This document shows, piece after piece, positions 1 to 64,000 of a stretch of 64,000 nucleotides of DNA. Position numbers and translations under genes: made by a program. The first letter of the stretch is position 1. Every line of letters begins with the position of its first letter. Source of the stretch: Paracoccus sp. DMF-8 (GTDB taxonomy: Bacteria; Pseudomonadota; Alphaproteobacteria; Rhodobacterales; Rhodobacteraceae); assembly GCF_029309835.1 (NCBI RefSeq), contig NZ_JARJHL010000010.1:186001-250000 (forward strand), read 5' to 3'. The notes under the pieces are model-generated. The model saw only the letters and a list, made by a program, of their open reading frames with translations. It did not search any database and had not been told where the DNA came from.

Positions 1-192
1 ATGCGGCCCCTGATTCTGGCGCATCTGGAACGGGGCGGGCGGCTGCATCAGGTCACGCGCCATATGCCGGGCCTGTTTCATGGGCGGCCAGGGGCGCGGC
101 AATGGCGCCGGGTGCTGTCCGAGGGGGCATCCACCGGCGGGATCGAGGTCTGTGACGCGGCCCTGGCCCAGACCCGGATCGATCCCGACTGA
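1..192 (+). CDS. dusA: tRNA-dihydrouridine synthase A, C-terminal fragment
   Basis: The window opens inside a reading frame whose 63 visible residues match the C-terminus of DusA, the FMN enzyme that reduces uridine in the D-loop of tRNA. The recognisable stretch is TRHMPGLFHGRPGARQWRR, followed by LSE, which is the typical end of this family. The stop is TGA at 190-192. The start and catalytic core lie upstream of the window, so the ATG at position 1 is probably an internal methionine. The gene converges on mazG, which is on the other strand and ends about 110 bases away. Confidence 0.8.
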   Translation: MRPLILAHLERGGRLHQVTRHMPGLFHGRPGARQWRRVLSEGASTGGIEVCDAALAQTRIDPD

Positions 193-299
193 ATGAACGG
201 CCGGGTGTGGCAACGCTGCTTGCCGACTTGTGGCGTACGGTGGGTCTGGATCGGTTTTTGGGGGTATTTATATGATGAAGAAATAGTTCCCGGCCTGAT

Positions 300-1137
300 T
301 CATCTGCGTTCCGCGGCCTTGGCGGCGTCCCAGAGCCGGTCCATTTCCGCCAGATCGCTGTCTTTGGGCTGGCGGCCCTGACGGGCGAGTTCGGATTCGA
401 TGAACTGGAAGCGGCGGGTGAATTCGCATTGGCGCCGCGCAGCGCCTCTTCGGGGTCGAGGTCGAGGTGGCGGGCGAGATTGGCCATGACGAACAGGAGA
501 TCGCCGAATTCCTCGGTCAGTTCGGCCTTGCCCTTGTGGTCGCGGGCCTCGACCAGTTCGGCGGTTTCTTCGGTGAGTTTGTCCAGCACCTGCGCCGCGC
601 CCGGCCAGTCGAAGCCGACGCGGGCGGCGCGGTTTTGCAGCTTGATCGCGCGGGTCAATGCGGGCAGGCCAAGCGCGACCCCGTCCAGCACGCCTTTTTC
701 GGCGCGTCCGGCGCGTTCGCGGGCCTTGATCTCTTCCCAGTCCCTGACCTGCTGTTCGGCGGATTTGTCGCGGTTTTCGTCGCCGAAGACATGGGGGTGG
801 CGGGCGATCAGCTTGTCCGAGATCCGGCGCGCGACATCGTCGAAGCCGAGCATCCCGGCCTCTTGCGCCATTTGCGCGTGAAAGACGACCTGCAGCAGCA
901 GGTCGCCCAGTTCGCCGGGGAATTCGTCCCGGGCCTGACGCGCGATGGTATCGGCGACCTCATGCGCCTCTTCGATGGTATAGGGCGCGATCGAGGCGAA
1001 ATCCTGTTCGATATCCCAAGGGCAGCCCCGTTCCGGGTCGCGCAGGGCGGCCATGATGGCACGCAGCCGCTGGAGCTGGTCGGCGTGGTCCGGCGCGGCA
1101 AGAGGGTACTTTTCGGGGTGGCGGAAGCGTTCGGCAT
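300..1137 (-). CDS. mazG: Nucleoside triphosphate pyrophosphohydrolase MazG, frameshifted
   Basis: MazG removes pyrophosphate from (d)NTPs. The core reads from about 1120 down to 430: an N-terminal domain with MAALRDPERGCPWDIEQ, the EExxE-type helix TIEEAHEVADTI and GELGDLLLQVVFHAQ, then the second MazG domain with EETAELVEA and EFGDLLFVMANLARH. Close to 424 one base appears to be missing: after GAN the frame derails, while the next frame continues as FTRRFQFIESELARQG and EMDRLWDAAKAAERR to a TGA at 300-302, the expected ending. The start is uncertain. No ATG lies in the core frame; the ATG at 1137 is in another frame, so a second indel near 1100 may exist. About 279 residues would fit the family. 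Confidence 0.8.
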
Positions 1138-1401
1138 GTCCGGCCTTCTGGTTTGGGAACTGGTCAGGGCTGTGCCACAGGAGCGGCGGTTTGTCTACGC
1201 AGGGTTGGGGTCGGACCTGTCGCCGGGATGCCCACGAAGAGGTGACCGGATGCCTGTCGCACGGGCCTGTCGCGGCTTCTCGCACGTTCTGTCGCCGGCG
1301 CGCAGATAGGTTGCGCGCCAATCCGCGCCCCGATCCATGTGGGCCAGCCAGCGCCACGGGCGCCTTCGACACGCCGTTCTGACATGCCAGGGGAAAACCA
1401 C
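1138..1401. other. Intergenic region between mazG and yajC
   Basis: About 260 bases with no convincing reading frame. It must hold the promoters for mazG (leftward) and for the yajC-secD-secF operon (rightward). I looked for an SRP-like or 6S-like RNA because of the inverted repeats near 1200-1300 but could not recognise the conserved core of either. Confidence 0.4.
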
Positions 1402-1736
1402 ATGTTCGTCACCCCCGCATTCGCGCAGGCCACCGGCCAACCTTCGGGCGCCGCGGGACTTGCGTCCTTTGTCCGCTTCGACTCCGGGTGTTCGTCATCA
1501 TGTATTTCTTGATGATCCGTCCCCAGCAAAAGCGCATGAAGGAACATCGCGCGATGGTCGAGGCGCTGAAAAAAGGCGATGAGATCGTGACCCAGGGCGG
1601 TCTGATCGGCAAGGTCGTCGCCGTGCGTGACAACGAGGCCGAGGTGGAAATCGCGTCTGGCGTCAACGTGCGCGTCGTGCGCTCGACCATCGCGTCGGTC
1701 GTCAACCGCACCGCGCCGGTCGCCGCCAACAACTGA
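1402..1736 (+). CDS. yajC: Preprotein translocase subunit YajC, frameshifted
   Basis: YajC is the small single-span inner-membrane partner of SecDF. The N-terminus MFVTPAFAQATGQPSGAAG starts at 1402. The second half, beginning VFVIMYFLMIRPQQKRMKEH, is a textbook YajC core and runs to TGA at 1734-1736. The two halves are in different frames; one base seems to be missing near 1471, inside the membrane segment, where the repaired reading would be FVPLRLRVFVIM. Two arginines in that segment are unusual and suggest further base errors. It is followed after 15 bases by secD, as in most proteobacteria, which supports an intact gene in the living cell. Confidence 0.88.
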
Positions 1737-1751
1737 GGAATCACCCTCCAC

Positions 1752-3416
1752 ATGCTGCAGATCCCGTTCTGGAAGCGCATCGCTATCCTGCTGACGGTGG
1801 GCTTTGGCCTGCTGCTCGCGATGCCAAACGCATTCTATTCCCGTGTCGAGCAACATAACGACGCGCTGGCGAGTGTCGAAAAGACCGGGGTCACCACGCC
1901 CGAGGATGAGGCGGCGATTGCTGGCTGGCCGGGCTTTCTGCCCTCGCGGCTGGTTGCGCTTGGCCTTGACCTGCGCGGCGGTGCGCATTTGCTGGGGCAG
2001 GTCCATGTCGAGGATGTCTATCGCGCCCGCATGACCTCGCTCTGGCCCGAGGTCCGCGATGCGCTGGCGGCGGAGCGCGACACGGTCGGCGCGGTGCGCC
2101 GCGTCACCAGCCCCGAGGATCAGCTGATCGTCGAGATCGGCAATCCCGCAGGCATGACCCGCGCCGTCGAAATCGCGCGGCGTTTCGTCACGCCGGTCGC
2201 GACGCTCAGCGGTGTCGGCCAGAACGATCTGAACGTCGCGGGCAGCGGCAACCGGCTGACCATCCGCATCACCGATGCCGAGAAATCGGCCATGGCCGAC
2301 CGCACCGTCCAGCAGACGCTGGAAATCGTGCGCAGGCGGGTTGACGAGGTCGGCACCCGCGAACCGACGATCATGCGTCAGGGCAGCGACCGCGTGCTGA
2401 TCCAGGTGCCGGGCATCGGTTCGGCCGAGGAGCTCAAGGCGCTGATCGGCACGACCGCGCGGCTGACCTTCAACCCGGTCGTCGGCCGCGTCGCCGATGA
2501 AAACGCTAACCCCGGTTCCGGCAATTCGCTGGTTCCGTCGGTGGATGAGCCGGGCGTGTTCTATGTGCTGGAAGACCGTCCCGTCGTCACCGGCGAGGAA
2601 CTGGTCGATGCCCGGCCCAGCTTTGACCAGAACGGCGCGCCTTCGGTCGATTTCCGGTTCAACGCGCAGGGCGCGCAGAAATTCGGCATCTATACGGCGG
2701 CGAATGTCGGCCAGCCCTTTGCCATCGTTCTGGACGATCAGGTGATTTCGGCCCCGGTCATCCGGCAGGCGATCACCGGCGGTTCGGGGCAGATTTCCGG
2801 TTCGATGAATATCGAGGAATCGACCCAGCTTGCGGTGCTGCTGCGCGCGGGGGCCTTGCCTGCCGAAATGACCTTTCTGGAAGAGCGGACCATCGGGCCG
2901 GAACTGGGGCAGGACAGCATCGACGCGGGCAAGCTGTCGACGATCATCGCGACCGTCGTCGTCGTCGCCTATATGATCGCCAGCTATGGGCTGTTCGGGG
3001 TCTTTGCCTCGGTCGCGGTGCTGACCAACGTGTTGATGATTCTGGGCATCATGTCGGTGATGGGGGCGACGCTGACGCTGCCCGGCATTGCGGGGATCGT
3101 GCTGACCGTCGGCACGGCGGTTGACGCGAACGTCATCATTTACGAACGCATCCGCGAGGAGTTGCGCAAAGGGGCCAATGTCGTGCGCGCCGTCGATACC
3201 GGTTTCCGCGAGGCGATGAGCGCGATCATCGACGCGAACCTGACCAGCTTCATCGCGGCGATGGTGATGTTCTTTCTGGGCTCCGGCCCGGTCAAGGGCT
3301 TTGCCGTGACCTTTACCATCGGTCTGGTCACCTCGGTCTTTACGGCGATCTATTTCACGCGATTGATGATCGTGTTCTGGATCGAATGGCGCAAACCCAA
3401 GGAACTGGTGCTGTAG
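1752..3416 (+). CDS. secD: Protein translocase subunit SecD
   Basis: SecD works with SecF and YajC to use the proton motive force for late steps of Sec-dependent export. The protein has 554 residues. It has an N-terminal membrane segment (about residues 7-25), a large periplasmic P1 region containing the family phrases ALGLDLRGGAHLL and RRVDEVGTREPTI, and five further membrane helices in the C-terminal third. The strongly conserved transmembrane motif GTAVDANVIIYERIREEL is present near the end. The frame is intact, unlike yajC before it and secF after it. The start ATG is placed 15 bases after the yajC stop. secF begins 12 bases downstream, so the three form one transcription unit. Confidence 0.96.
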   Translation: MLQIPFWKRIAILLTVGFGLLLAMPNAFYSRVEQHNDALASVEKTGVTTPEDEAAIAGWPGFLPSRLVALGLDLRGGAHLLGQVHVEDVYRARMTSLWPEVRDALAAERDTVGAVRRVTSPEDQLIVEIGNPAGMTRAVEIARRFVTPVATLSGVGQNDLNVAGSGNRLTIRITDAEKSAMADRTVQQTLEIVRRRVDEVGTREPTIMRQGSDRVLIQVPGIGSAEELKALIGTTARLTFNPVVGRVADENANPGSGNSLVPSVDEPGVFYVLEDRPVVTGEELVDARPSFDQNGAPSVDFRFNAQGAQKFGIYTAANVGQPFAIVLDDQVISAPVIRQAITGGSGQISGSMNIEESTQLAVLLRAGALPAEMTFLEERTIGPELGQDSIDAGKLSTIIATVVVVAYMIASYGLFGVFASVAVLTNVLMILGIMSVMGATLTLPGIAGIVLTVGTAVDANVIIYERIREELRKGANVVRAVDTGFREAMSAIIDANLTSFIAAMVMFFLGSGPVKGFAVTFTIGLVTSVFTAIYFTRLMIVFWIEWRKPKELVL

Positions 3417-3428
3417 GGGGAAACGAAC

Positions 3429-4402
3429 ATGGCATGGCGTCTCAAGCTCGTCCCTGACGAAACGCATATCAACTGGTTCCGTGTCCAGTGGCTGACCTTT
3501 GGCATCTCGGTCGTGCTGATGGTCGCCTCGGTGGTGGTCATTGCGATCAACGGGCTGAATTTCGGCGTCGATTTCAAGGGCGGCACCACGATCCGTTCGG
3601 AAAGCGCCAATGCCGTCGATATTGGCGCCTACCGCCAGAAACTGACCGATCTGGGGCTGGAAGATGTCTCGGTCACCGATGTCTATGACCCGACCTTCGG
3701 CGATACCCGGCATGTCGTCCAGATCCGCATCGCGGCGGGCGATGACGAGGCGGCGATGACGCCAGAGGAACTGAACGGGATCGAAACGGCGCTGCATGAA
3801 ATCGACGCCGATGTGCGTTTCGTCGCGGTCGAATCGGTCGGTCCTGCGTCTCGGGCGAGCTGATCAAGGCCGCCATCTACGCGGTCACGGCGGCGGCGCT
3901 TGGCATCATGCTGTATATCTGGATGCGGTTTGAATGGCAGTTCGCGGTCGGTACGGTCGCCGCGATCATCCATGACGTGCTGCTGACCGTGGGCATCTTT
4001 TCGCTGTTGCAGCTACGTTTCGACCTGTCGACCATCGCGGCCCTGCTGACCATCGTCGGCTATTCGGTCAACGATACGGTGGTGATCTTCGACCGGCTGC
4101 GCGAAAACCTGATGAAGTTCCGCAAGATGCCGCTGATCGAGGTGATGAACCTGACGGTGAACGAAACCCTGTCACGCACCATCATGACCTCGGTCACGAC
4201 TGCGCTGGCGCTGCTGCCGATGCTGATCTTTGGCGGCGACGTGGTCCGCGGCTTTGTCTTTGCGATGCTGTGGGGCGTGTTCGTCGGCTGCTATTCGACG
4301 CTGTATACGGCGAAAAGCATCGTGCTGTGGCTGGGCGTCAAACGCGACTGGTCCAAGCCTGAAAAAGAGGACATCCCTTCGGCCTTCCGGGATGCGCCCT
4401 GA
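3429..4402 (+). CDS. secF: Protein translocase subunit SecF, frameshifted
   Basis: SecF is the second RND-like subunit of the SecDF motor. The first part (3429 to about 3850) has the N-terminal membrane helix and the hallmark LNFGVDFKGGT. The second part (about 3850 to 4402) holds the remaining membrane helices with GYSVNDTVVIFDRLRENL and LSRTIMTSVTTALALL. Between them, after VESVGP, one base is missing: in the next frame the sequence continues VSGELIKAAIYAVTAAALG, the normal SecF continuation. Because SecDF is needed for normal growth, I read this as a sequencing indel near 3850. The stop TGA (4400-4402) shares its A with the ATG of the next gene. Confidence 0.93.
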
Positions 4403-4758
4403 TGGTCGGGATGGCACCCACCGACTCCGACGGGGCCGTGCCGGTCGACGGCTACGGCCCCGGCTTTTTCCGGGTCGGCGGGCAGATCCATTACGGCCCG
4501 GTGATCGTCACGGCCGAGGGCGCGCAGCCCTGGGGCGGGATGGATGATCTGGCCGCACTGCTGGCGCTTGGCGGGCAGATCGACGTGCTGTTTCTGGGCA
4601 TGGGCAAGGACATCGTCCGCCTGTCCCCGGAACTCGAGGCGCGCTTTGACGCCATCGGCATCATGGCCGAGGCCATGGCCACCCTGCAAGCGGCGCGCAG
4701 CTACAACGTCACCCTGTCCGAAGGGCGCCGGGTCGCCTGTGCGCTGCTGCCGCTATGA
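4402..4758 (+). CDS. Mth938-like domain protein (DUF498 family)
   Basis: A 118-residue soluble protein of the Mth938/DUF498 family, whose mitochondrial relative NDUFAF3 is a complex I assembly factor; the bacterial role is not settled. Recognisable parts are [51 protein letters not shown] and the closing [21 protein letters not shown]. It overlaps the secF stop by one base and overlaps the ccmA start (4755) by four bases, so it is co-translated with both. This position between secDF and ccm is common in Rhodobacteraceae, which fits an envelope-assembly role, but that is inference. Confidence 0.85.
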
Positions 4759-5390
4759 CGGCGCTTCTGTCCGTCCGTGATCTGTCGGTCGCGCGCGGCG
4801 GGCTGCGGGTGCTGGAAGGCGTGACATTCGATCTGCAACCGGGGCGGGCGCTGATCCTGCGCGGTCCCAATGGTCTGGGCAAGACGACGCTGTTGCGCTG
4901 TCTGGCCGGGTTGCAGCCGGTGGTTTCGGGCCGGATCGGGATGCCTGCCGAAAGCCATGCCTATGCCGGTCACGCCGACGGGCTGAAACCCGCGCTGACC
5001 GTTGCCGAAAACCTGCGTTTCTGGGCGCAGGTCTTTGGTGGCGGCGCGGTCGATGCCGCGCTGGACAGGATGAACCTGCGCGCCCTTGCCGCGCGGCCCG
5101 CGCATATGCTGTCTGCCGGTCAAAAGCGCCGCCTTGGGCTGGCGCGTCTGCTGGTCACGGGCCGGGCGCTGTGGCTGCTGGATGAACCGACCGTGTCGCT
5201 GGACAGCGCATCCGTCGCGCTGTTCGCCGATGTCCTGCGCAGCCATCTGGGGCAGGGCGGCGGCGCGGTCATCGCGACCCATATCGACCTTGGCCTGCCC
5301 GAGGCCGAGGAACTGGACCTGTCCCCGTTCCGCGCAATACCCGGCCGCCCAGCCGACAAACCCGCGGGCTTCAACGAGGCTTTCGCGTGA
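4755..5390 (+). CDS. ccmA: Cytochrome c biogenesis ATP-binding export protein CcmA
   Basis: CcmA is the ATPase of the CcmABCD complex that releases holo-CcmE carrying heme for c-type cytochrome assembly. The 211-residue protein has a Walker [10 protein letters not shown] near residue 37, the ABC signature [15 protein letters not shown] near residue 117, and Walker [13 protein letters not shown] followed by the switch His in IATHID. It is a short, single-domain ABC protein, as expected. The start overlaps the previous gene by four bases, and its stop overlaps the ccmB start (5387) by four bases, indicating tight coupling. Confidence 0.94.
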
Positions 5391-6043
5391 TCGCCCTGCT
5401 GATCCGCGACCTGCGGCTGGCCGTGCGTGCGGGCGGCGGCTTCGGCCTTGCGCTGGCGTTTTTCCTGATTACCTGCACGCTGGTCCCCTTTGGCGTCGGA
5501 CCCGAAGGCGGCACGCTGTCCCGGATCGCGCCGGGCATCCTGTGGGTCGGCGCGCTGCTGTCCTGCCTTCTGTCGCTGGACCGTATCTTTGCGCTGGACC
5601 ACGAGGACGGCTCGCTGGACCTGCTGGCGACATCGCCCCTGCCGCTGGAGGGCGTGGTGGCGATCAAGGCGCTGGCCCACTGGCTGGTCACGGGCCTGCC
5701 GCTGGCGCTGGCCGCGCCCATCTTTGGCCTGCTGCTGCATCTGCCGGGGCCGGCCTATGTCACGCTGGTCCTGTCCCTGCTGATCGGCACGCCCGCGCTG
5801 TCGATGCTGGGCGCCTTTGGCGCGGCGGTCACGGTCGGGCTGCGGCGCGGCGGTTTGCTGCTGTCGCTGCTGGTTCTGCCGCTGTATATCCCGACGCTGA
5901 TTTTCGGGGCAGAGGCCGTGCGCCGATCCGCCGCAGCGGCCGAAACCACCACGCCGCTGGTCCTGCTGGCCGCGATCACCCTGTTCACGCTGGCCCTTGT
6001 GCCCTTTGCCGCAGCCGCCGCCTTGCGGGTCAATCTGCGGTGA
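5387..6043 (+). CDS. ccmB: Heme exporter protein CcmB
   Basis: CcmB is the membrane permease half of the CcmAB ABC transporter. The 218-residue protein has about six hydrophobic helices and the usual short N-terminus, [18 protein letters not shown]. The phrases [17 protein letters not shown] and [23 protein letters not shown] are characteristic. It overlaps ccmA by four bases. About 50 bases separate it from ccmC, the only gap of note inside the ccm block, and a weak internal promoter or processing site could lie there. Confidence 0.94.
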
Positions 6044-6094
6044 TAGACTTCCGTCCTACTTGAGCGAAACCCCTGTGAGGGATAGGCAGGCTGC

Positions 6095-6820
6095 ATGTCA
6101 CTTTGGGAATATGCGAACCCGACCAAATTCATGCGCACATCCGGCGCCGTGCTGCCCTTTGTCGTGGCGGCGGCGGTGCTGAGCTGCGCAGGCGGGATCA
6201 TCTGGGGGCTGAGCGTCCCCGACGACTACCGGCAGGGATCGACGATCAAGATCCTGTTCATCCATGTCCCCGCCGCGCTGATGGCGATCAATGTCTGGCT
6301 GATGATGCTGGTCGCCTCGCCGATCTGGATCATCCGCCGCCACCATGTCAGCGCGCTGGCCGCCAAGGCCGCCGCGCCCATCGGCGCGGTCATGACCCTG
6401 ATCGCGCTGATCACCGGCGCGGTCTGGGGCCAGCCGATGTGGGGGACGTGGTGGGAATGGGATCCGCGGCTGACCTCTTTCCTTGTGCTGTTCCTGTTCT
6501 ATCTGGGCTATATCGCGCTTTGGGCCTCGGTCGAGGATGCCGACAGCGCGGCCGATCTGACGGGGGTGCTGTGCCTTGTCGGTTCGGTTTTCGCGCTGTT
6601 GTCGCGCTATGCGACGCTGTTCTGGAATCAGGGGCTGCATCAGGGCGCGTCCCTGTCGGTCGCGCCCGGCGAACGCATGTCGGCGGTCTACCGCTATCCG
6701 CTATATCTGACGATGCTGGGCTTTTTCCTGCTGTTTCTGGCGCTGCTGCTGATCCGCACCCGCACCGAAATCCGCAGGCGGCGTCTGGCCGCATTGCTGG
6801 CAAGGGAAAACCGCGCATGA
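6095..6820 (+). CDS. ccmC: Heme exporter protein CcmC
   Basis: CcmC hands heme to CcmE at the outer face of the inner membrane. The 241-residue protein has six predicted membrane helices and carries the tryptophan-rich heme-handling motif WGTWWEWDPRLTS around residue 115. The conserved histidines that flank this site appear in IHVPAALMAI and in the later loop LHQGASL. The start ATG at 6095 follows AGGCAGGCTGC. The stop TGA overlaps the two tandem ATG codons of ccmD. Confidence 0.95.
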   Translation: MSLWEYANPTKFMRTSGAVLPFVVAAAVLSCAGGIIWGLSVPDDYRQGSTIKILFIHVPAALMAINVWLMMLVASPIWIIRRHHVSALAAKAAAPIGAVMTLIALITGAVWGQPMWGTWWEWDPRLTSFLVLFLFYLGYIALWASVEDADSAADLTGVLCLVGSVFALLSRYATLFWNQGLHQGASLSVAPGERMSAVYRYPLYLTMLGFFLLFLALLLIRTRTEIRRRRLAALLARENRA

Positions 6821-6960
6821 TGGATCTGGGCAAATATGCGGTGCCGGTGCTGACCGCCTACGGGCTGTCTGCGGTGCTGCTGGTGGGCGTCATCGTCCAG
6901 ACCGTGATCGCCAATGCCCGCGCCCGCCGCGCCCTGCAGGAGCATGAGAAACATGGCTAG
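6817..6960 (+). CDS. ccmD: Heme exporter protein CcmD
   Basis: A 47-residue single-span membrane protein with a short N-terminus (MMDLGKYAVPVLTAYG), one hydrophobic helix, and a basic cytoplasmic tail (ARARRALQEH). This is the standard CcmD layout; the protein stabilises CcmABC with CcmE. Two ATG codons in tandem at 6817 and 6820 overlap the ccmC stop, and either could be used. The stop TAG (6958-6960) lies inside the first codons of ccmG, whose ATG is at 6953. Confidence 0.9.
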   Translation: MMDLGKYAVPVLTAYGLSAVLLVGVIVQTVIANARARRALQEHEKHG

Positions 6961-7500
6961 GTTTTCCCCGATGATGGTGATCCCGCTGGCGGTTTTCGTG
7001 GGCTTCGCGGGCATCGCCGGTCTGGCCCTGATGCGCGAAAACCCGGGCGAGATGGACACGGCGCTGGCCCTGCGCGCCGCCCCGGCTATCGGCCAGACCA
7101 CCTTGCCGGGCAAGACCCAGCTGACCGATGAGATGCTGCGCCAGCCGGGCGTCAAGCTGGTCAATTTCTGGGCCAGCTGGTGCCCGCCCTGCCGCGCCGA
7201 ACATCCGACCCTGACTGAACTGTCCAAGCGTCTGCCCGTCTACGGCGTCGACCTGAAGGACCCCGAAGATGCCGCGCGAGGCCTTTCTGCGCGCAGGATG
7301 GCGACCCCTTTGCCGCCATCGCGACCGATCCGCGCGGCCGCACGGCGATTGACTGGGGCGTGACCGCGCCGCCGGAAACCTTCATTCTGGACGGGCAGGG
7401 GCGCATCCTCTACCGTTTTGCCGGTCCCCTGATCCGCGAGGATTACACCACGCGTTTCCTGCCCGAACTGGAAAAGGCCATCGCCGCAGAAGGTCAGTGA
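6953..7500 (+). CDS. ccmG: Thiol:disulfide interchange protein CcmG/DsbE, frameshifted
   Basis: CcmG is the membrane-anchored periplasmic thioredoxin that reduces apocytochrome c before heme attachment. The N-terminal signal anchor (MARFSPMMVIPLAVFVGFAG) is followed by the active site WASWCPPCRAEHP. After YGVDLKDPEDAA the frame is lost. EAFLRA appears in the second frame, and GDPFAAIATDPRGRTAIDWG with APPETFILDGQGRI in the third, running to TGA at 7498-7500. So two single-base shifts sit within 7265-7300. All parts of a normal 180-residue CcmG are present, which argues for sequence errors. The start ATG at 6953 overlaps the end of ccmD. Confidence 0.9.
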
Positions 7501-7501
7501 C

Positions 7502-8017
7502 ATGTCGAATGCCGAATATGCGCAGACCATGGCGCGCTATAACCTGTGGCAGAACGACAGCCTGACCGAGGCTGCGGGCACCCTGTCGCCCGAGGAACGC
7601 CAAAAGGATCGCGGCGCCTTTTTCGGCTCGATCGAGCGGACGTTTTCGCATCTGCTCTGGGCGGACCGGACATGGCTGGGGCGTTTTACCGACGGTCCGC
7701 TGCCGGGCATCGGCATCCCTGAATCGACCGGGCTGATCGGGGACTGGCAGCTTTATCTGGTCGAGCGTCGCCGGCTTGACCTCGACATCCTCGACTGGGC
7801 CAAGGCGCTGACCGGCGATTGGTTCGCACAGGATCTGACGTGGTTTTCGGGCGCGGCCAGCCGCCGGATCACCCTGCCCAGAACCATGGCGATCCTGCAG
7901 ATGTTCAACCACCAGACCCATCATCGCGGCCAGATCCATGCGATGCTGACGGCGGCGGGGGCGCGGCCGCAGGCGACCGACATCCCCTTTATGCCCGAAG
8001 CCTGCAAGGCGCTGTAA
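7502..8017 (+). CDS. DinB family protein
   Basis: A 171-residue protein of the DinB/YfiT-like metal-binding four-helix fold. The visible metal-site histidines are in RTFSHLLWADRTWLGRF (about residue 44) and in FNHQTHHRGQIHAML (about residues 135-149). Relatives include bacillithiol- and mycothiol-dependent transferases, but most members, including this subtype, have no known substrate. It starts 1 base after the ccmG stop, so it may be read from the ccm transcript, although it has no evident role in cytochrome assembly. Confidence 0.85.
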   Translation: MSNAEYAQTMARYNLWQNDSLTEAAGTLSPEERQKDRGAFFGSIERTFSHLLWADRTWLGRFTDGPLPGIGIPESTGLIGDWQLYLVERRRLDLDILDWAKALTGDWFAQDLTWFSGAASRRITLPRTMAILQMFNHQTHHRGQIHAMLTAAGARPQATDIPFMPEACKAL

Positions 8018-8083
8018 CGCCGCCCTTGTTCTTGGCGCCCGTGCAGGGATAAGAGGACGGGCGCAATACCGGAGGCTGCCCTC

Positions 8084-9195
8084 ATGGCCAGACATATCGC
8101 CCCTCAGCCGGGGATCATGGAAATCGCCCTGTATCAGGGCGGCGCCGCCCATGTCGCGGGGCGCAGCGATGCGGTGAAACTGTCGTCGAACGAAAACCCC
8201 TTTGGCCCGTCGGACAAGGCGCGCGAGGCGGTGATCCGGGCCGCGCATAACCTGCACCGCTATCCGAACACCGATCACGCCAGCCTGCGCGCCGCGATTG
8301 GCGAGGTTCACGGGCTGGACCCCGACCGCATCATCTGCGGCGTCGGATCGGATGAAATCATCCATTTCCTGTGTCAGGCCTATGCCGGGCCGGGCGATGA
8401 GGTTCTGTTCACCGAGCACGGTTTCCTGATGTATCGCATCAGTGCCCATGCGGCGGGGGCGACCCCGGTGCAGGTGCGCGAACGCGACCGCGTGACCGAT
8501 ATCGACGCGCTGATCGCGGGGGCCACCGACAACACCCGGCTGATCTTTGTCGCCAATCCGAACAACCCGACCGGCACGATGGTCGGTCTGGCGGATCTGG
8601 AACGGCTGGCCCGCGCCGTGCCGCAGGCGATCGTCGTCGTCGATGCCGCCTATGCGGAATATGTTGATGAATATGACGGCGGCGCCGAACTGGCCACGCG
8701 GCTGCCGAATGTCGTGATGACCCGGACTTTTTCCAAGATCTATGGCCTTGGCGGGTTGCGCGTCGGTTGGGGATATGGCCCGCGCGCGATCATCGACGTG
8801 CTGAACCGCATCCGCGGCCCCTTCAACCTGTCCACCGCCGCGATGGAGGGGGCCGAGGCCGCCGTGCGCGACCGCGACCATGTCGACCGCTGCCGCGCCG
8901 AAAACGCCCGGATGCGCGCCTGGCTGGCCGAGGCGCTGATGGAAAAGGGCGTGCCGACCGATACCTCCTGCGCGAATTTCATTCTGGCCCGCTTTGCCGA
9001 TCAGGCCACCGCCGAAGCCTGTGACGAGGCGCTGAAGGCCGAAGGGCTGATCGTGCGCCGCGTCGGCGGCTATGGCCTGCCGAACTGCCTGCGCATCACC
9101 ATCGGCGATGAGGCATCCCGCCGCCGCGTCGCTCCATGGCCATCGGGCTGTTCAAGGCCGCCCGCGCCGGTGCGGATGGCGGGGCCGCGCAATGA
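8084..9195 (+). CDS. hisC: Histidinol-phosphate/aromatic aminotransferase HisC, frameshifted near the end
   Basis: A PLP-dependent class II aminotransferase. The N-terminus has [12 protein letters not shown] and the PLP lysine sits in [19 protein letters not shown]. The substrate region NPNNPTG and the C-terminal [11 protein letters not shown] are also present. After [10 protein letters not shown] the frame is lost close to 9133; the next frame reads [19 protein letters not shown] to a TGA at 9193-9195, the expected ending. The stop overlaps the ATG of tyrA (9192). The hisC-tyrA pairing in alphaproteobacteria suggests that this enzyme also, or mainly, makes phenylalanine and tyrosine by transamination; the sequence alone does not decide this. 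Confidence 0.92.
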
Positions 9196-10132
9196 GCGTG
9201 ATCGGCGACTGGCGTCGCCCTGAATCGGGCTGGGCCTGATCGCGGGGTCGATGTCGCTGGCGATGCGTCAGGCGGGGCTGGCCGGGCGAGGTCGACGGGC
9301 TATGCAGCGTTCCGCCGATACCCGCGCGACGGCGGCGGAAATCGGTCTGGTCGACCGCGTCACCGACAGCGCCATCGCGGCTGTCCGGGACGCCGATCTG
9401 GTGGTGCTGGCCGTGCCGGTCGGCGCAATGGGTGATATCGCCGCCGAAATCGCCCCGCATCTGAAACCGGGCGCGGTGGTGACCGATGTCGGATCGGTCA
9501 AGCAGGCGGTGATCGAGGCCGTGGCCCCGCATATTCCCGCGGGCGTCCATTTCATTCCCGGCCATCCGCTTGCCGGGACGGAACATTCCGGCCCCCGTTC
9601 CGGCTTTGCGACGCTGTTCCAGAACCGCTGGTGGCTGCTGACCCCGCCCGAAGGCGCCGACCGCGCGCAGGTCGACCGGCTGGCCGGGATGATCCGCGCG
9701 ATGGGCGCCAATGTCGAGGATATGGATGCTGCCCATCACGATCTGGTTCTGGCCGTGACCAGCCACACGCCCCACCTGATCGCCTATACGATGGTCGGCG
9801 TCGCCGATCACATCAAGCGCGTGACGGAATCCGAGGTCATCAAATATTCCGCTGCCGGTTTTCGCGACTTTACCCGCATCGCGGCATCCGATCCGGTGAT
9901 GTGGCGCGACGTGTTCTTGCAAAACAAGGATGCCGTGCTGGATATCCTTGGCCGCTTTACCGAAGAGCTTTTCGTGCTGCAGCGCGCCATCCGCATGGGC
10001 GACGGCCAGCATCTGCACGATTATTTCACCCGCACCCGCGCCATCCGTCGCGGCATCATCGATGCGGGCCAGGACACGGCCGCGCCGGATTTCGGCCGGG
10101 GTGGCGGGGCTGCCAAGGCGGACGAGACCTGA
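9192..10132 (+). CDS. tyrA: Prephenate/arogenate dehydrogenase, N-terminus frameshifted
   Basis: An NAD(P)-dependent dehydrogenase of tyrosine synthesis (TyrA/TyrC type). From about 9310 the frame is clean: [29 protein letters not shown], the catalytic-region histidine in [11 protein letters not shown], and [14 protein letters not shown]. The first 40 residues are broken. The Rossmann motif [21 protein letters not shown] can be read, but in a different frame from the ATG at 9192. At least two more shifts occur between 9280 and 9310, where GEV, GYA and [12 protein letters not shown] lie in different frames. This is the densest cluster of indels in the window. The gene converges on a DUF2125 gene 48 bases downstream. 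Confidence 0.9.
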
Positions 10133-10180
10133 AGGCAGGCCCCGCCGCGCCTCAGGCCAACGGGTCGCCCGGGGCGGCTG

Positions 10181-11359
10181 TCATCGCGGCGGCGCGGCCC
10201 CGATCAAGGGCGCCGGGCCAAGCGCGATCGTGCCCAGATACATCACGCCGTCTTCGAATTTCAGGGGCAGGCGCAGCTCGCCGTTTTGGGCGGGGCGGAA
10301 CATGGTCTGCCGCGCCAGCAGCTCTTGCGCCTGCGCGGGGTCGGCTGTCATCAGCGCCTCCCGCCCCGCATCGACGGGAGTGGCGTCGCCGATGCTGTCG
10401 GAAATCAGCCGCAACATGCCCATCGCAAGACGGCGCTGACCATCGGTCAGATAACCAAGCTGAACGACGTGATCCAGCAACCTGGACGCGTCGCGGGAAT
10501 AGACCATGACCTGACCCCCGGCCCGGCCCTGCGCATCGGCATGCAGATCGGCGATGACGGTCGCCTGCAGCCCCTCGCCCATGGACAGGGCGACCTCGCC
10601 CGTTCGCAGGCCGGTGATCGCCGGATAGACGCCCGAGGCCAGCGCCCTCGGCGCGGTCGTTCCGTCCAGCCAGAACCGGGCCTTCTCCTGCAGGGACAGC
10701 GGGCCGGTCGGCAGACCCTCGATCGGCAGATCGACCCCGCCAAGCGCAGGCAGCGCGGACAGATCGACGCCCGACAGATGGGCCGTGACGTCATAGGCCA
10801 TGCCACCCTGCGCGGGGCTGTCCGCGCCAGATGGCGCCACCCTTGCATCCAGATCCAGCGGGCCGGACAGCTTGCGGCCATCCAGCGTCAGGCCGGCGGC
10901 GTCGATTTCCATGCGGCTGACAACCAGACCGCCAAGCGGGTCCAGACGCGCGACGACGCGGGGCGCCTGCAGGCCGAGCGGCAGCGTCTGGCCCGCCGTC
11001 TCGATGATCCCGTTTCCGGGCAGTTCGAGACGCAGCTCATTCGGGCGGCGCAGCGGGGCAAAGGCTCCGACACGGGGCAGGGTGAGCGTCCCATGCGTCG
11101 AATCGATGCGCAGATCCAGCAGGTTGACGCCGAAGCGGGCCGGGTTGCGCAGCGGTGTCGCGCGCGCCGCCGTCATGTCGGTGACCAGAAATCCGGGCGG
11201 GACAGAGCCTGCCATCGGATCGGGCATGGCGATATCCGTGGTCGCTGCGCCGCCCGCCAGCGTCCGGCGCAGCTCGCGCGCCAGCAGCGTCTCGGCCCCG
11301 GCCCAGATCGTGCCCAGCACAAGGGCAAGCAGGATCAACGTGATAAGCAGTCTCCGCAT
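10181..11359 (-). CDS. DUF2125 domain-containing protein
   Basis: A 392-residue protein of unknown function typical of Rhodobacterales. The chosen start gives an N-terminal signal anchor, MRRLLITLILLALVLGTIWAG, that would export the rest to the periplasm. The body is rich in beta-type alternation (for example GTLTLPRVGAFAPLRRP and LPLGLQAPRVVARLDPLGG), which recalls AsmA-like or other lipid-handling beta folds, but this likeness is only inferred. The reading frame continues another 14 codons upstream to 11401, without a signal-like sequence, so the internal ATG at 11359 is preferred. Divergent from the ChaC gene; the two share a promoter region of about 90 bases. Confidence 0.8.
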   Translation of the reverse strand: MRRLLITLILLALVLGTIWAGAETLLARELRRTLAGGAATTDIAMPDPMAGSVPPGFLVTDMTAARATPLRNPARFGVNLLDLRIDSTHGTLTLPRVGAFAPLRRPNELRLELPGNGIIETAGQTLPLGLQAPRVVARLDPLGGLVVSRMEIDAAGLTLDGRKLSGPLDLDARVAPSGADSPAQGGMAYDVTAHLSGVDLSALPALGGVDLPIEGLPTGPLSLQEKARFWLDGTTAPRALASGVYPAITGLRTGEVALSMGEGLQATVIADLHADAQGRAGGQVMVYSRDASRLLDHVVQLGYLTDGQRRLAMGMLRLISDSIGDATPVDAGREALMTADPAQAQELLARQTMFRPAQNGELRLPLKFEDGVMYLGTIALGPAPLIGAAPPR

Positions 11360-11451
11360 TGCGGTTGCCTTTCCCTTCTGGGTGCTTGGAACGGCGGCCA
11401 AGGTGACCTAAGTTTTGCAAAAGTGTAAGCCCGGACAAGGTTGATCGCGCA

Positions 11452-12030
11452 ATGTTGCACGCGCCCCCACATTCGGCCCATGGCGCGCATCACGAACATT
11501 GGGTCTTTGCCTATGGTTCGCTGATGTGGGATCCGGGCTTTCCGGTCGCGGAATGCGTCGAGGCCCGCGTGACCGGATCCGCCCGCCGCTTCTGCATGCA
11601 ATCGGTGGTCTATCGCGGCACCGTGGACGAACCGGGCCTTGTCCTTGCCCTTGACGAAGAACCCGGCGGCCATTGCACCGGCCTTGCCCTGCGCGTCGCC
11701 GCCCCCGATTGGGACGAAACCATCGCGGGCCTGCGCGAACGCGAGCTTGCGACCTATGCCTATCGCGAAGACGTGCTGGACCTGCATCTGACGGACGGTC
11801 GCCATGTGCCGGGGCTGACCTATGTGATGCGGCGCGACCATGCGCAATATGTCCGCGACCTCAGCCCCGCCGATCAGGCGCGGATCATCGCCCATGCGGT
11901 GGGCGACCGGGGGCCGAACCGGGACTATCTGTTCAACACCACCCGCCACCTGACCCAGATCGGCATCGCGGACCCCGAACTGGACGATCTGGCCCGTGCC
12001 GTTCGCGCGCTGATCGGACAAAGCGACTGA
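11452..12030 (+). CDS. ChaC-type gamma-glutamylcyclotransferase
   Basis: A 192-residue protein of the ChaC family, which cleaves glutathione to 5-oxoproline and Cys-Gly. The family signature VFAYGSLMWDPGF is at residues 18-30 and forms the substrate loop. The conserved glutamate region is LRERELATYAYRE. The ending DYLFNTTRHLTQIGIAD is also typical. The first ATG at 11452 gives a histidine-rich leader of about 15 residues. No thiol-stress genes are adjacent, so the cellular context gives no further hint. Confidence 0.87.
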   Translation: MLHAPPHSAHGAHHEHWVFAYGSLMWDPGFPVAECVEARVTGSARRFCMQSVVYRGTVDEPGLVLALDEEPGGHCTGLALRVAAPDWDETIAGLRERELATYAYREDVLDLHLTDGRHVPGLTYVMRRDHAQYVRDLSPADQARIIAHAVGDRGPNRDYLFNTTRHLTQIGIADPELDDLARAVRALIGQSD

Positions 12031-12105
12031 CCGACAAAGGGCGTGCTTGGCAATTCCGGCGGGGCTACCTACACTCTGCGGCAAAACTGGCCAAGGGGCA
12101 GGATC

Positions 12106-13846
12106 ATGTCTGACGCCGATGACAACGGCCCGCAGGGTCGGCTTGAGGGTGCCATTGCAACCACGGGTGGCGATGACCCGCGTGCGGACCGTCGGTAAGG
12201 GCGATTCGCAGCGGTCCCCGCCCGGCCGAAAACCCGAACGGAAGCCCGGTCAGTCAGGCAGCCGCCCCGAAATTCTCGCAGCCCGTGCGGCAGGTCCTGC
12301 TGATGCTGATCGTGCTGGGGCTGGTGGCGGCTGGCGGCTGGCTGGCCTATGGGCGGATCGTCCCGATCTTTCAGGTCAACCCGGCGCTGAACGGCTCGAT
12401 CTTTGCGGTTTTCGTCTTTGGCGTGCTGACCTGTTTCTGGCAGGTCGCGCAGCTTGTCACCTCGGTCAGCTGGATCGAGCGTTTCGCCAGCCGCCGCCGC
12501 AACGCGGCCGAGCGCGGCCCGGGTGCGCTGCCCGATGGCGAGGCGGAGGCCGCGCGCCGCGCGCTGGCTGCCGCTGGCCGCGTTGCTCAGCACGGGCGGG
12601 AATGGCGCGATCTCGACCGCCTCGTCGCGCTCGATCCTCGAATCGGTCGCGGCCCGGATCGACGAATCGCGCGATATCACGCGCTATGTGGCGAACCTGC
12701 TGATTTTCCTTGGACTTCTGGGGACGTTCTATGGCCTTGCCATCACCGTTCCGGCGGTGGTCGAAACCATCCGGGGCCTGCAGCCGCAGGAAGGCGAAAG
12801 CGGGCTGGAGGTTTTCGACAAGCTGATGCAGGGGCTGGAAGGCCAGCTTGGCGGCATGGGCACGGCCTTTTCCAGTTCCTTGCTGGGTCTGGCCGGGTCG
12901 CTGGTCGTCGGCCTGCTGGAACTGTTCGCCACCCATGGCCAGAACCGCTTTTACCGCGAACTGGAAGAATGGATGAGCGGCTTCACCCGCGTCGATCTGG
13001 GCGAGGGGCGTGGCGAGGCGCTGGACGGCCATGCGGTCGCGGGCTTTCTGGATCAGGTCGCGGGCCAGATGGCCGATCTGCATGAATATTACCTGCAACG
13101 CGACGCAACCCGCGCCCGCGAGGCCGAGGCATCCGAGGCCCGCATCCGCGCCATGGCGCAGGGCATCGACGGTCTGGCGGCGCAGCTTCTGGAACAGGGT
13201 CGTGCGGCCGGACAGATGTCCGAGGTGACGCGGCAGGCCTTTCTGCGCATGGCCGAGGGGCAGGAAAAGCTGGCGGAAACGCTGCTGCGGGACGGGCGCG
13301 ACCCGGCGCCCGAAGTCGTCGATCCCTCGGCCCTGCTGACGCGCCTGATCGAAGGGCAGGAGCGGCTGGCCGACACCCTGCTGGACGACAGCCGCAAACC
13401 CGTCGTGACCGATACCGCGCCGCTTCTGGCCCGTCTGGTCGAGGGGCAAGAACAACTGACCGGCCATCTGGCCCATCGTGCGGATATGGGCGCCGCGCTG
13501 ACCCGGCTGGCCGATGGTCAGGACCGTCTGGCCGCCAGCCTGACCCAAGACGCGGCCCGCGCCATGCCCGATGTCGCGCCCCTGCTGGCGCAGCTGATCG
13601 ACGGGCAGGACCGCCTGATCAAGCTGACCGAACGCGCCCCCGTTCTCGCCGCCGATCCTGACCGCCCGACCAGCGAACAGGAACAATCCGACGTGATCGA
13701 GGCGCGGATGCACCTGCGCTCGATCGACTATCAGCTTGCCCGCCTGGTCGAGGAAATGGCCGCCGGCCGCGCCGATATGGTGGGCGAATTGCGCAACGAA
13801 ATGGCCGCGCTCAGCCGCGCCATCCGCCTGTTGGGGCAGGGCGATG
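12106..13846 (+). CDS. ExbB/MotA-like proton-channel protein with coiled-coil tail, frameshifted
   Basis: A membrane protein of the MotA/TolQ/ExbB superfamily. It has one hydrophobic segment near PVRQVLLMLIVLGLVAAG, a second at ANLLIFLGLLGTFYGLAI, and a third at SSSLLGLAGSLVVGLLELF. A long helical tail follows with repeated phrases of the form LARLVEGQEQL, LTRLIEGQERL and LAQLIDGQDRL. The gene is broken at least twice: near 12185 (the ATG frame at 12106 stops before the first membrane helix) and near 12570. At its end (about 13846) the frame runs into the next gene without a stop, so a third indel is likely, and the end given is approximate. It pairs with the OmpA-like gene that follows. Confidence 0.78.
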
Positions 13847-15250
13847 CGACCTGGCCGCGGCGCGCGCTTTTCGTCGAATATCTGGCCCGGCTATGTCGAT
13901 GCCGTGACCACGCTGCTGATGGTCATCATGTTCGCGCTGACCATCGCCATGGTCGTGCAGGCCGTGCTGCGCGAAAGGATCGACGATCAGGACACCGAAC
14001 TGACCCAGTTGGGCGACCAGATCGCGCAGATCAGCCTGGCGCTGTCCTCGACCCGCGACCGGGCAAGCGCGCTGGACCGCGATCTTGCGGCGGAACGCGC
14101 CAGATCCGAGGCGGCGGAACGCGACATTGCCGCGGCGCGCAGCGAAATCGACGCCTGGACCGAAGCCGCGCGTCTGGACGCCGCCCGCCGCGAGGCGCTG
14201 GAGGAACTGGTCGCCAATCTGCGCCGCACCGGCGCGGAAAGCGCCTCTCGGCTGTCGCAGACCGAATTGCGCCTGACCGAGACCGAGGCCGCCCGTCTGG
14301 CCGATGCCGCCGCAGCCGCCGCCCTGCGCGAAAAGCTGGAAGGCTCGACCGCCGAACTGGACGCCATGACCCTGCAACTGGAAGCCGCCCGCAAGGAGGC
14401 CGAGGAAACGCTGACCCTGCTGGCCGCCGCCGATGCCGCGAAACAGGATTTGCAGGCGCAGGTGGATCGCCAGTTGAGCGATGCCGAAAAACAGGCGGCG
14501 CTGCTGGCTTTGGCCGAACGGAATCTGGCCAGCCAATCCGAAAAATCCGGCGAGGAACAGCGCCGCATCGCCGCGCTGAGCCAGCAGGTCGAGGCGCTTT
14601 CCGCGCAACTGGGCAGTTTGCAGGCCGTCCTGAATATCGCGGACGAGGATCAGAAGACCGCCGAATTGCAGGTCCAGAACCTTGGCCAGCAACTCAACGC
14701 CGCGCTGCTGCGCGCCGCCGAGGAAGAGCGCCGCCGTGTCGATCTGGAACGCGAGGCCCGCGAAAAGGCCGAGGCCGAGGCGGCGGATCTTGGCCGCTAC
14801 CGTTCTGAGTTCTTTGGCCGTTTGTCCCGGATTCTGGAAGGGCGGCAGGGCGTTCAGGTGGTCGGCGACCGGTTCGTCTTTTCGTCCGAAGTGCTGTTTT
14901 CGACCGGCGAGGCGCTGCTTTCCGATGCCGGCCGCGAACAGATCCGCAATGTGACGGGGATGCTGGAACAGATCTCGGCGGAGATGCCGACGGATATCGA
15001 CTGGATCATCCGCGTCGACGGCCATACCGACAGCCAACCCCTGTCCGGGCAGGGGCGCTATCGCGACAACTGGGAACTCAGCCAGGCGCGTGCGCTGGCC
15101 GTCGTGCGCTATATGGTCGACGATCTGGGCTTTCCGGCCAATCGGGTCGCGGCCACCGGATTCGCGGATACGCGCCCGGTTGCGACGGGCGATACCGACG
15201 AAGACCGCGCGATGAATCGGCGGATCGAGCTGAAACTGACCGAACGGTGA
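13844..15250 (+). CDS. OmpA-family peptidoglycan-binding membrane protein with long coiled coil
   Basis: A 468-residue MotB-like envelope protein. The start ATG at 13844 gives MRPGRGARFSSNIWPGYVD followed by one membrane helix (AVTTLLMVIMFALTIAMVV). A very long Ala/Glu/Arg-rich coiled coil runs over about residues 45-340. The C-terminal OmpA-like domain then binds peptidoglycan: IRVDGHTDSQPLSGQGRY, ELSQARALAVVRYM, and the closing arginines in DEDRAMNRRIELKL. The membrane helix has the MotB-like arrangement, but with no clear proton-carrying Asp. With the preceding ExbB-like gene it forms a two-gene motor-like unit found in Rhodobacteraceae; the force it drives, if any, is unknown. Confidence 0.85.
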   Translation: MRPGRGARFSSNIWPGYVDAVTTLLMVIMFALTIAMVVQAVLRERIDDQDTELTQLGDQIAQISLALSSTRDRASALDRDLAAERARSEAAERDIAAARSEIDAWTEAARLDAARREALEELVANLRRTGAESASRLSQTELRLTETEAARLADAAAAAALREKLEGSTAELDAMTLQLEAARKEAEETLTLLAAADAAKQDLQAQVDRQLSDAEKQAALLALAERNLASQSEKSGEEQRRIAALSQQVEALSAQLGSLQAVLNIADEDQKTAELQVQNLGQQLNAALLRAAEEERRRVDLEREAREKAEAEAADLGRYRSEFFGRLSRILEGRQGVQVVGDRFVFSSEVLFSTGEALLSDAGREQIRNVTGMLEQISAEMPTDIDWIIRVDGHTDSQPLSGQGRYRDNWELSQARALAVVRYMVDDLGFPANRVAATGFADTRPVATGDTDEDRAMNRRIELKLTER

Positions 15251-15512
15251 TCACAATTTGGCGTCCAGCTCTCGGCGACCTGACGGCGGATGTTTTTTAG
15301 TTCGTTGATTTATTGACATAAAACCGGCGCAAACGCGCTGTATTCTATCCGGTTTTCCGACCTGTCCAAAACACCAACTGGCTGAACCGATATTCTTGAT
15401 GCACATCTTAGGGATGTTTCGGGGCGGTCGACATCTTTTGTTAACTGCAACTGCCGTATCGTCGTTGGTAACAAGGAAATAGCCGGGGCTGCTGCCTCGT
15501 CGTGGAAAAATC
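15251..15512. other. Low-GC intergenic region
   Basis: About 260 bases with visibly lower GC than its surroundings and no supportable gene. TTGACA occurs at 15313-15318, but the best -10-like hexamer, TATTCT at 15341, is 22 bases further on, too far for a standard promoter. It must serve as leader for the 98-residue ORF downstream. Confidence 0.4.
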
Positions 15513-15809
15513 ATGGCAGACAGATCAAGCAATATCGGTAATTCTGACGCTCAGATCATCAAGCTGCTGACGATCAGGCAATCCATCCTGGACGAAGCCG
15601 CGCGCAATCGGAAGCGGGCAGGGCAGGATGCGGATCACGAGCCACTGGACCCCCTGGCCTCGGACTGGGACAATGGCTATGCCAAGGGCCTGCGCGATGC
15701 GATCGACGTGATCGCAGGCATCCGTCCCGTCGCCCGGCATATGGATACGGAAAGCTGCCTTGACGGAATTTCGGCTATTTTCAATTATATGTCCGCTCCG
15801 AAGCGGTGA
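15513..15809 (+). CDS. Hypothetical protein, 98 residues
   Basis: I do not recognise the family. The ORF starts with ATG at 15513, preceded by a region of low GC. The product is soluble and mixed-charge with no membrane segment, and carries no metal motif. The middle, LDPLASDWDNGYAKGLRDAID, looks like a short helical hairpin of the kind seen in small regulators, but this is not diagnostic. It ends 83 bases before tRNA-Arg, which is on the other strand. Coding character is supported by the third-position GC pattern and by the lack of a plausible competing frame. Confidence 0.55.
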   Translation: MADRSSNIGNSDAQIIKLLTIRQSILDEAARNRKRAGQDADHEPLDPLASDWDNGYAKGLRDAIDVIAGIRPVARHMDTESCLDGISAIFNYMSAPKR

Positions 15810-15891
15810 TTGCAGCCCGCTTTCTGCATGGCCGGTATAACGGCAACCGACGCCTTGCCATAGTTCATGAGGTTCGTCTGAAACACGGCAT

Positions 15892-15968
15892 TGGCGACCC
15901 CGGGAGGACTTGAACCCCCAACCCCAGACTTAGAAGGTCCGTGCTCTATCCAGTTGAGCTACGGGGCC
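15892..15968 (-). tRNA. tRNA-Arg (anticodon TCT)
   Basis: Read on the reverse strand, the gene begins GGCCCCGTAGCTCAACTGG and ends with an encoded CCA (complement of TGG at 15892-15894). The seven-base acceptor stem pairs GGCCCCG with CGGGGTC, with one G-U pair. The anticodon stem CGGAC/GTCTG encloses loop CTTCTAA, giving TCT. The T-arm carries GGTTCAAGTCC. All 77 positions fit a standard elongator tRNA that reads AGA/AGG. Confidence 0.96.
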
Positions 15969-16195
15969 GTATTCGCTTTGACAGCGGTTTGCCGTTTCTG
16001 CTTCATGCGCCAAGGCAACAGCTTTGGGGAATGTTGCGATTCCTGCCCATGCTCTCGGCGTTCGACGGCGAAAATTCCATATCGGTTTGGAAATGTCCAG
16101 CGACGGCCAGCATGTTCGCGCAATGCGATTTCCGGTGCTGATGCCATGACATCGCCTTTCGCCGCCAGTCACCGGGCCGGATCGGCGCAGGCGGT
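15969..16195. other. Intergenic region with no recognisable feature
   Basis: About 230 bases between the 5' end of tRNA-Arg and the end of the acetyltransferase gene. Short open frames occur on both strands but none has a ribosome binding site or protein-like composition. It should contain the tRNA promoter, read leftward. Confidence 0.4.
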
Positions 16196-16678
16196 TCATG
16201 CGTCAAGATGCAGGGTCATGAAGATGCTGTTCGGATCCTCTTCATAGCCGCGAAAGGGCGGGCATTCCGCAAAGCCTGCGCGTTCGTAAAGGCCGCGGGC
16301 GGCGATGAATGTGGGTTGGATGCCGGTTTCCAGGCTCAGCCTGCGGATGCCCGAGGCGCGGGCGTGGTCGATCAGGGCCTGCAACATCCGGCGCGACAGG
16401 CCGCGACCCCGGGCTTCGGTCAGGACATGCATCGATTTGATCTCGGCCTCTGGCGGATAGCCGGACATGTCGGGCAGGCGCTTGATCGCGCCCATGGCCA
16501 GCGGTTGGCCCGCGTCGCGCAGGACGAAGAAATCGATTCCGGGCGCGGCAAGATCCTCGCGCGGCAGCATATGGATCGACTCGGGGGGCGTGTCGGCGTG
16601 CATATCGGCGTTGTGGCGGGAAAACAGCAGCCCAAGGTCCGGGCTAAGGGGGGATCTGCGGGTGATCGTCAGTGTCAT
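16196..16678 (-). CDS. GNAT family N-acetyltransferase
   Basis: A 160-residue acetyl-CoA-dependent transferase. The acetyl-CoA pyrophosphate loop is the motif TEARGRGLSRRML (the R/Q-x-x-G-x-G/A type) near residue 87. It is preceded by the strand AEIKSMHVL and followed by LSLETGIQ and GLYERAGFAECPPF, the usual fourth strand and C-terminal motif. The substrate cannot be told. Its ATG (16676-16678) overlaps the stop of a small upstream ORF, which itself overlaps the end of an EamA transporter gene, so the three form a coupled reverse-strand unit. Confidence 0.88.
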   Translation of the reverse strand: MTLTITRRSPLSPDLGLLFSRHNADMHADTPPESIHMLPREDLAAPGIDFFVLRDAGQPLAMGAIKRLPDMSGYPPEAEIKSMHVLTEARGRGLSRRMLQALIDHARASGIRRLSLETGIQPTFIAARGLYERAGFAECPPFRGYEEDPNSIFMTLHLDA

Positions 16679-16904
16679 TCAGCCTGTTCCTGATCGCGGT
16701 GCGTCGCTTGTCGTCGGGATCCGTGGCCCGTTTCTGCGTCGCGCCAAAGCAACATCAGCGCGGCGGCGTTTGCAAGGGTGCCAGCGGTCACGGTCGGGTC
16801 GATCAGATTGGCGGCGCGCAGGACCAAGGGAAAGGGTGGCCCAAGGGAAAGGATCCGGCGACAGGCACGGAAAACGGCAACATTGCCCGCGTGGCCGCGG
16901 TCAT
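16675..16904 (-). CDS. Small ORF between eamA-like and GNAT genes, frameshifted
   Basis: A short reading frame not visible as one piece. An ATG at 16904 overlaps the stop of the EamA gene in an ATGA arrangement and reads MTAATRAMLPFSVPVAGSF. A different frame then gives LVLRAANLIDPTVTAGTLAN, followed by AAALMLLWRDAETG, and ends with a TGA at 16675-16677 that overlaps the ATG of the GNAT gene. A one-base indel near 16830 would join them into about 76 residues with one hydrophobic stretch. I do not recognise the family. The double ATGA coupling is the main support. Confidence 0.45.
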
Positions 16905-17851
16905 CCGCGACGACGCGCCGCCAGCCGGCCGTCGATCAGCGCCAGCCCGCCCGCGATCATGGCGATGCCGATCCCATGGGCAAAGCTGAGCTTTTCGCCC
17001 AGAAACAGCCAGCCCAGCATGATCGCCGAGACCGGCACCAGAAATGTCACCAGCGAGATATTCGTCGCACCCGCGCGCCCCAGAATCCCGAAGAACAGCA
17101 CATAGGCAAAGCCCGTGCAGATGATGCCAAGCGTGGCGACGGCGGCCCAGACATGCAGCGCAACCTCTGGCCCCGGAATGCCGCCGGTGGCGAGGGCCAT
17201 GGGGATCAGCATCACGCTGGAGGCGGTCAGCATCCCCGTGGCCGAGGCCATCGGGTCGATCCCCATCCGGCTGAAACGTCGCCCATAAGCACCTGACAGC
17301 GCATATGAAACTGCGGCGCCCAGCATGGCCATCTGGGGCAGCAGCGCCATGCCGTGACCGGCCAGGCTGTCCAGCCCCATCATCACAGCAACCCCGCCAA
17401 GGCCCAGCACCACCCCGCCCAGCTTGGCCGCACTGGGCGGTTCATCCGACAGAAAGATCGCGCTGACCAGTACCGTCCACAGCGGCGTCGTGGCATTCAG
17501 GATCGACGCCAGCCCCGAAGGGATCTGGGTCTGCGCAAAGACGATCAGCGAAAAGGGGATCGCGTTGTTCGCCAGCCCCATCACGGCAAAGCTGGCCCAG
17601 ACCGCGCGGCCGCGCGGCATCCGGCGACCGGTCACCAACAGCACGCCCCACAGGACCAGCGCGGCAATCGACACGCGCAACGCCACGATGGTCAGCACCG
17701 GCAGGCCCTTGACCGCGACGGCGATCAGAAAGAACGACCCGCCCCAGATCAGCGACAACAGCAACAACTGCGCCCAATCGGAGGGCGCCATCCGGGCCGA
17801 GATCGCCAGTTGCGGTGCAGGCAGCTCCAGCGAAGCAGGTGGCGATTTCAT
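16901..17851 (-). CDS. EamA/DMT-superfamily transporter
   Basis: A 316-residue drug/metabolite transporter with ten predicted membrane helices in two EamA repeats of about 140 residues each. Typical phrases are LLLLSLIWGGSFFLIAVAV at the first helix, ASILNATTPLWTVLVSAIF at the end of the first repeat, and GFAYVLFFGILGRAGAT and FLVPVSAIMLGWLFLGEKL in the second. The substrate is unknown; family members export amino acids, nucleosides or other small metabolites. Its start overlaps the stop of the AhpD-like gene by four bases, so the two are co-translated. Confidence 0.9.
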   Translation of the reverse strand: MKSPPASLELPAPQLAISARMAPSDWAQLLLLSLIWGGSFFLIAVAVKGLPVLTIVALRVSIAALVLWGVLLVTGRRMPRGRAVWASFAVMGLANNAIPFSLIVFAQTQIPSGLASILNATTPLWTVLVSAIFLSDEPPSAAKLGGVVLGLGGVAVMMGLDSLAGHGMALLPQMAMLGAAVSYALSGAYGRRFSRMGIDPMASATGMLTASSVMLIPMALATGGIPGPEVALHVWAAVATLGIICTGFAYVLFFGILGRAGATNISLVTFLVPVSAIMLGWLFLGEKLSFAHGIGIAMIAGGLALIDGRLAARRRG

Positions 17852-18420
17852 TGTCGTCCCAGCATGTAGAATTCGTCATTCGGGCGAATGTCGCCTGCGT
17901 TGACCAGCCGGTTCGACATGCCGAAAAAGGCGGTGATCGCGCCGATATCCCAGATTTCATCCTGGGTGAAACCGGCATCGGCCAGCGCCTGATGATCGGC
18001 GTCGGTGATGCGCTGCGCATCCAGCGCGACCTTTTCGGCATAGGTCAGCATGGCTTTTTCACGCGCGCCCAGATCCGCCTTGCGCCAGTTCACCGCGACC
18101 TGATCGGCGATGAACGGGTCTTTGGCGCGGATGCGCAGGATCGCGCCATGCGCCACGACGCAATACTGGCACTGGTTCAGCCCCGAGGTCGCGACCACGA
18201 TCAATTCGCGTTCGGCCTTGGTCAACCCTTCGGATTTGTCCATGAGCGTGTCGTGATAGGCGAAAAAGGCGCGGAATTCCTCGGGGCGGTGGGCCAGCGC
18301 CAGAAAGACATTCGGCACGAAACCCGATTTTTCCGAAACGGCGGTGATCCGGTCGGCGATATCTTGCGGCAGGGCTGCCAGATCGGGAATGGGGAAGCGG
18401 CTGATGGGCTTGTCCGACAT
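17848..18420 (-). CDS. Peroxidase-related (AhpD-like) protein
   Basis: A 190-residue protein of the AhpD/carboxymuconolactone-decarboxylase fold, of the subgroup annotated as uncharacterised peroxidase-related enzyme. The redox motif is CQYC in GLNQCQYCVVAHGAIL, followed by the expected histidine three residues after the second cysteine. The N-terminal FVPNVFLALAHRPE and the C-terminal NRLVNAGDIRPNDEFY also fit. It probably reduces organic peroxides or handles a thiol intermediate. It is the first gene of the reverse-strand unit that continues through the EamA transporter, the small ORF and the GNAT gene. Confidence 0.88.
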   Translation of the reverse strand: MSDKPISRFPIPDLAALPQDIADRITAVSEKSGFVPNVFLALAHRPEEFRAFFAYHDTLMDKSEGLTKAERELIVVATSGLNQCQYCVVAHGAILRIRAKDPFIADQVAVNWRKADLGAREKAMLTYAEKVALDAQRITDADHQALADAGFTQDEIWDIGAITAFFGMSNRLVNAGDIRPNDEFYMLGRQ

Positions 18421-18573
18421 GGTTTCCTCGCGTGCAGATGGGTGCCGATCCGACGCAGTTTAGCGCGTAGGGCAGGAACGGCCAGAGGGCGCGGCAAGGT
18501 GGCGGGATCAGCTCCACAGTTCTGCCGGACGCCGATGCCGCTTGTCCGCAAGATCGGCCAGCAGCGGTTTTCG

Positions 18574-19132
18574 CTATGATCGCCTGTCAACCATCGGCCA
18601 GATCGGCGCGGTCCATGCGCCAGGCGCGGGCACCGTCGCGACCAGATCGGTGTCGTAAGGTCGCGACGACATCGGCAGAATCCCCCTGATCCGGATGGAC
18701 GCCAGCCGTTGGGCGATGCCGCAATCGCTGCGCATGCCGATGCGCGCACCGGCGACGATGCGGTTCAGCCAGCCTTCCTCGTCAGCCAGCCTTCCCTGAA
18801 AGTCATGTTGATGTATTCGCCCTGACTGATGAATGTGAACCTTTCCATATCCCCGATCCTTTGCGGCTGGCCGCGCTGCACGATATGGCCAGAGGCGCCG
18901 GACAGGCAGAATTGCAGCCCGCCGACATATCTGACCCCGGCCCCCGCCGCGTCGGGGCCGGTCGGGATATGCGGCGATCATGGACCCGGCTTCGATGACG
19001 GCCCGCGACGTGTCGCCGACAGAGTTCAGCGTCAACTGCGGATATGACCGGATAACCCTCATCAGCGGCGGAAACAGGTCCTCCGCGATGATCGGCATGG
19101 GTGATGGTCGTCTTCGGGTCATCGGTCGTCAT
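18574..19132 (-). pseudogene. Decayed ORF resembling a LysR-type effector domain
   Basis: Three overlapping reverse frames, each only partly protein-like, join into a plausible sequence. FPPLMRVIRSYPQLTLNSVG and AVIEAGSMIAAYPDRP lie in one frame, RYVGGLQFCLSGASGHIVQ and FTFISQGEYINMTFREGW in a second, and the first frame returns with IVAGARIGMRSDCGIAQRL and DLVATVPAPGAWTAPIWPM. This order resembles the substrate-binding half of a LysR-type regulator, without any helix-turn-helix upstream. At least two shifts, a stop, and the missing DNA-binding half suggest a genuine remnant rather than only sequence error. The family assignment is tentative. Confidence 0.4.
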
Positions 19133-19290
19133 GGCTTTGATCTGCGCGGTCCTTTCGTCATATATGCCACGGCAGGCATGAACCGCCGGTTAACGCAGGC
19201 CCCCGGCCGGCAGATTTTCGCGTGGCTCCCTGCGCAATCCGTGCCGGGTTGACTTTTGCCGCCATCCCGGTCTATTTCCCTGTCGATTCC

Positions 19291-19361
19291 CCGGAAGGTC
19301 AGCCTTCCGGTCCCCGCAGGCCGGGGATCGCCCCCCGTCAGCGCGTTGCGCCCACGGGGGC
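19291..19361 (+). promoter_or_regulatory. Three consecutive hairpins in the ffh leader
   Basis: Upstream of ffh three stem-loops follow each other almost without gaps. The first, at 19291-19310, is CCGGAAGG/CCTTCCGG with loop TCAG, a perfect eight-base-pair stem. The second, at 19311-19327, is TCCCC/GGGGA with a seven-base loop. The third, at 19330-19361, is a GC-rich outer stem (GCCCCC/GGGGGC with a GT/AC extension) enclosing GCGC-GTT-GCGC. None is followed by a T-run, so a simple terminator is unlikely. The arrangement about 60 bases before the start codon suggests a regulatory 5' leader RNA. Confidence 0.55.
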
Positions 19362-19423
19362 AAAACACCATGGGCGTAACCGCTTTGGGGCGTCTTCCGA
19401 TTTGGGCCACAGGAGGGCTGCCG

Positions 19424-20923
19424 ATGTTTGAGAACCTGTCCGATCGCCTTGGCGGCGTCTTTGACCGGCTGACGAAACAGGGCGCCCTGTCCGAGGATGA
19501 CGTCACCGCCGCCATGCGCGAGGTGCGCGTCGCGCTGCTGGAAGCAGACGTGTCGCTGCCCGTCGCGCGCAGCTTCGTCAAGACGGTGACGGCCAAGGCG
19601 ACGGGGGCCTCGGTCACGAAATCGGTCACGCCCGGTCAGCAGGTGGTCAAGATCGTCCATGACGAGCTGATCAAGGTCCTGCAGGGCGAAGGCGAACCCG
19701 ACGCGCTGAAAATCGACAACCCGCCCGCGCCGATCCTGATGGTCGGCCTGCAGGGTTCGGGCAAGACCACAACCACCGCGAAACTGGCCCGCCGTCTGAA
19801 GGACCGTGAAAAGAAACGCGTGTTGCTGGCCAGCCTCGACACGCAGCGTCCCGCCGCGATGGAGCAGCTGGCGATTCTGGGCACCCAGATCGGCGTCGAT
19901 ACCCTGCCGATCGTGCCGGGTGAAAATGCCGTGCAGATCGCGAAACGCGCCAAGCAACAGGCGACGCTTGGCGGTTACGACGTCTATATGCTGGACACCG
20001 CCGGCCGTCTGCATATCGACGAAGTCTTGATGGACGAGGTCCAGGCCGTCCGCGACGTCGCCAATCCGCGCGAAACCCTGCTGGTGGTCGATGGTCTGAC
20101 CGGTCAGGTCGCGGTCGAGGTCGCGCAGGAATTCGACGCCAAGGTCGGCATCTCGGGCGTCGTGCTGACCCGGATGGATGGCGACGGGCGCGGCGGTGCG
20201 GCGCTGTCGATGCGCGCGGTGACCGGCAAGCCGATCCGCTTCGTCGGCCTGGGCGAGAAAATGGATGCGCTGGAAACCTTTGACGCGCAGCGCGTCGCAG
20301 GCCGCATTCTGGGCATGGGCGATATCGTGGCCCTTGTCGAAAAGGCACAGGAAGTTCTGGAGGTCGAGCAGGCCGAGCGCATGATGAAGCGCTTCCAGAA
20401 GGGCCTGTTCAACATGAACGACCTGAAAAGCCAGCTGGAACAGATGATGAAGATGGGCGGCATGCAGTCGATCATGTCGATGATGCCGGGCATGGGCAAA
20501 ATGGCGAAACAGGCCGAAGAGGCCGGTTTCGACGACAGGGCGATCCGCCGCCAGATCGCGCTCATCAACTCGATGACGAAAAAGGAACGGGCCAATCCCG
20601 ACATGCTGCAGGCCAGCCGCAAGAAACGCATCGCGGCCGGTGCCGGCATGGAGGTGTCGGAACTGAACAAGCTGCTGAAAATGCAGAAACAGATGGCCGA
20701 TACGATGAAAAAGCTGGGCAAGATGGGCAAGGGCGGCATGCTGAAACAGGCCATGCGCGCCATGACCGGCCGCGGCGGCGGGCTGCCCGACATGGGTGAT
20801 GTCGATCCCGCGAAAATGGCCGAGGCCAGCAAGATGCTGCAGGATCCCAAGGGGCTGGGCGGTCAGCTTGGTGGCATGAACCTGCCCGGCGGTCTGTCGG
20901 GCCTGTTCAAGGGCAAGAAATAA
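19424..20923 (+). CDS. ffh: Signal recognition particle protein Ffh
   Basis: Ffh binds 4.5S RNA and signal sequences and targets membrane proteins to the Sec translocon. The 499-residue protein starts at 19424 after an AGGAGG ribosome binding site. The N domain (MFENLSDRLGGVFDRLTKQG) is followed by the SRP GTPase with G1 GLQGSGKTTTTAK, DTQRPAAMEQLA, DTAGRLHIDE (G3) and VLTRMDGDGRGGAA. The methionine-rich M domain covers the last 190 residues, with FNMNDLKSQLEQMMKMGGM and LPGGLSGLFKGKK. The frame stays open upstream to 19256, but that part is the hairpin leader. It begins the classical ffh-rpsP-rimM-trmD-rplS neighbourhood. Confidence 0.97.
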   Translation: MFENLSDRLGGVFDRLTKQGALSEDDVTAAMREVRVALLEADVSLPVARSFVKTVTAKATGASVTKSVTPGQQVVKIVHDELIKVLQGEGEPDALKIDNPPAPILMVGLQGSGKTTTTAKLARRLKDREKKRVLLASLDTQRPAAMEQLAILGTQIGVDTLPIVPGENAVQIAKRAKQQATLGGYDVYMLDTAGRLHIDEVLMDEVQAVRDVANPRETLLVVDGLTGQVAVEVAQEFDAKVGISGVVLTRMDGDGRGGAALSMRAVTGKPIRFVGLGEKMDALETFDAQRVAGRILGMGDIVALVEKAQEVLEVEQAERMMKRFQKGLFNMNDLKSQLEQMMKMGGMQSIMSMMPGMGKMAKQAEEAGFDDRAIRRQIALINSMTKKERANPDMLQASRKKRIAAGAGMEVSELNKLLKMQKQMADTMKKLGKMGKGGMLKQAMRAMTGRGGGLPDMGDVDPAKMAEASKMLQDPKGLGGQLGGMNLPGGLSGLFKGKK

Positions 20924-21481
20924 GTGACAACCTCGCCCGTCCTTCATCCGGCAACAGATGTCACGGTCCAGTCCGTGTCCGTTCCCGTGCTGCGGACAGC
21001 GCGCCTGATCCTGCGTGAGCCACGCGCGCAAGATCTGGACGCGATTGCCGGTTTCATGTCCTCGCCGCGCGCCACCTATGTCGGCGGCCCGATGACGCGC
21101 CACGAATCCTCGCGCCAGATGCTGAGCATATTCGGACATTGGCAGGTGCGGGGCTATGGTTACTGGACCGTCGAACAGCGCGAAACCGGCCGGATCGTCG
21201 GGCGCACGGGCATTCATTTCCATGACGTCGAATGGCCTGCTCCGGAACTCGGCTGGCAGCTGTTCGATGGCTTCGAGGGCATGGGCTACGCATATGAAGC
21301 GGCGACGGCCGCCCGCAAGCAGGCCGCCCGCATGGGCCTTGGCCCGCTGATTTCCCTGATCGCCCCGGAAAACGCTGCGTCGCGCGCGTTGGCCGAACGC
21401 CTTGGTGCGCGGATCGAAGGCGAAACAACTGTTATGGGAAAAAACGCTCTGATCTATCGCCACCCGGCAGGTGACGCATGA
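20924..21481 (+). CDS. GNAT family N-acetyltransferase (RimJ/RimL-like)
   Basis: A 185-residue acetyltransferase related to RimJ/RimL-type enzymes. It opens with the strand LRTARLILREPRAQDLDAI and has GRIVGRTGIHFHD and LGWQLFDGFEGMGYAYEAA, the acetyl-CoA-binding segment. The end, IAPENAASRALAERLGARI, is typical. The start codon is GTG at 20924, directly after the ffh stop with no gap, so translation is coupled to ffh. Protein N-terminal or small-molecule acetylation is possible. A ribosomal target would suit the neighbourhood, but that is inference. Confidence 0.88.
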   Translation: MTTSPVLHPATDVTVQSVSVPVLRTARLILREPRAQDLDAIAGFMSSPRATYVGGPMTRHESSRQMLSIFGHWQVRGYGYWTVEQRETGRIVGRTGIHFHDVEWPAPELGWQLFDGFEGMGYAYEAATAARKQAARMGLGPLISLIAPENAASRALAERLGARIEGETTVMGKNALIYRHPAGDA

Positions 21482-21507
21482 TCGCGCTTTTCTTCATCAC
21501 CGAAATA

Positions 21508-21540
21508 CCCCGCGGGGGTCCGGGGGCGCGAAGCCCCCGG
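21508..21540. repeat. GC-rich palindromic element, REP-like
   Basis: Between the GNAT gene and the chorismate mutase gene lies CCCCGCGGGG (21508-21517), directly followed by a hairpin with stem CCGGGGGC/GCCCCCGG and loop GCGAA (21520-21540). The combination of a short palindrome and a GC stem with a GCGAA-type loop looks like the dispersed palindromic elements that I recall from Rhodobacteraceae genomes. It could also act as an mRNA-stabilising hairpin or a weak terminator. Confidence 0.5.
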
Positions 21541-21569
21541 CGCTGCCCCGTCAACCCGCAGGAGGCCGC

Positions 21570-21866
21570 ATGACCGACCCCGTGAACCGCGCCGCCGAAT
21601 TGCTGCGCGACCACCGCGCCTCGATCGACCGCCCGGACGCGATTCTCGTCTATACCTCGGCCGAGCGTTTCAAACGCACTCAGGCCGTCGGCCGTCTCAA
21701 GGCCGACCACGACCTTCCGCCCTCGGATCCCTCGCGCGAAGCGCAGCAGATCGAGCGGCTGGAACGCCTCGCGCGCGAGGCCGACCTCGACCCGGAATTC
21801 GCGCGCAAATTCCTGAACTTCGTGATCGCCGAAGTGATCCGGCACCACGAAACCCTTCAATCGTAG
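21570..21866 (+). CDS. Chorismate mutase, AroQ type
   Basis: A 98-residue all-helical chorismate mutase that converts chorismate to prephenate, feeding the HisC/TyrA step encoded at 8-10 kb. It shows the AroQ pattern: an N-terminal helix ([20 protein letters not shown]), a basic loop [20 protein letters not shown] that supplies active-site residues, and the closing helix [19 protein letters not shown]. The start is ATG at 21570, seven bases after a strong AGGAGG-like site. The ORF is open further upstream but passes through the palindromic element, so that extension is not translated in my view. Confidence 0.9.
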
Positions 21867-21913
21867 GGTGGGGTTCAACCCCACCACCTCGCCATTTCAA
21901 AGGAGACTACCCA

Positions 21914-22288
21914 ATGGCAATGAAAATCCGTCTGGCCCGTGGCGGCTCGAAAAAACGCCCGCATTACGCTGTCGTCGCAACCGATCTGCGCATGCCGCGT
22001 GACGGCCGCTTCCTGGAAAAACTGGGCACCTACAACCCGCTCCTGCCCGAGGATTCCGAAGAGCGCGTCAAGCTGGACATGGAACGCGTGCAATACTGGC
22101 TGAGCAAGGGCGCGCAGCCGACCGACCGCGTGGCCCGTTTTCTGGAAGCCGCTGGCGTGACCCCGAAAACCGAACGCCAGAACCTGAAAAAGGGCGAGCC
22201 GGGCAAGGCCGCGAAAGAGCGCGCCGAAAAGCGTGCGGCCCGCGAAGCAGCCGCCAACGCACCGGCCGAAGACGCATCGGCCGAATAA
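21914..22288 (+). CDS. rpsP: 30S ribosomal protein S16
   Basis: Ribosomal protein S16, 124 residues. The core is complete: [36 protein letters not shown] and [15 protein letters not shown]. The C-terminal 40 residues form a lysine/alanine-rich tail ([19 protein letters not shown]), usual in alphaproteobacteria and probably disordered until bound to 16S rRNA. A good AGGAGA site precedes the ATG. It is followed by a strong hairpin at 22311-22342 and then by a small ORF and rimM. Confidence 0.97.
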
Positions 22289-22310
22289 TCGCCACCAGAC
22301 AGGTGACCGG

Positions 22311-22342
22311 TGCAGGCCCGCGCAATTCGCGCCGGGCCTGCA
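22311..22342 (+). promoter_or_regulatory. Stem-loop between rpsP and rimM
   Basis: A nine-base-pair GC-rich stem, TGCAGGCCC/GGGCCTGCA, encloses a 14-base region in which GCG and CGC could pair further. It starts 22 bases after the rpsP stop. It is followed by CGTCCGTTTTG, with only a four-T run, so it may be a partial terminator or attenuator that lowers rimM-trmD expression relative to the ribosomal protein gene, or an RNA processing site. Confidence 0.5.
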
Positions 22343-22357
22343 TCGTCCGTTTTGCGC

Positions 22358-22507
22358 ATGTTCAGGCTGATCCGGCTGCTCATCTTTGTGTTTCTGGCGT
22401 TTTTCGCCGGTATGATGGTCGAACGCGGCCATCAAAGGGACGCATGCGTGACGGCGGGCGGAAATTGGCTGGACGGCGGGTTCTGCGGGGGAATGGGCCA
22501 TGAGTGA
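22358..22507 (+). CDS. Small membrane protein, 49 residues
   Basis: The ATG at 22358 opens a frame with one hydrophobic helix ([19 protein letters not shown]) and a short tail with two cysteines: [19 protein letters not shown]. It ends by overlapping the rimM start by eight bases, an arrangement that supports translation. I do not recognise a named family. The tail resembles the cysteine-containing loops of small envelope proteins found in this position in Rhodobacteraceae, and the protein probably sits in the inner membrane with the tail outside. Confidence 0.6.
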
Positions 22508-23006
22508 CAAGGTCTGCGTGGGCGCGATCGCGGGCGCCTTTGGCATTCAGGGCGAGGTGCGGCTCAAAAGCTTCTGCACCGAGCCGAAAGATATCGCGAC
22601 CTACGGTCCCCTGACATCCGAAGACGGGCGGCGCAGCTTTCAGATCCGCCTGACCCGCCCGGTCACCGGCGGTCTCGGCGCGCGGCTGTCGGGCGTCCAG
22701 ACCCGAGAGGAGGCCGAGGCGTTGAAGGGCGTGACCCTCTGGGCCGAACGCACGGCGCTGCCTTCGTTGCCCGATGACGAATTCTACCATGCCGATCTGA
22801 TCGGCATGGAGGTCGTCGATACCGGCGGCGAAATCCTGGGCCGGGTGCGGGCCATCTATGACCACGGCGCGGGCGACATTCTGGAAGTGACGGGCAAGCG
22901 CCCGCTGATGCTGCCCTTTACCCGGCAATTCGTCCCGACCGTCGATCTGGGCGCGCGCCGCATCGTCGCCGACCCGCCCGAAGATGCGCAGGACGCCGAA
23001 ACATGA
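22500..23006 (+). CDS. rimM: Ribosome maturation factor RimM
   Basis: RimM binds S19 and helps 16S 3'-domain folding. The 168-residue protein has the N-terminal RimM barrel ([19 protein letters not shown], then [16 protein letters not shown]) and the C-terminal PRC-barrel ([17 protein letters not shown], then [10 protein letters not shown] and [19 protein letters not shown]). The start overlaps the small membrane ORF. The stop overlaps the trmD start ATG (23003) by four bases, so the two are co-translated. Confidence 0.95.
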
Positions 23007-23881
23007 GCGACGAGCCAAAACCGCGCTCGCATGGCCGCCTGTCGGTGCGGCTGTCGGCCCAGCCCTCTGACCTGATGGCCCGCCCGCAGGTCCGGGACGC
23101 CTGGACCGCGCAGGTCATCACCCTGTTCCCCGAGGCGTTTCCCGGTATCCTCGGCCTGTCCCTGACCGGCCGCGCGCTGAACGAAGGGCTGTGGAACCTG
23201 CGCCCCATCGACCTGCGCCCCTTTGGCGAGGGGCGGCATCGCAATGTCGATGACACGCCTGCGGGCGGCGGCGCGGGCATGGTGATCCGCGCCGATGTCA
23301 TGGCCCGCGCGCTGGACGATGCGCGCCGCGATGCGGTGGGGCAGGCGCTGCCCGTGATCTACCTGTCGCCGCGCGGCAAGCCGCTGACGCGGCGACGCGC
23401 CCGCGAACTGGCGCAGGGGCCGGGCGTCACGCTGATCTGCGGCCGTTTCGAGGGCGTGGACCAGCGCGTTCTGGACGCCTATGACATCGAGGAAATCAGC
23501 ATTGGTGACTATGTCCTGACCGGCGGAGAATTGGCCGCTCAGGTCTTGATCGACGCGACGGTTCGCCTTATACCGCGCGTGCTGGGGAATCACGAATCCT
23601 TGGCCGAGGAATCCTTTTCCGACGGCCTTCTTGAACATCCCCAGTATACGAAGCCCGCCCTATGGGAAGGCCGCGCGATCCCCGAGGTTCTGCTGTCGGG
23701 CAATCACGCGGCTATTGCCAGTTGGCGCGGTGACATGGCCGAAAGGCTGACCAAGGAACGCCGCCCCGACCTGTGGCGGGCATATCAGGACCGCAAATCC
23801 GGTATGGACCCGACAAAGGACCGACAGCTCTCGGGCGCATCAGACCAATCGCGGCGCTACCGCGAGCAACAAGGGGAATAG
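23003..23881 (+). CDS. trmD: tRNA (guanine-N1)-methyltransferase TrmD
   Basis: TrmD makes m1G37 in tRNA with SAM bound in a trefoil knot. The core starts at [11 protein letters not shown] (about residue 40) and includes [26 protein letters not shown], the knot sequence [14 protein letters not shown] and [13 protein letters not shown]. The protein has 292 residues because the ATG that overlaps rimM adds about 35 residues before the usual start; an internal start is possible but no better site is visible. It leads into rplS after 2 bases. Confidence 0.96.
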
Positions 23882-23883
23882 CG

Positions 23884-24264
23884 ATGAACCTGATCGCCCA
23901 ACTCGAAGCCGAGCAGATCGCCTCGCTCGGCAAGGAAATTCCGGATTTCAAGGCCGGTGACACCGTCCGCGTCGGTTACAAGGTGACCGAAGGCACCCGC
24001 ACCCGCGTCCAGATGTACGAAGGCGTCGTCATCTCGCGCAAGGGCGGCAGCATCGGTGCCTCGTTCACTGTGCGCAAGATTTCCTTCGGTGAAGGTGTGG
24101 AACGCGTGTTCCCGCTGTATTCGACCAATGTCGATTCGATCACCGTCGTGCGCCGTGGCCGCGTGCGCCGCGCCAAGCTGTACTATCTGCGTGATCGTCG
24201 CGGCAAATCGGCACGGATCAAGGAAGTCACCAACTACAAGCCCAAAGCCGAAGCCAAGGCCTGA
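23884..24264 (+). CDS. rplS: 50S ribosomal protein L19
   Basis: Ribosomal protein L19, 126 residues. It starts [20 protein letters not shown] at 23884, and has the conserved [39 protein letters not shown] and [19 protein letters not shown] segments. The tail [11 protein letters not shown] is short. It lies at the subunit interface near the A-site bridge. It is transcribed with trmD (2-base gap) and followed by rpmE after 11 bases with a GAGGAGA binding site. Confidence 0.97.
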
Positions 24265-24275
24265 GGAGAGACGTC

Positions 24276-24497
24276 ATGAAACAAGGCATTCACCCCGACT
24301 ATCACCTCATCGACGTCAAGATGACCGATGGCACCACCTATCAGGTCCGCTCGACCTGGGGCAAGGAAGGCGACACCATGTCGCTGGACATCGACCCGAC
24401 CTCGCACCCGGCATGGACCGGCGGCTCGGCCAAGCTGATGGATACCGGCGGCCGCGTTTCCAAGTTCAAGAACAAATACGCCGGCCTGGGCTTCTAG
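24276..24497 (+). CDS. rpmE: 50S ribosomal protein L31, cysteine-free form
   Basis: Ribosomal protein L31, 73 residues, starting [20 protein letters not shown]. The protein contains no cysteine, so it lacks the zinc ribbon of the C+ form and does not depend on zinc. The closing [14 protein letters not shown] is conserved. It is the last gene of the ffh-rpsP-trmD-rplS unit; two hairpins follow, the second of which is a clear terminator. Confidence 0.95.
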
Positions 24498-24501
24498 CCC
24501 T

Positions 24502-24565
24502 TTCCGCCCCACGGGCGGAAGACCGATGGAATTGAAAACGCCGCCCCGGACAGGGCGGCGTTTTT
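24502..24565 (+). terminator. Tandem hairpins with rho-independent terminator after rpmE
   Basis: A first hairpin, TTCCGCCC/GGGCGGAA with a three-base loop, lies at 24502-24520. The second, at 24537-24562, has a ten-base-pair stem AACGCCGCCC/GGGCGGCGTT with loop CGGACA and runs into TTTTT (24561-24565). The second is a standard intrinsic terminator that closes the ffh-rpmE operon. The A-run on its left side also makes it usable as a terminator for leftward transcription from the small reverse ORFs. Confidence 0.9.
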
Positions 24566-24608
24566 CGTCATGCCGTTTTTACCCGATGCTGCTTTTATCG
24601 GCGCGGCT

Positions 24609-24839
24609 TCAATGCATCCCGGCGAACAGCGGCAGCCAGTTCGCGGCGGGACGCGGGGCAGGACATGGGGTCTCCGCGTTCAGCGGATGGCCGGTCACGA
24701 TGCCATTGCCGCTGTCGATCTGCACGCGCCCATCGCGGAACTGGCGCAGGATCGGACCCTGCGCGCTTTGATGACGCGACAGGGCGATGGTGGCGTAACC
24801 GGCCGATTGCGGGACGGCGGAAAATGCTGCGAAGGTCAT
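24609..24839 (-). CDS. Small hypothetical protein, 76 residues
   Basis: A reverse ORF starting MTFAAFSAVPQSAGYATIAL. Its ATG overlaps the stop of the next upstream ORF in an ATGA arrangement, which supports real translation. It includes LRQFRDGRVQIDSGNGIVTG, which looks like part of a small beta domain, and ends in a proline-rich stretch. No family recognised. It shares the bidirectional terminator at 24537-24565 with rpmE. Confidence 0.55.
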   Translation of the reverse strand: MTFAAFSAVPQSAGYATIALSRHQSAQGPILRQFRDGRVQIDSGNGIVTGHPLNAETPCPAPRPAANWLPLFAGMH

Positions 24840-25087
24840 TGGATGGCTCCGTTGCGGTCGGTGCAAGAGACAAAGGCGTCCCAGTCTTTGGGATCGCGGT
24901 TGCGCATTAGCTGGTTGGCGGCGGAAATCGGGTCGCTGGTCATCACGGTCAGGGGGGCGCTGTCGACCTGGTGCGCCTCGCCGGTGTGGCGGTTGACCAG
25001 ACGGATCGCGTAGCAGGGCACATCCGACTGGATCGCGATCCGGCGCGCACGTTCCGCAAAGGCGGTGAGATGATTCAACATGGTCAT
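24836..25087 (-). CDS. Small hypothetical protein, 83 residues
   Basis: A reverse ORF, MTMLNHLTAFAERARRIAIQ, with NRHTGEAHQVDSAPLTVMTS and AANQLMRNRDPKDWDAFVSC following. Two possible ATGs are four bases apart at the start. A GAAAGGAGCAG site precedes them. The composition (mixed helix and strand, one tryptophan and two cysteines) is that of a real small soluble protein; I do not recognise the family. It is coupled by ATGA to the following 76-residue ORF. Confidence 0.6.
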   Translation of the reverse strand: MTMLNHLTAFAERARRIAIQSDVPCYAIRLVNRHTGEAHQVDSAPLTVMTSDPISAANQLMRNRDPKDWDAFVSCTDRNGAIQ

Positions 25088-25352
25088 CGCTGCTCCTTTC
25101 CATCGGTGGTTTCCGGGCTTCGGTGTTTATATTACGACACGTTCAATCGTGTTTTGCAAGAATAAAATCGCCATGTCCGGTCGTGATTAAAAAACATTTC
25201 GGAAACAGTTTGTTAAGCTGTCCGTGCCAGAAAGGGAAAAGGCGCAGCGGCGTGGCGGAAATGCGGTCCGGGCAGGGGATTCGCGGCTTTTCTTCGCGCT
25301 TGCGTCAGCCTATGGTCCCGCCGGTTCTGGGATCACGGACAACGGGGGAATC

Positions 25353-26132
25353 GTGGCGCATATCATCGTCGTCGGCAATGAAAAGGGCGGCTCGGGCAAA
25401 TCCACCACCTCGATGCATGTCGCGACGGCGCTGGCGCGGATGGGGCACCGGGTCGGCGCGCTTGATCTGGACGTGCGGCAGCGCAGTTTTGGCCGCTATC
25501 TGGAAAACCGCATGAGCTTTGCGCAGCGCGAAAATCTGGACCTGCCCATGCCGATCCTTGGCAGGCTTGAGGCAGAGGGGGCGGATGGCGACCCGTTGTC
25601 GCGCGCCGTGGCCGCGCTGGATGGCGATTGCGAATTCGTCCTGCTGGACTGCCCCGGTTCGCATACCAAGCTCAGCCAGATGGCCCATACGCTGGCCGAT
25701 ACGCTGATCACGCCGATGAATGACAGTTTCGTCGATTTCGACCTGCTGGCGCGGATGTCGCCCGAAGGCAAGGTGCTGGGCCCCTCAATCTATGCCGAAA
25801 TGGTCTGGGCGGCGCGGCAGATGCGGGCGCAGGCGGGGGCAGGGCCGATCGACTGGCTGGTCCTGCGCAACCGGCTTGGCACGCAGGCCATGCACAACAA
25901 ACGCAAGGTCGGCGGCGCGCTGGACAGCCTGTCGAAGCGCATCGGCTTTCGCGTCGCGCCCGGTTTTTCCGAACGCGTCATCTTTCGCGAACTGTTTCCG
26001 CGCGGTCTGACGCTGCTGGACCTGCGCGATCTGGGCACCGAACAGCTCAGCATGTCGAATATCGCGGCGCGGCAGGAATTGCGCGATCTGATCAGCGAAT
26101 TGCAGCTACCCGGCGTCACTGTGAACTTCTGA
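25353..26132 (+). CDS. mipZ: Division-plane positioning ATPase MipZ
   Basis: MipZ is a ParA/MinD-like ATPase that forms a gradient from the ParB-bound poles and blocks FtsZ polymerisation away from midcell. The chosen start is GTG at 25353 after GGGGGAA, giving 259 residues beginning MAHIIVVGNEKGGSGKSTTS, the deviant Walker A. Other motifs are LDLDVRQRSFGRYLENR, FVLLDCPGSHTKLS (Walker B) and the family ending LLDLRDLGTEQLSMSN. The frame is open upstream to 25224 but without a start as good. The 265 bases before it hold its promoter. Confidence 0.93.
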   Translation: MAHIIVVGNEKGGSGKSTTSMHVATALARMGHRVGALDLDVRQRSFGRYLENRMSFAQRENLDLPMPILGRLEAEGADGDPLSRAVAALDGDCEFVLLDCPGSHTKLSQMAHTLADTLITPMNDSFVDFDLLARMSPEGKVLGPSIYAEMVWAARQMRAQAGAGPIDWLVLRNRLGTQAMHNKRKVGGALDSLSKRIGFRVAPGFSERVIFRELFPRGLTLLDLRDLGTEQLSMSNIAARQELRDLISELQLPGVTVNF

Positions 26133-26193
26133 CACTTGCTGCGGCACGCCATTCGGTTTCTGATGTCGCGCGATCCGAAACAGGAGCTTGAAG

Positions 26194-27433
26194 ATGCAGA
26201 CCGTGCCCGGCGCCGTGACGCTTGCGCTGATCGGGATGCTCGCTGTCGCAGCCTTGCCCGGACGCATGGCCCTTGCCGCCCCAGAAGAGACCACAGAAGA
26301 AACTGCAGCCCCGGACAGCGCCCCCGCCGTCACCGTCGATATCGCGCGGCCGGCCCCGATCGAAAAGCGGGTGCCGGTCAGCGGATCGCTGGTCGCGCGC
26401 GAACGGGTGCTGGTCTATGCCAAGGTCAGCGGTCATGCCGTCGATGGGCTGCTGGTGGATGTCGGCGACCATGTGCAGGCGGGGCAGGTGCTGGCGACGC
26501 TGCAATCCGACGCGCTGTCGGCGCTGCTGGCGCAGGCCGAGGCCGAACATGAACGCGCCGCCGCAGGGGTGAAACAGGCCGAAAGCCAGATCGCCAGCGC
26601 CGATGCGACCCTGACCGAGGTTTCGGCCACGCTGGAACGGACGCGGCGGCTGCGGGGCAGCGGCAATACCTCTCAGGCGACGCTGGATCAGGCGATTGCG
26701 GCGGATGCCTCGGCCCGCGCAAATGCCGACAGCGCCCGCGACGGGCTGAGCGTGGCGCGCGCCGCGCTGGCGCAGGCCGATGCCGCGCGCCGCATCGCCC
26801 GGCTGGATTTCGACAATGCCCGGATCACCGCGCCCGTCGCCGGGGTGGTCGCGCAGCGCAATGCCAGCCTGGGCGAACTGTCGGGTTCGGCTGCGCAGCC
26901 GATGTTCACGATCATCGCCGATGGTCAGATCGAACTGGCCGGAGAGGTGATCGAAAGCGCCGTGGCCGAACTGGTGCAGGACGCCCCGGCGACGCTGCGG
27001 ATTGCCGGGATCGGCGCGATCAGCGGCAGGGTCCGCCTGCTGCCGGCCGAGGTCGATCCGCTGACCCGACTGGCGATTGTCCGGCTGCGTCTGGACGCCG
27101 ATCCGCGCCTGCGCACAGGGCTGTTCGCCAGCGGCTGGATCCTGCTTGAGCGGCGCGAGGCGCTGACCGTTCCGACCACCGCGATCCTGTCGGATGGCAG
27201 CGAAAACCACGTTCAGGTCGTCAAGGATGGCGTGATCGAAACCCGGCCGGTCACGGCGGGCCTGATCTGGGATGGCCCGGCGCGAGATCCTGGAGGGCGT
27301 GGCTGCGGGCGAAACCGTTCTGGCCCGCGCGGGCGCCTTTTTCCGCACCGGCGACCGCGTCCAGCCGATCACGCCCAGATCCGCCCCTGAATCCGCTGCA
27401 ACCCCCGCGACGACTTCCGAGGCCGCGCAATGA
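26194..27433 (+). CDS. RND efflux periplasmic adaptor (HlyD/AcrA family), frameshifted at the end
   Basis: A membrane fusion protein that links an RND pump to an outer membrane channel. It has a signal peptide (VTLALIGMLAVAALPGRMAL), a lipoyl-like half motif VYAKVSGHAVDGLLVDVGDH, a coiled coil (about residues 90-190), and the second half motif ITAPVAGVVAQRNASLGE. Near 27278 the run CCC seems to have one C too many: the ATG frame goes out of register, while the next frame gives REILEGVAAGETVLARAGAF and FRTGDRVQPITP and stops at TGA 27431-27433. That stop overlaps the ATG of the pump gene. The ATG at 26194 follows CAGGAG at good spacing. Confidence 0.88.
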
Positions 27434-30400
27434 GCGCGCCGGGCAAGCCCTCTGACCACGGCGACGCAGCACCGCCGCCGATGAACATGTCGACCTGGTC
27501 GATCCGCCATCCGGTCCCGCCGATGGCAATCTTTCTGGTGCTGGTGGTGCTGGGGCTGATGAGCTTTCGCAGCCTGCCGGTCACGGCCATGCCGAATATC
27601 GACCTGCCCTTTGTCAGCGTCAGCGTCTCGCAGCCCGGCGCGGCACCCGCCGAACTGATCAGGCAGGTCATCCAGCCGATCGAGGATTCGATCGCCAATG
27701 TCACGGGCGTCCGCCACATCACCTCGACCGCGACGGATAGCGCGGCCACGCTGAGCATCGAATTCGAGCTGGAAACCGACACCGACCGGGCGGTGAATGA
27801 CATCAAGGACGCGGTCGCGAATGTCCGTCAGGATCTGCCCGAATCGATCCTGGAACCCGTCGTCAAGCGCATTGATGTCGAAGGCATGCCGATCCTGACC
27901 TATGCCGTCAGCGAACCCGACATGACCATCGAGGAATTGTCGAAATTCGTCGATGACGTGATCGGCCGCGACCTGTCCACGGCCGAAGGCGTGGCCAGCA
28001 CGACCCGCATCGGGGGCGCGGATCGCCAGATCAATGTCGAACTGGACCCCGACCGCATTCAGGCGATGGGGCTGACGGCGGCGGATGTTTCGGACCAGCT
28101 CCGGGCGCGCAATATCGACCTTGGCGGCGGGCGTGGCGATCTGGCGCGCACGGAATATTCGATCCGCGCGCTTGGTTCCGCGACCTCGGTTCAGGCGCTG
28201 GCCGCCGCCCCGATCACGGTCGCGGAAAACCGGACGGTGCGTCTGGACCAGCTTGGCGGCGTCACGGATGGCGGCAGCGAGGAACGCGGCTTTGCCCTGC
28301 TGGACGGCAGCCCGGTCGTGGCTTTCGCGGTCTATCGCGCCTCGGGGAAATCGGATCTGGTCGCGGGCGACAATGCCAAGGCGCGGCTGGCGGCGATTGC
28401 CGAACGCTACCCCTCGGTCCGGATCGACCTGATCGACGATGCCACGACCTACACGCTCAGCAGCTACCACTCGACGATGGAGACGCTGTATGAAGGCGCG
28501 GCGCTGGCTGTCATCGTGGTCTTTCTGTTCCTGCGCAACTGGCGCGCGACGCTGATCGCCGCCGTCGCGCTGCCCCTGTCGATCATCCCGACGTTTTTCG
28601 TGATGGAATGGCTGGGTTTCACGCTGAACGGCATCAGCCTGCTGGCGATCACGCTGGTCACCGGGATTCTGGTCGATGACGCCATCGTGGAAATCGAAAA
28701 CATCGACCGCCATATCCAGATGGGTCTGCCCGCCTATGAGGCGAGCGAGGAAGCCGCCAGCGAAATCGGCCTGACAGTCATCGCCATCAGCTTTTCCATC
28801 GTCGCGGTCTTTGCGCCGGTCGGGCTGATGGGCGGAATTCCGGGGCAGTATTTCAAGCAGTTCGGTCTGACTGTCGCGGTTTCCGTGCTGTTTTCGCTGC
28901 TGGTCGCGCGCACCATCACGCCGATGATGGGCGCCTATCTGATGCGCGACGGCAAACACACCGAACCGCAGGACGGTTTCATCATGCGCCGGCTGATGGC
29001 GGTGCAGCGCTGGACGATGCGCCACCGCTGGCTGACGCTGCTGTTCGGGTTCATGGTCTTTGCCGTCTCGATTTTCTCGGCGACCTTGCTGCCCACCGAA
29101 TTCCTGCCCGCCAGCGATGTCGGCCGCAGCCAGATCCGGGTCGAACTGCCCCCCGGTGCCACCATCGAAGAGGCCGAGGATACCGGCCGCGACCTCTCGC
29201 GCCGCATTCTGGCGGTGGATGACGAAATCCGTTCGGTTTTCGTGATCGGCGGGGACGGGGATATCAACGTCTCGCGTTTCATGGTGAATTACGGGCCGAA
29301 AAAGGAACGCGAACGTTCGAGCTTCGCGATCGAGGCCGACCTGCAGGCCGCGCTGGACCGGATCCCCGACCTGCGCGTGAATTTCCAGAACGAAGCGGGT
29401 CAGAATGATTTCGCCATTACCGTTCTGGGCGACACGCAGGATTCGGCGGCCGAGGCGGCGGACCGGCTGGTCCAGGTCATGCGCACCCTGCCGACGCTGA
29501 AAGGCGTGACATCATCGGCCAGCCTGTTGCGTCCCGAAGTGCAGATCACGCCGCGCCCGGAACTGGCCGCGCAACTGGGCGTCAGCGCCGCGCAACTGGC
29601 CACGACCATGCGCATCGCGACCATCGGCGACACGGAATCGAATCTGGCGAAATTCAACGCGGGGGATGAACAGATCCCCATCGTCGTGCGCCTGAACGAA
29701 CAGGCGCGGATGGATCTGACCCAGCTTGAAAACCTGCGCCTGCCCGGTGCCAATGGTCAGGTGCCGCTGCTCGCGGTGGCCGCTGTCGATATCGCGGCGG
29801 GCGCCAGCCAGATCGGGCGCTACGACCGGCGCTTCAGCACGACGGTTTCCGCAAACCTTGCCGATGGCGCCCTGCTTGGCCCGGTCAATGCGCAGGTGCT
29901 GGAGTTGCAGGGCGAGCTGGAACTGCCCGAAGGCACCGAGATCCGCCCCGCCGCCGATGCGGAAATCATGGGCGAGGTGTTCGAAAGTTTCTCGACCGCG
30001 ATGCTGATGGGCGCGATGCTGGTCTATGTCGTGCTGGTCTTGCTGTTTCACAATTTCGTCACGCCGGTCAGCATCGTCCTGTCGCTGCCCTTGGCGATCG
30101 GTGGGGCGATCATTGCGCTGGCGCTGACCAATAACGCGATTTCCATGTCGGTGGTCATCGGCTTTCTGATGCTGATGGGGATCGTGACCAAGAACGCGAT
30201 CATGCTGGTCGAATTCGCGCTGAGTGCCATCGACGCGGGCGTGCCGAAAGGTCAGGCGATTCTGGATGCCGTCCACAAACGCGCCCGCCCCATTGTCATG
30301 ACGACCATCGCGATGACGGCGGGCATGGTGCCATCCGCCATCGGCACGGGCGAGGGCAGCGAGTTCAGTTCCCCCATGGCCATCGCCGTGATCGGCGGGC

Positions 30401-30528
30401 TGATCCTGTCGACGCTGCTGTCCTTGCTGTTCGTGCCTTCGCTGTTTTCGCTGATCCATGGCGGACAGCAGCGCATCGGGCGCTGGCTGGCGGACGGGGT
30501 CGGGATCAACAGCCCGCGCGGGCACTAG
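27430..30528 (+). CDS. RND-family efflux transporter, AcrB/HAE-like
   Basis: A 1032-residue inner-membrane pump with the usual twelve helices and two large periplasmic loops. Helix 1 is followed by AMPNIDLPFVSVSVSQPGA. The proton-relay region of helix 4 is GILVDDAIVEIENIDRHI, with paired aspartates, and the repeat half has VIGFLMLMGIVTKNAIMLVE. The C-terminus has ALTNNAISMSVVIGF and PSLFSLIHGG. It exports hydrophobic compounds with the adaptor encoded just upstream; no outer membrane factor gene is present here. The start ATGA-overlaps the adaptor stop. It converges on a reverse ORF three bases beyond its stop. Confidence 0.93.
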   Translation: MSAPGKPSDHGDAAPPPMNMSTWSIRHPVPPMAIFLVLVVLGLMSFRSLPVTAMPNIDLPFVSVSVSQPGAAPAELIRQVIQPIEDSIANVTGVRHITSTATDSAATLSIEFELETDTDRAVNDIKDAVANVRQDLPESILEPVVKRIDVEGMPILTYAVSEPDMTIEELSKFVDDVIGRDLSTAEGVASTTRIGGADRQINVELDPDRIQAMGLTAADVSDQLRARNIDLGGGRGDLARTEYSIRALGSATSVQALAAAPITVAENRTVRLDQLGGVTDGGSEERGFALLDGSPVVAFAVYRASGKSDLVAGDNAKARLAAIAERYPSVRIDLIDDATTYTLSSYHSTMETLYEGAALAVIVVFLFLRNWRATLIAAVALPLSIIPTFFVMEWLGFTLNGISLLAITLVTGILVDDAIVEIENIDRHIQMGLPAYEASEEAASEIGLTVIAISFSIVAVFAPVGLMGGIPGQYFKQFGLTVAVSVLFSLLVARTITPMMGAYLMRDGKHTEPQDGFIMRRLMAVQRWTMRHRWLTLLFGFMVFAVSIFSATLLPTEFLPASDVGRSQIRVELPPGATIEEAEDTGRDLSRRILAVDDEIRSVFVIGGDGDINVSRFMVNYGPKKERERSSFAIEADLQAALDRIPDLRVNFQNEAGQNDFAITVLGDTQDSAAEAADRLVQVMRTLPTLKGVTSSASLLRPEVQITPRPELAAQLGVSAAQLATTMRIATIGDTESNLAKFNAGDEQIPIVVRLNEQARMDLTQLENLRLPGANGQVPLLAVAAVDIAAGASQIGRYDRRFSTTVSANLADGALLGPVNAQVLELQGELELPEGTEIRPAADAEIMGEVFESFSTAMLMGAMLVYVVLVLLFHNFVTPVSIVLSLPLAIGGAIIALALTNNAISMSVVIGFLMLMGIVTKNAIMLVEFALSAIDAGVPKGQAILDAVHKRARPIVMTTIAMTAGMVPSAIGTGEGSEFSSPMAIAVIGGLILSTLLSLLFVPSLFSLIHGGQQRIGRWLADGVGINSPRGH

Positions 30529-30531
30529 CCG

Positions 30532-31026
30532 TCAGGGCAGGGGTTTTTCTTCAAGGAGCAGGTGCAACAGATCGTCCAACGTGGCAATGCGTGTAAAAAG
30601 CGACCGGGGTGCCGTGCGCAAGTTCGGGCGCTCTGCCTTGTGACCCTCGCTATTGCCCTTTGTGTGCTTGGCAACGCCAAGACGTTCCGGGTTCAAACTG
30701 CTGACATCCAGCCACAGATAGTGGTTGGCGGTCAGGTCATCATTGACGACAATCCAGATGACGCATCCGGCAGCACGATCAAACAGCCGTCTATGAATCG
30801 TTTGACGGGCGGTTTTCGCGCTGACCCGGCTTGCCTTGAGTTGAATGTGCCGGGTGATCCTGCCGACGCTCAACACCATGTCGAAGCCGCCAGCATCGAA
30901 TTCAGAATGCAGGATTTCGGCGTCATATATTTCCATTTGCCATAACCGGCGAAGAATTTCGCCGGTTATGATATGCTCCAGGATCGTCTCGCGTAGTGAA
31001 GAATGCAGCGAGTGTGGATCGCTCAT
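30532..31026 (-). CDS. Hypothetical protein with possible PD-(D/E)xK nuclease-like core
   Basis: A 164-residue ORF that begins two bases after the pdhC stop, so it may be read with the pdh operon. The segment HSEFDAGGFDMVLSVGRITR followed by HIQLKAS has the spacing acidic-x-x-x-x-D-(10-16)-Q-x-K, the pattern of restriction-endonuclease-like folds. Further on are WIVVNDD and a probable strand HYLWLDVSSLNPE. This assignment is inferred from pattern only. A perfect 13-base inverted repeat (30941-30970) lies inside its first 30 codons; if that hairpin is the end of the pdh transcript, translation may instead begin at the ATG at 30936. Confidence 0.6.
   Translation of the reverse strand: MSDPHSLHSSLRETILEHIITGEILRRLWQMEIYDAEILHSEFDAGGFDMVLSVGRITRHIQLKASRVSAKTARQTIHRRLFDRAAGCVIWIVVNDDLTANHYLWLDVSSLNPERLGVAKHTKGNSEGHKAERPNLRTAPRSLFTRIATLDDLLHLLLEEKPLP
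30941..30970 (-). promoter_or_regulatory. Perfect inverted repeat downstream of pdhC
   Basis: CATAACCGGCGAA and its exact complement TTCGCCGGTTATG are separated by four bases, giving a 13-base-pair stem. It lies about 60 bases after the pdhC stop on the same transcript and inside the 5' part of the following ORF. No T-run follows, so it is more likely an mRNA-stabilising 3' hairpin or a protein-binding palindrome than a classical terminator. Confidence 0.55.
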
Positions 31027-31028
31027 CC

Positions 31029-32336
31029 TCAGGCCAGCATGCCGACCGGATTTTCCAGGTTTTCGACAATCGCCTGCAGCAGTTGCGCCCCAAGCGCGCC
31101 GTCGATGACGCGGTGATCGACCGACAGGGTCATCGACATGACATTGCGGATGACGATCTCGCCGCCCTCGACGACCGGGGTCTGGATGCCCGCACCCACG
31201 GCCAGAATGGCGCCATGCGGCGGATTGATGACCGCGTCGAAATTTTCGATCCCGAACATGCCGAGGTTGGAAATCGCAAAGCTGCCGCCCTGATATTCGT
31301 GGGGCGCAAGCTTTTTGGTTTTCGCGCGGGTCGCCAGATCCTTCATTTCCGCCGACAGGGCCGACAGCGATTTGATCTGCGCATCCTTCAGAACCGGGGT
31401 GAACAGCCCGCCTTCAATGGCGACGGCCACGGCGACATCCGAGGGCTTCAGCTTGACGATCCGGTCACCTGCCCAGACCGCATTCGCATCCGGCACGGCT
31501 TGCAGGGCCAGCGCGCAGGCCTTGATGATGAAGTCGTTGACCGACAGCTTGACCCCGCGCGTTTCCAGCTGCTTGTTCAGCGTGGCGCGGAACTTCATCA
31601 GCTCATCCAGCTTGGCCGAACGGCGCAGGTAGAAATGCGGGATGGTCTGCTTGGCCTCGGACAGGCGGGCGGCGATGGTGCGGCGCATGCCGTCCAGTTG
31701 CACGACCTCGTGATCGCGATCCGCATACATCTTGAGCACCGTTTCCGCCGAAGGCCCTGCGGGCGCGGCGGCAGGTGCCGCAGCGGCGGGGGCCGCCGCA
31801 GCCGGGGCGGCTGCCGGTTTCGCCGCGCCGGGTGTCGCGCCTTCGACATCGGCCTTGACGATACGGCCATGCGGGCCGGAACCCTGAATGGACGACAGGT
31901 CGATGCCCTTGTCGGCCGCGATGCGACGGGCCGAGGGCGAGGCAAAGACGCGCCCGCCATCAGCCGATTTGGGCGCAGCCGGGGCAGGGGCCGCAGCAGC
32001 AGGCGCGGGCGCTGCTGCGGGTGCTGCTTCGGCTTTTGCCGCCGGCGCCGGGGCGGCGGATTTGGGGGCCGCGCCGATGTCATCTGCGCTTTCGCCTTCC
32101 TCCAGCAGGACGGCAATCGCGGTGTTGACCTTGACGCCTTGGGTGCCCTCGGCAATCAGGATCTTGCCGAGGGTGCCCTCATCCACGGCCTCGAATTCCA
32201 TCGTGGCCTTGTCGGTTTCGATTTCGGCAAGGATATCGCCGGATTTGACGGTATCGCCCTCTTTGACCAGCCATTTGGCCAGCGTGCCTTCCTCCATCGT
32301 GGGGGACAGCGCGGGCATCAGGATTTCTGTCGGCAT
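31029..32336 (-). CDS. pdhC: Pyruvate dehydrogenase E2, dihydrolipoamide acetyltransferase
   Basis: E2 passes the acetyl group from lipoate to CoA and forms the core of the pyruvate dehydrogenase complex. The 435 residues are arranged as one lipoyl domain (residues 1-80, lipoylated lysine in ETDKATMEF), an Ala/Pro linker, a subunit-binding domain ([17 protein letters not shown], near residue 130), a second long Ala/Pro linker, and the catalytic domain ending in [18 protein letters not shown] with the His and Asp of the active site. It follows pdhB after 12 bases. Its lipoyl domain is nearly the same as that of pdhB. Confidence 0.96.
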
Positions 32337-32348
32337 GGCGCTTGCTCC

Positions 32349-33713
32349 TTAACGATAGGTGACTTTTTTCACGGCCTCGACCACCTCGGGGGCGGTGATC
32401 AGCGCGTGTTTTTCAAGGTTCGCGGCATAGGGCATGGGGACGTCCTTGCCGGTGCAGTTGATCACGGGCGCATCCAGATAATCGAAGGCGTTTTCCATGA
32501 TATAGGCCGACAGGTGGTTGCCGATCGAACAGACCGGGAAGCCTTCCTCGACCGTCACGCAGCGGTTGGTGCGCTGGACCGATTCGATGACGGTGGCGTA
32601 GTCGATCGGGCGCAGGGTGCGCAGGTCGATGACCTCGGCCTCGATCCCGTCTTCGGCCAGTTTTTCCGCCGCATCCAGCGCATGGGTCATGCCGATGCCA
32701 AAGCTGACGATGGTGACATCCTTGCCCGGACGCACGATTTTCGCCTTGCCGAAGGGGATGGTGAAATCGTCCATATCCGGCACCTCGAACGAGCGGCCGT
32801 AAAGGATTTCATTCTCAAGAAAGACGACTGGGTTGTTGTCGCGGATCGCGGTTTTCAGCAGGCCTTTGGCGTCGGCCGCCGAATAGGGCATCACCACTTT
32901 CAGGCCGGGGATCTGGGCATACCATGCCGCGTAATCCTGGCTGTGCTGGGCGCCGACGCGGGCGGCGGCACCGTTCGGGCCGCGAAAGACCATGGGCGAA
33001 CCCATCTGGCCGCCCGACATATACAGGGTTTTCGCCGCCGAGTTCAGGATGTGGTCAATCGCCTGCATGGCGAAGTTGAAGGTCATGAATTCGACGATGG
33101 GACGCAGCCCGCCCCATGACGCGCCGGTGCCGATCCCGGCAAAGCCCATTTCGCTGATCGGCGTATCGACGACGCGACGGGGGCCGAATTTTTCCAGAAG
33201 GCCCTGAGAAATCTTGTAGGCGCCCTGATATTCGCCGACCTCTTCGCCCATGATGAAGACGGTTTCGTCCCGCTCCATTTCCTCGGTCATCGCTTCGCGC
33301 AGGGCTTCGCGGACGGTCATGGTTTTCATCGGCGTGCCTTCGGGCCAGTCGGGGGACTGGTCGGGGGCGGGGGCCGATGGTGCGGCGGCCTGTGCGGGGG
33401 CGGGTGCCGGTTCGGCGGCGGATGGTGCAGCAGCTTCGGCCTTCGGCGCGGGCGCGGCATCAGCCGATTCGCCTTCCTCGACCAGCACGGCAATGGCGGT
33501 GTTCACCTTGACGCCCTGCGTGCCCTCGGCGACCAGCAGGCGGCCGACGATGCCTTCGTCCACGGCCTCGAATTCCATCGTGGCCTTGTCGGTTTCGATC
33601 TCGGCCAGAATGTCGCCGGATTTGACGGTGTCGCCTTCTTTCACCAGCCATTTGGCCAGCGTGCCTTCCTCCATCGTCGGGGACAGGGCGGGCATGAGAA
33701 TTTCGGTTGCCAT
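32349..33713 (-). CDS. pdhB: Pyruvate dehydrogenase E1 beta with N-terminal lipoyl domain
   Basis: E1 beta completes the TPP-dependent pyruvate decarboxylase with PdhA. The 454 residues are longer than usual because an N-terminal lipoyl domain (residues 1-80, lysine in ETDKATMEF) and an Ala/Pro linker precede the enzyme part. The enzyme part starts [19 protein letters not shown] and has [35 protein letters not shown] and [15 protein letters not shown]. This lipoyl-E1-beta fusion is known from several alphaproteobacteria. A GAGGAGA-type ribosome binding site precedes the ATG. Confidence 0.96.
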
Positions 33714-33729
33714 ATGTCTGTCTCCTCGC

Positions 33730-34752
33730 TCAGGCGGTCGTTTCGGCGCTGGTTTCTGCGGCGTAGATATCGGTCCAAAGCTCGTCCAGCGCGGGCTCTG
33801 GCGATTCCTTGGCGAATTCGGCGGAATCGTTGACGATGTCCTTGATTTCCTTGTCGATCGCTTTCAGATCGTCTTCGGTCGCATGGTTGCCTTGCAGCAG
33901 CAGTTCGCGGACATGTTCGATGGCGTCGCGTTCGTCGCGCATCTTTTGCACCTCTTCGCGGGTGCGGTATTTCGCCGGGTCGGACATCGAATGGCCGCGA
34001 TAGCGATAGGTCATCACTTCCAGAATATAGGGGCCCTTGCCCGCGCGGCAGTGCGCCACGGCCTTTTCGCCCGCCGCCTTGACGGCCAGAACGTCCATGC
34101 CGTCAACCTGTTCGCCGGGGATGCCGAAGGCCTCGCCGCGCCCGAACAGCGTCGTCGACTTGGTCGACCGCTTCATCGAGGTGCCCATGGCATATTGGTT
34201 GTTTTCGATGACGAAAATCACCGGCAATTCCCACAGCTCGGCCATGTTGTAGGTCTCATAGACCTGTCCCTGGTTGGACGCGCCGTCGCCGAAATAGGTG
34301 AATGTGACGTTGTCATTGCCCAGATATTTGTCGGCGAAGGCCAGGCCCGCACCAAGCGGCACCTGCGCGCCGACGATGCCATGGCCGCCGTAGAAATGTT
34401 TCTCTTTCGAGAACATATGCATCGAGCCGCCCTTGCCCTTTGAATAGCCGCCCTCGCGCCCGGTCAGTTCGGCCATGACGCCGCGCGCATCCATGCCGCA
34501 GGCCAGCATATGGCCGTGATCGCGGTAGCTGGTGATGCGCTTGTCGCCTTCCTTGGCGGCGGCTTCCAGCCCGACGACGACGGCCTCTTGCCCGATATAC
34601 AGGTGGCAAAAGCCCCCGATCAGGCCCATCCCGTAGAGCTGACCCGCCTTTTCTTCGAAGCGGCGGATCAACAGCATGTCGCGATAGTATTTCAGCAACT
34701 CGTCCTTGGACACGTTGGATGTGCTCTGCTTCGCTGCAGGCTTTCTGACCAT
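33730..34752 (-). CDS. pdhA: Pyruvate dehydrogenase E1 alpha
   Basis: E1 alpha, 340 residues, from the ATG at 34752, preceded by GAGGAGG. It begins [20 protein letters not shown] and shows [37 protein letters not shown] and the TPP/Mg motif [17 protein letters not shown]. The phosphorylation-loop equivalent [18 protein letters not shown] is present, as in mitochondrial-type enzymes. It is the first gene of pdhA-pdhB-pdhC. The ORF is open for another 41 codons upstream, without protein-like sequence, so the internal start is used. Confidence 0.96.
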
Positions 34753-34932
34753 AAGGGCCTCCTCCGGGGCGAAATGAATATAGTTCAGCGTTAAACTAAT
34801 TCTATGGCAAGCAATCGGGGGAAGTAAACCGGCCATCTGCAATCCGCGGCCGACATGCCGCAGGAAAACGCGCATGCGCGGTCAGGGCGCGCGCGACTGC
34901 CCGTTTCGCCGGCGTTTCGCGGGTGGTGGGGG

Positions 34933-35226
34933 TCAGCGGATGACGATTTCGTCGGCGCGGATCACGCCCAGCACGGCGCGGGCGCGTTCGTCCAGCAGGT
35001 CGATGTCCAGAAATTCGTCGGACAGGCGTTTCGTCAGATTCGACATCTGGTCGACCTCGGCCTGCAGCCGGTCGCGTTCGGCCTTGAGATCCTGGGTTTC
35101 GGACTGCAACTGCACCCGGCGCAGGATGCCCGAAGGCCCCTGCACGGCGGCAAAGGCGAAATACAGCCCGGCGGCCAGCATCAGGATAAAGAACACGATC
35201 GCACTGATCGAGAGGCGTTGGGACAT
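34933..35226 (-). CDS. Septum formation initiator, FtsB/DivIC family
   Basis: A 97-residue bitopic membrane protein. One N-terminal helix (ISAIVFFILMLAAGLYFAF) is followed by a coiled coil over residues 40-70 (LQSETQDLKAERDRLQAEV) and a C-terminal ERARAVLGVIRADEIVI that fits the FtsB/DivIC end. FtsB-type proteins join FtsL and FtsQ in the division complex. In alphaproteobacteria this gene normally lies just upstream of pdhA, as here, which supports the assignment. About 180 bases separate it from pdhA. Confidence 0.85.
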   Translation of the reverse strand: MSQRLSISAIVFFILMLAAGLYFAFAAVQGPSGILRRVQLQSETQDLKAERDRLQAEVDQMSNLTKRLSDEFLDIDLLDERARAVLGVIRADEIVIR

Positions 35227-35295
35227 GTGCTGCTCATTCTTTTGCGGCGATCATGCCATATCCCCCGCGCTTAGGGAATCCCTGTTGATGCGCGG

Positions 35296-36582
35296 TCAGG
35301 CCGCCGTGACCAGCAGGTCCTGCAAGACCAGCGCCATGACGCGGGCGCTGTCGATCATGTCCTGCACCCCGATCCATTCGTCGGGCTGATGGGCCAGCGA
35401 CAGGATGCCCGGCCCGTAGGCGATGCAGTTGTGCAGCTTGCCGATGCGGTCAATGTGTTTCTGGTCATAGGTGCCGGGGCTGACGACATAGCGCGCCTGT
35501 CGTCCCAGCACGCGCCGAATGGCGGCGGCGGTGGTCGTCACGACGGGGGCGTCGCGGTCGGTCATTACCGGCTGGACCTCGAACAGGTCGCGGATTTCAT
35601 AGGAAAATCCGGGGCGGGTGGCGCGGATGCGGTCCAGCAGGCCGGCGATTTCGGCTTTGACGGTGGCGATGTCTTCCTCGATCAGAAAGCGGCGGTCGAT
35701 GGTGATGCGGCAGCGGTCGGGGACGCAGGGCGCGGGCAGGCCGGTAAAGCCCTCGGGCGGTTCCGACGCGCCGCCGTGGATCGCGTTGATGTTCAGGGTC
35801 GATGACCGCGCGCCTTCCGGGATCACCGGCATTTCGGTGCGCTTCGCGGCCAGCAGCGGCCACAGGCTGCGTTCCATTTCATCCAGAACGGCGCCCATGT
35901 GACGGACCGCGCAATCGCCCAGAAAGGGCATCGAGCCATGGGCGATGCGCCCCTGCGTTTCGATTTCCGCCCACCAGACGCCGCGATGGCCCAGACATAT
36001 CTGGTCCTTGTGCAGGGGTTCGGGGATGATGACGTGATCGACATGGGCGAAATCGCCGCGCGCGGCCAGCCAGGCGACGCCGCCGAAACCGCCCGATTCC
36101 TCATCCGCCGTGGCGCTGATTTCGATGCTGCCCGCGTGATCGGGGTGGGCGGCGACGAACGCCTCGGCCGCGATGATGCTGGCGGCCAGCCCGCCCTTCA
36201 TGTCGCAGGCGCCCCGGCCATAAATCCGGTCATCGACCAGTTCTGCGCCAAAGGGATCGCGGGTCCAGCCGTGGCCGACCTCGACCACGTCATGGTGGCT
36301 GTTGAAATGCACGCAGGGGCCGGGGCGGGGCCCACGGTGCCGGGCGATCAGGTTCCAGCGCGGATATTCGGCGCAATCGCCGGGCGTTCCGGTGGCGCGC
36401 AGCAATTCGCATTCCCAGCCCTGCGCCGCCATCCGCGCCTGCAGGAATTCGCAGATCTGCAGATAGTTGCGTCCCGGCGGGTTCAGCGTCGGAATGCGGA
36501 TCAGATCCTGCGTCAGCCGGATCAGGTCGCCGCGCCGCTCTGCGATCAGCGGGGTCAGGGTGTCGGGAAAATCATCGCTCAT
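35296..36582 (-). CDS. M20-family amidohydrolase (ArgE/DapE-like)
   Basis: A 428-residue dizinc peptidase-fold enzyme of the acetylornithine deacetylase/succinyl-diaminopimelate desuccinylase family. Metal ligands and catalytic residues are visible: HFNSHHDVVEVG, YGRGACDMKGG, TADEESGGFGG (general base Glu-Glu), DHVIIPEP and the C-terminal histidine in LSLAHQPDEWIG. The family has many substrates (acyl amino acids, carbamoyl amino acids), and nothing nearby identifies this one. The start MSDDFPDTLTPLIAERRGD has a plausible upstream site. Divergent from the small membrane ORF at 36727. Confidence 0.87.
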   Translation of the reverse strand: MSDDFPDTLTPLIAERRGDLIRLTQDLIRIPTLNPPGRNYLQICEFLQARMAAQGWECELLRATGTPGDCAEYPRWNLIARHRGPRPGPCVHFNSHHDVVEVGHGWTRDPFGAELVDDRIYGRGACDMKGGLAASIIAAEAFVAAHPDHAGSIEISATADEESGGFGGVAWLAARGDFAHVDHVIIPEPLHKDQICLGHRGVWWAEIETQGRIAHGSMPFLGDCAVRHMGAVLDEMERSLWPLLAAKRTEMPVIPEGARSSTLNINAIHGGASEPPEGFTGLPAPCVPDRCRITIDRRFLIEEDIATVKAEIAGLLDRIRATRPGFSYEIRDLFEVQPVMTDRDAPVVTTTAAAIRRVLGRQARYVVSPGTYDQKHIDRIGKLHNCIAYGPGILSLAHQPDEWIGVQDMIDSARVMALVLQDLLVTAA

Positions 36583-36726
36583 GCGGTCAGGCTAACCTTG
36601 CGCAGCTGGCCCGGCAACGCAGATTTCCGCGCCTGCCAACTTGCGGTGTCCCCCCGCCACGCGCCATGTTGCAAAGAAGGGCGCCGTTTCGGCGCGAGTG
36701 CGATTCGCAGGGTGGTGGAGCGGCGG

Positions 36727-37008
36727 ATGGCTGCGTTATTCAGGCTGGGACTGGTCATCTTGCTGATCGAGGCGATCTTTTTCGTCCTGATCTGGCTATA
36801 CATGCACAGCACCCGCCGCAGATCGCTGGAAAGGGAATGGGACCGCAGGCACCCCGACCGCAGGGGCCATTCCGCCGAACGGCGGGAATTCGTCCGCCGC
36901 GCGATGTCGGGTTATGGCGGGCGCATCCGCATACCCTTGTTTCTGCTGGTCATCGTGGTGCCTTTCGTCACGATTTCGACCATCATCATTTTCGTCAACT
37001 ATCGCTGA
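36727..37008 (+). CDS. Small two-span membrane protein
   Basis: A 93-residue protein with two hydrophobic helices (FRLGLVILLIEAIFFVLIWL and PLFLLVIVVPFVTISTIIIF) joined by a very basic, arginine-rich loop (TRRRSLEREWDRRHPDRR). The positive-inside rule puts the loop in the cytoplasm. I do not recognise a named family. It lies 12 bases before a DUF1523 membrane protein gene, and the two are probably co-transcribed and may act together. Confidence 0.7.
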   Translation: MAALFRLGLVILLIEAIFFVLIWLYMHSTRRRSLEREWDRRHPDRRGHSAERREFVRRAMSGYGGRIRIPLFLLVIVVPFVTISTIIIFVNYR

Positions 37009-37020
37009 ACAGGAACCGGG

Positions 37021-37671
37021 ATGCGTTATTTTATGACAGGGCTGGGCGTGGCTTTCGGCATCGCCGTCTTCTTGTTTCTGGATTACGCGCTGCCGTCGAA
37101 ACAGACGGTGCGGATCGCGAACACCTATAACCGCCAGATCGAGATCGGCGCGAACGGCATCTTTTTCGCCGCCGACGATACCGGTACGGCGCAGAACACC
37201 ACCGGGCGGCGTGACGTTCTGTTCATCGACGTGGTGCGTCCGAACGGCAAGGTCCGGGTTTACCGCAACGAGGATACGGGCTGGGTCTGGCCGCCCTATT
37301 TCAAATACAACAGCTCGACCCTGCAGGGCCGGGCGGCGGATCTGGTCTCGAACCGCAATGATCCGCTGTGGGTGTCGGTCACGTCCTATGGCTGGCGGAT
37401 CGACTGGCTGTCGGTCTATCCCAATGCCGTGTCGATCAGGCAGGTCGACGGCCCGGATGCGCGGCCCGTCAACTGGGGCGCGCAGATCGTGCTGGTGGTG
37501 ATCGGGCTGCTGCTGGTGCTGATCTGGCGGATGTGGAACCAGTTCCGCGAACGCACCATCGACCCGGCCGCGCGGTCCATTGATCAGGCATGGGACCGCG
37601 CCGACGCCCGCGCCGACCGGGCAAGGGGCCGGATCGGGCGTTGGTGGGCCGGGCTGACGGGGCGCAAATGA
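37021..37671 (+). CDS. DUF1523 family membrane protein
   Basis: A 216-residue protein with an N-terminal membrane helix (GVAFGIAVFLFLDYALP), a periplasmic domain (QTVRIANTYNRQIEIGANG through WVSVTSYGWRIDWLSVYPN) and a second helix near residue 160 (GAQIVLVVIGLLLVLIWRM) before an Arg-rich cytoplasmic tail. This matches DUF1523, a family of unknown function in alphaproteobacteria. It follows the 93-residue membrane ORF after 12 bases. Confidence 0.82.
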   Translation: MRYFMTGLGVAFGIAVFLFLDYALPSKQTVRIANTYNRQIEIGANGIFFAADDTGTAQNTTGRRDVLFIDVVRPNGKVRVYRNEDTGWVWPPYFKYNSSTLQGRAADLVSNRNDPLWVSVTSYGWRIDWLSVYPNAVSIRQVDGPDARPVNWGAQIVLVVIGLLLVLIWRMWNQFRERTIDPAARSIDQAWDRADARADRARGRIGRWWAGLTGRK

Positions 37672-37754
37672 CCCGGCCGCACATCCGCAAGGCCCGGCTT
37701 GCCGTGCCGGGCCGCTGCGTCTAGGCTTTTCGCAACCCGGGCAAGGCGCGATCC

Positions 37755-38705
37755 ATGAGCACCGAAACACGAAATCCGGGCACCGGTTTCCAGCCCGACT
37801 GGTTCGACCAGATCCGAATCAACACGCCTGCGGTCGAACGCCGCGCCTCCAGCCTGACGGCGCGGCGCAGCCTGAAAAAGGAATGGCAGGTCGCGTGGTT
37901 GCTGAATGCGGTGCGCTGCATCGACCTGACGACCCTGTCGGGCGATGACACCGATGACCGCGTGGCCCGGCTGTGCGCCAAGGCGCGCCAGCCGATTGCG
38001 CCCGAACTGCTGGAGGCGCTTGGCGTCACCGGCCTGACCACCGGCGCGGTCTGCGTTTACCCGACGATGGTCGCGGCGGCGAAACGCGCGCTTCAGGGCA
38101 CCGATATCCCCGTGGCCAGCGTCGCGACCGGCTTTCCCGCCGGGCTGATGCCGCTGGATCTGCGGCTGGCTGAAATCCGCTATGCCGTCGATCAGGGCGC
38201 GGATGAGATCGACATCGTGATTTCGCGCGGCCTTGCCCTGCGCGGCGAATGGTCGGCGCTTTACGATGAAATCCGCGCCATGCGCGAGGCCTGCGGGGCG
38301 GCGCGGATGAAGACGATCCTGGCCACCGGAGAGCTGAAGACCCTGGAAAACGTCGCCCGCGCCAGCCATGTCGCGATGCAGGCCGGGGCGGATTACATCA
38401 AGACCTCGACCGGCAAGGAACCCGTCAACGCGACCCTGCCGGTCAGTCTGGTCATGTTGCGCGCGATCCGCGACTATCGCGCGCAATCGGGCCATATCGT
38501 CGGCTTCAAACCGGCGGGCGGGCTGAAAACCGCGAAAGATGCGCTGAACTGGCAGGTGATGATGCTGGAAGAACTGGGCCGCGACTGGCTGGCCCCGGAT
38601 CTGTTCCGCATCGGTGCCTCGTCGCTGCTTGGCGATATTGAAAGACAGGTCTCGCATCATGTCACCGGGCGCTACGCCGCCTCTTATCGACTGGCTGCGG
38701 GCTGA
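37755..38705 (+). CDS. deoC: Deoxyribose-phosphate aldolase
   Basis: DeoC splits 2-deoxyribose 5-phosphate into acetaldehyde and glyceraldehyde 3-phosphate through a Schiff base. The 316-residue protein contains DEIDIVISRGLALRG (proton-relay Asp region), MKTILATGELKT and the Schiff-base lysine in AGADYIKTSTGKEPVNATL. The last part, GFKPAGGLKTAKDALNW, holds the second lysine. It is the longer form of the enzyme. The aldehyde dehydrogenase gene 20 bases downstream is a natural partner: it can remove the acetaldehyde that DeoC makes. Confidence 0.95.
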   Translation: MSTETRNPGTGFQPDWFDQIRINTPAVERRASSLTARRSLKKEWQVAWLLNAVRCIDLTTLSGDDTDDRVARLCAKARQPIAPELLEALGVTGLTTGAVCVYPTMVAAAKRALQGTDIPVASVATGFPAGLMPLDLRLAEIRYAVDQGADEIDIVISRGLALRGEWSALYDEIRAMREACGAARMKTILATGELKTLENVARASHVAMQAGADYIKTSTGKEPVNATLPVSLVMLRAIRDYRAQSGHIVGFKPAGGLKTAKDALNWQVMMLEELGRDWLAPDLFRIGASSLLGDIERQVSHHVTGRYAASYRLAAG

Positions 38706-38725
38706 CGGGAACAAGGGCTGATATC

Positions 38726-41056
38726 ATGCCAAGCGTGAGCGGGATCATGGAAACGATGGAATACGGCCCCTCGGTCGAGGATGCGGGCGCGGTGCGCGCA
38801 TGGCTGGCCGCGCGCGGCGATTTCGGCCATTTCATCGGCGGCGCCTTTACCGCGCCAGTCGGGCCGTTCGCGGTCATCGACCCGGCCAGCGGGGCCGTGC
38901 TGGCGCAGGTGTCGCAGGGCAGCGCCGATGATGTCGCCCGCGCCGTCCGCGCCGCGCGCAAGGCGCAACCGAAATGGGCGGCGCTGTCCGGGCATGAACG
39001 GGCGCGGTTCCTGTATGCGATTGCGCGGGTGATCCAGAAACGCGAACGGTTTCTGTCGGTGCTGGAAACCCTGAACAACGGCAAGCCGATCCGCGAAAGC
39101 CGCGATATCGACGTGCCGCTGGTCGTGCGCCATTTCTATCACCACGCCGGTTGGGCGGAATTGCGCGACAGCGAATTTCCCGGCCACACGTCGCTTGGCG
39201 TCTGCGCGCAGGTGATTCCGTGGAATTTCCCGCTGCTGATGCTGGCCTGGAAAATCGCGCCCGCGCTGGCTGCGGGCAATACCGTCGTGCTGAAGCCCGC
39301 CGAATTCACCCCCCTGACCGCGCTGGCCTTTGCCGAGATCTGCGCCGAGGTCGGCCTGCCTGCGGGCGTCGTCAATATCGTCACCGGCGATGGGGAAACC
39401 GGCGAATTGCTGGTCTCCGCCGATGTGGACAAGGTGGCATTCACCGGCTCGACCGAGGTGGGCCGGGCGATTGCCCGCGCCACGGCGGGCAGCGCCAAGC
39501 GGCTGACGCTGGAACTGGGCGGCAAGTCGCCGTTCATCGTCATGCCCGACGCCGATCTGGATGCCGCCGTCGAGGGCGTCGTCGATCTGATCTGGTTCAA
39601 TCAGGGACAGGTCTGTTGCGCGGGGTCGCGGATTCTGGTCGCGGAATCGGTCTCGGCGCGGTTCGAAAGGCTGCTGTGCGCGCGGATGGAACGGTTGCGG
39701 GTCGGCGCGCCGCTGGACAAATCCACCGATGTCGGGGCCATCGTTCATCCGATCCAAAAGGCCCGCATCCTGTCGATTTGCGACCGTGCGGTCGCGGCGG
39801 GTGCTGAACTGGTCGGCGGCGCGGCAGAGGAGGGCTGTTTCATCGCGCCCGGCTATCTGCGCAACATCGCCCCGGCAAACCCCGGCATGTCCGAGGAAAT
39901 CTTTGGCCCGATCGCGACCCTGTCCACGTTCCGCACTCCGGACGAAGCCGCCGATCTGGCCAACAACACCCGCTACGGCCTTGCCGCCAGCATCTGGTCG
40001 GAAAGCGCGACCGTCGCGACCGATATGGCCGCGCGGGTCAGGGCGGGCGTGGTCTGGGTGAATTGCGCCAATATCTTCGATGCCGCCGCGCCCTTTGGCG
40101 GGGTGCGTGAAAGCGGTTACGGTCGCGAAGGCGGGCGCGCGGGGATGCTGGATTATCTGGCCGCGCCCAAGGTCCGCGAAAAGCGCGACCCCGCCCCGAA
40201 ACCGATTTCCGCGCTGCCCGAAGGTTACGGCACGCCGGGCCAGATCGACCGCACGCCGAAACTGTATATCGGCGGCGCGCAGAAGCGCCCTGATGGCGGC
40301 GCCAGCTATCAGGCGCAGGGCGCGCTGATCCCGCTTGGCAGCCGCAAGGACATCCGCAACGCGGTCGAGGCCGCCCATGCAGGCCGCGCCAAATGGCTGG
40401 GGCTGGGCGCGCATGGCCGCGCGCAGGTGCTGTATTTCATCGCCGAAAACCTGTCGCAGCGCCACCGCGAATTCGCCGCCCTGACATCGGAATCCGAGGT
40501 CGATACCGCGATCCGCCGCTGCTTTTTCTACGCGGGCTTTGCCGATAAATTCGACGGCACGACCATCGCGGCCAGGCCCGGCCATCTGGTCCATGTCCAG
40601 CCGGAACCGCATGGGGTGATGGGGATCGCCTGCCCGAATGGCTCGGGTCTGGCGGGGTTCCTGTCGCTGGTCCTGCCCGCGATCGCTGTGGGCAATACCG
40701 TGGTCGCTGTGGCGTCGCAGTCGAACCCGCTGGCGGCGCTGATGCTGTATCAGGTGCTGGATACATCGGACGTGCCGGGGGGCGTGGTGAATATCGTGAC
40801 CGGCGCGCGCGATCCCCTGATCGCGGAACTGGCCGCGCATGACGACGTGCAGGCGATCTGGTACAGCGGCGCGGGGCTGGAGGCGGTGCAGATGGCGGCG
40901 GCCGAAACCGTCAAGCCGGTCTGGGCCGTGCCCGCCCATGACTGGCAGCGCGAGGCTGCGCAGGGCCGGGCATTCCTGCGTCACGCCAGCCGCGACAAGA
41001 CGATCTGGCTGCCCTATGGCGCCTTGCCCGCCGGGACCGGCAGCACCAGCTATTGA
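38726..41056 (+). CDS. ALDH16-like fused aldehyde dehydrogenase
   Basis: A 776-residue protein made of a full aldehyde dehydrogenase domain (about residues 1-490) and a second, shortened ALDH domain (about 500-776). The first has the NAD-binding PWNFPLLMLAWKIAPALAAG, LTLELGGKSPFIVMPDADLD with the catalytic Glu region, and the nucleophile Cys in FNQGQVCCAGSRI. The second keeps the N-terminal cofactor-type fold (GVMGIACPNGSGLAGFLSLV) but ends before any nucleophile motif. This is the ALDH16 layout. Together with DeoC it forms a deoxyribonucleoside-breakdown pair. Two start codons are possible (38726, 38747). Its stop lies in a heptamer repeat. Confidence 0.9.
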   Translation: MPSVSGIMETMEYGPSVEDAGAVRAWLAARGDFGHFIGGAFTAPVGPFAVIDPASGAVLAQVSQGSADDVARAVRAARKAQPKWAALSGHERARFLYAIARVIQKRERFLSVLETLNNGKPIRESRDIDVPLVVRHFYHHAGWAELRDSEFPGHTSLGVCAQVIPWNFPLLMLAWKIAPALAAGNTVVLKPAEFTPLTALAFAEICAEVGLPAGVVNIVTGDGETGELLVSADVDKVAFTGSTEVGRAIARATAGSAKRLTLELGGKSPFIVMPDADLDAAVEGVVDLIWFNQGQVCCAGSRILVAESVSARFERLLCARMERLRVGAPLDKSTDVGAIVHPIQKARILSICDRAVAAGAELVGGAAEEGCFIAPGYLRNIAPANPGMSEEIFGPIATLSTFRTPDEAADLANNTRYGLAASIWSESATVATDMAARVRAGVVWVNCANIFDAAAPFGGVRESGYGREGGRAGMLDYLAAPKVREKRDPAPKPISALPEGYGTPGQIDRTPKLYIGGAQKRPDGGASYQAQGALIPLGSRKDIRNAVEAAHAGRAKWLGLGAHGRAQVLYFIAENLSQRHREFAALTSESEVDTAIRRCFFYAGFADKFDGTTIAARPGHLVHVQPEPHGVMGIACPNGSGLAGFLSLVLPAIAVGNTVVAVASQSNPLAALMLYQVLDTSDVPGGVVNIVTGARDPLIAELAAHDDVQAIWYSGAGLEAVQMAAAETVKPVWAVPAHDWQREAAQGRAFLRHASRDKTIWLPYGALPAGTGSTSY

Positions 41057-41102
41057 TGGCTGATGGCTGATGGCTGATGGCTGATGGCTGATGGCTGATG
41101 GC
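41054..41102. repeat. Heptanucleotide tandem repeat, seven copies
   Basis: TGATGGC is repeated seven times without mismatch, and a degenerate eighth unit (TGATCGG) follows. The first TGA is the stop codon of the ALDH16-like gene. Because the stop is in the first unit, changes in copy number would not alter that protein. The rest of the stretch to 41232 contains no supportable gene. Confidence 0.95.
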
Positions 41103-41232
41103 TGATCGGCACGGGTTGCCGGGGGCGGCGCGTTGGTCGGGGGCGTCATTCAGGACTTGATTGACCTGTTGGGCGACCCATTTGCGCGACCGTTCGCCCC
41201 GTCCACCCGTTACGTCGCGCGGCTGCGTTCGG

Positions 41233-41985
41233 TCATTCGCGCAGCCAGCGCAGCCCGGCCTCGGTCGTGGTCTGGGGGGTATATTCCGCGCCGACCCAGC
41301 CCATATAGCCGGAATCGTCGATTTCGCGGAAAAAGCGGACATAGTCGATATCGCCGTGACGCGGTTCATGCCGGTCGGGGACGCCCGCGATCTGGATATG
41401 GCGCACCAGATTTGAATAATGGTGCCATGTCGCCACGACATCGCCGCTGATCAGATGGGCGTGATAGGCGTCGAATTGCAGCCCCAGATTGGGGGCGGCG
41501 ACCTGTTCGATGATATCCGCCGCCAGCGCATAGCTGTTCAGGAAATAGCCGGGGATATCGCCCGCATTCACGGGTTCGATCACCAGGCTGGCATGGGGCG
41601 CGCGGCGACAGGCCCAGGTCAGGTTGTCGATCATCACCTGCCGCGCCTGATCGCCCTGAGCCTTGCCGGACATGATGTGGATATGGCGGACCTTCAGCGC
41701 CTCGGCAAAGCGCAGGGCGCGTTCGAAATCGCTGCGGAACCGCGACTGGTTGCCGGGTTCGGCGGCAAAGCCGCGCGGTCCGCCCGCCCAGTTCGGGGGC
41801 GGCGTGTTCAGCACGATGAATTCCAGCCCGGCGTCCTGTGCGGCGGCCTTGAGGTCCTTGGTCGCGAGGTCATAGGGAAACAGGATCTCGACCCCGTCAA
41901 AGCCCGCGCGCCTGGCGGCGGCAAAGCGTTGCAGCATCGGCAATTCGGTGAACAGATAGGTCAGGCTCGCGGCAAAACGCGCCAT
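41233..41985 (-). CDS. Hydroxypyruvate isomerase-like TIM-barrel protein
   Basis: A 250-residue protein of the xylose isomerase-like TIM-barrel family, closest to hydroxypyruvate isomerase (Hyi) and OtnI. Recognisable parts are FAASLTYLFTELPMLQRFA, GFDGVEILFPYD, LVIEPVNAGDIPGYFLNS (metal-binding Glu), LGLQFDAYHAHLISGD and VGAEYTPQTTTEAGLRWL (second Glu). It probably interconverts a small alpha-hydroxy keto acid or 2-oxo sugar acid, but the true substrate is unknown. It starts one base after the DUF1285 gene stop and is co-transcribed with it. Confidence 0.87.
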   Translation of the reverse strand: MARFAASLTYLFTELPMLQRFAAARRAGFDGVEILFPYDLATKDLKAAAQDAGLEFIVLNTPPPNWAGGPRGFAAEPGNQSRFRSDFERALRFAEALKVRHIHIMSGKAQGDQARQVMIDNLTWACRRAPHASLVIEPVNAGDIPGYFLNSYALAADIIEQVAAPNLGLQFDAYHAHLISGDVVATWHHYSNLVRHIQIAGVPDRHEPRHGDIDYVRFFREIDDSGYMGWVGAEYTPQTTTEAGLRWLRE

Positions 41986-41986
41986 G

Positions 41987-42526
41987 TCAGGGCTCCAATG
42001 ACATCCAGCCCGAATCCGTGCGGACAGCCAGCCGCCCGTCGGGGGCGGTTTCGGCGATGTCGGCCAGGCGGTAGAAACTCTTGCGGTCGATCAGCGCGTC
42101 CAGCCCGGCGCGGACATGGACATAGGGGCGCGGCTGATCGGGGGTGCCGGCAACGCGGATGGGGTTGTCAGCCCCGACCGTCACGCTGTCGCCGACATTG
42201 GTGGTGAAGGTGATCCGGGTGCCGTCGATATCCACATCGACGGCCAGAAAGGGCGCATCCTGCACGCGGATGCCGACCTTTTCGACAGGGGTGACCAGAA
42301 AGTAACGGTCGCCTTCGCGTTTCAGGATGGTCGAAAACAGCCGCACCATCTGCGGCCGGTTGATCGGCGCGCCTTCGTGGATCCAGCGGCCATCGGCGCG
42401 GATTTCCATGTCCATCTCGCCGCAATAGGGGGGATTCCACAGGTGAACCGGGGGCAATCCGCCCTTTCCGGCCTGGCTTGCCGCCTCGGCCAGCGATTTC
42501 ACGCTTTTGTCAGTCTTGTCGGCCAT
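41987..42526 (-). CDS. DUF1285 domain-containing protein
   Basis: A 179-residue cytoplasmic protein of the DUF1285 family. It contains LPPVHLWNPPYCGEMDMEIR, DGRWIHEGAPINRPQMVRLF, FAMILY-typical YFLVTPVEKVGIRVQDAPF and the final ALIDRKSFYRLADIAE. The function is not known; a role linked to the cell envelope or to the adjacent MoxR operon is sometimes inferred from gene order. It is divergent from moxR, with about 60 bases between the two starts. Confidence 0.85.
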   Translation of the reverse strand: MADKTDKSVKSLAEAASQAGKGGLPPVHLWNPPYCGEMDMEIRADGRWIHEGAPINRPQMVRLFSTILKREGDRYFLVTPVEKVGIRVQDAPFLAVDVDIDGTRITFTTNVGDSVTVGADNPIRVAGTPDQPRPYVHVRAGLDALIDRKSFYRLADIAETAPDGRLAVRTDSGWMSLEP

Positions 42527-42588
42527 TCCTTGTGGAGCCTTCTGCCACCTGTCTTTATGCTGTCCTAGAACAGAACAAGGGCATTGTC

Positions 42589-43590
42589 ATGGCCGTGGAT
42601 GAGAAACTCGTTTCCGATGTCGAGGCGCTGACCAGCCGCCTGACCGAGGCCCGCCAAAGCGTCGAGCGGCGGTTTGTCGGGCAAAAGGCGGTTGTGGAAC
42701 AGGTGCTTGCGGCGATCCTGTCGGGCGGGCACGCGCTGCTGGTCGGCCAGCCGGGGCTGGGCAAGACGATGCTGGTCGATACGCTGTCGACGGTTCTGGG
42801 GCTGGACAGCGCGCGCATCCAGTTCACCCCCGACCTGATGCCCGCCGATATTCTGGGCTCCGAGGTTCTGGACGTGAAATCCGACGGCAGCCGCGCATTC
42901 CGGTTCATCGAAGGCCCGGTTTTCACCCAGCTTTTGATGGCGGATGAAATCAACCGCGCCAGCCCGCGCACCCAATCCGCGCTGTTGCAGGCGATGCAGG
43001 AAGGCGAGGTCACGATCAGCGGCGAGCACCGCCCGCTTGGCCGTCCCTTTCACGTTCTTGCGACCCAGAACCCGATCGAGCAGGAAGGCACCTATCCGCT
43101 GCCCGAGGCGCAGCTTGACCGTTTCCTGTTGCAGGTCGATGTCGATTACCCCGACCGCGACACCGAACGCGACATCCTGATCGCGACCACCGGCACCGAA
43201 TCCGGTCAGGCTCATGCGGTTTTTGACGCGCAGGGGCTGATTGCGGCGCAGGCGCTGATCCGGCGGATGCCGGTCGGGGAATCGGTGCTGAATGCGATTC
43301 TGGATATTGTCCGCGCCGCCCGTCCCGGCGCGCCCGAGGCGCCCGGCTGGACGACCGAGGCGCTGATCTGGGGGCCGGGGCCGCGCGCCGCGCAGGCGCT
43401 GATGATGGTGACGCGCGCCCGTGCCGCGCTGCAGGGCCGGTTCGCGCCGACGCTGGACGATGTAACGGCGATGGCCGCGCCGGTGCTGCGCCACCGCATC
43501 GCGCTGAGCTTTGCGGCGCGCGCGCAGGGCGACAGCGTCGATGCGATCATCGCGCGCCTGCTGCAAGACCGGATGCAGGCCGCCGCGTGA
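42589..43590 (+). CDS. MoxR-family AAA+ ATPase
   Basis: A 333-residue AAA+ ATPase with Walker A GQPGLGKTM (about residue 50), Walker B LLMADEINRASPRTQSALLQ, sensor 1 LATQNPIEQEGTYPLPEAQL and the lid domain after about residue 240. MoxR proteins act as chaperones that activate partner proteins with von Willebrand A or DUF58 domains. The start is ATG at 42589. It is the first gene of a five-gene unit with DUF58, BatA-like, DUF4159 and GATase-like products; all junctions overlap by one to four bases. Confidence 0.92.
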   Translation: MAVDEKLVSDVEALTSRLTEARQSVERRFVGQKAVVEQVLAAILSGGHALLVGQPGLGKTMLVDTLSTVLGLDSARIQFTPDLMPADILGSEVLDVKSDGSRAFRFIEGPVFTQLLMADEINRASPRTQSALLQAMQEGEVTISGEHRPLGRPFHVLATQNPIEQEGTYPLPEAQLDRFLLQVDVDYPDRDTERDILIATTGTESGQAHAVFDAQGLIAAQALIRRMPVGESVLNAILDIVRAARPGAPEAPGWTTEALIWGPGPRAAQALMMVTRARAALQGRFAPTLDDVTAMAAPVLRHRIALSFAARAQGDSVDAIIARLLQDRMQAAA

Positions 43591-44486
43591 GTGCGACCGC
43601 AGGACCTATGACCGGACAGGCCACCCCCGAACGGCTTCGCGCCCGTGCCGAGGATGCGGCGGCGGGGCTGCCCGCGCTGATGCTGGCCGCGGAACGGCTC
43701 AGCACGGCGCTGTCGGCGGGCAGCCACGGCTTGCGCCGCGCCGGTTCGGGCGAGGAGTTCTGGCAATACCGTCCGGCCGCCCCCGGCGACAGCCTGCGCA
43801 GCATCGACTGGCGCCGCTCGGCCCGGTCGGATGCGCAATTCGTCCGCGACCGCGAATTGCAGACGGCGCAGGCGGCGGTGGTCTGGGTCTCGGGCGGACA
43901 GGGGATGGATTATTCGGGTGCGCCCAATCGCGCCACGAAACGCGACCGCGCCGATCTGCTGGCGCTGGCCATCTCGGTTGCGCTGCTGCGCGGGGGCGAA
44001 AGGGTCGGGCTGGCCGGTCAGCCGCCGCGCGCGGGCCGCGCCCAGATCGACCGCATCGCGCAGGGGCTGGTGCTGCGCCCTGATAGCGCGGGGCCGGATG
44101 ATGATGTGCCCCCGATCCATGCCCTGCGTCCCGGTCAGCGCGTCCTGCTGATTGCCGATTTTCTGGGCGATCCGGCCCCGGTCCTGTCCTATCTGGAACG
44201 TGCCGCCGGGATGGGCGTGCGCGGCGCGATCCTGCAGGTGCTTGATCCGGATGAGGAAACATTCCCGTTTTCCGGCGCGGTCCTGTTCCGCACGCTCAGC
44301 GGCGCGTCCCGCCATGATACCCGCGATGCCCAAGGGTTGCGCGCGGCCTATCTGAACCGGCTGGCCGAGCGGCGCGAGCTGCTGCGTCAGGCCGCCGCGC
44401 GCAGCGGCTGGCATTTCGGCACGCATGACACGGCGAACGCCCCCGCGCAGGCGCTGTTGTGGATCGCTTCGGTGTTGGAGGGCTGA
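43587..44486 (+). CDS. DUF58 domain-containing protein
   Basis: A 299-residue protein of the DUF58 family, the usual partner of MoxR. The diagnostic segment is YRPAAPGDSLRSIDWRRSAR followed by FVRDRELQTAQA (about residues 65-100). A vWA-like core then includes VWVSGGQGMDY and ALAISVALLRGGERVGLAG. No membrane helix is evident. It overlaps the MoxR gene by four bases and shares its last base region with the start of the following membrane protein gene. Confidence 0.88.
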   Translation: MSATAGPMTGQATPERLRARAEDAAAGLPALMLAAERLSTALSAGSHGLRRAGSGEEFWQYRPAAPGDSLRSIDWRRSARSDAQFVRDRELQTAQAAVVWVSGGQGMDYSGAPNRATKRDRADLLALAISVALLRGGERVGLAGQPPRAGRAQIDRIAQGLVLRPDSAGPDDDVPPIHALRPGQRVLLIADFLGDPAPVLSYLERAAGMGVRGAILQVLDPDEETFPFSGAVLFRTLSGASRHDTRDAQGLRAAYLNRLAERRELLRQAAARSGWHFGTHDTANAPAQALLWIASVLEG

Positions 44487-46423
44487 TGCTGATCCTGGGT
44501 CCTCTTGGCTTCGTGACGCCCTGGCTGCTGGCCGCGCTGGCCGCGCTGCCGGTGCTGTGGATCATCCTGCGCGCGCTGCCGCCTTCGCCGAAACTGGTCG
44601 ACTTTCCGGGCACGCGGCTGCTGTTGGGGCTGGCCGATCCGAACCCCATCGCGCAGCGCACGCCCTGGTGGCTGTTGCTGCTGCGGCTGCTGGCGATTGC
44701 CGCGCTGATCATCGGTTTCGCCGGGCCGGTGTGGAAGCCTTCGGCCGGGCAGGGCACCGACCTGCCGCTGCTGCTCGTCGTCGATGCCGGTTGGGCCAAT
44801 GCCCCCGGCTGGCCGCAGCTTCAGGCCCGCGCCACCCGCGAAATCGAGGCCGCAGGATCCGCGGGGCGCCCGGTCGCCCTGCTGGTCGCCGATGGCCGCG
44901 ACGAGGGCGCCTTGCCCTTTGGTCAGGGCACCGATCTGGCGGCGCGGATGCGCGCGGTCCAGCCGGTCTCCTGGGACAGCCGTTATCCCGACGACCCGCA
45001 GGCGGCCCTGTCCGGCGCGCCCGGGGGCGGCTTGCGCACGCTCTGGCTGGCCGATGGGCTGGATCATCCGGGCCGCGCCGACTGGCTGGCGGCGCTGTCG
45101 ACGCGTGGTCCGGTAACGGTGGTGACGCCGCAAGCCGCCGTGCAATCGCTGGAGCTGATCGGCGGCGAAAAGCCCCGGCTGACTTGGCGCGCGACCGGCC
45201 CGACCGCCGATCCGGTGATCCGCGCCGTCGGCCCCGATCCGCAGGGCGTGTTGCGCGAACTGGCCCGCCTGACCCCGGCCGAGGCACAAGAGGATGCCGG
45301 TATCGTGACCCGCCCCGTGCCCATCGACCTGCCGTCGGAACTGCGCAACCGCATCACCCGCTTTGAAATCGAGGGCCAGCCTTCGGCCGGGGCGGTGGTG
45401 CTGGCCGATGACCGCATCCGCCGCCGCAAGGTGGCGCTGGTCGGTGACGACCGCGCATCCGAAGGTCAGGAACTGCTGTCCCCGATGCATTATCTGCGTC
45501 AGGCGATCGCGGCGACGAATGACGTCGTTTCGGGCAATATCGGCGATGTCTTGCAGGCTGCGCCGGATGTCATCGTCATCGTCGACCAGACCGACATGCC
45601 CGACACGCCCGCGCTGGCCGAATGGGTCGCCGAAGGCGGTCTGCTGATCCGTTTCGCCGGGCCGCGCATGGCCGCCGCGCAGGGGCTGCTGGCCGAACCG
45701 CTGCTGCCCCTGCGCCTGCGCGAGGGCGGCCGCGATATCGGCGGCGCGCTGAGCTGGGGTGAACCGCGCGGCATCGCGCCCTTTGACGCGGCGGGGCCTT
45801 TCGCGGGGCTGACCATCCCCGAAGACGTCACCATCCGCGCCCAGCTTTTGCCCGAACCGGGGCCGGAACTGGACCGGCATGTCATCGCCCGGCTGAGCGA
45901 CCAGACGCCGCTGGTCTCGCGCGCCGCGCTGGATCGCGGGCAGTTGGTGCTGTTCCACACCACCGCCAATGCCGAATGGACGAACCTGCCGCTGTCGGGG
46001 CTGTTCGTGCAGATGCTGGACCGCTTGGTCCAGAGCGCCCGCGCGCAGGATGCCGCATCCGATCCCGCCTCGGAAACCGAAGTCAGTTTCTGGACGGCAG
46101 AAACGGTTCTGGACGGCTTTGGCCGCGCCACGCCCGCAACCGATCTGGCGCCCGTGTCGGGGGCCGATTTCGCGCAGGGTCCGGGGCCGCTTGCGCCGGC
46201 GGGCGTCTATACCTCGGGCGAGCGGCGCAGCGCGCTGAATGCGGGCGGTGCCCTGCAACCGGCCGACTGGCCCGGCGCGCTTGTCGAAACGGCGGGGGCG
46301 CAGCCGGGCATTGCGCTGCTGCGCTGGCTGATCGCGCTGGCGGCGGTGCTGTTTGCGCTGGATGCGCTTGGCAGCGCGCTGCTGTCGCGGGGTGGCCGTC
46401 TGGTCACGAAGGGGGCGCCATGA
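44486..46423 (+). CDS. BatA-like double-transmembrane protein
   Basis: A 645-residue protein beginning MLILGPLGFVTPWLLAALAA with the N-terminal double-helix BatA region (PVLWIILRALPPSPKLVDFP, then RLLAIAALIIGFAGPVW). The rest is periplasmic-like, with a vWA/GATase-like section (DVIVIVDQTDMPDTPALAEW) and a last helix near residue 620. In many relatives this part is fused to the DUF4159 domain encoded by the next gene; here they are separate and coupled by an ATGA overlap at 46420. The ATG at 44486 shares its A with the DUF58 stop; an upstream ATG at 44459 is possible but lies inside DUF58. Confidence 0.8.
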   Translation: MLILGPLGFVTPWLLAALAALPVLWIILRALPPSPKLVDFPGTRLLLGLADPNPIAQRTPWWLLLLRLLAIAALIIGFAGPVWKPSAGQGTDLPLLLVVDAGWANAPGWPQLQARATREIEAAGSAGRPVALLVADGRDEGALPFGQGTDLAARMRAVQPVSWDSRYPDDPQAALSGAPGGGLRTLWLADGLDHPGRADWLAALSTRGPVTVVTPQAAVQSLELIGGEKPRLTWRATGPTADPVIRAVGPDPQGVLRELARLTPAEAQEDAGIVTRPVPIDLPSELRNRITRFEIEGQPSAGAVVLADDRIRRRKVALVGDDRASEGQELLSPMHYLRQAIAATNDVVSGNIGDVLQAAPDVIVIVDQTDMPDTPALAEWVAEGGLLIRFAGPRMAAAQGLLAEPLLPLRLREGGRDIGGALSWGEPRGIAPFDAAGPFAGLTIPEDVTIRAQLLPEPGPELDRHVIARLSDQTPLVSRAALDRGQLVLFHTTANAEWTNLPLSGLFVQMLDRLVQSARAQDAASDPASETEVSFWTAETVLDGFGRATPATDLAPVSGADFAQGPGPLAPAGVYTSGERRSALNAGGALQPADWPGALVETAGAQPGIALLRWLIALAAVLFALDALGSALLSRGGRLVTKGAP

Positions 46424-47265
46424 TCCGCCTGCTGCTGGCCATTGCCGTGGTCGTCCTGTCACTGACCGCCCCCCTGCGCGCGCAGGACGGCGACCCCGAC
46501 CCCCGCCTTGTCCGCGCCGCGGACGAGGTCGCGCTGGCCTATGTCGTGACCGGCGATCCCCGCATCGACGAAGGGTCAGAGGCAGGGCTGCGCGGCCTCT
46601 CGGGCGAACTCATCCGGCGCACGACCGTGCGTCCCGGCGAACCCATCGGCATTGATCTGGATCAGGACGACCTATCGCTGCTGACCTTTCTGTATTGGCC
46701 GGTAACCGACGACCAGCCCGCGCCCTCGCCGCAGGCCTATGTGCGGCTGAACCATTTCCTGCGCTCGGGCGGGATGATCCTGTTCGACACGCGCGACGGC
46801 GACATCGCGGGGCTTGGCGGGCCGGATGGGCAGGCCAGCCTGCAGGCGCTGGCCGCACCGCTGGACATTCTGCCGCTGGCGCCCGTGCCGCATGACCATG
46901 TGCTGACCCGCAGCTTTTACCTGTTGCAGGATTTCCCCGGCCGCTGGCAGGGCAATCAGATCTGGGCCGAGGCCCCGCGCGCCGATGCCACGGCGGTCGA
47001 GGGCGTGCCCTTTCGCACGCTGAACGACGGCGTGTCCCCGGTCATCATCGGGCCGAATGCCTGGGCCGAGGCATGGGCCGTCGACAGGCGCGGCAATCCG
47101 ATGTTCACCGTGGGCAGCGGCTTTGACGGCCAGCGCCAGCGCGAAATGGCGATGCGTTTCGGCATCAACCTGATCATGTATGTGCTGACCGGGAACTACA
47201 AATCCGATCAGGTCCATGTGCCTGCGCTGCTCGACCGCCTGCGCGGCGAAGAGGGGATACGATGA
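46420..47265 (+). CDS. DUF4159 domain-containing exported protein
   Basis: A 281-residue protein with a clear signal peptide (MIRLLLAIAVVVLSLTAPLRAQ) followed by the DUF4159 domain. Recognisable parts are LVRAADEVALAYVVTGD, LSLLTFLYWPVTDDQPAP, LRSGGMILFDTRDGDI and REMAMRFGINLIMYVLTGNY, which give a GATase-like fold. Usually it is the C-terminal half of the BatA-like protein encoded upstream. The split is either natural or caused by a one-base indel at the ATGA junction; the good signal peptide favours a natural split, though the same hydrophobic stretch would be a membrane helix in the fused form. Confidence 0.82.
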   Translation: MIRLLLAIAVVVLSLTAPLRAQDGDPDPRLVRAADEVALAYVVTGDPRIDEGSEAGLRGLSGELIRRTTVRPGEPIGIDLDQDDLSLLTFLYWPVTDDQPAPSPQAYVRLNHFLRSGGMILFDTRDGDIAGLGGPDGQASLQALAAPLDILPLAPVPHDHVLTRSFYLLQDFPGRWQGNQIWAEAPRADATAVEGVPFRTLNDGVSPVIIGPNAWAEAWAVDRRGNPMFTVGSGFDGQRQREMAMRFGINLIMYVLTGNYKSDQVHVPALLDRLRGEEGIR

Positions 47266-49373
47266 CACGCCTCGGTTTCGATCCGCTGCTGCCCTGGCCG
47301 GTGCTGGCTGCGCTGGCGGTGCTGGCGCTGGCCGTGGCGGGATGGGCGGCATGGAACGGGCTGAAGGGCTGGGCCTTTCGCGGTCTGGCGATTCTGGCCG
47401 CCGCACTGGCGCTGGCCGTGCCGGTCATCCAGTCGGGGATCCGCTTGGCCCTGTCCGATATCGTCATCCTGCTGGACGACCGCAGCGCCAGCCAGTCGCT
47501 GCCGGGCCGGCCCGGTCAGACCGATGCCGCGCTTGACGAGCTGACCGCCCGGATCGAGGCGCTGCCGAACACCGAAATCCGCCGCGTGACGGTCGGTGAC
47601 GACGATGCGGGCAGCCTGCTGGGGCAGGCGATGACCCGCGCGATCGCCGCCGAACCCGACAGCCGTCTGGCCGGGGTGATCGCGGTCACCGACGGGCTGG
47701 CCCATGATCCGGCGATGATCCCCGCGCAGGTTCCGGCGCCCGTCCATGTCCTGCTGACCGGCCAGCCAGCCGATTGGGACCGCCGTCTTGTGATCGAGGA
47801 AGCCCCGGCCTTCGCGATCATCGGCCAGCCCGTGACGATCCGCGTCCGGGTGCAGGATCAGGGCGCGGTCCCGGCGGAGATCCAGGGCACGCCCGCGCTG
47901 CTCAGCCTGAGTGTCGATGGTCAGGTCGCGCAATCGCTGGCCGCGCCCCCCGACCAGTCGCTGGAATTGCAATTCGTGCCGGAACATGCCGGGCAGAATG
48001 TCGTCCGGGTAGGCTTTGCCGCGCCGCAATCGGATCCGGCCGAACTGACCGACCGCAACAATTCCGCCGCCATCCAGATTCAGGGCGTGCGCGACCGGCT
48101 GCGGGTGCTGCTGGTGTCGGGCGAACCCCATGCCGGTGAAAGAACATGGCGCAACCTGCTGAAATCCGACACGAATGTAGACCTGATCCATTTCACCATC
48201 CTGCGGTCTCCGGACAATATGGACCCCGTGCCGGTCGATGAAATGTCGCTGATCGCCTTTCCGACGCGCGAATTGTTCATGGAGCGGATCAAGGATTTCG
48301 ACCTGATCATCTTTGACCGCTACAGCGTGCGCGGCATCCTGCCCCCCGAATATTACCTCAATATCCAGCACTATGTCGAAGAAGGCGGGGCGCTGCTGGT
48401 CTCTGCCGGGCCGGAAATGGCGACGGTGCAAAGCCTGAACCTCTCGCCTCTGGGCGGCATCCTGCCCGCCATGCCGACGGGGCGGGTGCTGGACGGCGCC
48501 TTCCTGCCGCAACTGACCGACGAAGGTCAGCGCCATCCCGTGACCTCCGGCCTGTCCGGCGCACCGACGGGGGCCGAGGGCGAAGACCATTGGGGCCGCT
48601 GGCTGCGCATGTCGCAGGCCCGCGCGCGTCCCGGCGCGCAGGTCGTGCTGTCGGGGCGCGACGACCAGCCCCTGCTGGTGCTGGACCGGGTCGGGCAGGG
48701 GCGGGTGGCGCAGCTGACCTCGGATCAGGTCTGGCTGTGGGGGCGCGGTTTCGAAGGCGGCGGGCCGCAGCTGGAACTGTTGCGCCGCATTGCCCATTGG
48801 TCGATGAAGGAACCCGAACTGGAGGAAGAAACCCTGCTGGCCGATGTCGGGCGCGATCTGCGCGTCACCGTCACCCGCCGCACCATGCAGGACGAGGCCG
48901 GGCCGATCACCATCACCGGCCCGGATGGCAGCCAAAGCGAACTGCCCCTGACCGAAGCCGGGCCGGGCCGGTTCACCGCGACATGGCAGGCGCCGGGGCC
49001 GGGGATCTACCAGTTGCGCGATGGCGAGGTTTCGCGGGTGCTGGCCCTTGGCCCCGCCGCCCCGCGCGAATTCGAACAGACCGTGGCCGGCGGCGATGCC
49101 TTTCGCGCCGTGACCGAGGCGACGCGGGGGGCGATCATGAACCTGTCGGATGGCGTACCTGCGGTGCGCACCGTGCGTCCCGACCGCGACGCCCATGGCG
49201 AAGGCATGACCGGCGACTGGATCGCGATCACGCCCCGCGACGCGGCCAGCGTCGCGGGTCTGACCCACCGCCCGCTGCTGCCCGGATGGGCCTGGCTGGC
49301 GCTGATCGCCGGTCTGGCGCTGGCCGGATGGCTGTCCGAAGGGCGGGCGCGGCTGCGTGGGGCGCAGGGCTAG
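47262..49373 (+). CDS. GATase-like membrane protein of the MoxR operon
   Basis: A 703-residue protein with two N-terminal membrane helices ([19 protein letters not shown] and [18 protein letters not shown]), a vWA-like segment ([18 protein letters not shown]), a long periplasmic part with a class I glutamine amidotransferase-like domain ([19 protein letters not shown], then [19 protein letters not shown]), and a last helix just before the C-terminus ([20 protein letters not shown]). No catalytic Cys nucleophile of true amidotransferases is visible, so it is probably not an enzyme of that type. It overlaps the DUF4159 gene by four bases and ends the unit. Confidence 0.82.
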
Positions 49374-49476
49374 CCGCGCATTCCGCCCCCGATTTCCACC
49401 CGCGATCCCGCCGCGAAACTTGCCAAGCAAACGCCCCGTTGCTAGGCAGATGAAAATCTTCCGAAAAGGACCGACG

Positions 49477-49956
49477 ATGGCCGCCGACGATATCGCCTAT
49501 GTGCCCCCGACCGAGGCAGACCCGGGACTGATCAAGCGCATCCTGCCGCATCGCTACCCCTTTCTGCTGGTCGACCGCGTCCGCGACATCGTGCCGGGCC
49601 AGTCCTGCGTGGGCATCAAGAATGTCACCTCGAACGAGCCGCATTTCGAAGGCCATTTCCCGCAGGAACCCGTGATGCCGGGCGTGCTGATCATCGAGGC
49701 GATGGCGCAATCGGCGGCGGTTCTGGTCGGCGCGACGCTGGATCTGGCCGACAAGGGGATGGGCACCTATTTCATGTCCATCGACAAATGCCGCTTTCGG
49801 GCCAAGGTCGTGCCGGGCGACGTGCTGGAACTGCATATGAAAACCCTGCGCGGCGGCGGCAAGATCTGGAAATTCGAAGGCCGCGCCATCGTCAACGGCC
49901 AGCTTGCCGCCGAGGCCGAGGTCATGGCCATGCTGAACCGTTCCGACAATGGCTGA
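49477..49956 (+). CDS. fabZ: 3-hydroxyacyl-ACP dehydratase FabZ
   Basis: FabZ dehydrates 3-hydroxyacyl-ACP in fatty acid synthesis and competes with LpxA for 3-hydroxymyristoyl-ACP. The 159-residue hot-dog protein has the catalytic His in [34 protein letters not shown] with the catalytic Glu, and [18 protein letters not shown]. The start at 49477 follows AAAGGA; an upstream ATG at 49450 would add nine residues. It overlaps lpxA by eight bases. Here lpxD is not upstream; the MoxR operon is. Confidence 0.95.
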
Positions 49957-50734
49957 GACCCGCATCCACCCCTCGGCCGTGATCGAACCGGGCGCCCAGA
50001 TCGGCCCCGGCTGCGACATCGGCCCGTTTTGCGTCATCGGCGCGCAGGTCCGGCTTGGCGCGGGCGTCGTGCTGAAATCGCATGTCGTCGTCGCGGGACA
50101 GACCTTTATCGGCGATGAAACCGTGGTCTTTCCCTTTGCCTCGGTGGGCGAGGTGCCGCAGGATCTGAAATTCCGCGGCGAAGACACAAGGCTGGAGATC
50201 GGCGCGCGCAACCGCATCCGCGAATATGTCACGATGAACCCCGGCACCGAAGGCGGTGGCGGCGTCACCAAAATCGGCGATGACGGGCTGTTCATGGCGG
50301 GCAGTCATGTCGCCCATGACTGCGTGATCGGCAACCGCGTGATTTTGGTCAACAATGCCTCGGTCGCGGGGCATTGCCATCTGGAAGACGACGTGATCGT
50401 CGGGGGGTTGTCGGGCGTGCATCAATTCGTCCGCATCGGGCGCGGCGCGATGATCGGGGCGGTGACAATGGTCACGGCCGATGTCATCCCCTTTGGTCTG
50501 GTGCAGGGTCCGCGCGGCCATCTGGACGGGCTCAATCTGGTCGGGCTGAAGCGGCGCGGGGCCTCGCGCGACGAAATCCACGCCTTGCGCGACATGCTGG
50601 GGGAACTGGGCAAGGGGTCGTTCCGCGACACCGCCCGCCACCTGGCCGCAGGCGAACACGGCCCGATGGTGCGCGAGGTGCTGGATTTCATCCTCGGCCC
50701 TTCGGACCGCAGCTTTCTGGCGCCCCACCCATGA
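49949..50734 (+). CDS. lpxA: UDP-N-acetylglucosamine O-acyltransferase LpxA
   Basis: LpxA performs the first step of lipid A synthesis. The 261-residue protein has left-handed beta-helix hexapeptide repeats from [20 protein letters not shown] onwards, the catalytic His in [20 protein letters not shown], and [18 protein letters not shown]. The C-terminal helical domain begins near residue 190 ([20 protein letters not shown]). It overlaps fabZ and is followed by lpxI with a four-base overlap. Confidence 0.96.
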
Positions 50735-51529
50735 GCCGCACCGCCGTCATCGCGGGCGAGGGGCTGCTGGCCCCCGCCGTCGTCGGCGCGCTGGACGGCC
50801 CCGCCGTCTATGCGCTGGACGGGTTGAACCCGCTGGTTCAGGCCGCGCCCTTTCGGCTGGAGCGGCTGGTGCCTTTTCTGGACAAGCTGGTGGCGGATGG
50901 CATCGAACAGGTGGTTTTCGCGGGCGCAATCCGCCGGCCCCGGCTGGAACCCGACCTGTTCGACCCGCAGACCCTGCAGATCGTGCCGCGCATCCTGATG
51001 GCCATGCAGACCGGCGATGACGCCGCCCTGCGCGAGGTGCTGGCCGTGTTCGAGGAAAGCGGGCTGCGCGTCCTGTCCGTCGACCAGATCCTGCCCGAAC
51101 TGGTGCCGCAGGCCGGGGATTCTGGCGGGTGAGCCGTCGGATCGCGACCGCAAGGACGCCGATCAGGCGGCGGGTATCGTGTCGGAACTGGGCCGTCTGG
51201 ACATCGGGCAGGGTGCGATCGTCGCGCAAGGGTTGTGCATGGCGGTCGAATCCCTGCCCGGCACGCAGGCGATGCTGGAATTCATGCGCGATCACCGCGA
51301 CCTGCGGCCGAACCCGAACGGGTCCAAAGGCGTTCTGTTCAAGGCGCCGAAGCCCGCTCAGGATCGCCGCATCGACCTGCCGACCATCGGTCCCGATACC
51401 GTGCGTCAGGCAGTCGAGGCCGACCTTGCCGGTATTGCCTGGGAGGCGGGCGGTGTCATCTTGCTGGAACGCGAACGTGCCATTCAGGACGCGCAGGCAG
51501 CGGGGCTATTCCTTTGGGCGCGGGGCTGA
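50731..51529 (+). CDS. lpxI: UDP-2,3-diacylglucosamine pyrophosphatase LpxI, frameshifted
   Basis: LpxI replaces LpxH in alphaproteobacteria and cleaves UDP-diacylglucosamine to lipid X. The first half reads [40 protein letters not shown] and SVDQILPELVPQ. Then an extra G at about 51111 moves the frame. The second half, PGILAGEPSDRDRKDADQAA, and then LGRLDIGQGAIVAQGLCMA, LRPNPNGSKGVLFKAPKP and AQAAGLFLWARG, is complete to the TGA at 51527-51529. Removing one base restores a 265-residue protein of normal size. Since lipid A synthesis is essential in this group, the shift is probably a sequence error. Confidence 0.92.
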
Positions 51530-51565
51530 CGACCCCCGCCTGTTGAACGCGGCAAAGGTTGGATC

Positions 51566-52727
51566 ATGCGCTATTTCCTGATTGCCGGAGAGCCTTCGGG
51601 CGACAGATTGGGCGGCGCCCTGATGGCGGGGCTGCGCCAGCTTGACCCGGATGCCCAATTCCTGGGCGTCGGCGGTCAGGCCATGGCCGCCCATGGGCTG
51701 GACAGCCGCTTTCCGATGGAAGAACTGCCGATCATGGGCATCATGGAAGTGCTGCCCAAATACCGCGAATTGAAGGCCCGCATCGCGGAAACCGCCGCTG
51801 CCGTGGCCGAGATGAATCCCGATGCGCTGATCACCATCGACAGCCCCGATTTCTGCCTGCACGTGGCGCGGGCCGCGCGTGCCCTGCGCCCGGATCTGAA
51901 AACCATCCATTACGTCGCGCCTTCGGTCTGGGCATGGCGGTCGGGGCGGGCGGCCAGGATGGCGCCGGTCATCGACCATGTGCTTGCGATCCTGCCCTTT
52001 GAGCCGCCCTATATGCGCGCGGCGGGGATGAGCTGCGATTTCGTCGGCCATCCGGTCGTCGCGGAACCCGTGGCCTCGCCCGAGGACACCGCCGCCTTTC
52101 GTCTGGAACATGGCATTGCGCCCGATGTGCCGCTGATCTTGTGCCTGCCCGGTTCGCGCCGGACCGAGGTCGGTCGCCTTGGCCCGCGTTTCGACGAGGC
52201 GCTGATCCGGCTGCGCGACCGCGTGCCGGAAATCCGGGTGGTCATTCCGACGGTGCCGGGGGTCTCGGCGTTGGTGCGCGATATGACCTCGCGCTGGCCC
52301 ACCACGCCCATCGTGGTCGAGGGCGAGGACGCCAAGCGCGCCGCATTCGCCGCCGCCGATCTGGCGCTGGCCGCATCCGGGACCGTCAGTCTGGAACTGG
52401 CGGCGAACAATGTGCCGATGGTGATCGGCTATGACGTCGCGCCGCTCAGCCGGATGCTGATCGGGTTTTTGCTGAAAACCGATACGGTGACGCTGGTCAA
52501 TCTGGTCAGTGAAACCCGCGTGGTGCCCGGAATTCCTGGGCAAGGCCTGCCAGCCGGGACCGATGGCCAATGCGCTGTTCGACGTGCTGGAAAACGAATC
52601 CGTCCGCAAGGCGCAATTCGCCGCGATGGATCTGACGATGGAACGCTTGGGGCGCGGCGGCGAGGCTCCGGGCCTGCGCGCCGCGCATTCGGTCATTCAG
52701 GCGATCACAGCGCCGCGGTCACGATGA
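51566..52727 (+). CDS. lpxB: Lipid-A-disaccharide synthase LpxB, frameshifted
   Basis: LpxB joins lipid X to UDP-diacylglucosamine. The N-terminal Rossmann half starts MRYFLIAGEPSGDRLGGALM. The centre has HYVAPSVWAWRSGRAARMAP and LILCLPGSRRTEVGRLGPRF, and the nucleotide site is ALAASGTVSLELAANNVPMV. After LVNLVSETRVVP an additional C near 52526 shifts the frame. The correct continuation, EFLGKACQPGPMANALFDVL, ends at 52727. A single-base removal gives a full-length enzyme. The 3' end overlaps the convergent ridA gene by 23 bases. Confidence 0.93.
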
Positions 52728-53052
52728 TTTCGACCTTGTAATCCGGGGTCGCCAGCGCCGATCTGCCGGTCGCGCGGGCAGGCGTGTGGCCCTGCGGCAC
52801 CCGGGAATCCCAGACCGCATTCATGTCGGCAAAGGCGCCCATGTCGGCCATCCAGATCTGAGCGGTCAGGATGCGGGTCTTGTCGGTGCCGCATTCGGCC
52901 AGCAGCCGGTCGATATTGGCAAGGATCGCGGTGGTCTGTTCGGTGACCGAGGCGCCCGGCTCTGCGACCTGACCGGCCAGATAGGCGATGCCGTTGTGGA
53001 CGACGGCCTGGCTCATGCGGGGGCCGACCTCGATACGCTTGATATCGGACAT
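52705..53052 (-). CDS. RidA/YjgF-family protein
   Basis: A 115-residue RidA-family protein that probably hydrolyses reactive enamine/imine intermediates. It starts MSDIKRIEVGPRMSQAVVHN at 53052 and has GIAYLAGQVAEPGASVTEQT, ILTAQIWMADMGAFADMNAV and the conserved arginine in GHTPARATGRSALATPDYKV. The start is preceded by AAAGGAATCCCC. It lies 11 bases downstream of the TSUP gene stop and is probably co-transcribed with it. Confidence 0.9.
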   Translation of the reverse strand: MSDIKRIEVGPRMSQAVVHNGIAYLAGQVAEPGASVTEQTTAILANIDRLLAECGTDKTRILTAQIWMADMGAFADMNAVWDSRVPQGHTPARATGRSALATPDYKVEIIVTAAL

Positions 53053-53063
53053 GGGGATTCCTT

Positions 53064-53813
53064 TCAGTTGATGATCCGCCAGAAGAATAGCGCCGTCATG
53101 CCAAAGCCGATGGCCGCGATCAATGCGCGCAGGACGGGAATCGGAATGCGTCGCGCGATTGGCGGCCCGACCAGCCCGCCTATGATGCTGCCTACAGACA
53201 TCACCAGACAGGGAAACCACGCGATCTGGCCGCCTACGGCAAAGATCGCCGTGGCGATCAGGGCCAGCGCAAAGCTGAGCCAGCATTTCAGCCCGTTCAT
53301 CTCATGCAGGTCGGTCATGCCCCACAGCGAAAACAGCGCCAGCAGCACGATCCCCAGACCGCCGTTGAAATAGCCGCCATAGATCGCCACCGGAATCATC
53401 GTCGCCGCGCCAAAGGGCACGACCAGATTGCGGTTGCGCGCGGCCCAACTGCGGATCGGGGCGCTGAAGACGAAAATCAGCGTTGCCGCCAGCAGCAGGA
53501 ACGGCACCAGCACGGCAAAGACCTTGTTCGACGACACCAGCAGCAGCAGCGACCCGATCACGCCGCCGATCAGCGTCAGCCATGTCAGGCGCAGCATCAG
53601 CCGGCGGTCGGTCTGGGCGATGTCGCTGCGAAAGCCGATGGTGCCCGACAGATAGCCGGGCAGGGCGGCCACCGTCGCCGTGGCATTGGCCATGACGATG
53701 GGCACCCCGGTCGCGACCAGCGCCGGAAAGGTGACAAAGGTGCCCCCGCCCGCGACGGCATTCAGAATGCCCGCGACAAGGCCCGCGACGAAAAGCAGGA
53801 TCAGATCTGACAT
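53064..53813 (-). CDS. TSUP-family (TauE/SafE) membrane transporter
   Basis: A 249-residue protein of the sulfite/sulfonate exporter TauE/SafE family with about eight membrane helices in two repeats. The first repeat begins LLFVAGLVAGILNAVAGGGT and the second has PVAIYGGYFNGGLGIVLLAL, both with the family's glycine-rich signature. The start ATG at 53813 gives MSDLILLFVAG; the ORF extends upstream for 61 codons without coding character. The substrate is likely a small anion but cannot be named from sequence. Confidence 0.88.
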   Translation of the reverse strand: MSDLILLFVAGLVAGILNAVAGGGTFVTFPALVATGVPIVMANATATVAALPGYLSGTIGFRSDIAQTDRRLMLRLTWLTLIGGVIGSLLLLVSSNKVFAVLVPFLLLAATLIFVFSAPIRSWAARNRNLVVPFGAATMIPVAIYGGYFNGGLGIVLLALFSLWGMTDLHEMNGLKCWLSFALALIATAIFAVGGQIAWFPCLVMSVGSIIGGLVGPPIARRIPIPVLRALIAAIGFGMTALFFWRIIN

Positions 53814-53908
53814 GTCAAAGGCGACCCGCGGGCTGCCCCTTTTTCTGTTGAAACCTTGGGCAGAATGGCAGCGCGGCCCGGCAAGGGCAAGGGCAAGCGC
53901 GGGATGCG

Positions 53909-54472
53909 TCAGCTTTGGGGCGCGGCAGGGGTGAACTCGATCAGGAACAGTCTTGCCCGGCCGGTGACCCCCGCCGGGCCATGCAGTTTCGCGCAATCGA
54001 GCGGCGCGACCGGGCTGTCGCCAATGCTGGCCGCGCCTTCGGCCATGAACAGAAAGGCGGTGCCCTGCGGCTCGATCAGGCGCGCGCCGTCAAGGTCGAT
54101 CCGCGTCACCTGCGCGTCGTAACGCCCGCGCCGCGTCATGATGTTCAGATCCGTGATGGCCGACCCGATCAGCCGGGCAAAGGTCGGCTGGTCGCCCGCA
54201 AAGCCAGAGGGCGCGCTGCCCTGGGTCAGCCGGGTTTCATCGCCGCCGACCGTCAGCAGGATGCCGTCCCCGGTCAGCACAGACAGGTTGCGGTCGATCC
54301 CGGCAAAACCCGAAAACGGCCCGTCTTCGGTCACGGATGCGGTGCTGATGCGCCAGTCGAAACTGTCGATCCCGGAGGTTTCGGGATGGATCGCGATTTC
54401 GATGGTTTCGCCCTTGCCGTTTTTCCACGGCATTCGCCGATGATCGGCTGCGCGCAGAATCGTAACGCTCAT
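53909..54472 (-). CDS. hutD: HutD family protein
   Basis: A 187-residue cupin-like protein of the HutD (Ves) family. It begins MSVTILRAADHRRMPWKNGK and continues with ETIEIAIHPE, FDWRISTASVTEDGPFSGFA and GIDRNLSVLTGDGILLTVGG, all typical. HutD is linked to histidine utilisation, where it may control urocanate levels. No other hut gene is seen nearby. Its start is only 28 bases from the tRNA-Gly fragment that marks the edge of the integrated element, so it is the last host gene in the window. Confidence 0.87.
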   Translation of the reverse strand: MSVTILRAADHRRMPWKNGKGETIEIAIHPETSGIDSFDWRISTASVTEDGPFSGFAGIDRNLSVLTGDGILLTVGGDETRLTQGSAPSGFAGDQPTFARLIGSAITDLNIMTRRGRYDAQVTRIDLDGARLIEPQGTAFLFMAEGAASIGDSPVAPLDCAKLHGPAGVTGRARLFLIEFTPAAPQS

Positions 54473-54499
54473 CTGGCAGGTCCCGCCCGAAAAGGATGT

Positions 54500-54548
54500 T
54501 GGAGCGGGTGAAGGGAATCGAACCCTCGTATTCAGCTTGGGAAGCTGC
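54500..54548 (-). other. tRNA-Gly (CCC) 3' half at element junction (att site)
   Basis: Read on the reverse strand, this is the 3' half of a tRNA-Gly: anticodon arm with loop TTCCCAA (anticodon CCC), T-arm GAGGGTTCGATTCCCT, acceptor strand CACCCGC, and an encoded CCA. The 5' half is missing: the sequence entering the anticodon arm is unlike a D-arm. An integrase gene begins 26 bases away. Integration into the 3' part of a tRNA gene explains this exactly. The left junction then keeps only the 3' half, and a complete tRNA-Gly(CCC) should exist at the other end, outside the window. Confidence 0.85.
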
Positions 54549-54573
54549 GGACACCACGCATAGGGGTTTGTGA

Positions 54574-55647
54574 TTAAGCACTTTTATTTCTCCTTCGGGA
54601 TTTACTTCGGGATTCGGCTGATTGCAAGACGCTGAAATCGTCCAGGGCGTCGGCAAGGTCGTTGTCCAGCACATGGGCATAGCGCGTGGTGGTATCGACG
54701 CTGGTGTGGCCTAACAGGCGGCTGACCAGCTTGAGGTTGCCTGTGCGGCGCAGCAGCCGGGTTGCAAATGTGTGACGCAGATCGTGGAATCGGAAATTCT
54801 CGATGTCTGCTGCATCAAGCGCGGCCCGGAAATCCTCCATGAGACCGCCGCCATTCGGCACGATCTTGCGGCGTGGGTTGCCCTTGCGGTTCTGGACTTC
54901 GAACGTGAAGACGAACCGGCGATGTTCAGGCAGTTCAGACTTCGGCAGGGCTGACAGCAGCGCGGAGATTTCGGGGCTGATCGGGAATTGCATAGACGTG
55001 CCGCCTTTCAGGCGGAAAGTCATTCTGCGGGTAGACTGATCGATATCGCTCCACCGCAGCTCGGTGATCGTGGACAGGCGCGCGCCGGTCATCAGTGCGA
55101 ATTTGACAAAGGCATGCAGATCGGGGCGCAGGTGTTCGAACAGGCGCTTTTGTTCGTCCTGTGACAGTTCGCGGATTCGTTCGACCGGTTCGGGCGTCTC
55201 GGCCGCCTTGAGGTCGATGTCTGGCATCTGCGCCTTGTGGACGCGGCCCATGTAGCGCAGCGCCCGGCCAAGCATTTGCAGATGACGGTTTACGGTTGCA
55301 TTGGATGCATGTGCGCGTCGTGTCGCAACAAATCGTGCCAGATCAGCGTTGGACAGGTCCGCCATTGATTTCCTTCCGTCCATCGTTTCGAGGATCATCG
55401 CCGCCTGGCTTTTCGCGGTCCTGGCGCTGCTTTGGTGCTGACAGACATCGGTCCAGTATGTTCCGAGGGCTTCGGCAAGGGTGAACCTGCCTGTGACGGA
55501 TGACGATGCTTTGGCAGCAACGCGAGCCTGCGCCTCTACCGCTTTCGCTTCTTCAAAGTCCGCTGTGCCGCAACTTCCGTGAAATCTACGACCCCGGATC
55601 TGGAAGTCGTAGTGCCAGTAGGACGAGTTTTTGGGACGGTATGGCAT
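54574..55647 (-). CDS. int: Tyrosine-type integrase of the integrated element
   Basis: A 357-residue phage-type tyrosine recombinase. An N-terminal arm-type binding region and a SAM-like core-binding domain (TLAEALGTYWTDVCQHQSSA) precede the catalytic domain. The catalytic residues are visible: Arg in MTGARLSTITELRW, His-x-x-Arg in FHDLRHTFATRLL, the second His in LLGHTSVDTTTRYAHV, with the Tyr in RYAH. It lies next to the tRNA-Gly junction and reads toward it. The start overlaps the excisionase gene by 112 bases, a compact arrangement that could couple their expression. Confidence 0.95.
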   Translation of the reverse strand: MPYRPKNSSYWHYDFQIRGRRFHGSCGTADFEEAKAVEAQARVAAKASSSVTGRFTLAEALGTYWTDVCQHQSSARTAKSQAAMILETMDGRKSMADLSNADLARFVATRRAHASNATVNRHLQMLGRALRYMGRVHKAQMPDIDLKAAETPEPVERIRELSQDEQKRLFEHLRPDLHAFVKFALMTGARLSTITELRWSDIDQSTRRMTFRLKGGTSMQFPISPEISALLSALPKSELPEHRRFVFTFEVQNRKGNPRRKIVPNGGGLMEDFRAALDAADIENFRFHDLRHTFATRLLRRTGNLKLVSRLLGHTSVDTTTRYAHVLDNDLADALDDFSVLQSAESRSKSRRRNKSA

Positions 55648-55820
55648 TGTATTGTCCGGTTGTTGATGAATGATGCCAGATCATCGCTTCTGAATCTGAT
55701 AGTTCCACCGGTCAGCATGACGTAGGCCAAACCTTTTGACCTGAGGCGGGTGAGGGTCTTGGTCGAAACCTGCAGCATGGCGGCCGCTTCGGTGGGTGTC
55801 AGCAGCTGCATTGTCGGCAT
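55536..55820 (-). CDS. Excisionase-like helix-turn-helix protein
   Basis: A 94-residue protein beginning MPTMQLLTPTEAAAMLQVST with a winged helix-turn-helix of the excisionase/MerR type: LTPTEAAAMLQVSTKTLTRL, then a wing (GGTIRFRSDDLASFI). The start at 55820 follows AAGGAG at good distance. A basic C-terminal tail (RTLKKRKR) overlaps the start of the integrase gene by 112 bases in another frame. Position, fold and size fit a recombination directionality factor. Confidence 0.8.
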   Translation of the reverse strand: MPTMQLLTPTEAAAMLQVSTKTLTRLRSKGLAYVMLTGGTIRFRSDDLASFINNRTIQCHTVPKTRPTGTTTSRSGVVDFTEVAAQRTLKKRKR

Positions 55821-56029
55821 CTGTCCAGCTCCTTTTGGCAAATCGTCATGTGGATGATCCGGTCGGGATCAGTGGTCAGCAGCTCGGCGCGGATCTGCAG
55901 CGCCTCGCGCCAGGTCAGGCGGCTGTGGATTTCGCGGCCGAGGAAATCGGTCCAGTCATCGGATCTGGCGAGGACCCAGACCGGGCCGGTCATAATCAGA
56001 TCGAGGACGCCGTGCGGTGCTTCGGTCAT
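55799..56029 (-). CDS. Small phage protein, 76 residues
   Basis: ORF starting MTEAPHGVLDLIMTGPVWVL, whose ATG overlaps the stop of the methyltransferase gene by four bases and whose end overlaps the excisionase start by 22 bases. It contains WTDFLGREIHSRLTWREALQ and a C-terminal pair of cysteines (RCRQCSC). I do not recognise the family. The tight packing on both sides supports translation as part of the leftward operon. Confidence 0.6.
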   Translation of the reverse strand: MTEAPHGVLDLIMTGPVWVLARSDDWTDFLGREIHSRLTWREALQIRAELLTTDPDRIIHMTICQKELDRCRQCSC

Positions 56030-58188
56030 GCCGTCACCCTTTCGCGCGCGGCGGCCAGATGCTGGCAATTCGCGCTGATGATGGCGGCGGCGATGGGTGG
56101 GCAAACGCTGTTGCCACAGCAGCTGACCTGCACGTCCTTGGCAAATCCCTGCCAGACCCATTCCCCGGCCTCATCCTGCTGCCAAACGCCCTCGATTACG
56201 TAATCGTTCGGGAAACCCTGGGCGCGGAACAGTTCGCGTGGGGTCAGCATCCGCATGCCGATGTCGATGACGACATAGGTCGCGCCGTCGATTTCCAGCG
56301 TGACGAACTCGCCCCCGGTCCATGCGCCATGATCGCGCAGGAACTCGGCCACCTGGCGCGCGCGGGCGTGATGCTCGGGTGCGAAGGGCGGCGCGGCCAG
56401 CTCGGCCTGCATGTGCGCCATGCGATCCTTGACCGTGACGGTGTGCAGCGGATCGTCCGTGCGCGCGCCGTCGCCGGTGCCGTAGTATTTGGCAAAAAAG
56501 GCTGCGACCGGGGTCTGGTGGCTGCCCGATCCGGCGATGGTGCTGATCGGGTCGCGCGGATCGTGGCCCGCGTGCGCGCTCATGCGGGGCCCGCCGTTCT
56601 GCTGGGCCAGAAATGCGGCGATGGGCGCGTGCTTCGCACCGCCGGCGACCACCGTGCCAAGCGGTGCCTGCACGTCCAGCGCGCGCGGGGCTTGGCCCTG
56701 ACGCTCACCATAGCCGGTCTGCACCATGGTAGCCGCGATCAAGCTGTTCTGATCCTTTTTCGAGGCGCAAATCGTATGGTGCGGATCCTCGATCGAGCGA
56801 TTGCCGCCGCCCTGCTGTGCATAGGTCAGCACGGGCGAAATAACCGCGTGCTGGATGCCGCCGACCGTGACGGTGCCGAGCGGATCGGTCAGGGGGTATT
56901 CGCGCCGCCCGCCACTGTCGCCGTGCGCGATGCTGGCCAGATAGGGCGCCAGCAGCCCAAGGGGTGCCGCGCCGCCCGGTTTCTTGATCCAGCTATTCGC
57001 GGTGATGGTCGCCAGTGGATCGCGCAGATCCTGCCCGGTCGCGCCGCTGTTGAAGCGCTGCAGGCTGGCCGCGATCAGCGCGCTATGCCCGCCACCGGCC
57101 AGCACCGTGGGATGTGGCGTGCTGATCGCGCTGTCGCGCCGCGCCGTGCCCTTGAGGCTCATCAGGTGGGCCGTGGTGACACAGGCATCGGCCTTGGCCG
57201 TCACGGTCGCGAAAGGCTCATCCCCGCCGCGCGGGCGACTCTGCCCGGCCCTGCCGCCGCAACCGACGATGGTCGGCACCACAACAGCCTTTTCGCCCCG
57301 GTGCGCGCCGGTGATGGTCTTAATGGGCGCGGTGACATCCTCGACCCGCCCGCCGTGGGTCAGGTTGACCAGAAACGGCCGGTCCGCCTCGATGACATAG
57401 CGGCCCATGCCGCGCGCCACGCGGGCCATGGTGTTCTTGGCCAGCGGTCGCACCGCGCGCAGGCCGTGCTTGGCCATGATTTCGGGGCCGGTGTCGAAGA
57501 TCGAGGGGCAGGGCTGCGACCAGTCGATGCAGGTATGCGCGCCGACCCAAGGGAGCAGCTTGCCCTTGCGCACTGCGGGCGATTTCGGGTCGCCATGGGT
57601 CGGCTTAGGCCAGGTGATGGGGCGCCCGTCGCGGCGCGCTACCAGAAACCACCGCTTGCGGATCGTGGGCGCGCCATAGTCGCAGGCGCGCAGTTCGCGC
57701 CACTGGACTTTGTATCCGGCCTTTTTCAGGCGGGACAACCAGAGTTCAAACGTGACGCCAGCAAATTCCTTGATGGGGCGGCCGTCATCATCAATAGGCC
57801 CCCATGTCACAAATTCCTCGACGTTTTCCATAGCGATCACGTCGGGCTTGGCTTCCTCGGCCCATTTCACCACGATCCACGCCAGATCCCGGATATTGCG
57901 GTCGCGCGGGGCCCCGCCCTTGGCTTTCGAAAAATGCTTGCAATCCGGGCTGGCCCAGAGCAGGCCGACATGGCGCCCCTGCGTAACGGTCAGCGGGTCA
58001 ACGTCCCAAATATTGCTGTCCAAGTGCAGCGTCTCGGGGTGGTTGGCCGCGTGCAGGGCCAGCGCCTTGGCGCTGTGGTTGATGGCCACATCGGGCGAGC
58101 GGCCCAGGGCCATCTCGATCCCGGTCGACGCGCCGCCGCCGCCCGCGAAGCTGTCGATGATCATGGGGAGGTGGGGTTGGAAGGTCAT
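56026..58188 (-). CDS. DNA (cytosine-5)-methyltransferase with repeated variable region
   Basis: A 720-residue C5-methyltransferase. Motif I is IDSFAGGGGAS (11-21), motif IV is WASPDCKHFSKAKGG (78-92) with the catalytic Cys83 in an unusual SPDC instead of PPC, motif VI is MENVEEF (120-126), and motif VIII is QWRELRACDYGAPTIRKRW (162-180). Motifs IX and X are RMLTPRELFRAQGFP (646-660) and CCGNSVCPPIAAAI (690-703). Between VIII and IX, about 300 residues hold nine short motifs of the type DPLxTVT at 287, 324, 357, 390, 435, 468, 508, 546 and 579. The gene probably modifies phage DNA against host restriction; its target is unknown. Confidence 0.9.
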   Translation of the reverse strand: MTFQPHLPMIIDSFAGGGGASTGIEMALGRSPDVAINHSAKALALHAANHPETLHLDSNIWDVDPLTVTQGRHVGLLWASPDCKHFSKAKGGAPRDRNIRDLAWIVVKWAEEAKPDVIAMENVEEFVTWGPIDDDGRPIKEFAGVTFELWLSRLKKAGYKVQWRELRACDYGAPTIRKRWFLVARRDGRPITWPKPTHGDPKSPAVRKGKLLPWVGAHTCIDWSQPCPSIFDTGPEIMAKHGLRAVRPLAKNTMARVARGMGRYVIEADRPFLVNLTHGGRVEDVTAPIKTITGAHRGEKAVVVPTIVGCGGRAGQSRPRGGDEPFATVTAKADACVTTAHLMSLKGTARRDSAISTPHPTVLAGGGHSALIAASLQRFNSGATGQDLRDPLATITANSWIKKPGGAAPLGLLAPYLASIAHGDSGGRREYPLTDPLGTVTVGGIQHAVISPVLTYAQQGGGNRSIEDPHHTICASKKDQNSLIAATMVQTGYGERQGQAPRALDVQAPLGTVVAGGAKHAPIAAFLAQQNGGPRMSAHAGHDPRDPISTIAGSGSHQTPVAAFFAKYYGTGDGARTDDPLHTVTVKDRMAHMQAELAAPPFAPEHHARARQVAEFLRDHGAWTGGEFVTLEIDGATYVVIDIGMRMLTPRELFRAQGFPNDYVIEGVWQQDEAGEWVWQGFAKDVQVSCCGNSVCPPIAAAIISANCQHLAAARERVTA
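56431..57330 (-). repeat. Nine degenerate repeats within the methyltransferase gene
   Basis: The repeats are seen at protein level: APIKTITG, EPFATVTA, TPHPTVLA, DPLATITA, DPLGTVTV, DPHHTICA, APLGTVVA, DPISTIAG and DPLHTVTV, spaced 33-45 residues apart. Between many of them lies a second shared phrase (HSALIAASL, HAVISPVL, NSLIAATM, HAPIAAFL, QTPVAAFF) and then an asparagine/glycine-rich turn. They make up most of the presumed target-recognition region. Confidence 0.85.
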
Positions 58189-58436
58189 TGGTCTGCGCCC
58201 TTTATCGCGCGCGGCGCGGTCACATCTCTCGCGGCGGCCTCGATTGTCTTCACCGCCTGCATGTAGAGCCGGACGCCGTTGAACATCTGCTTGGCCAGTG
58301 CAGCACGCGCGAGCGCCTCGGTCGGGCTGATCTTTCCGTCGCGCAGCTGCTGGAGGTCGGCGGCAAGGCCGAGGATGATATCGCGCAGCCCAAGGCTGTC
58401 CGCGACCGGTGTGCTGACATAGTCCCGCTCAGCCAT
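58185..58436 (-). CDS. Small phage protein, 83 residues
   Basis: From the ATG at 58436 it reads MAERDYVSTPVADSLGLRDI and is almost wholly helical: LAADLQQLRDGKISPTEALA, then LAKQMFNGVRLYMQAVKTIE. This helical layout resembles small phage proteins that bind DNA or a partner protein, but I cannot name a family. It overlaps the methyltransferase start by four bases (ATGA) and the preceding gene by eight bases. Confidence 0.65.
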   Translation of the reverse strand: MAERDYVSTPVADSLGLRDIILGLAADLQQLRDGKISPTEALARAALAKQMFNGVRLYMQAVKTIEAAARDVTAPRAIKGADQ

Positions 58437-58677
58437 GGCGAGCCTCATAGATTTTCCGGCTGGCTTCTTCGTCCAGCGCCTCGGCCAGCGCCGCAATCTG
58501 CTTGGCAAGACGCATGTCGGGCTTGCGGGTGATCGGCCCCAGCCTCCACCCGAATTGCTCGCACCTCCAACAGACCGGTGGATAGTCCATATGCGACGGG
58601 TCTTGCCATTGCAGCGGGCGCACCTTGCCGCAGATGGCGCAGTCGAAGGGATCGGGATGGGGAGGATAGATCGGCAT
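58429..58677 (-). CDS. Small zinc-ribbon-like phage protein
   Basis: An 82-residue protein beginning MPIYPPHPDPFDCAICGKVR. Two pairs of cysteines, CAIC near residue 13 and CWRC near residue 36, give a CxxC-(20)-CxxC pattern suited to one zinc ion. A helical tail follows (AKQIAALAEALDEEASRKIY). It may bind nucleic acid or a protein partner. Its stop overlaps the next gene and its ATG is directly at the stop of the preceding one. Confidence 0.65.
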   Translation of the reverse strand: MPIYPPHPDPFDCAICGKVRPLQWQDPSHMDYPPVCWRCEQFGWRLGPITRKPDMRLAKQIAALAEALDEEASRKIYEARHG

Positions 58678-58850
58678 CAGGCAGGTTCTCCCTGAGCGTC
58701 ATCCCAACCCAGATGCCGATCGATCTGGGTTTTCGCTTCGTCTATCGTCTCTGCGGCGCCGTGCGCGTCTGTTTCATCGTGCGCCCAGATGTAGAGAGCG
58801 CCCGGCACTTCGGGGCGCAGGATGGTGATGCCGCGATAGCTGCTGCTCAT
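58677..58850 (-). CDS. Small phage protein, 57 residues
   Basis: From the ATG at 58850 the product is MSSSYRGITILRPEVPGALY followed by IWAHDETDAHGAAETIDEAK, which suggests two strands and two helices. No family recognised. Its stop shares one base with the start of the zinc-ribbon-like gene, and it lies about 60 bases after the DUF2303 gene, within the same leftward operon. Confidence 0.55.
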   Translation of the reverse strand: MSSSYRGITILRPEVPGALYIWAHDETDAHGAAETIDEAKTQIDRHLGWDDAQGEPA

Positions 58851-58908
58851 GCTGGATACCTCTTGATCGTTCGGGATGGCAGCGCCGCAGCGCTGCGCAC
58901 CGGAAGGA

Positions 58909-59895
58909 TCAGGCCGCGCCAATTTCGGGGATGCCCATCATGAGCGGGACATTGGTCGCCTCCTTGGCAGTGGCCATGGCTTCGCGCGCGGCATCGCGCA
59001 GTGCGGCGTCGGGGTTGTAGATCGAGACGATGAATTTCACGTCCGAACCGGCTTTGCGGTAGCGGAAGCGGACAGCCAACCGATACAGGGCGCCTTCCTC
59101 GAATACCGGGATCGCGATCATGAACAGGTTTGGCAGTGTCAGGGGCGTCCCGTCAGGGCTGCGGTGTTCGGTCAGGAACTGCACCTGCGCTTCGCCCGTG
59201 TCTCGGTTGGTCTTGACCTCGATATGGCCGACCTCGTGGATCTTCAGTTCGCGCGACAGCAGGTTGATCGCGGAATACTGGCCGAACCGGCCTTGGATCT
59301 TGGCCGCGACCTCTATCATGCGACGTTCCCAAGCCTCGATGTCGTCATCTTTGACGGTGCTGCCGATCAGAGCGGGTGTGGGGTCGAGGAAGTCACCGGC
59401 CTGTGCCTCGATGAATTCGCCAAACACGTCTTTGTCCAGGGCCTTGCCGTCGATGGCGGTCCAGCGCTTCCATTCTTCGGACACCGGGAAGTCGTAGACC
59501 GCACGGTGGCGACCGTAATTTGCCAGCGGATCGGCGTCGGTGGGCGAATTGATGGGTGCGCCCTGGCCATGGTAATCAATCACGGTGGTCAGTCGGGGCG
59601 CGGGATGGATCTGGCCGAAGATCACCGTGTCGGCGCCCTTAAAGCGGTTGGTCCACTCGATCAGGCTGTCGAGGTCTGCCAGATGGGCCTTGCCGGTGCG
59701 CTGAATAGGTTTCAGCGACTGTGCCGCCGCCAGAACCTTATCGGTCAGGTCATGCAGCTGCATGTCCTGCGGCGCGCTGACGATGTAGGGGGCAAGGGGC
59801 TGTTCGCTGGTGGCGTGGCTGACGATCTCGTAAGAACCGACGCGGCGCAGTTCGTCGATAATCGTTTCAGCGATGTTCTTGGGGGTCTCGGTCAT
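58909..59895 (-). CDS. DUF2303 family phage protein (YfdQ-like)
   Basis: A 328-residue protein of the DUF2303 family, found in prophages and related to E. coli YfdQ. Recognisable are TVIDYHGQGAPINSPTDADP, HRAVYDFPVSEEWKRWTAID, VFGEFIEAQAGDFLDPTP and the beta-rich C-terminal HIEVKTNRDTGEAQVQFLTE. The function is not known; the gene is usually found in phage early regions. It follows the 123-residue ORF after 11 bases. Confidence 0.87.
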   Translation of the reverse strand: MTETPKNIAETIIDELRRVGSYEIVSHATSEQPLAPYIVSAPQDMQLHDLTDKVLAAAQSLKPIQRTGKAHLADLDSLIEWTNRFKGADTVIFGQIHPAPRLTTVIDYHGQGAPINSPTDADPLANYGRHRAVYDFPVSEEWKRWTAIDGKALDKDVFGEFIEAQAGDFLDPTPALIGSTVKDDDIEAWERRMIEVAAKIQGRFGQYSAINLLSRELKIHEVGHIEVKTNRDTGEAQVQFLTEHRSPDGTPLTLPNLFMIAIPVFEEGALYRLAVRFRYRKAGSDVKFIVSIYNPDAALRDAAREAMATAKEATNVPLMMGIPEIGAA

Positions 59896-59906
59896 GGTGC
59901 TGGTCC

Positions 59907-60278
59907 TTATTCAGCGGCGCGCAATTCGCGGCGGCCGTTCCCGGCATCGCGGATTTCCATTCGGGATTGCGCGGGGTTGTGGGTGGTGATTGCGCCGTCG
60001 CCGGTCATCCATGCGACCGCTTTGCGCTTGGGTGGTTTCGGCCCGACGATCTTGTCGTCGATGACCATTTCGGTGGCGCCGAAAGGATCGACCTTCACAT
60101 CGATTGTCAGTGTGATCTTGCCCTTCGCAGTAGTGGAATACTGCTGAGCGAAGCTGCGCATTTCGACGTTGTTCGCCTCGATCCTGGACAGCAGGTCAGG
60201 CAGATAATCACCAGCATCGGCCAGCGACAGCATCTGATCGAGACTGCGAAGTTCGGGCGGTTTTCGGGGTTCGTCCAC
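59907..60278 (-). CDS. Hypothetical phage protein, 123 residues
   Basis: No ATG fits the start; GTG at 60278 is preceded by GAAAGG and gives MDEPRKPPELRSLDQMLSLA. The central strand-rich segment TAKGKITLTIDVKVDPFGAT followed by MVIDDKIVGPKPPKRKAVAW looks like one beta sheet. It is next to DUF2303 and is often seen together with it in prophages; the two may act as a pair. Family not recognised with certainty. Confidence 0.65.
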   Translation of the reverse strand: MDEPRKPPELRSLDQMLSLADAGDYLPDLLSRIEANNVEMRSFAQQYSTTAKGKITLTIDVKVDPFGATEMVIDDKIVGPKPPKRKAVAWMTGDGAITTHNPAQSRMEIRDAGNGRRELRAAE

Positions 60279-60394
60279 TTGAGTGCCTTTCAAGGTTAGA
60301 GATAACTTTGGAAAAGGCCCCCGGTCCGAGCAGTGACCGGGGGCAGTTATGGCCGGGCGCGCGACAAGCAGAGGGGGCGCGCAGGGCCGAATGG

Positions 60395-61270
60395 TCACTT
60401 CACGTTCAGGAACGGGACCGTCGATTGCGGTGGCATGCTGGTCGGCAAAACGCCGTCCCATTTCTCGGCCTTCGTCAGTTCGATCAGCGCCGGATTGTTG
60501 GCGAGTGCTGTGCTGCGCAGGCGGATCGCCTCTGCCTCGGCTTCACCTTTGACGCGGATAGAGTGGGCCTGCGCGTCTGCGTTGGCTTTGATTTCGTACG
60601 CCCGCGCATCTGCCTGATGCTGTGCGGCCTGCCGATCCTGATCGGCCTGCCGAACCTCCTGCATCTTCCTGGCAACCTCGACCTCGGCGCCCATGCGCTC
60701 GTTGATCTTGCGGCTGTATTCTTCGGAATAGGCAATCGAGGTCAGCTCGACGGACAGGATTTCAATGGGGGCGCCGTCTGGCAGCTTTTTCAGAGCATTA
60801 GAAACGTCGGCTGAAAGCGCGGACCGTTCGCGAACAGAACGCTCGGCCGAATACTGGCCGAAAACCTTTTCCAGCTCGGCATTGACGCGCCGCCCGACAA
60901 ACCGATCAACAACCGCATCCGGGGTCCTGTATTCACGATATACGTCTTCTACCCGATCTGTCGGGATGCGGTAGCTGATGCTGATCCCCTCGATTGTCGC
61001 GATTTGCTGGTCGGTCGTGTATGCTTCCAAGCCCTCATAGGACTTGATCTGATTGCGCACCGGAATGTGGTAGACGCTGGTGACAAAGGGCGCCTTGAAG
61101 TGGATGCCCGGCTCGGATGTACCTTTGACAACCCCGAGCTTGACGACGACCCCACGGTCCCCTTCGTCCACGGTGTAATATGACCCGAACAGCCCGCCGA
61201 TGCCGATGACCGCGCAGATTACTGCCGTGGCACCTACGATTTGTGGAAATCCTACCATCTGATACCTCAT
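60395..61270 (-). CDS. SPFH/prohibitin-family membrane protein of the element
   Basis: A 291-residue protein with one N-terminal membrane helix (IVGATAVICAVIGIGGLFGS), an SPFH/band 7 domain (VDEGDRGVVVKLGVVKGTSE, then GIHFKAPFVTSVYHIPVRNQ and SISYRIPTDRVEDVYREYRT), and a coiled coil rich in Glu and Ala (VARKMQEVRQADQDRQAAQH). This is the layout of HflC and prohibitins, which form large rings around the FtsH protease. Phage copies are known but not well studied. It follows a 32-residue membrane ORF by three bases. Confidence 0.9.
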   Translation of the reverse strand: MRYQMVGFPQIVGATAVICAVIGIGGLFGSYYTVDEGDRGVVVKLGVVKGTSEPGIHFKAPFVTSVYHIPVRNQIKSYEGLEAYTTDQQIATIEGISISYRIPTDRVEDVYREYRTPDAVVDRFVGRRVNAELEKVFGQYSAERSVRERSALSADVSNALKKLPDGAPIEILSVELTSIAYSEEYSRKINERMGAEVEVARKMQEVRQADQDRQAAQHQADARAYEIKANADAQAHSIRVKGEAEAEAIRLRSTALANNPALIELTKAEKWDGVLPTSMPPQSTVPFLNVK

Positions 61271-61273
61271 GAC

Positions 61274-61372
61274 TTATTCGTCAGAATTTGAGCGTTCGAC
61301 GATCCACAGAACCCCGCAGACCATCAGGACAATGACGACGACGCCGCCAATGATTGTGAGAAAGGGTGCCAT
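61274..61372 (-). CDS. Very small membrane protein, 32 residues
   Basis: ATG at 61372 is preceded by a perfect AGGAGG at eight bases and opens MAPFLTIIGGVVVVIVLMVC followed by GVLWIVERSNSDE and TAA. It is essentially one membrane helix with a short polar tail. It ends three bases before the SPFH gene, so it is likely a membrane partner of that protein or a regulator of it. Confidence 0.7.
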   Translation of the reverse strand: MAPFLTIIGGVVVIVLMVCGVLWIVERSNSDE

Positions 61373-61408
61373 CAGGCCTCCTGTTGTTTCGGTTGGACGC
61401 GCAATGCA

Positions 61409-61528
61409 TCAGACGATCCAGTCGCGCGGGTCGCGGTTGTCGAAAAACCGATCGAGTTCGGTGCGCGTCAGCACCACCGTCCGGTTGGTGCGCCAGTTGG
61501 TCAGGATGTGCATGCCGTTGACGATCAT
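61409..61528 (-). CDS. Very small protein, 39 residues
   Basis: ATG at 61528 shares its A with the stop of the preceding gene and reads MIVNGMHILTNWRTNRTVVL followed by TRTELDRFFDNRDPRDWIV. The composition is that of a folded small protein. The overlap supports translation. Family not recognised. Confidence 0.5.
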   Translation of the reverse strand: MIVNGMHILTNWRTNRTVVLTRTELDRFFDNRDPRDWIV

Positions 61529-61734
61529 CACAGGCCCTCGGCGATCTGCTGCCAGCCGGTTTCGCGGGACTGGGCGGCGGTGGGGGCGATGAAATCCGCG
61601 ACGGCCTGCCAGTCGATGCTGGCGGCGATCAGGATCAGACCCATGGTTGCGACCACCACCAGCATCGCGGTGGCAATGACGCCGATCAGGGGCAGGCAGG
61701 GGCCAACATCTGGATCGGGGTGGCGGGTCTCCAT
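61528..61734 (-). CDS. Small membrane protein, 68 residues
   Basis: The protein begins METRHPDPDVGPCLPLIGVI and has one long hydrophobic region (IATAMLVVVATMGLILIAAS), with a soluble tail containing DWQAVADFIAPTAAQSRETG. It lies two bases after the previous gene and overlaps the next by one base. A membrane role in the leftward operon is likely; phage superinfection-exclusion proteins can look like this, but no family match is seen. Confidence 0.55.
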   Translation of the reverse strand: METRHPDPDVGPCLPLIGVIATAMLVVVATMGLILIAASIDWQAVADFIAPTAAQSRETGWQQIAEGL

Positions 61735-61736
61735 GG

Positions 61737-61988
61737 TCAGGCCCCCCGCGACTTGTCGATGGCGGAATGGGCCAGATCCACGGCATGAGGATCGCCCGCA
61801 ACAACGGCCTTCAGCGCGGCCAGCATATCCGGGGCGGCGGCGATCAGGCGGGCGTCGGCTTCACCCCGGAACACATGGCAGATCGTGCTGCCTTCCTGGC
61901 GGCTTTCGGTCGAAGAGACGAACCAAGCAGCGGCGTCTTCGTCATATTCTGCCCACCAAGGGGCACGGCTGTGAGGGATTGGGGACAT
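61737..61988 (-). CDS. Small phage protein, 83 residues, first gene of the leftward operon
   Basis: From the ATG at 61988, with GGAG at seven bases, it reads MSPIPHSRAPWWAEYDEDAA and includes VFRGEADARLIAAAPDMLAA. The segment EADARLIAAAPDMLAALKAV is widely found in small phage proteins of otherwise unknown function. The gene lies directly downstream of two operator-like palindromes and is the first one read from the leftward promoter. Confidence 0.65.
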   Translation of the reverse strand: MSPIPHSRAPWWAEYDEDAAAWFVSSTESRQEGSTICHVFRGEADARLIAAAPDMLAALKAVVAGDPHAVDLAHSAIDKSRGA

Positions 61989-62017
61989 GGGTCGCTCCAT
62001 CGGGTTGCTGGGGCTAT

Positions 62018-62069
62018 GTTTACTATATGTAAACTTTACGGGTCAACCGAAAAGTTACTGTGTGTAAAC
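62018..62069 (-). promoter_or_regulatory. Leftward phage operator/promoter region with two palindromes
   Basis: A perfect palindrome GTTTAC-TATAT-GTAAAC is at 62018-62034. A second, less exact site, AGTTAC-TGTGT-GTAAAC, is at 62053-62069. Between them, on the reverse strand, is TTGACC (62041-62046), a good -35-like hexamer for the leftward operon. A repressor bound at the two sites would cover the promoter. The same palindrome occurs twice in the cI/cro intergenic region near 63.75 kb. Confidence 0.75.
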
Positions 62070-62110
62070 TTCCGATAGCTGAACCGATTCGCCCGTGCTA
62101 AAGTCCGCCT

Positions 62111-62157
62111 GCCAGCGCCGGGCAGCGGCGCATGAAAAAGCCCGCCGTGGGGCGGGC
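62111..62157 (-). terminator. Duplicated 47-base unit with leftward terminator, copy 1
   Basis: A stem GCCCGCC/GGCGGGC with a four-base loop (62140-62157) is followed, on the reverse strand, by TTTTT. This is a rho-independent terminator for leftward transcription, for example from the gene at 62278-62496. The whole 47-base unit is repeated at 62577-62623 with one mismatch. Directly after each copy, on the forward strand, a small ORF of the same family starts. Confidence 0.8.
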
Positions 62158-62169
62158 TGAGGGGGTGCG

Positions 62170-62376
62170 ATGGAGTTGTTACCGCGCGAGGAGTGGTGCG
62201 TCAGCCTTCAGGGCGGTTGTCTTTTGCTTGGTGCCTGGCAAGATTACGGGTTTCTTCACTGGGTCAAGTTCGTGCCTTCAGAGCCGATGGAGGATTATCC
62301 CGGTTGGGACGATCTTAAAGGTGAATTCGTCAATGTAGTTGACGTTCTCACCTGTGGGCAGGGACGCCCGCTTTAG
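62170..62376 (+). CDS. Small phage protein, 68 residues, paralogue 1
   Basis: Starts MELLPREEWCVSLQGGCLLL after GAGGGGG. Its first 30 residues match the ORF at 62635 (both have M-x-LLP-x-x-x-W-x-x-S, then G-x-x-LL-x-GAW-x-D-x-G and HW). The last 30 residues differ and lie on DNA that also encodes the reverse-strand gene 62278-62496, so this copy may be a fusion or truncation with a replaced end. Family not recognised. Confidence 0.5.
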   Translation: MELLPREEWCVSLQGGCLLLGAWQDYGFLHWVKFVPSEPMEDYPGWDDLKGEFVNVVDVLTCGQGRPL

Positions 62377-62496
62377 GCCGGGAATCCAGTCTTCGCCTTG
62401 CATATGGCGGCTGAGAGTGAACTTCTGGCGGACCTCGACCTTGTATTCATTGCCGCTGTCGTCACGGCACAGGATGGTTTCGATAAGCTTTTCCAT
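62278..62496 (-). CDS. Small conserved hypothetical protein, 72 residues
   Basis: A reverse ORF starting MEKLIETILCRDDSGNEYKV, with DWIPGLKRASLPTGENVNYI and DEFTFKIVPTGIILHR. Short proteins with this layout (acidic N-terminus with a Cys, the phrase WIPGLK, a final F-x-I-x-x-TG) are common in bacteria and their mobile elements; the function is unknown. AAAGGGAAC precedes the ATG. The terminator at 62135-62157 lies about 120 bases downstream. It overlaps the forward ORF at 62170-62376 by 99 bases. Confidence 0.7.
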   Translation of the reverse strand: MEKLIETILCRDDSGNEYKVEVRQKFTLSRHMQGEDWIPGLKRASLPTGENVNYIDEFTFKIVPTGIILHRL

Positions 62497-62542
62497 TCAG
62501 TTCCCTTTCATCTGTTGGTTGTGGTGACCTGATGATGGGGTT

Positions 62543-62571
62543 GCGGCGGGACTGCTGTCCAGTCCCGCCGC
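62543..62571. promoter_or_regulatory. Twelve-base-pair hairpin between small phage genes
   Basis: GCGGCGGGACTG and its exact complement CAGTCCCGCCGC are separated by five bases. There is no T-run on either side, so it is not a simple terminator. It lies in the leader of the reverse gene at 62278-62496 and just before the second copy of the 47-base unit. Confidence 0.5.
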
Positions 62572-62576
62572 ACAAA

Positions 62577-62623
62577 GCCAGCGCCGGGCAGCGGTGCATG
62601 AAAAAGCCCGCCGTGGGGCGGGC
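62577..62623 (-). terminator. Duplicated 47-base unit with leftward terminator, copy 2
   Basis: Same unit as at 62111-62157 with one change. The stem GCCCGCC/GGCGGGC (62606-62623) is followed by TTTTT on the reverse strand and would end leftward transcription from the gene at 62837-63085. The forward-strand side supplies the leader of the ORF at 62635. Confidence 0.8.
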
Positions 62624-62634
62624 AAGGAGAGAAG

Positions 62635-62856
62635 ATGAAACTGCTTCCGCAAGACCAGTGGGAACTATCGATTGAGGGCGACGCCCTGTTGATCGGTGCC
62701 TGGGAAGATAACGGTGTGCGGCATTGGGAACGGGTAGCGCGCACACGCGCCGGCGGCAATATCACCCCAGGAGACAAAGGTTACACGATCCATATAGGGC
62801 TGGGTAGCGACGGAACCCTAAAGGCTTCCGTGGTCGCTAATGATGATGATTCCTAG
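62635..62856 (+). CDS. Small phage protein, 73 residues, paralogue 2
   Basis: Starts MKLLPQDQWELSIEGDALLI after AAGGAGA, continues GAWEDNGVRHWERVARTRAG and ends GLGSDGTLKASVVANDDDS. It is related to the ORF at 62170 over the first 30 residues and appears to be the complete form. A predicted beta-rich fold with exposed acidic residues and an acidic tail would fit a DNA-mimic or inhibitor, but that is speculation. It overlaps the convergent gene at 62837 by 20 bases. Confidence 0.6.
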   Translation: MKLLPQDQWELSIEGDALLIGAWEDNGVRHWERVARTRAGGNITPGDKGYTIHIGLGSDGTLKASVVANDDDS

Positions 62857-63085
62857 ACCGGCGTATCATCTCTTGACCTTCGGATATCCGCTCGATCAAT
62901 GTATCGGGCCACCCCGGCGCACCTATCGTCCCCAGCGTTGCCGTCGGGTCGAACGAAAATGTTGACGGTGATAGCTCGATAAGCATCCCAAGGAAGAGAG
63001 CCAGGGTTGCGTCGGCTTGCCGGGCGTTCTCGGTCAACTGCGCCAACTGCTCTTCTAGGGCAATAATTCTATCTTTGTCAGTCAT
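62837..63085 (-). CDS. Small coiled-coil phage protein, 82 residues
   Basis: Begins MTDKDRIIALEEQLAQLTEN, a heptad-type helix, and ends with a basic-His tail (RRSRNHHH). The middle, TLALFLGMLIELSPSTFSFD, is hydrophobic but probably not a membrane span. The ATG is preceded by GAAAGG at suitable spacing. Family not recognised. A small upstream ORF ends three bases before it. Confidence 0.6.
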   Translation of the reverse strand: MTDKDRIIALEEQLAQLTENARQADATLALFLGMLIELSPSTFSFDPTATLGTIGAPGWPDTLIERISEGQEMIRRSRNHHH

Positions 63086-63088
63086 TTC

Positions 63089-63253
63089 TCAACCTTTCGT
63101 TGGTTCGACCGGAGCCTCTACCATCTGGCCCGGAAGGAACCCGCGCAGGGCGGTCAGATCGTCGGCATCAGGGTTCTGGGGCATTGGCGATAATTCCGTC
63201 TTGACTGCCTGAAAGGACAGGTCGCGAATCGCGTCATGGTTGAGACAGGTCAA
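63089..63253 (-). CDS. Possible very small ORF with TTG start, 54 residues
   Basis: A reverse frame LTCLNHDAIRDLSFQAVKTE, then LSPMPQNPDADDLTALRGFL and PGQMVEAPVEPTKG to a TGA at 63089-63091. Only TTG at 63253 or an internal ATG at 63202 could start it. The three-base spacing to the following gene is its best support. Confidence 0.35.
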   Translation of the reverse strand: MTCLNHDAIRDLSFQAVKTELSPMPQNPDADDLTALRGFLPGQMVEAPVEPTKG

Positions 63254-63292
63254 TTTTTGTTCTGCTAACGTTCTCTAGGTCTGTTCGGGTTG

Positions 63293-63475
63293 ATGGCGAG
63301 GGAGGATGTCTTGCGGTTAGATGTGTTCGATTACGTGATTATCTTGATGGGGCTCGATCCTGTCAAAAAAGACGAATTGATCCGCGATGTTAACCGTCTT
63401 CGTTTGGAAGCATCTTTCGAGCAATCCGGGCAATCGCGTCCTGATCATCTTCGGAAAGCTGTTGAAAAACAGTAA
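63293..63475 (+). CDS. Doubtful forward ORF overlapping the cI-like gene
   Basis: ATG at 63293 opens MAREDVLRLDVFDYVIILMG followed by LDPVKKDELIRDVNRLRLEA. This first part is protein-like, but the end is antisense to the repressor gene at 63390-63695 and loses that character. No strong ribosome binding site is seen. It may be the remnant of a gene cut by the repressor gene or a chance frame. Confidence 0.3.
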   Translation: MAREDVLRLDVFDYVIILMGLDPVKKDELIRDVNRLRLEASFEQSGQSRPDHLRKAVEKQ

Positions 63476-63695
63476 GGTGATCGATGAGCTTCTGCGCCCC
63501 ATCAGAGCTAGGCTCAATCAATTCTGTGACGTCGATGCCGAACGCCGCAGCTATCGACCGCAAGGCTTCGGCGCTAGGATCACGGCGCCCGTTCTCCAGC
63601 AGTGACACGTATCCCTTTGATAGACCTGCCAGTTGACCCAAGTGAAGTTGGGACCACCCCCGTGCGTCTCGATGTTCTTTTATGCGAAATTTCAT
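63390..63695 (-). CDS. CI-like phage repressor, XRE family
   Basis: A 101-residue protein from the ATG at 63695, MKFRIKEHRDARGWSQLHLG. The helix-turn-helix is WSQLHLGQLAGLSKGYVSLL followed by ENGRRDPSAEALRSIAAAFG, the classic XRE/Cro-CI pattern. The C-terminal 35 residues (LTVFQQLSEDDQDAIARIAR) probably dimerise. There is no S24 peptidase domain, so release would not be by RecA-stimulated self-cleavage. An upstream ATG at 63752 would translate through an operator and is less likely. It is divergent from the cro-like gene, with both operator copies in between. Confidence 0.85.
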   Translation of the reverse strand: MKFRIKEHRDARGWSQLHLGQLAGLSKGYVSLLENGRRDPSAEALRSIAAAFGIDVTELIEPSSDGAQKLIDHLTVFQQLSEDDQDAIARIARKMLPNEDG

Positions 63696-63733
63696 GGTGT
63701 TTACAAAGATGCCATTCGCGCGATCGGCTGGAA

Positions 63734-63785
63734 ACTTTCTGTGTGTAAACATTTCTGCTTGATCTTGCGTTTACTGTGTGTAAAC
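63734..63785. promoter_or_regulatory. cI/cro intergenic operators
   Basis: A perfect palindrome GTTTAC-TGTGT-GTAAAC is at 63769-63785, eight bases before the cro-like start codon. A partial site, ACTTTC-TGTGT-GTAAAC, is at 63734-63750. A lone half site GTTTAC is at 63699-63704, at the cI start. The spacer TGTGT is shared with one leftward site at 62 kb. These are the likely binding sites for the CI-like and Cro-like proteins. Confidence 0.8.
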
Positions 63786-63793
63786 CATCGCGC

Positions 63794-64000
63794 ATGGAAA
63801 TCACCGATCATATCGCCGCCAGCGGGCGTTCGCGCACTGAAATTTGTCGCGAAGTAGGTATCTCTCCGGGGATGCTGAGCCTGATCGAAAGCGGGCAGCG
63901 GCGCATTGGCATAGCTCGCGCTGCTGCCTTCGCTGCGGCGATTGGGGTTCAGGTTCGGGACGTTCGCCCCGATCTGGCGTCTGCGCTCGGTGCTTCCATC
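63794..64000 (+). CDS. Cro-like regulator, partial at window end
   Basis: The ATG at 63794 opens a frame that runs off the window after 69 residues: MEITDHIAASGRSRTEICRE, then VGISPGMLSLIESGQRRIGI and ARAAAFAAAIGVQVRDVRPD. The helix-turn-helix SRTEICREVGISPGMLSLIE is clear. No ribosome binding site is visible in the eight bases after the operator, so translation may be leaderless. It is divergent from the CI-like gene, as Cro is in lambdoid phages, and should lead the rightward operon beyond the window. Confidence 0.8.
   Translation, partial: MEITDHIAASGRSRTEICREVGISPGMLSLIESGQRRIGIARAAAFAAAIGVQVRDVRPDLASALGASI

Follow-up and report, generated by a model that had tools for sequence, protein, structure and literature searches.

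The 720-residue protein encoded on the minus strand at 56026..58188 of the window (the whole 64,000-nucleotide stretch of Paracoccus sp. DMF-8 DNA analysed here) is likely to be a multispecific C5-cytosine methyltransferase of a prophage, probably an orphan, with nine target-recognition domains (TRDs) on one core and the sum of their short targets serving anti-restriction. In the proposed mechanism, the two ends of the protein would form a single catalytic core bearing nine short TRDs of ~33–45 residues, each formed around a conserved P-x-x-T-[V/I] turn that is flanked by specificity residues. We infer that the TRDs occupy the cleft singly, each guiding the core to a short target of its own; methylation of the sum of these different sites would protect the genome of the phage against many different restriction enzymes. 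Recombination would change this repertoire by swapping, adding and dropping whole units from a pool common to phages of many bacteria.

The gene, an open reading frame with an ATG start, encodes a protein that matches Pfam DNA_methylase (2.4e-28) and phrog_116 (3.9e-97). The score against PF00145 is 100 bits, above the curated cut-off of 22, and motifs I, IV (PxC), VI (ENV), VIII (RxR), IX and X are present; against NCBIfam dcm the protein falls below the cut-off (81.5 vs 100.65), and PADLOC returns generic methylase matches, mainly to the core. The N-terminal part of the core (residues 1–270, motifs I–VIII, 57379..58188, minus strand) is supported by the Pfam stretch 10–198, the AlphaFold model and the fold match. 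The C-terminal part (residues 597–720, motifs IX and X, 56029..56400, minus strand) is supported by AlphaFold, and its residues R646, L648, P650, E652, G692 and N693 are invariant in a 56-sequence alignment. In the same alignment S80, P81, D82 and C83 of the catalytic SPDC motif (residues 80–83, 57940..57951, minus strand), where C83 is the expected nucleophile, E121-N122-V123 and the motif VIII residues R177/R179 are likewise invariant. Because C83, the ENV motif and R177/R179 are unchanged, the catalytic core looks intact. The earlier note had singled out SPDC as a non-standard active site. The motif is indeed present, but it is found in 73 of 77 family proteins (79 viral loci minus three exact duplicates, plus the 720-residue protein), the remaining four giving no match to the search pattern. 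Judged by these sequences, SPDC is the rule in the phrog_116-type family and no oddity of this protein, which combines the phrog_116 profile with SPDC in motif IV as an SPDC-type phage C5 methyltransferase.

Between motifs VIII and IX, the nine repeats 33–45 residues apart that had been read from the sequence were confirmed. A scan of the full protein finds nine P-x-x-T-[VIL] motifs, with their P at 288, 325, 358, 391, 436, 469, 509, 547 and 580 and spacings of 37, 33, 33, 45, 33, 40, 38 and 33 residues. Composition shuffles of region 286–625 (340 residues) gave a mean of 0.34 motifs and a maximum of four, and none of the 10,000 reached nine. The motif needs a looser wording than the DPLxTVT-like one first given to it: the core common to the nine units is P-x-x-T-[V/I], and the strict DPLxT[VI]T appears in three of nine (units 4, 5 and 9). 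Similarly, the ALIAAxL-like hydrophobic phrase said to follow each motif is clear in most units and weak in units 2, 4 and 9. Pairwise identity among the units is only 20–44%, and a tandem repeat search of the DNA returned two short rows, none forming the unit array.

All nine units lie on the minus strand. Unit 1 (residues 272–308, 57265..57375; boundaries approximate and set manually) is of type 8. Unit 2 (309–341, 57166..57264, type 13) has a counterpart missing at the same place in L029 and other relatives, and unit 3 (342–374, 57067..57165, type 6) occupies other positions in relatives. Motif and unit typing define unit 4 (375–419, 56932..57066, type 2), unit 5 (420–452, 56833..56931, type 11), unit 6 (453–492, 56713..56832, type 3) and unit 8 (531–563, 56500..56598, type 9). 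The type of unit 7 (493–530, 56599..56712, type 0) is present in 79 of 145 family proteins, and that of unit 9 (564–596, 56401..56499, type 7) provides the last unit in all 44 proteins that have it.

A tandem TRD array is the likeliest reading of these units because their motif matches the core of known TRDs: the TRD consensus core, termed TL, is given as P-x-P-T-[ILV]-[TASV] (PMC2413257), and P-x-x-T-[VI] has the same spacing. The region between motifs VIII and IX thus holds multiple TRD-like modules with a TL motif, which would be working TRDs. Across 18 unit types, identity is 0.57–0.82 within types and 0.05–0.25 between them, and the columns that discriminate types are strongest at −17..−8 and +4..+9 around the T. 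These stretches include the positions of the DNA-contacting trimers, described at −13..−11 (N-TL) and +5..+7 (C-TL) (PMC2413257). The overlap supports the TRD reading weakly, since columns off the contact positions (−21..−18, −1 and +10) are also type-specific. The [YFW]x[RK] of the published TRD consensus is mostly absent from the units of this protein. In the PDB the unit profile hit only two entries, both unrelated (E of 0.63 and 0.89), and matched no TRD of known structure significantly; nor did it significantly match the Bacillus control enzymes L081 and L118. Against 16 parsed ordinary C5 enzymes, a set with some proteins twice and visible parsing errors, it gave nine hits, four of them inside the variable region vs 2.5 expected. 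Three proteins fell out of that comparison. Two of them, L097 and L099, are short relatives in which SPEC replaces SPDC and one such unit occupies the TRD position. Comparison by eye with the published N-TL and C-TL trimers yielded no trustworthy match for unit targets.

The array evolves in modules, is non-redundant, is under purifying selection and sits in a prophage. The family was analysed as 145 proteins, one relatives search having used the 720-residue protein as its sole query; proteins taken from genomes and scoring 250 bits or less, L090, eight of 13 reference proteins and exact duplicates were left out. Units were typed by average linkage, which replaced single linkage, rejected for merging unlike types. 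This gave 944 units of 116 types in 115 architectures (orders), with 2 to 10 units per array; small counts may be partial, because truncated proteins remain in the set. Near copies remain as well (e.g. Pyei1 as both L004 and L082), and counts were therefore repeated after thinning by identity of the core, which was usable in 142 of the 145 proteins. Whole units are gained, lost or replaced between the 720-residue protein and relatives with 80–90% identical N-terminal cores, and both orders are seen for 35 of 273 type pairs present in at least two architectures (16 of 132 after thinning). Modules are thus exchanged naturally as wholes, by gain, loss, replacement and reordering. That the units behave as cassettes is strongly supported by these sequence comparisons, which bear out the suggestion that units are gained or lost in evolution, with repeat number varying among relatives, and add exchange to it.

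In none of the 145 proteins does a unit type recur within the array (shuffles: mean 53, min 32). This holds for 79 proteins with cores <90% identical (shuffle mean 26.7, min 10), for 51 with cores <80% identical (13.9, min 6) and, still completely, for 27 with cores <70% identical, where the shuffle mean is 6.2 and the minimum 0. The best match of a unit lies in another protein for 944/944 units of the full set, 316/316 of the 51 thinned proteins and 173/175 at the strictest thinning (27 proteins). Recombination that removes duplicated units could also be the source of this non-redundancy, with no need for selection to keep targets distinct. In eight relatives hand-picked among the close ones, dN/dS is 0.09–0.23 for shared units and 0.10–0.18 for the core. 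Not all units are equivalent, as the last one stays fixed: the commonest last-position types (2, 7, 20 and 27 of a separate typing run with its own numbering) are only ever last.

Structure prediction, proposed in the earlier note, resolved the core and not the array. In the AlphaFold model block pLDDT is 82–96 over residues 1–270, except at 1–10 (74), 81–100 (49–51) and 121–140 (72–74), and 83–96 over 601–710; the whole model matches M.HhaI and M.HaeIII with Z about 24–25. With the 56-sequence alignment no confident fold was obtained for residues 276–598, block pLDDT being 24–41 over 281–600, probably because shuffled units spoil the alignment behind the array model. In L186, a three-unit relative modelled from a 33-sequence alignment, block pLDDT is 55–77 at 281–320, a stretch that contains the first unit, and 32–45 at 321–370. 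Foldseek with this model again returned C5 methyltransferases, and the alignment to M.HhaI (1fjx, 327 residues) spans 296 residues for L186 vs 259 for the 720-residue protein, counted as ranges only. This difference would be compatible with one L186 unit being seated in the recognition place.

M.HaeIII and M.HhaI have a single recognition domain each, and the multispecific C5 enzymes of Bacillus phages have a few TRDs each. The former share with the 720-residue protein the core fold and the TL motif in the recognition domain (PMC2413257), in a total length of 324–327 residues. The enzymes of Bacillus phages SPR, phi3T, SPbeta and H2 are described as orphan phage enzymes with tandem recognition domains on one C5 core, traits probably shared by the present one, and such enzymes are presented as protection against many restriction systems (PMC12707154, PMC5923457, PMC8936443). 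In the SPbeta-type control L081, which is incomplete at the stretch end, two TL-like motifs ~47 residues apart were counted by eye. The 720-residue protein differs from the Bacillus phage enzymes in its nine units (family maximum ten, fewer in the Bacillus enzymes), in SPDC in motif IV, in units without detectable sequence match to the Bacillus controls, and in a natural cassette shuffling documented for its family over distant bacteria. M.(phi)BssHII, also a C5 enzyme, is described with recognition domains at separated locations, in contrast to the single contiguous array seen here. Closer at hand, two expressed relatives from P. aminophilus are reported to have m5C activity and to give partial protection of CCNGG, CCWGG, AGCT, CCGG and GCN7GC, and no protection from R.PamI (PMC3925955). 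The sequence collections used here yielded neither JCM7686_0772 nor JCM7686_2655 of P. aminophilus. Pyei1_p05 (L082, eight units) is ~69% identical to these two enzymes (PMC6536676) and 75.8% identical to the 720-residue protein (tblastn). Its gene lies near an integrase, as in the present prophage, and phage Pyei1 shows a shortened hybrid of two units. Another family member, phi2LM21_p23, is reported as inactive in E. coli (PMC5537653).

The earlier note had left three readings of the array side by side: several targets, an extended target and a low-specificity pattern. Several targets are the best-supported function, inferred from the TL-like motif in each unit, the non-redundant arrays and the broad protection given by relatives. 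That breadth has been explained as "relaxed specificity" (PMC3925955, PMC5537653, PMC6536676), and the term "TRD" is absent from the main text of PMC6536676 and PMC5537653. This main rival would have a single module, such as the fixed last unit, read a site of minimal length (CC, for example), with the others acting as spacer or non-specific DNA clamp. It would account for the commonest last-unit types being only ever last and for the array left unfolded by AlphaFold, but the two P. aminophilus enzymes are selective, protecting AGCT too and failing to prevent R.PamI cleavage (PMC3925955), and a spacer or clamp would have no need of ~100 unit types with conserved type-specific residues, of non-redundancy or of purifying selection. 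We regard relaxed specificity as rather unlikely; a sum of discrete targets would, on the sequence evidence, explain the relatives' protection better.

Less probable in our estimate is a mixed array, in which a few active TRDs stand among decayed or silent units stored for recombination. The merely partial protection by relatives (PMC3925955), the length of the array and the Pyei1 hybrid would fit such storage, yet purifying selection acts on units of a shared type with roughly the strength it has on the core (dN/dS 0.09–0.23 in the eight relatives), and P and T are retained in 99% and 98%, respectively, of the 554 units of the first set of proteins. As for one long target, with several units binding adjacent stretches of DNA simultaneously, the only point in its favor is the serial arrangement of the units. 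Because units are reordered and their counts range from 2 to 10, the extended target finds no support, and it is at odds with the gain and loss of units and with the several unrelated short sites protected by relatives (PMC3925955); we consider it highly improbable.

Enzymes with a few such modules were already known; the present one shows an array that is long, reshuffled freely and without redundancy. The question addressed, how a single core is directed to many targets and where new specificities originate, would become a simple deletion and swap problem. If breadth is the sum of modules, the targets of "relaxed specificity" phage methylases would be predictable from sequence, the family would serve as a ready natural library from which C5 recognition modules could be taken for tools and for reading phage–host restriction history, and the idea developed for Bacillus phages would become a widespread combinatorial strategy. 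A wider claim, to which we give an even chance, is that phages of many phyla share roughly 100 or more interchangeable modules, each for one short cytosine target and usable alone, recombined into arrays that repeat no module and reach ten units on a single core, as a combinatorial, readable code of hidden restriction sites.

The phage origin suggested for the enzyme is borne out by PHROGs matches of the surrounding genes, which place it in a prophage. On the minus strand these include a tyrosine integrase (54574..55647, phrog_1 1.1e-57), an excisionase-like HTH gene (55536..55841, phrog_66 7.2e-9) and a repressor-like regulator (63390..63752, phrog_8 7.1e-15). No partner restriction endonuclease was named among seven scanned neighbours, two of them without a match, or among the scanned prophage genes, by PHROGs, which is not a restriction-enzyme library. 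Rfam gave no match within 53000–64000, and a tRNA scan placed one tRNA in the window, distant from the integrase. Finally, a long open reading frame on the plus strand (56017–58266) overlaps the methyltransferase gene and is presumably a by-product of high GC content.

The C5-cytosine methyltransferase gene (window 56026-58188, minus strand) encodes a 720-aa protein that matches Pfam DNA_methylase (2.4e-28) and phrog_116 (3.9e-97). Between motifs VIII and IX, residues 288 to 580 contain nine P-x-x-T-[V/I] motifs spaced 33 to 45 residues apart, a number reached in none of 10,000 shuffles of this region. The nine units share a pairwise identity of only 20-44%, and a DNA-level search found no tandem array. 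Motif IV reads SPDC. In a 56-sequence alignment, S80 to C83 are invariant, together with ENV in motif VI, R-x-R in motif VIII and GN in motif X. Since 73 of 77 family proteins carry SPDC (the pattern gave no match in the remaining four), this is the normal form of motif IV in the family. It is also present in Aeromonas ARM81mr_p29, which is listed among relaxed-specificity m5C enzymes (PMC5537653).

The methylase locus lies in a prophage. The gene adjoins a tyrosine integrase gene and an excisionase-like gene, a repressor-like gene lies farther along, and the same contig encodes, outside the window, both the small and large terminase subunits, a portal, a head protease, a minor tail protein and a tape-measure protein. 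The scanned neighbours, which comprise part of the ORFs, include none named as a restriction endonuclease, and we infer that the methylase is probably an orphan enzyme. The prophage early region also contains a gene (window 60395-61270, minus strand) that matches phrog_200, annotated as a lipoprotein; its product resembles an SPFH/prohibitin-type protein. Three further C5 methylase family matches are found in the host genome (C5:42352, C17:411727 and C17:444648).

The consensus core of C5 recognition domains is P-x-P-T-[ILV]-[TASV], the TL motif, flanked by two DNA-contacting trimers, one ten residues upstream and the other three residues downstream (PMC2413257). When positions are counted from the T of this motif, P at -3 is kept in 99% and T at 0 in 98% of 554 units. 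Across 18 types, columns -7 to -2 and 0 to +1 form a mostly common frame, and types are best discriminated by columns -17 to -8 and +4 to +9. The published contact positions lie within type-specific columns; columns -21 to -18, -1 and +10, outside these positions, are also type-specific. The upstream aromatic and basic residues of the published consensus are mostly absent from the units. In two relatives with motif IV SPEC (L097 and L099, 331 and 326 aa as trimmed), one such unit occupies the recognition place. The dN/dS values of shared units are 0.09-0.23 versus 0.10-0.18 for the core in eight hand-picked relatives, and shared units are under purifying selection like the core. A unit profile gave no significant sequence match among solved recognition domains or Bacillus phage enzymes. 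Applied to 16 ordinary C5 enzymes, some of them represented twice and with visible parsing errors, the profile hit 9, in 4 cases inside the variable region versus 2.5 expected. AlphaFold returned no confident model of the array; of the three units in one relative, only the first could be modelled in part. The C5 methylase of Bacillus phage phi18-2 (CDS 1186-2439) carries an additional TL-like stretch (WDEPALTITA) ahead of motif I, an arrangement suggestive of an N-terminal recognition domain. M.(phi)BssHII provides a comparison for this arrangement.

In an alignment of proteins with N-terminal cores 80-90% identical to that of the 720-aa methylase, whole units are present or absent, or are swapped for unlike units. 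The unit type SLKGTARRDS...PHPTVLAGGGHSA, third in the 720-aa methylase, is flanked by units 4 and 6 in the related methylases L036, L013 and L019, and in L007 it occupies the position of unit 6. Iterated unit profiling with average-linkage typing resolved 944 units, 116 types and 115 architectures of 2 to 10 units in 145 distinct proteins, a set that contains the 720-aa methylase together with near copies and truncated proteins. The mean Jaccard fraction of shared unit types is 0.48 for pairs with 75-90% core identity and 0.66 for pairs with 90-100%; similar cores do not hold arrays together. Among the 145 proteins, each of the nine types of the 720-aa methylase is present in 25 to 79 (5 to 23 of 51 after thinning to <80% core identity) and has as many as 17 different neighbours on its left and 16 on its right. 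Both orders are seen for 35 of the 273 type pairs that occur in at least two architectures, and for 16 of 132 after thinning. The last unit is the exception to this shuffling, as its common types are only ever in last place. Some units are much more alike than their cores (unit 91% and core 43% between Pseudomonas phage F116 and locus L201), which may reflect transfer or strong conservation. The array of the Paracoccus phage Pyei1 enzyme (CDS 5001-7022) begins with two shortened units, of types 6 and 13, which merge at a GG stretch common to both. This suggests fusion through an in-frame deletion and hints at how arrays shrink.

No type occurs twice in one array among the 145 proteins. In 2,000 trials of shuffling inner units among architectures, which does not fully respect ancestry, the mean was 53 duplicates and the minimum 32. 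Because the set contains near copies, it was thinned by core identity, and again no duplicate was found at <90% (79 proteins; shuffle mean 26.7, minimum 10), <80% (51 proteins; 13.9, minimum 6) or <70% (27 proteins; 6.2, minimum 0). In a comparison that does not depend on typing, >55% identity is seen in 9 of 2,809 unit pairs within arrays, versus 4.1% of 19,856 random between-protein pairs; at <80% core identity the counts are 0 of 885 versus 1,547 of 48,885. The best match of every unit (944 of 944) lies in another protein and never in its own array, and the same holds for 496 of 496, 316 of 316 and 173 of 175 units in the thinned sets. Rather than products of recent tandem duplication, the arrays look like assemblies of units drawn from a shared pool. 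Such non-redundancy is expected if each unit has its own job, and could also be obtained through recombinational loss of duplicates.

Most likely, a single core serves many readers, with one unit at a time docking beside the active site and bringing its own short target to the core. The same principle is described for Bacillus temperate phages, where several recognition domains arrayed in one polypeptide protect against many restriction systems (PMC12707154, PMC5923457, PMC8936443). The closest experiments concern two P. aminophilus prophage enzymes, ~69% identical to the Pyei1 enzyme Pyei1_p05 (PMC6536676). When expressed, these enzymes partly protected CCNGG, CCWGG, AGCT, CCGG and GCN7GC, a breadth ascribed to relaxed specificity, and R.PamI cleavage persisted (PMC3925955). 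PamI recognises CCATGG. Because AGCT, which lacks CC, was protected and R.PamI still cut, a sum of discrete targets fits better than one loose target. Counting against the discrete-target reading, the family member phi2LM21_p23 is described as inactive in E. coli (PMC5537653). Tandem recognition domains are already known from multispecific phage methylases, and publications report broad m5C methylation by this SPDC family. No account of the repeat array, cassette shuffling or non-redundancy in the SPDC family was found in the open-access PMC papers searched; other papers may describe them. The array of this family bears an unusually clear evolutionary signature.

With tblastn, 409 phage records match (in 211, one place alone spans ≥80% of the methylase), as do 412 plasmid records (119 at 80% coverage); ordinary C5 enzymes are among the weaker matches. 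Scanning named genomes and MAGs yielded 73 loci, which range from Paracoccus to Pseudomonas, Burkholderia, Paenibacillus, Thalassoglobus and others, and the highest-identity genome-contig matches are in Paracoccus. Among near genomes, 30 of 148 match, including the window's own and several that do so via the general methylase core only. The enzyme of Paracoccus phage vB_PyeM_Pyei1, a phage reported to be active (PMC6536676), is 75.8% identical to the 720-aa methylase and is encoded near the integrase gene of that phage. Pseudooceanicola marinus LMG 23705 has five family loci in one genome (L145, L162, L165, L182 and L200), of which L200 and some others look partial. Two loci (L028 and L154) have open frames of ~1100 residues with a long stretch ahead of the methylase core, which may be a fusion or just an open frame. 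In Escherichia phage Eeyore, a gene annotated as phosphoadenosine phosphosulfate reductase adjoins the methylase, and in Rhizobium phage RR1-A records the methylase match overlies a gene with this annotation.
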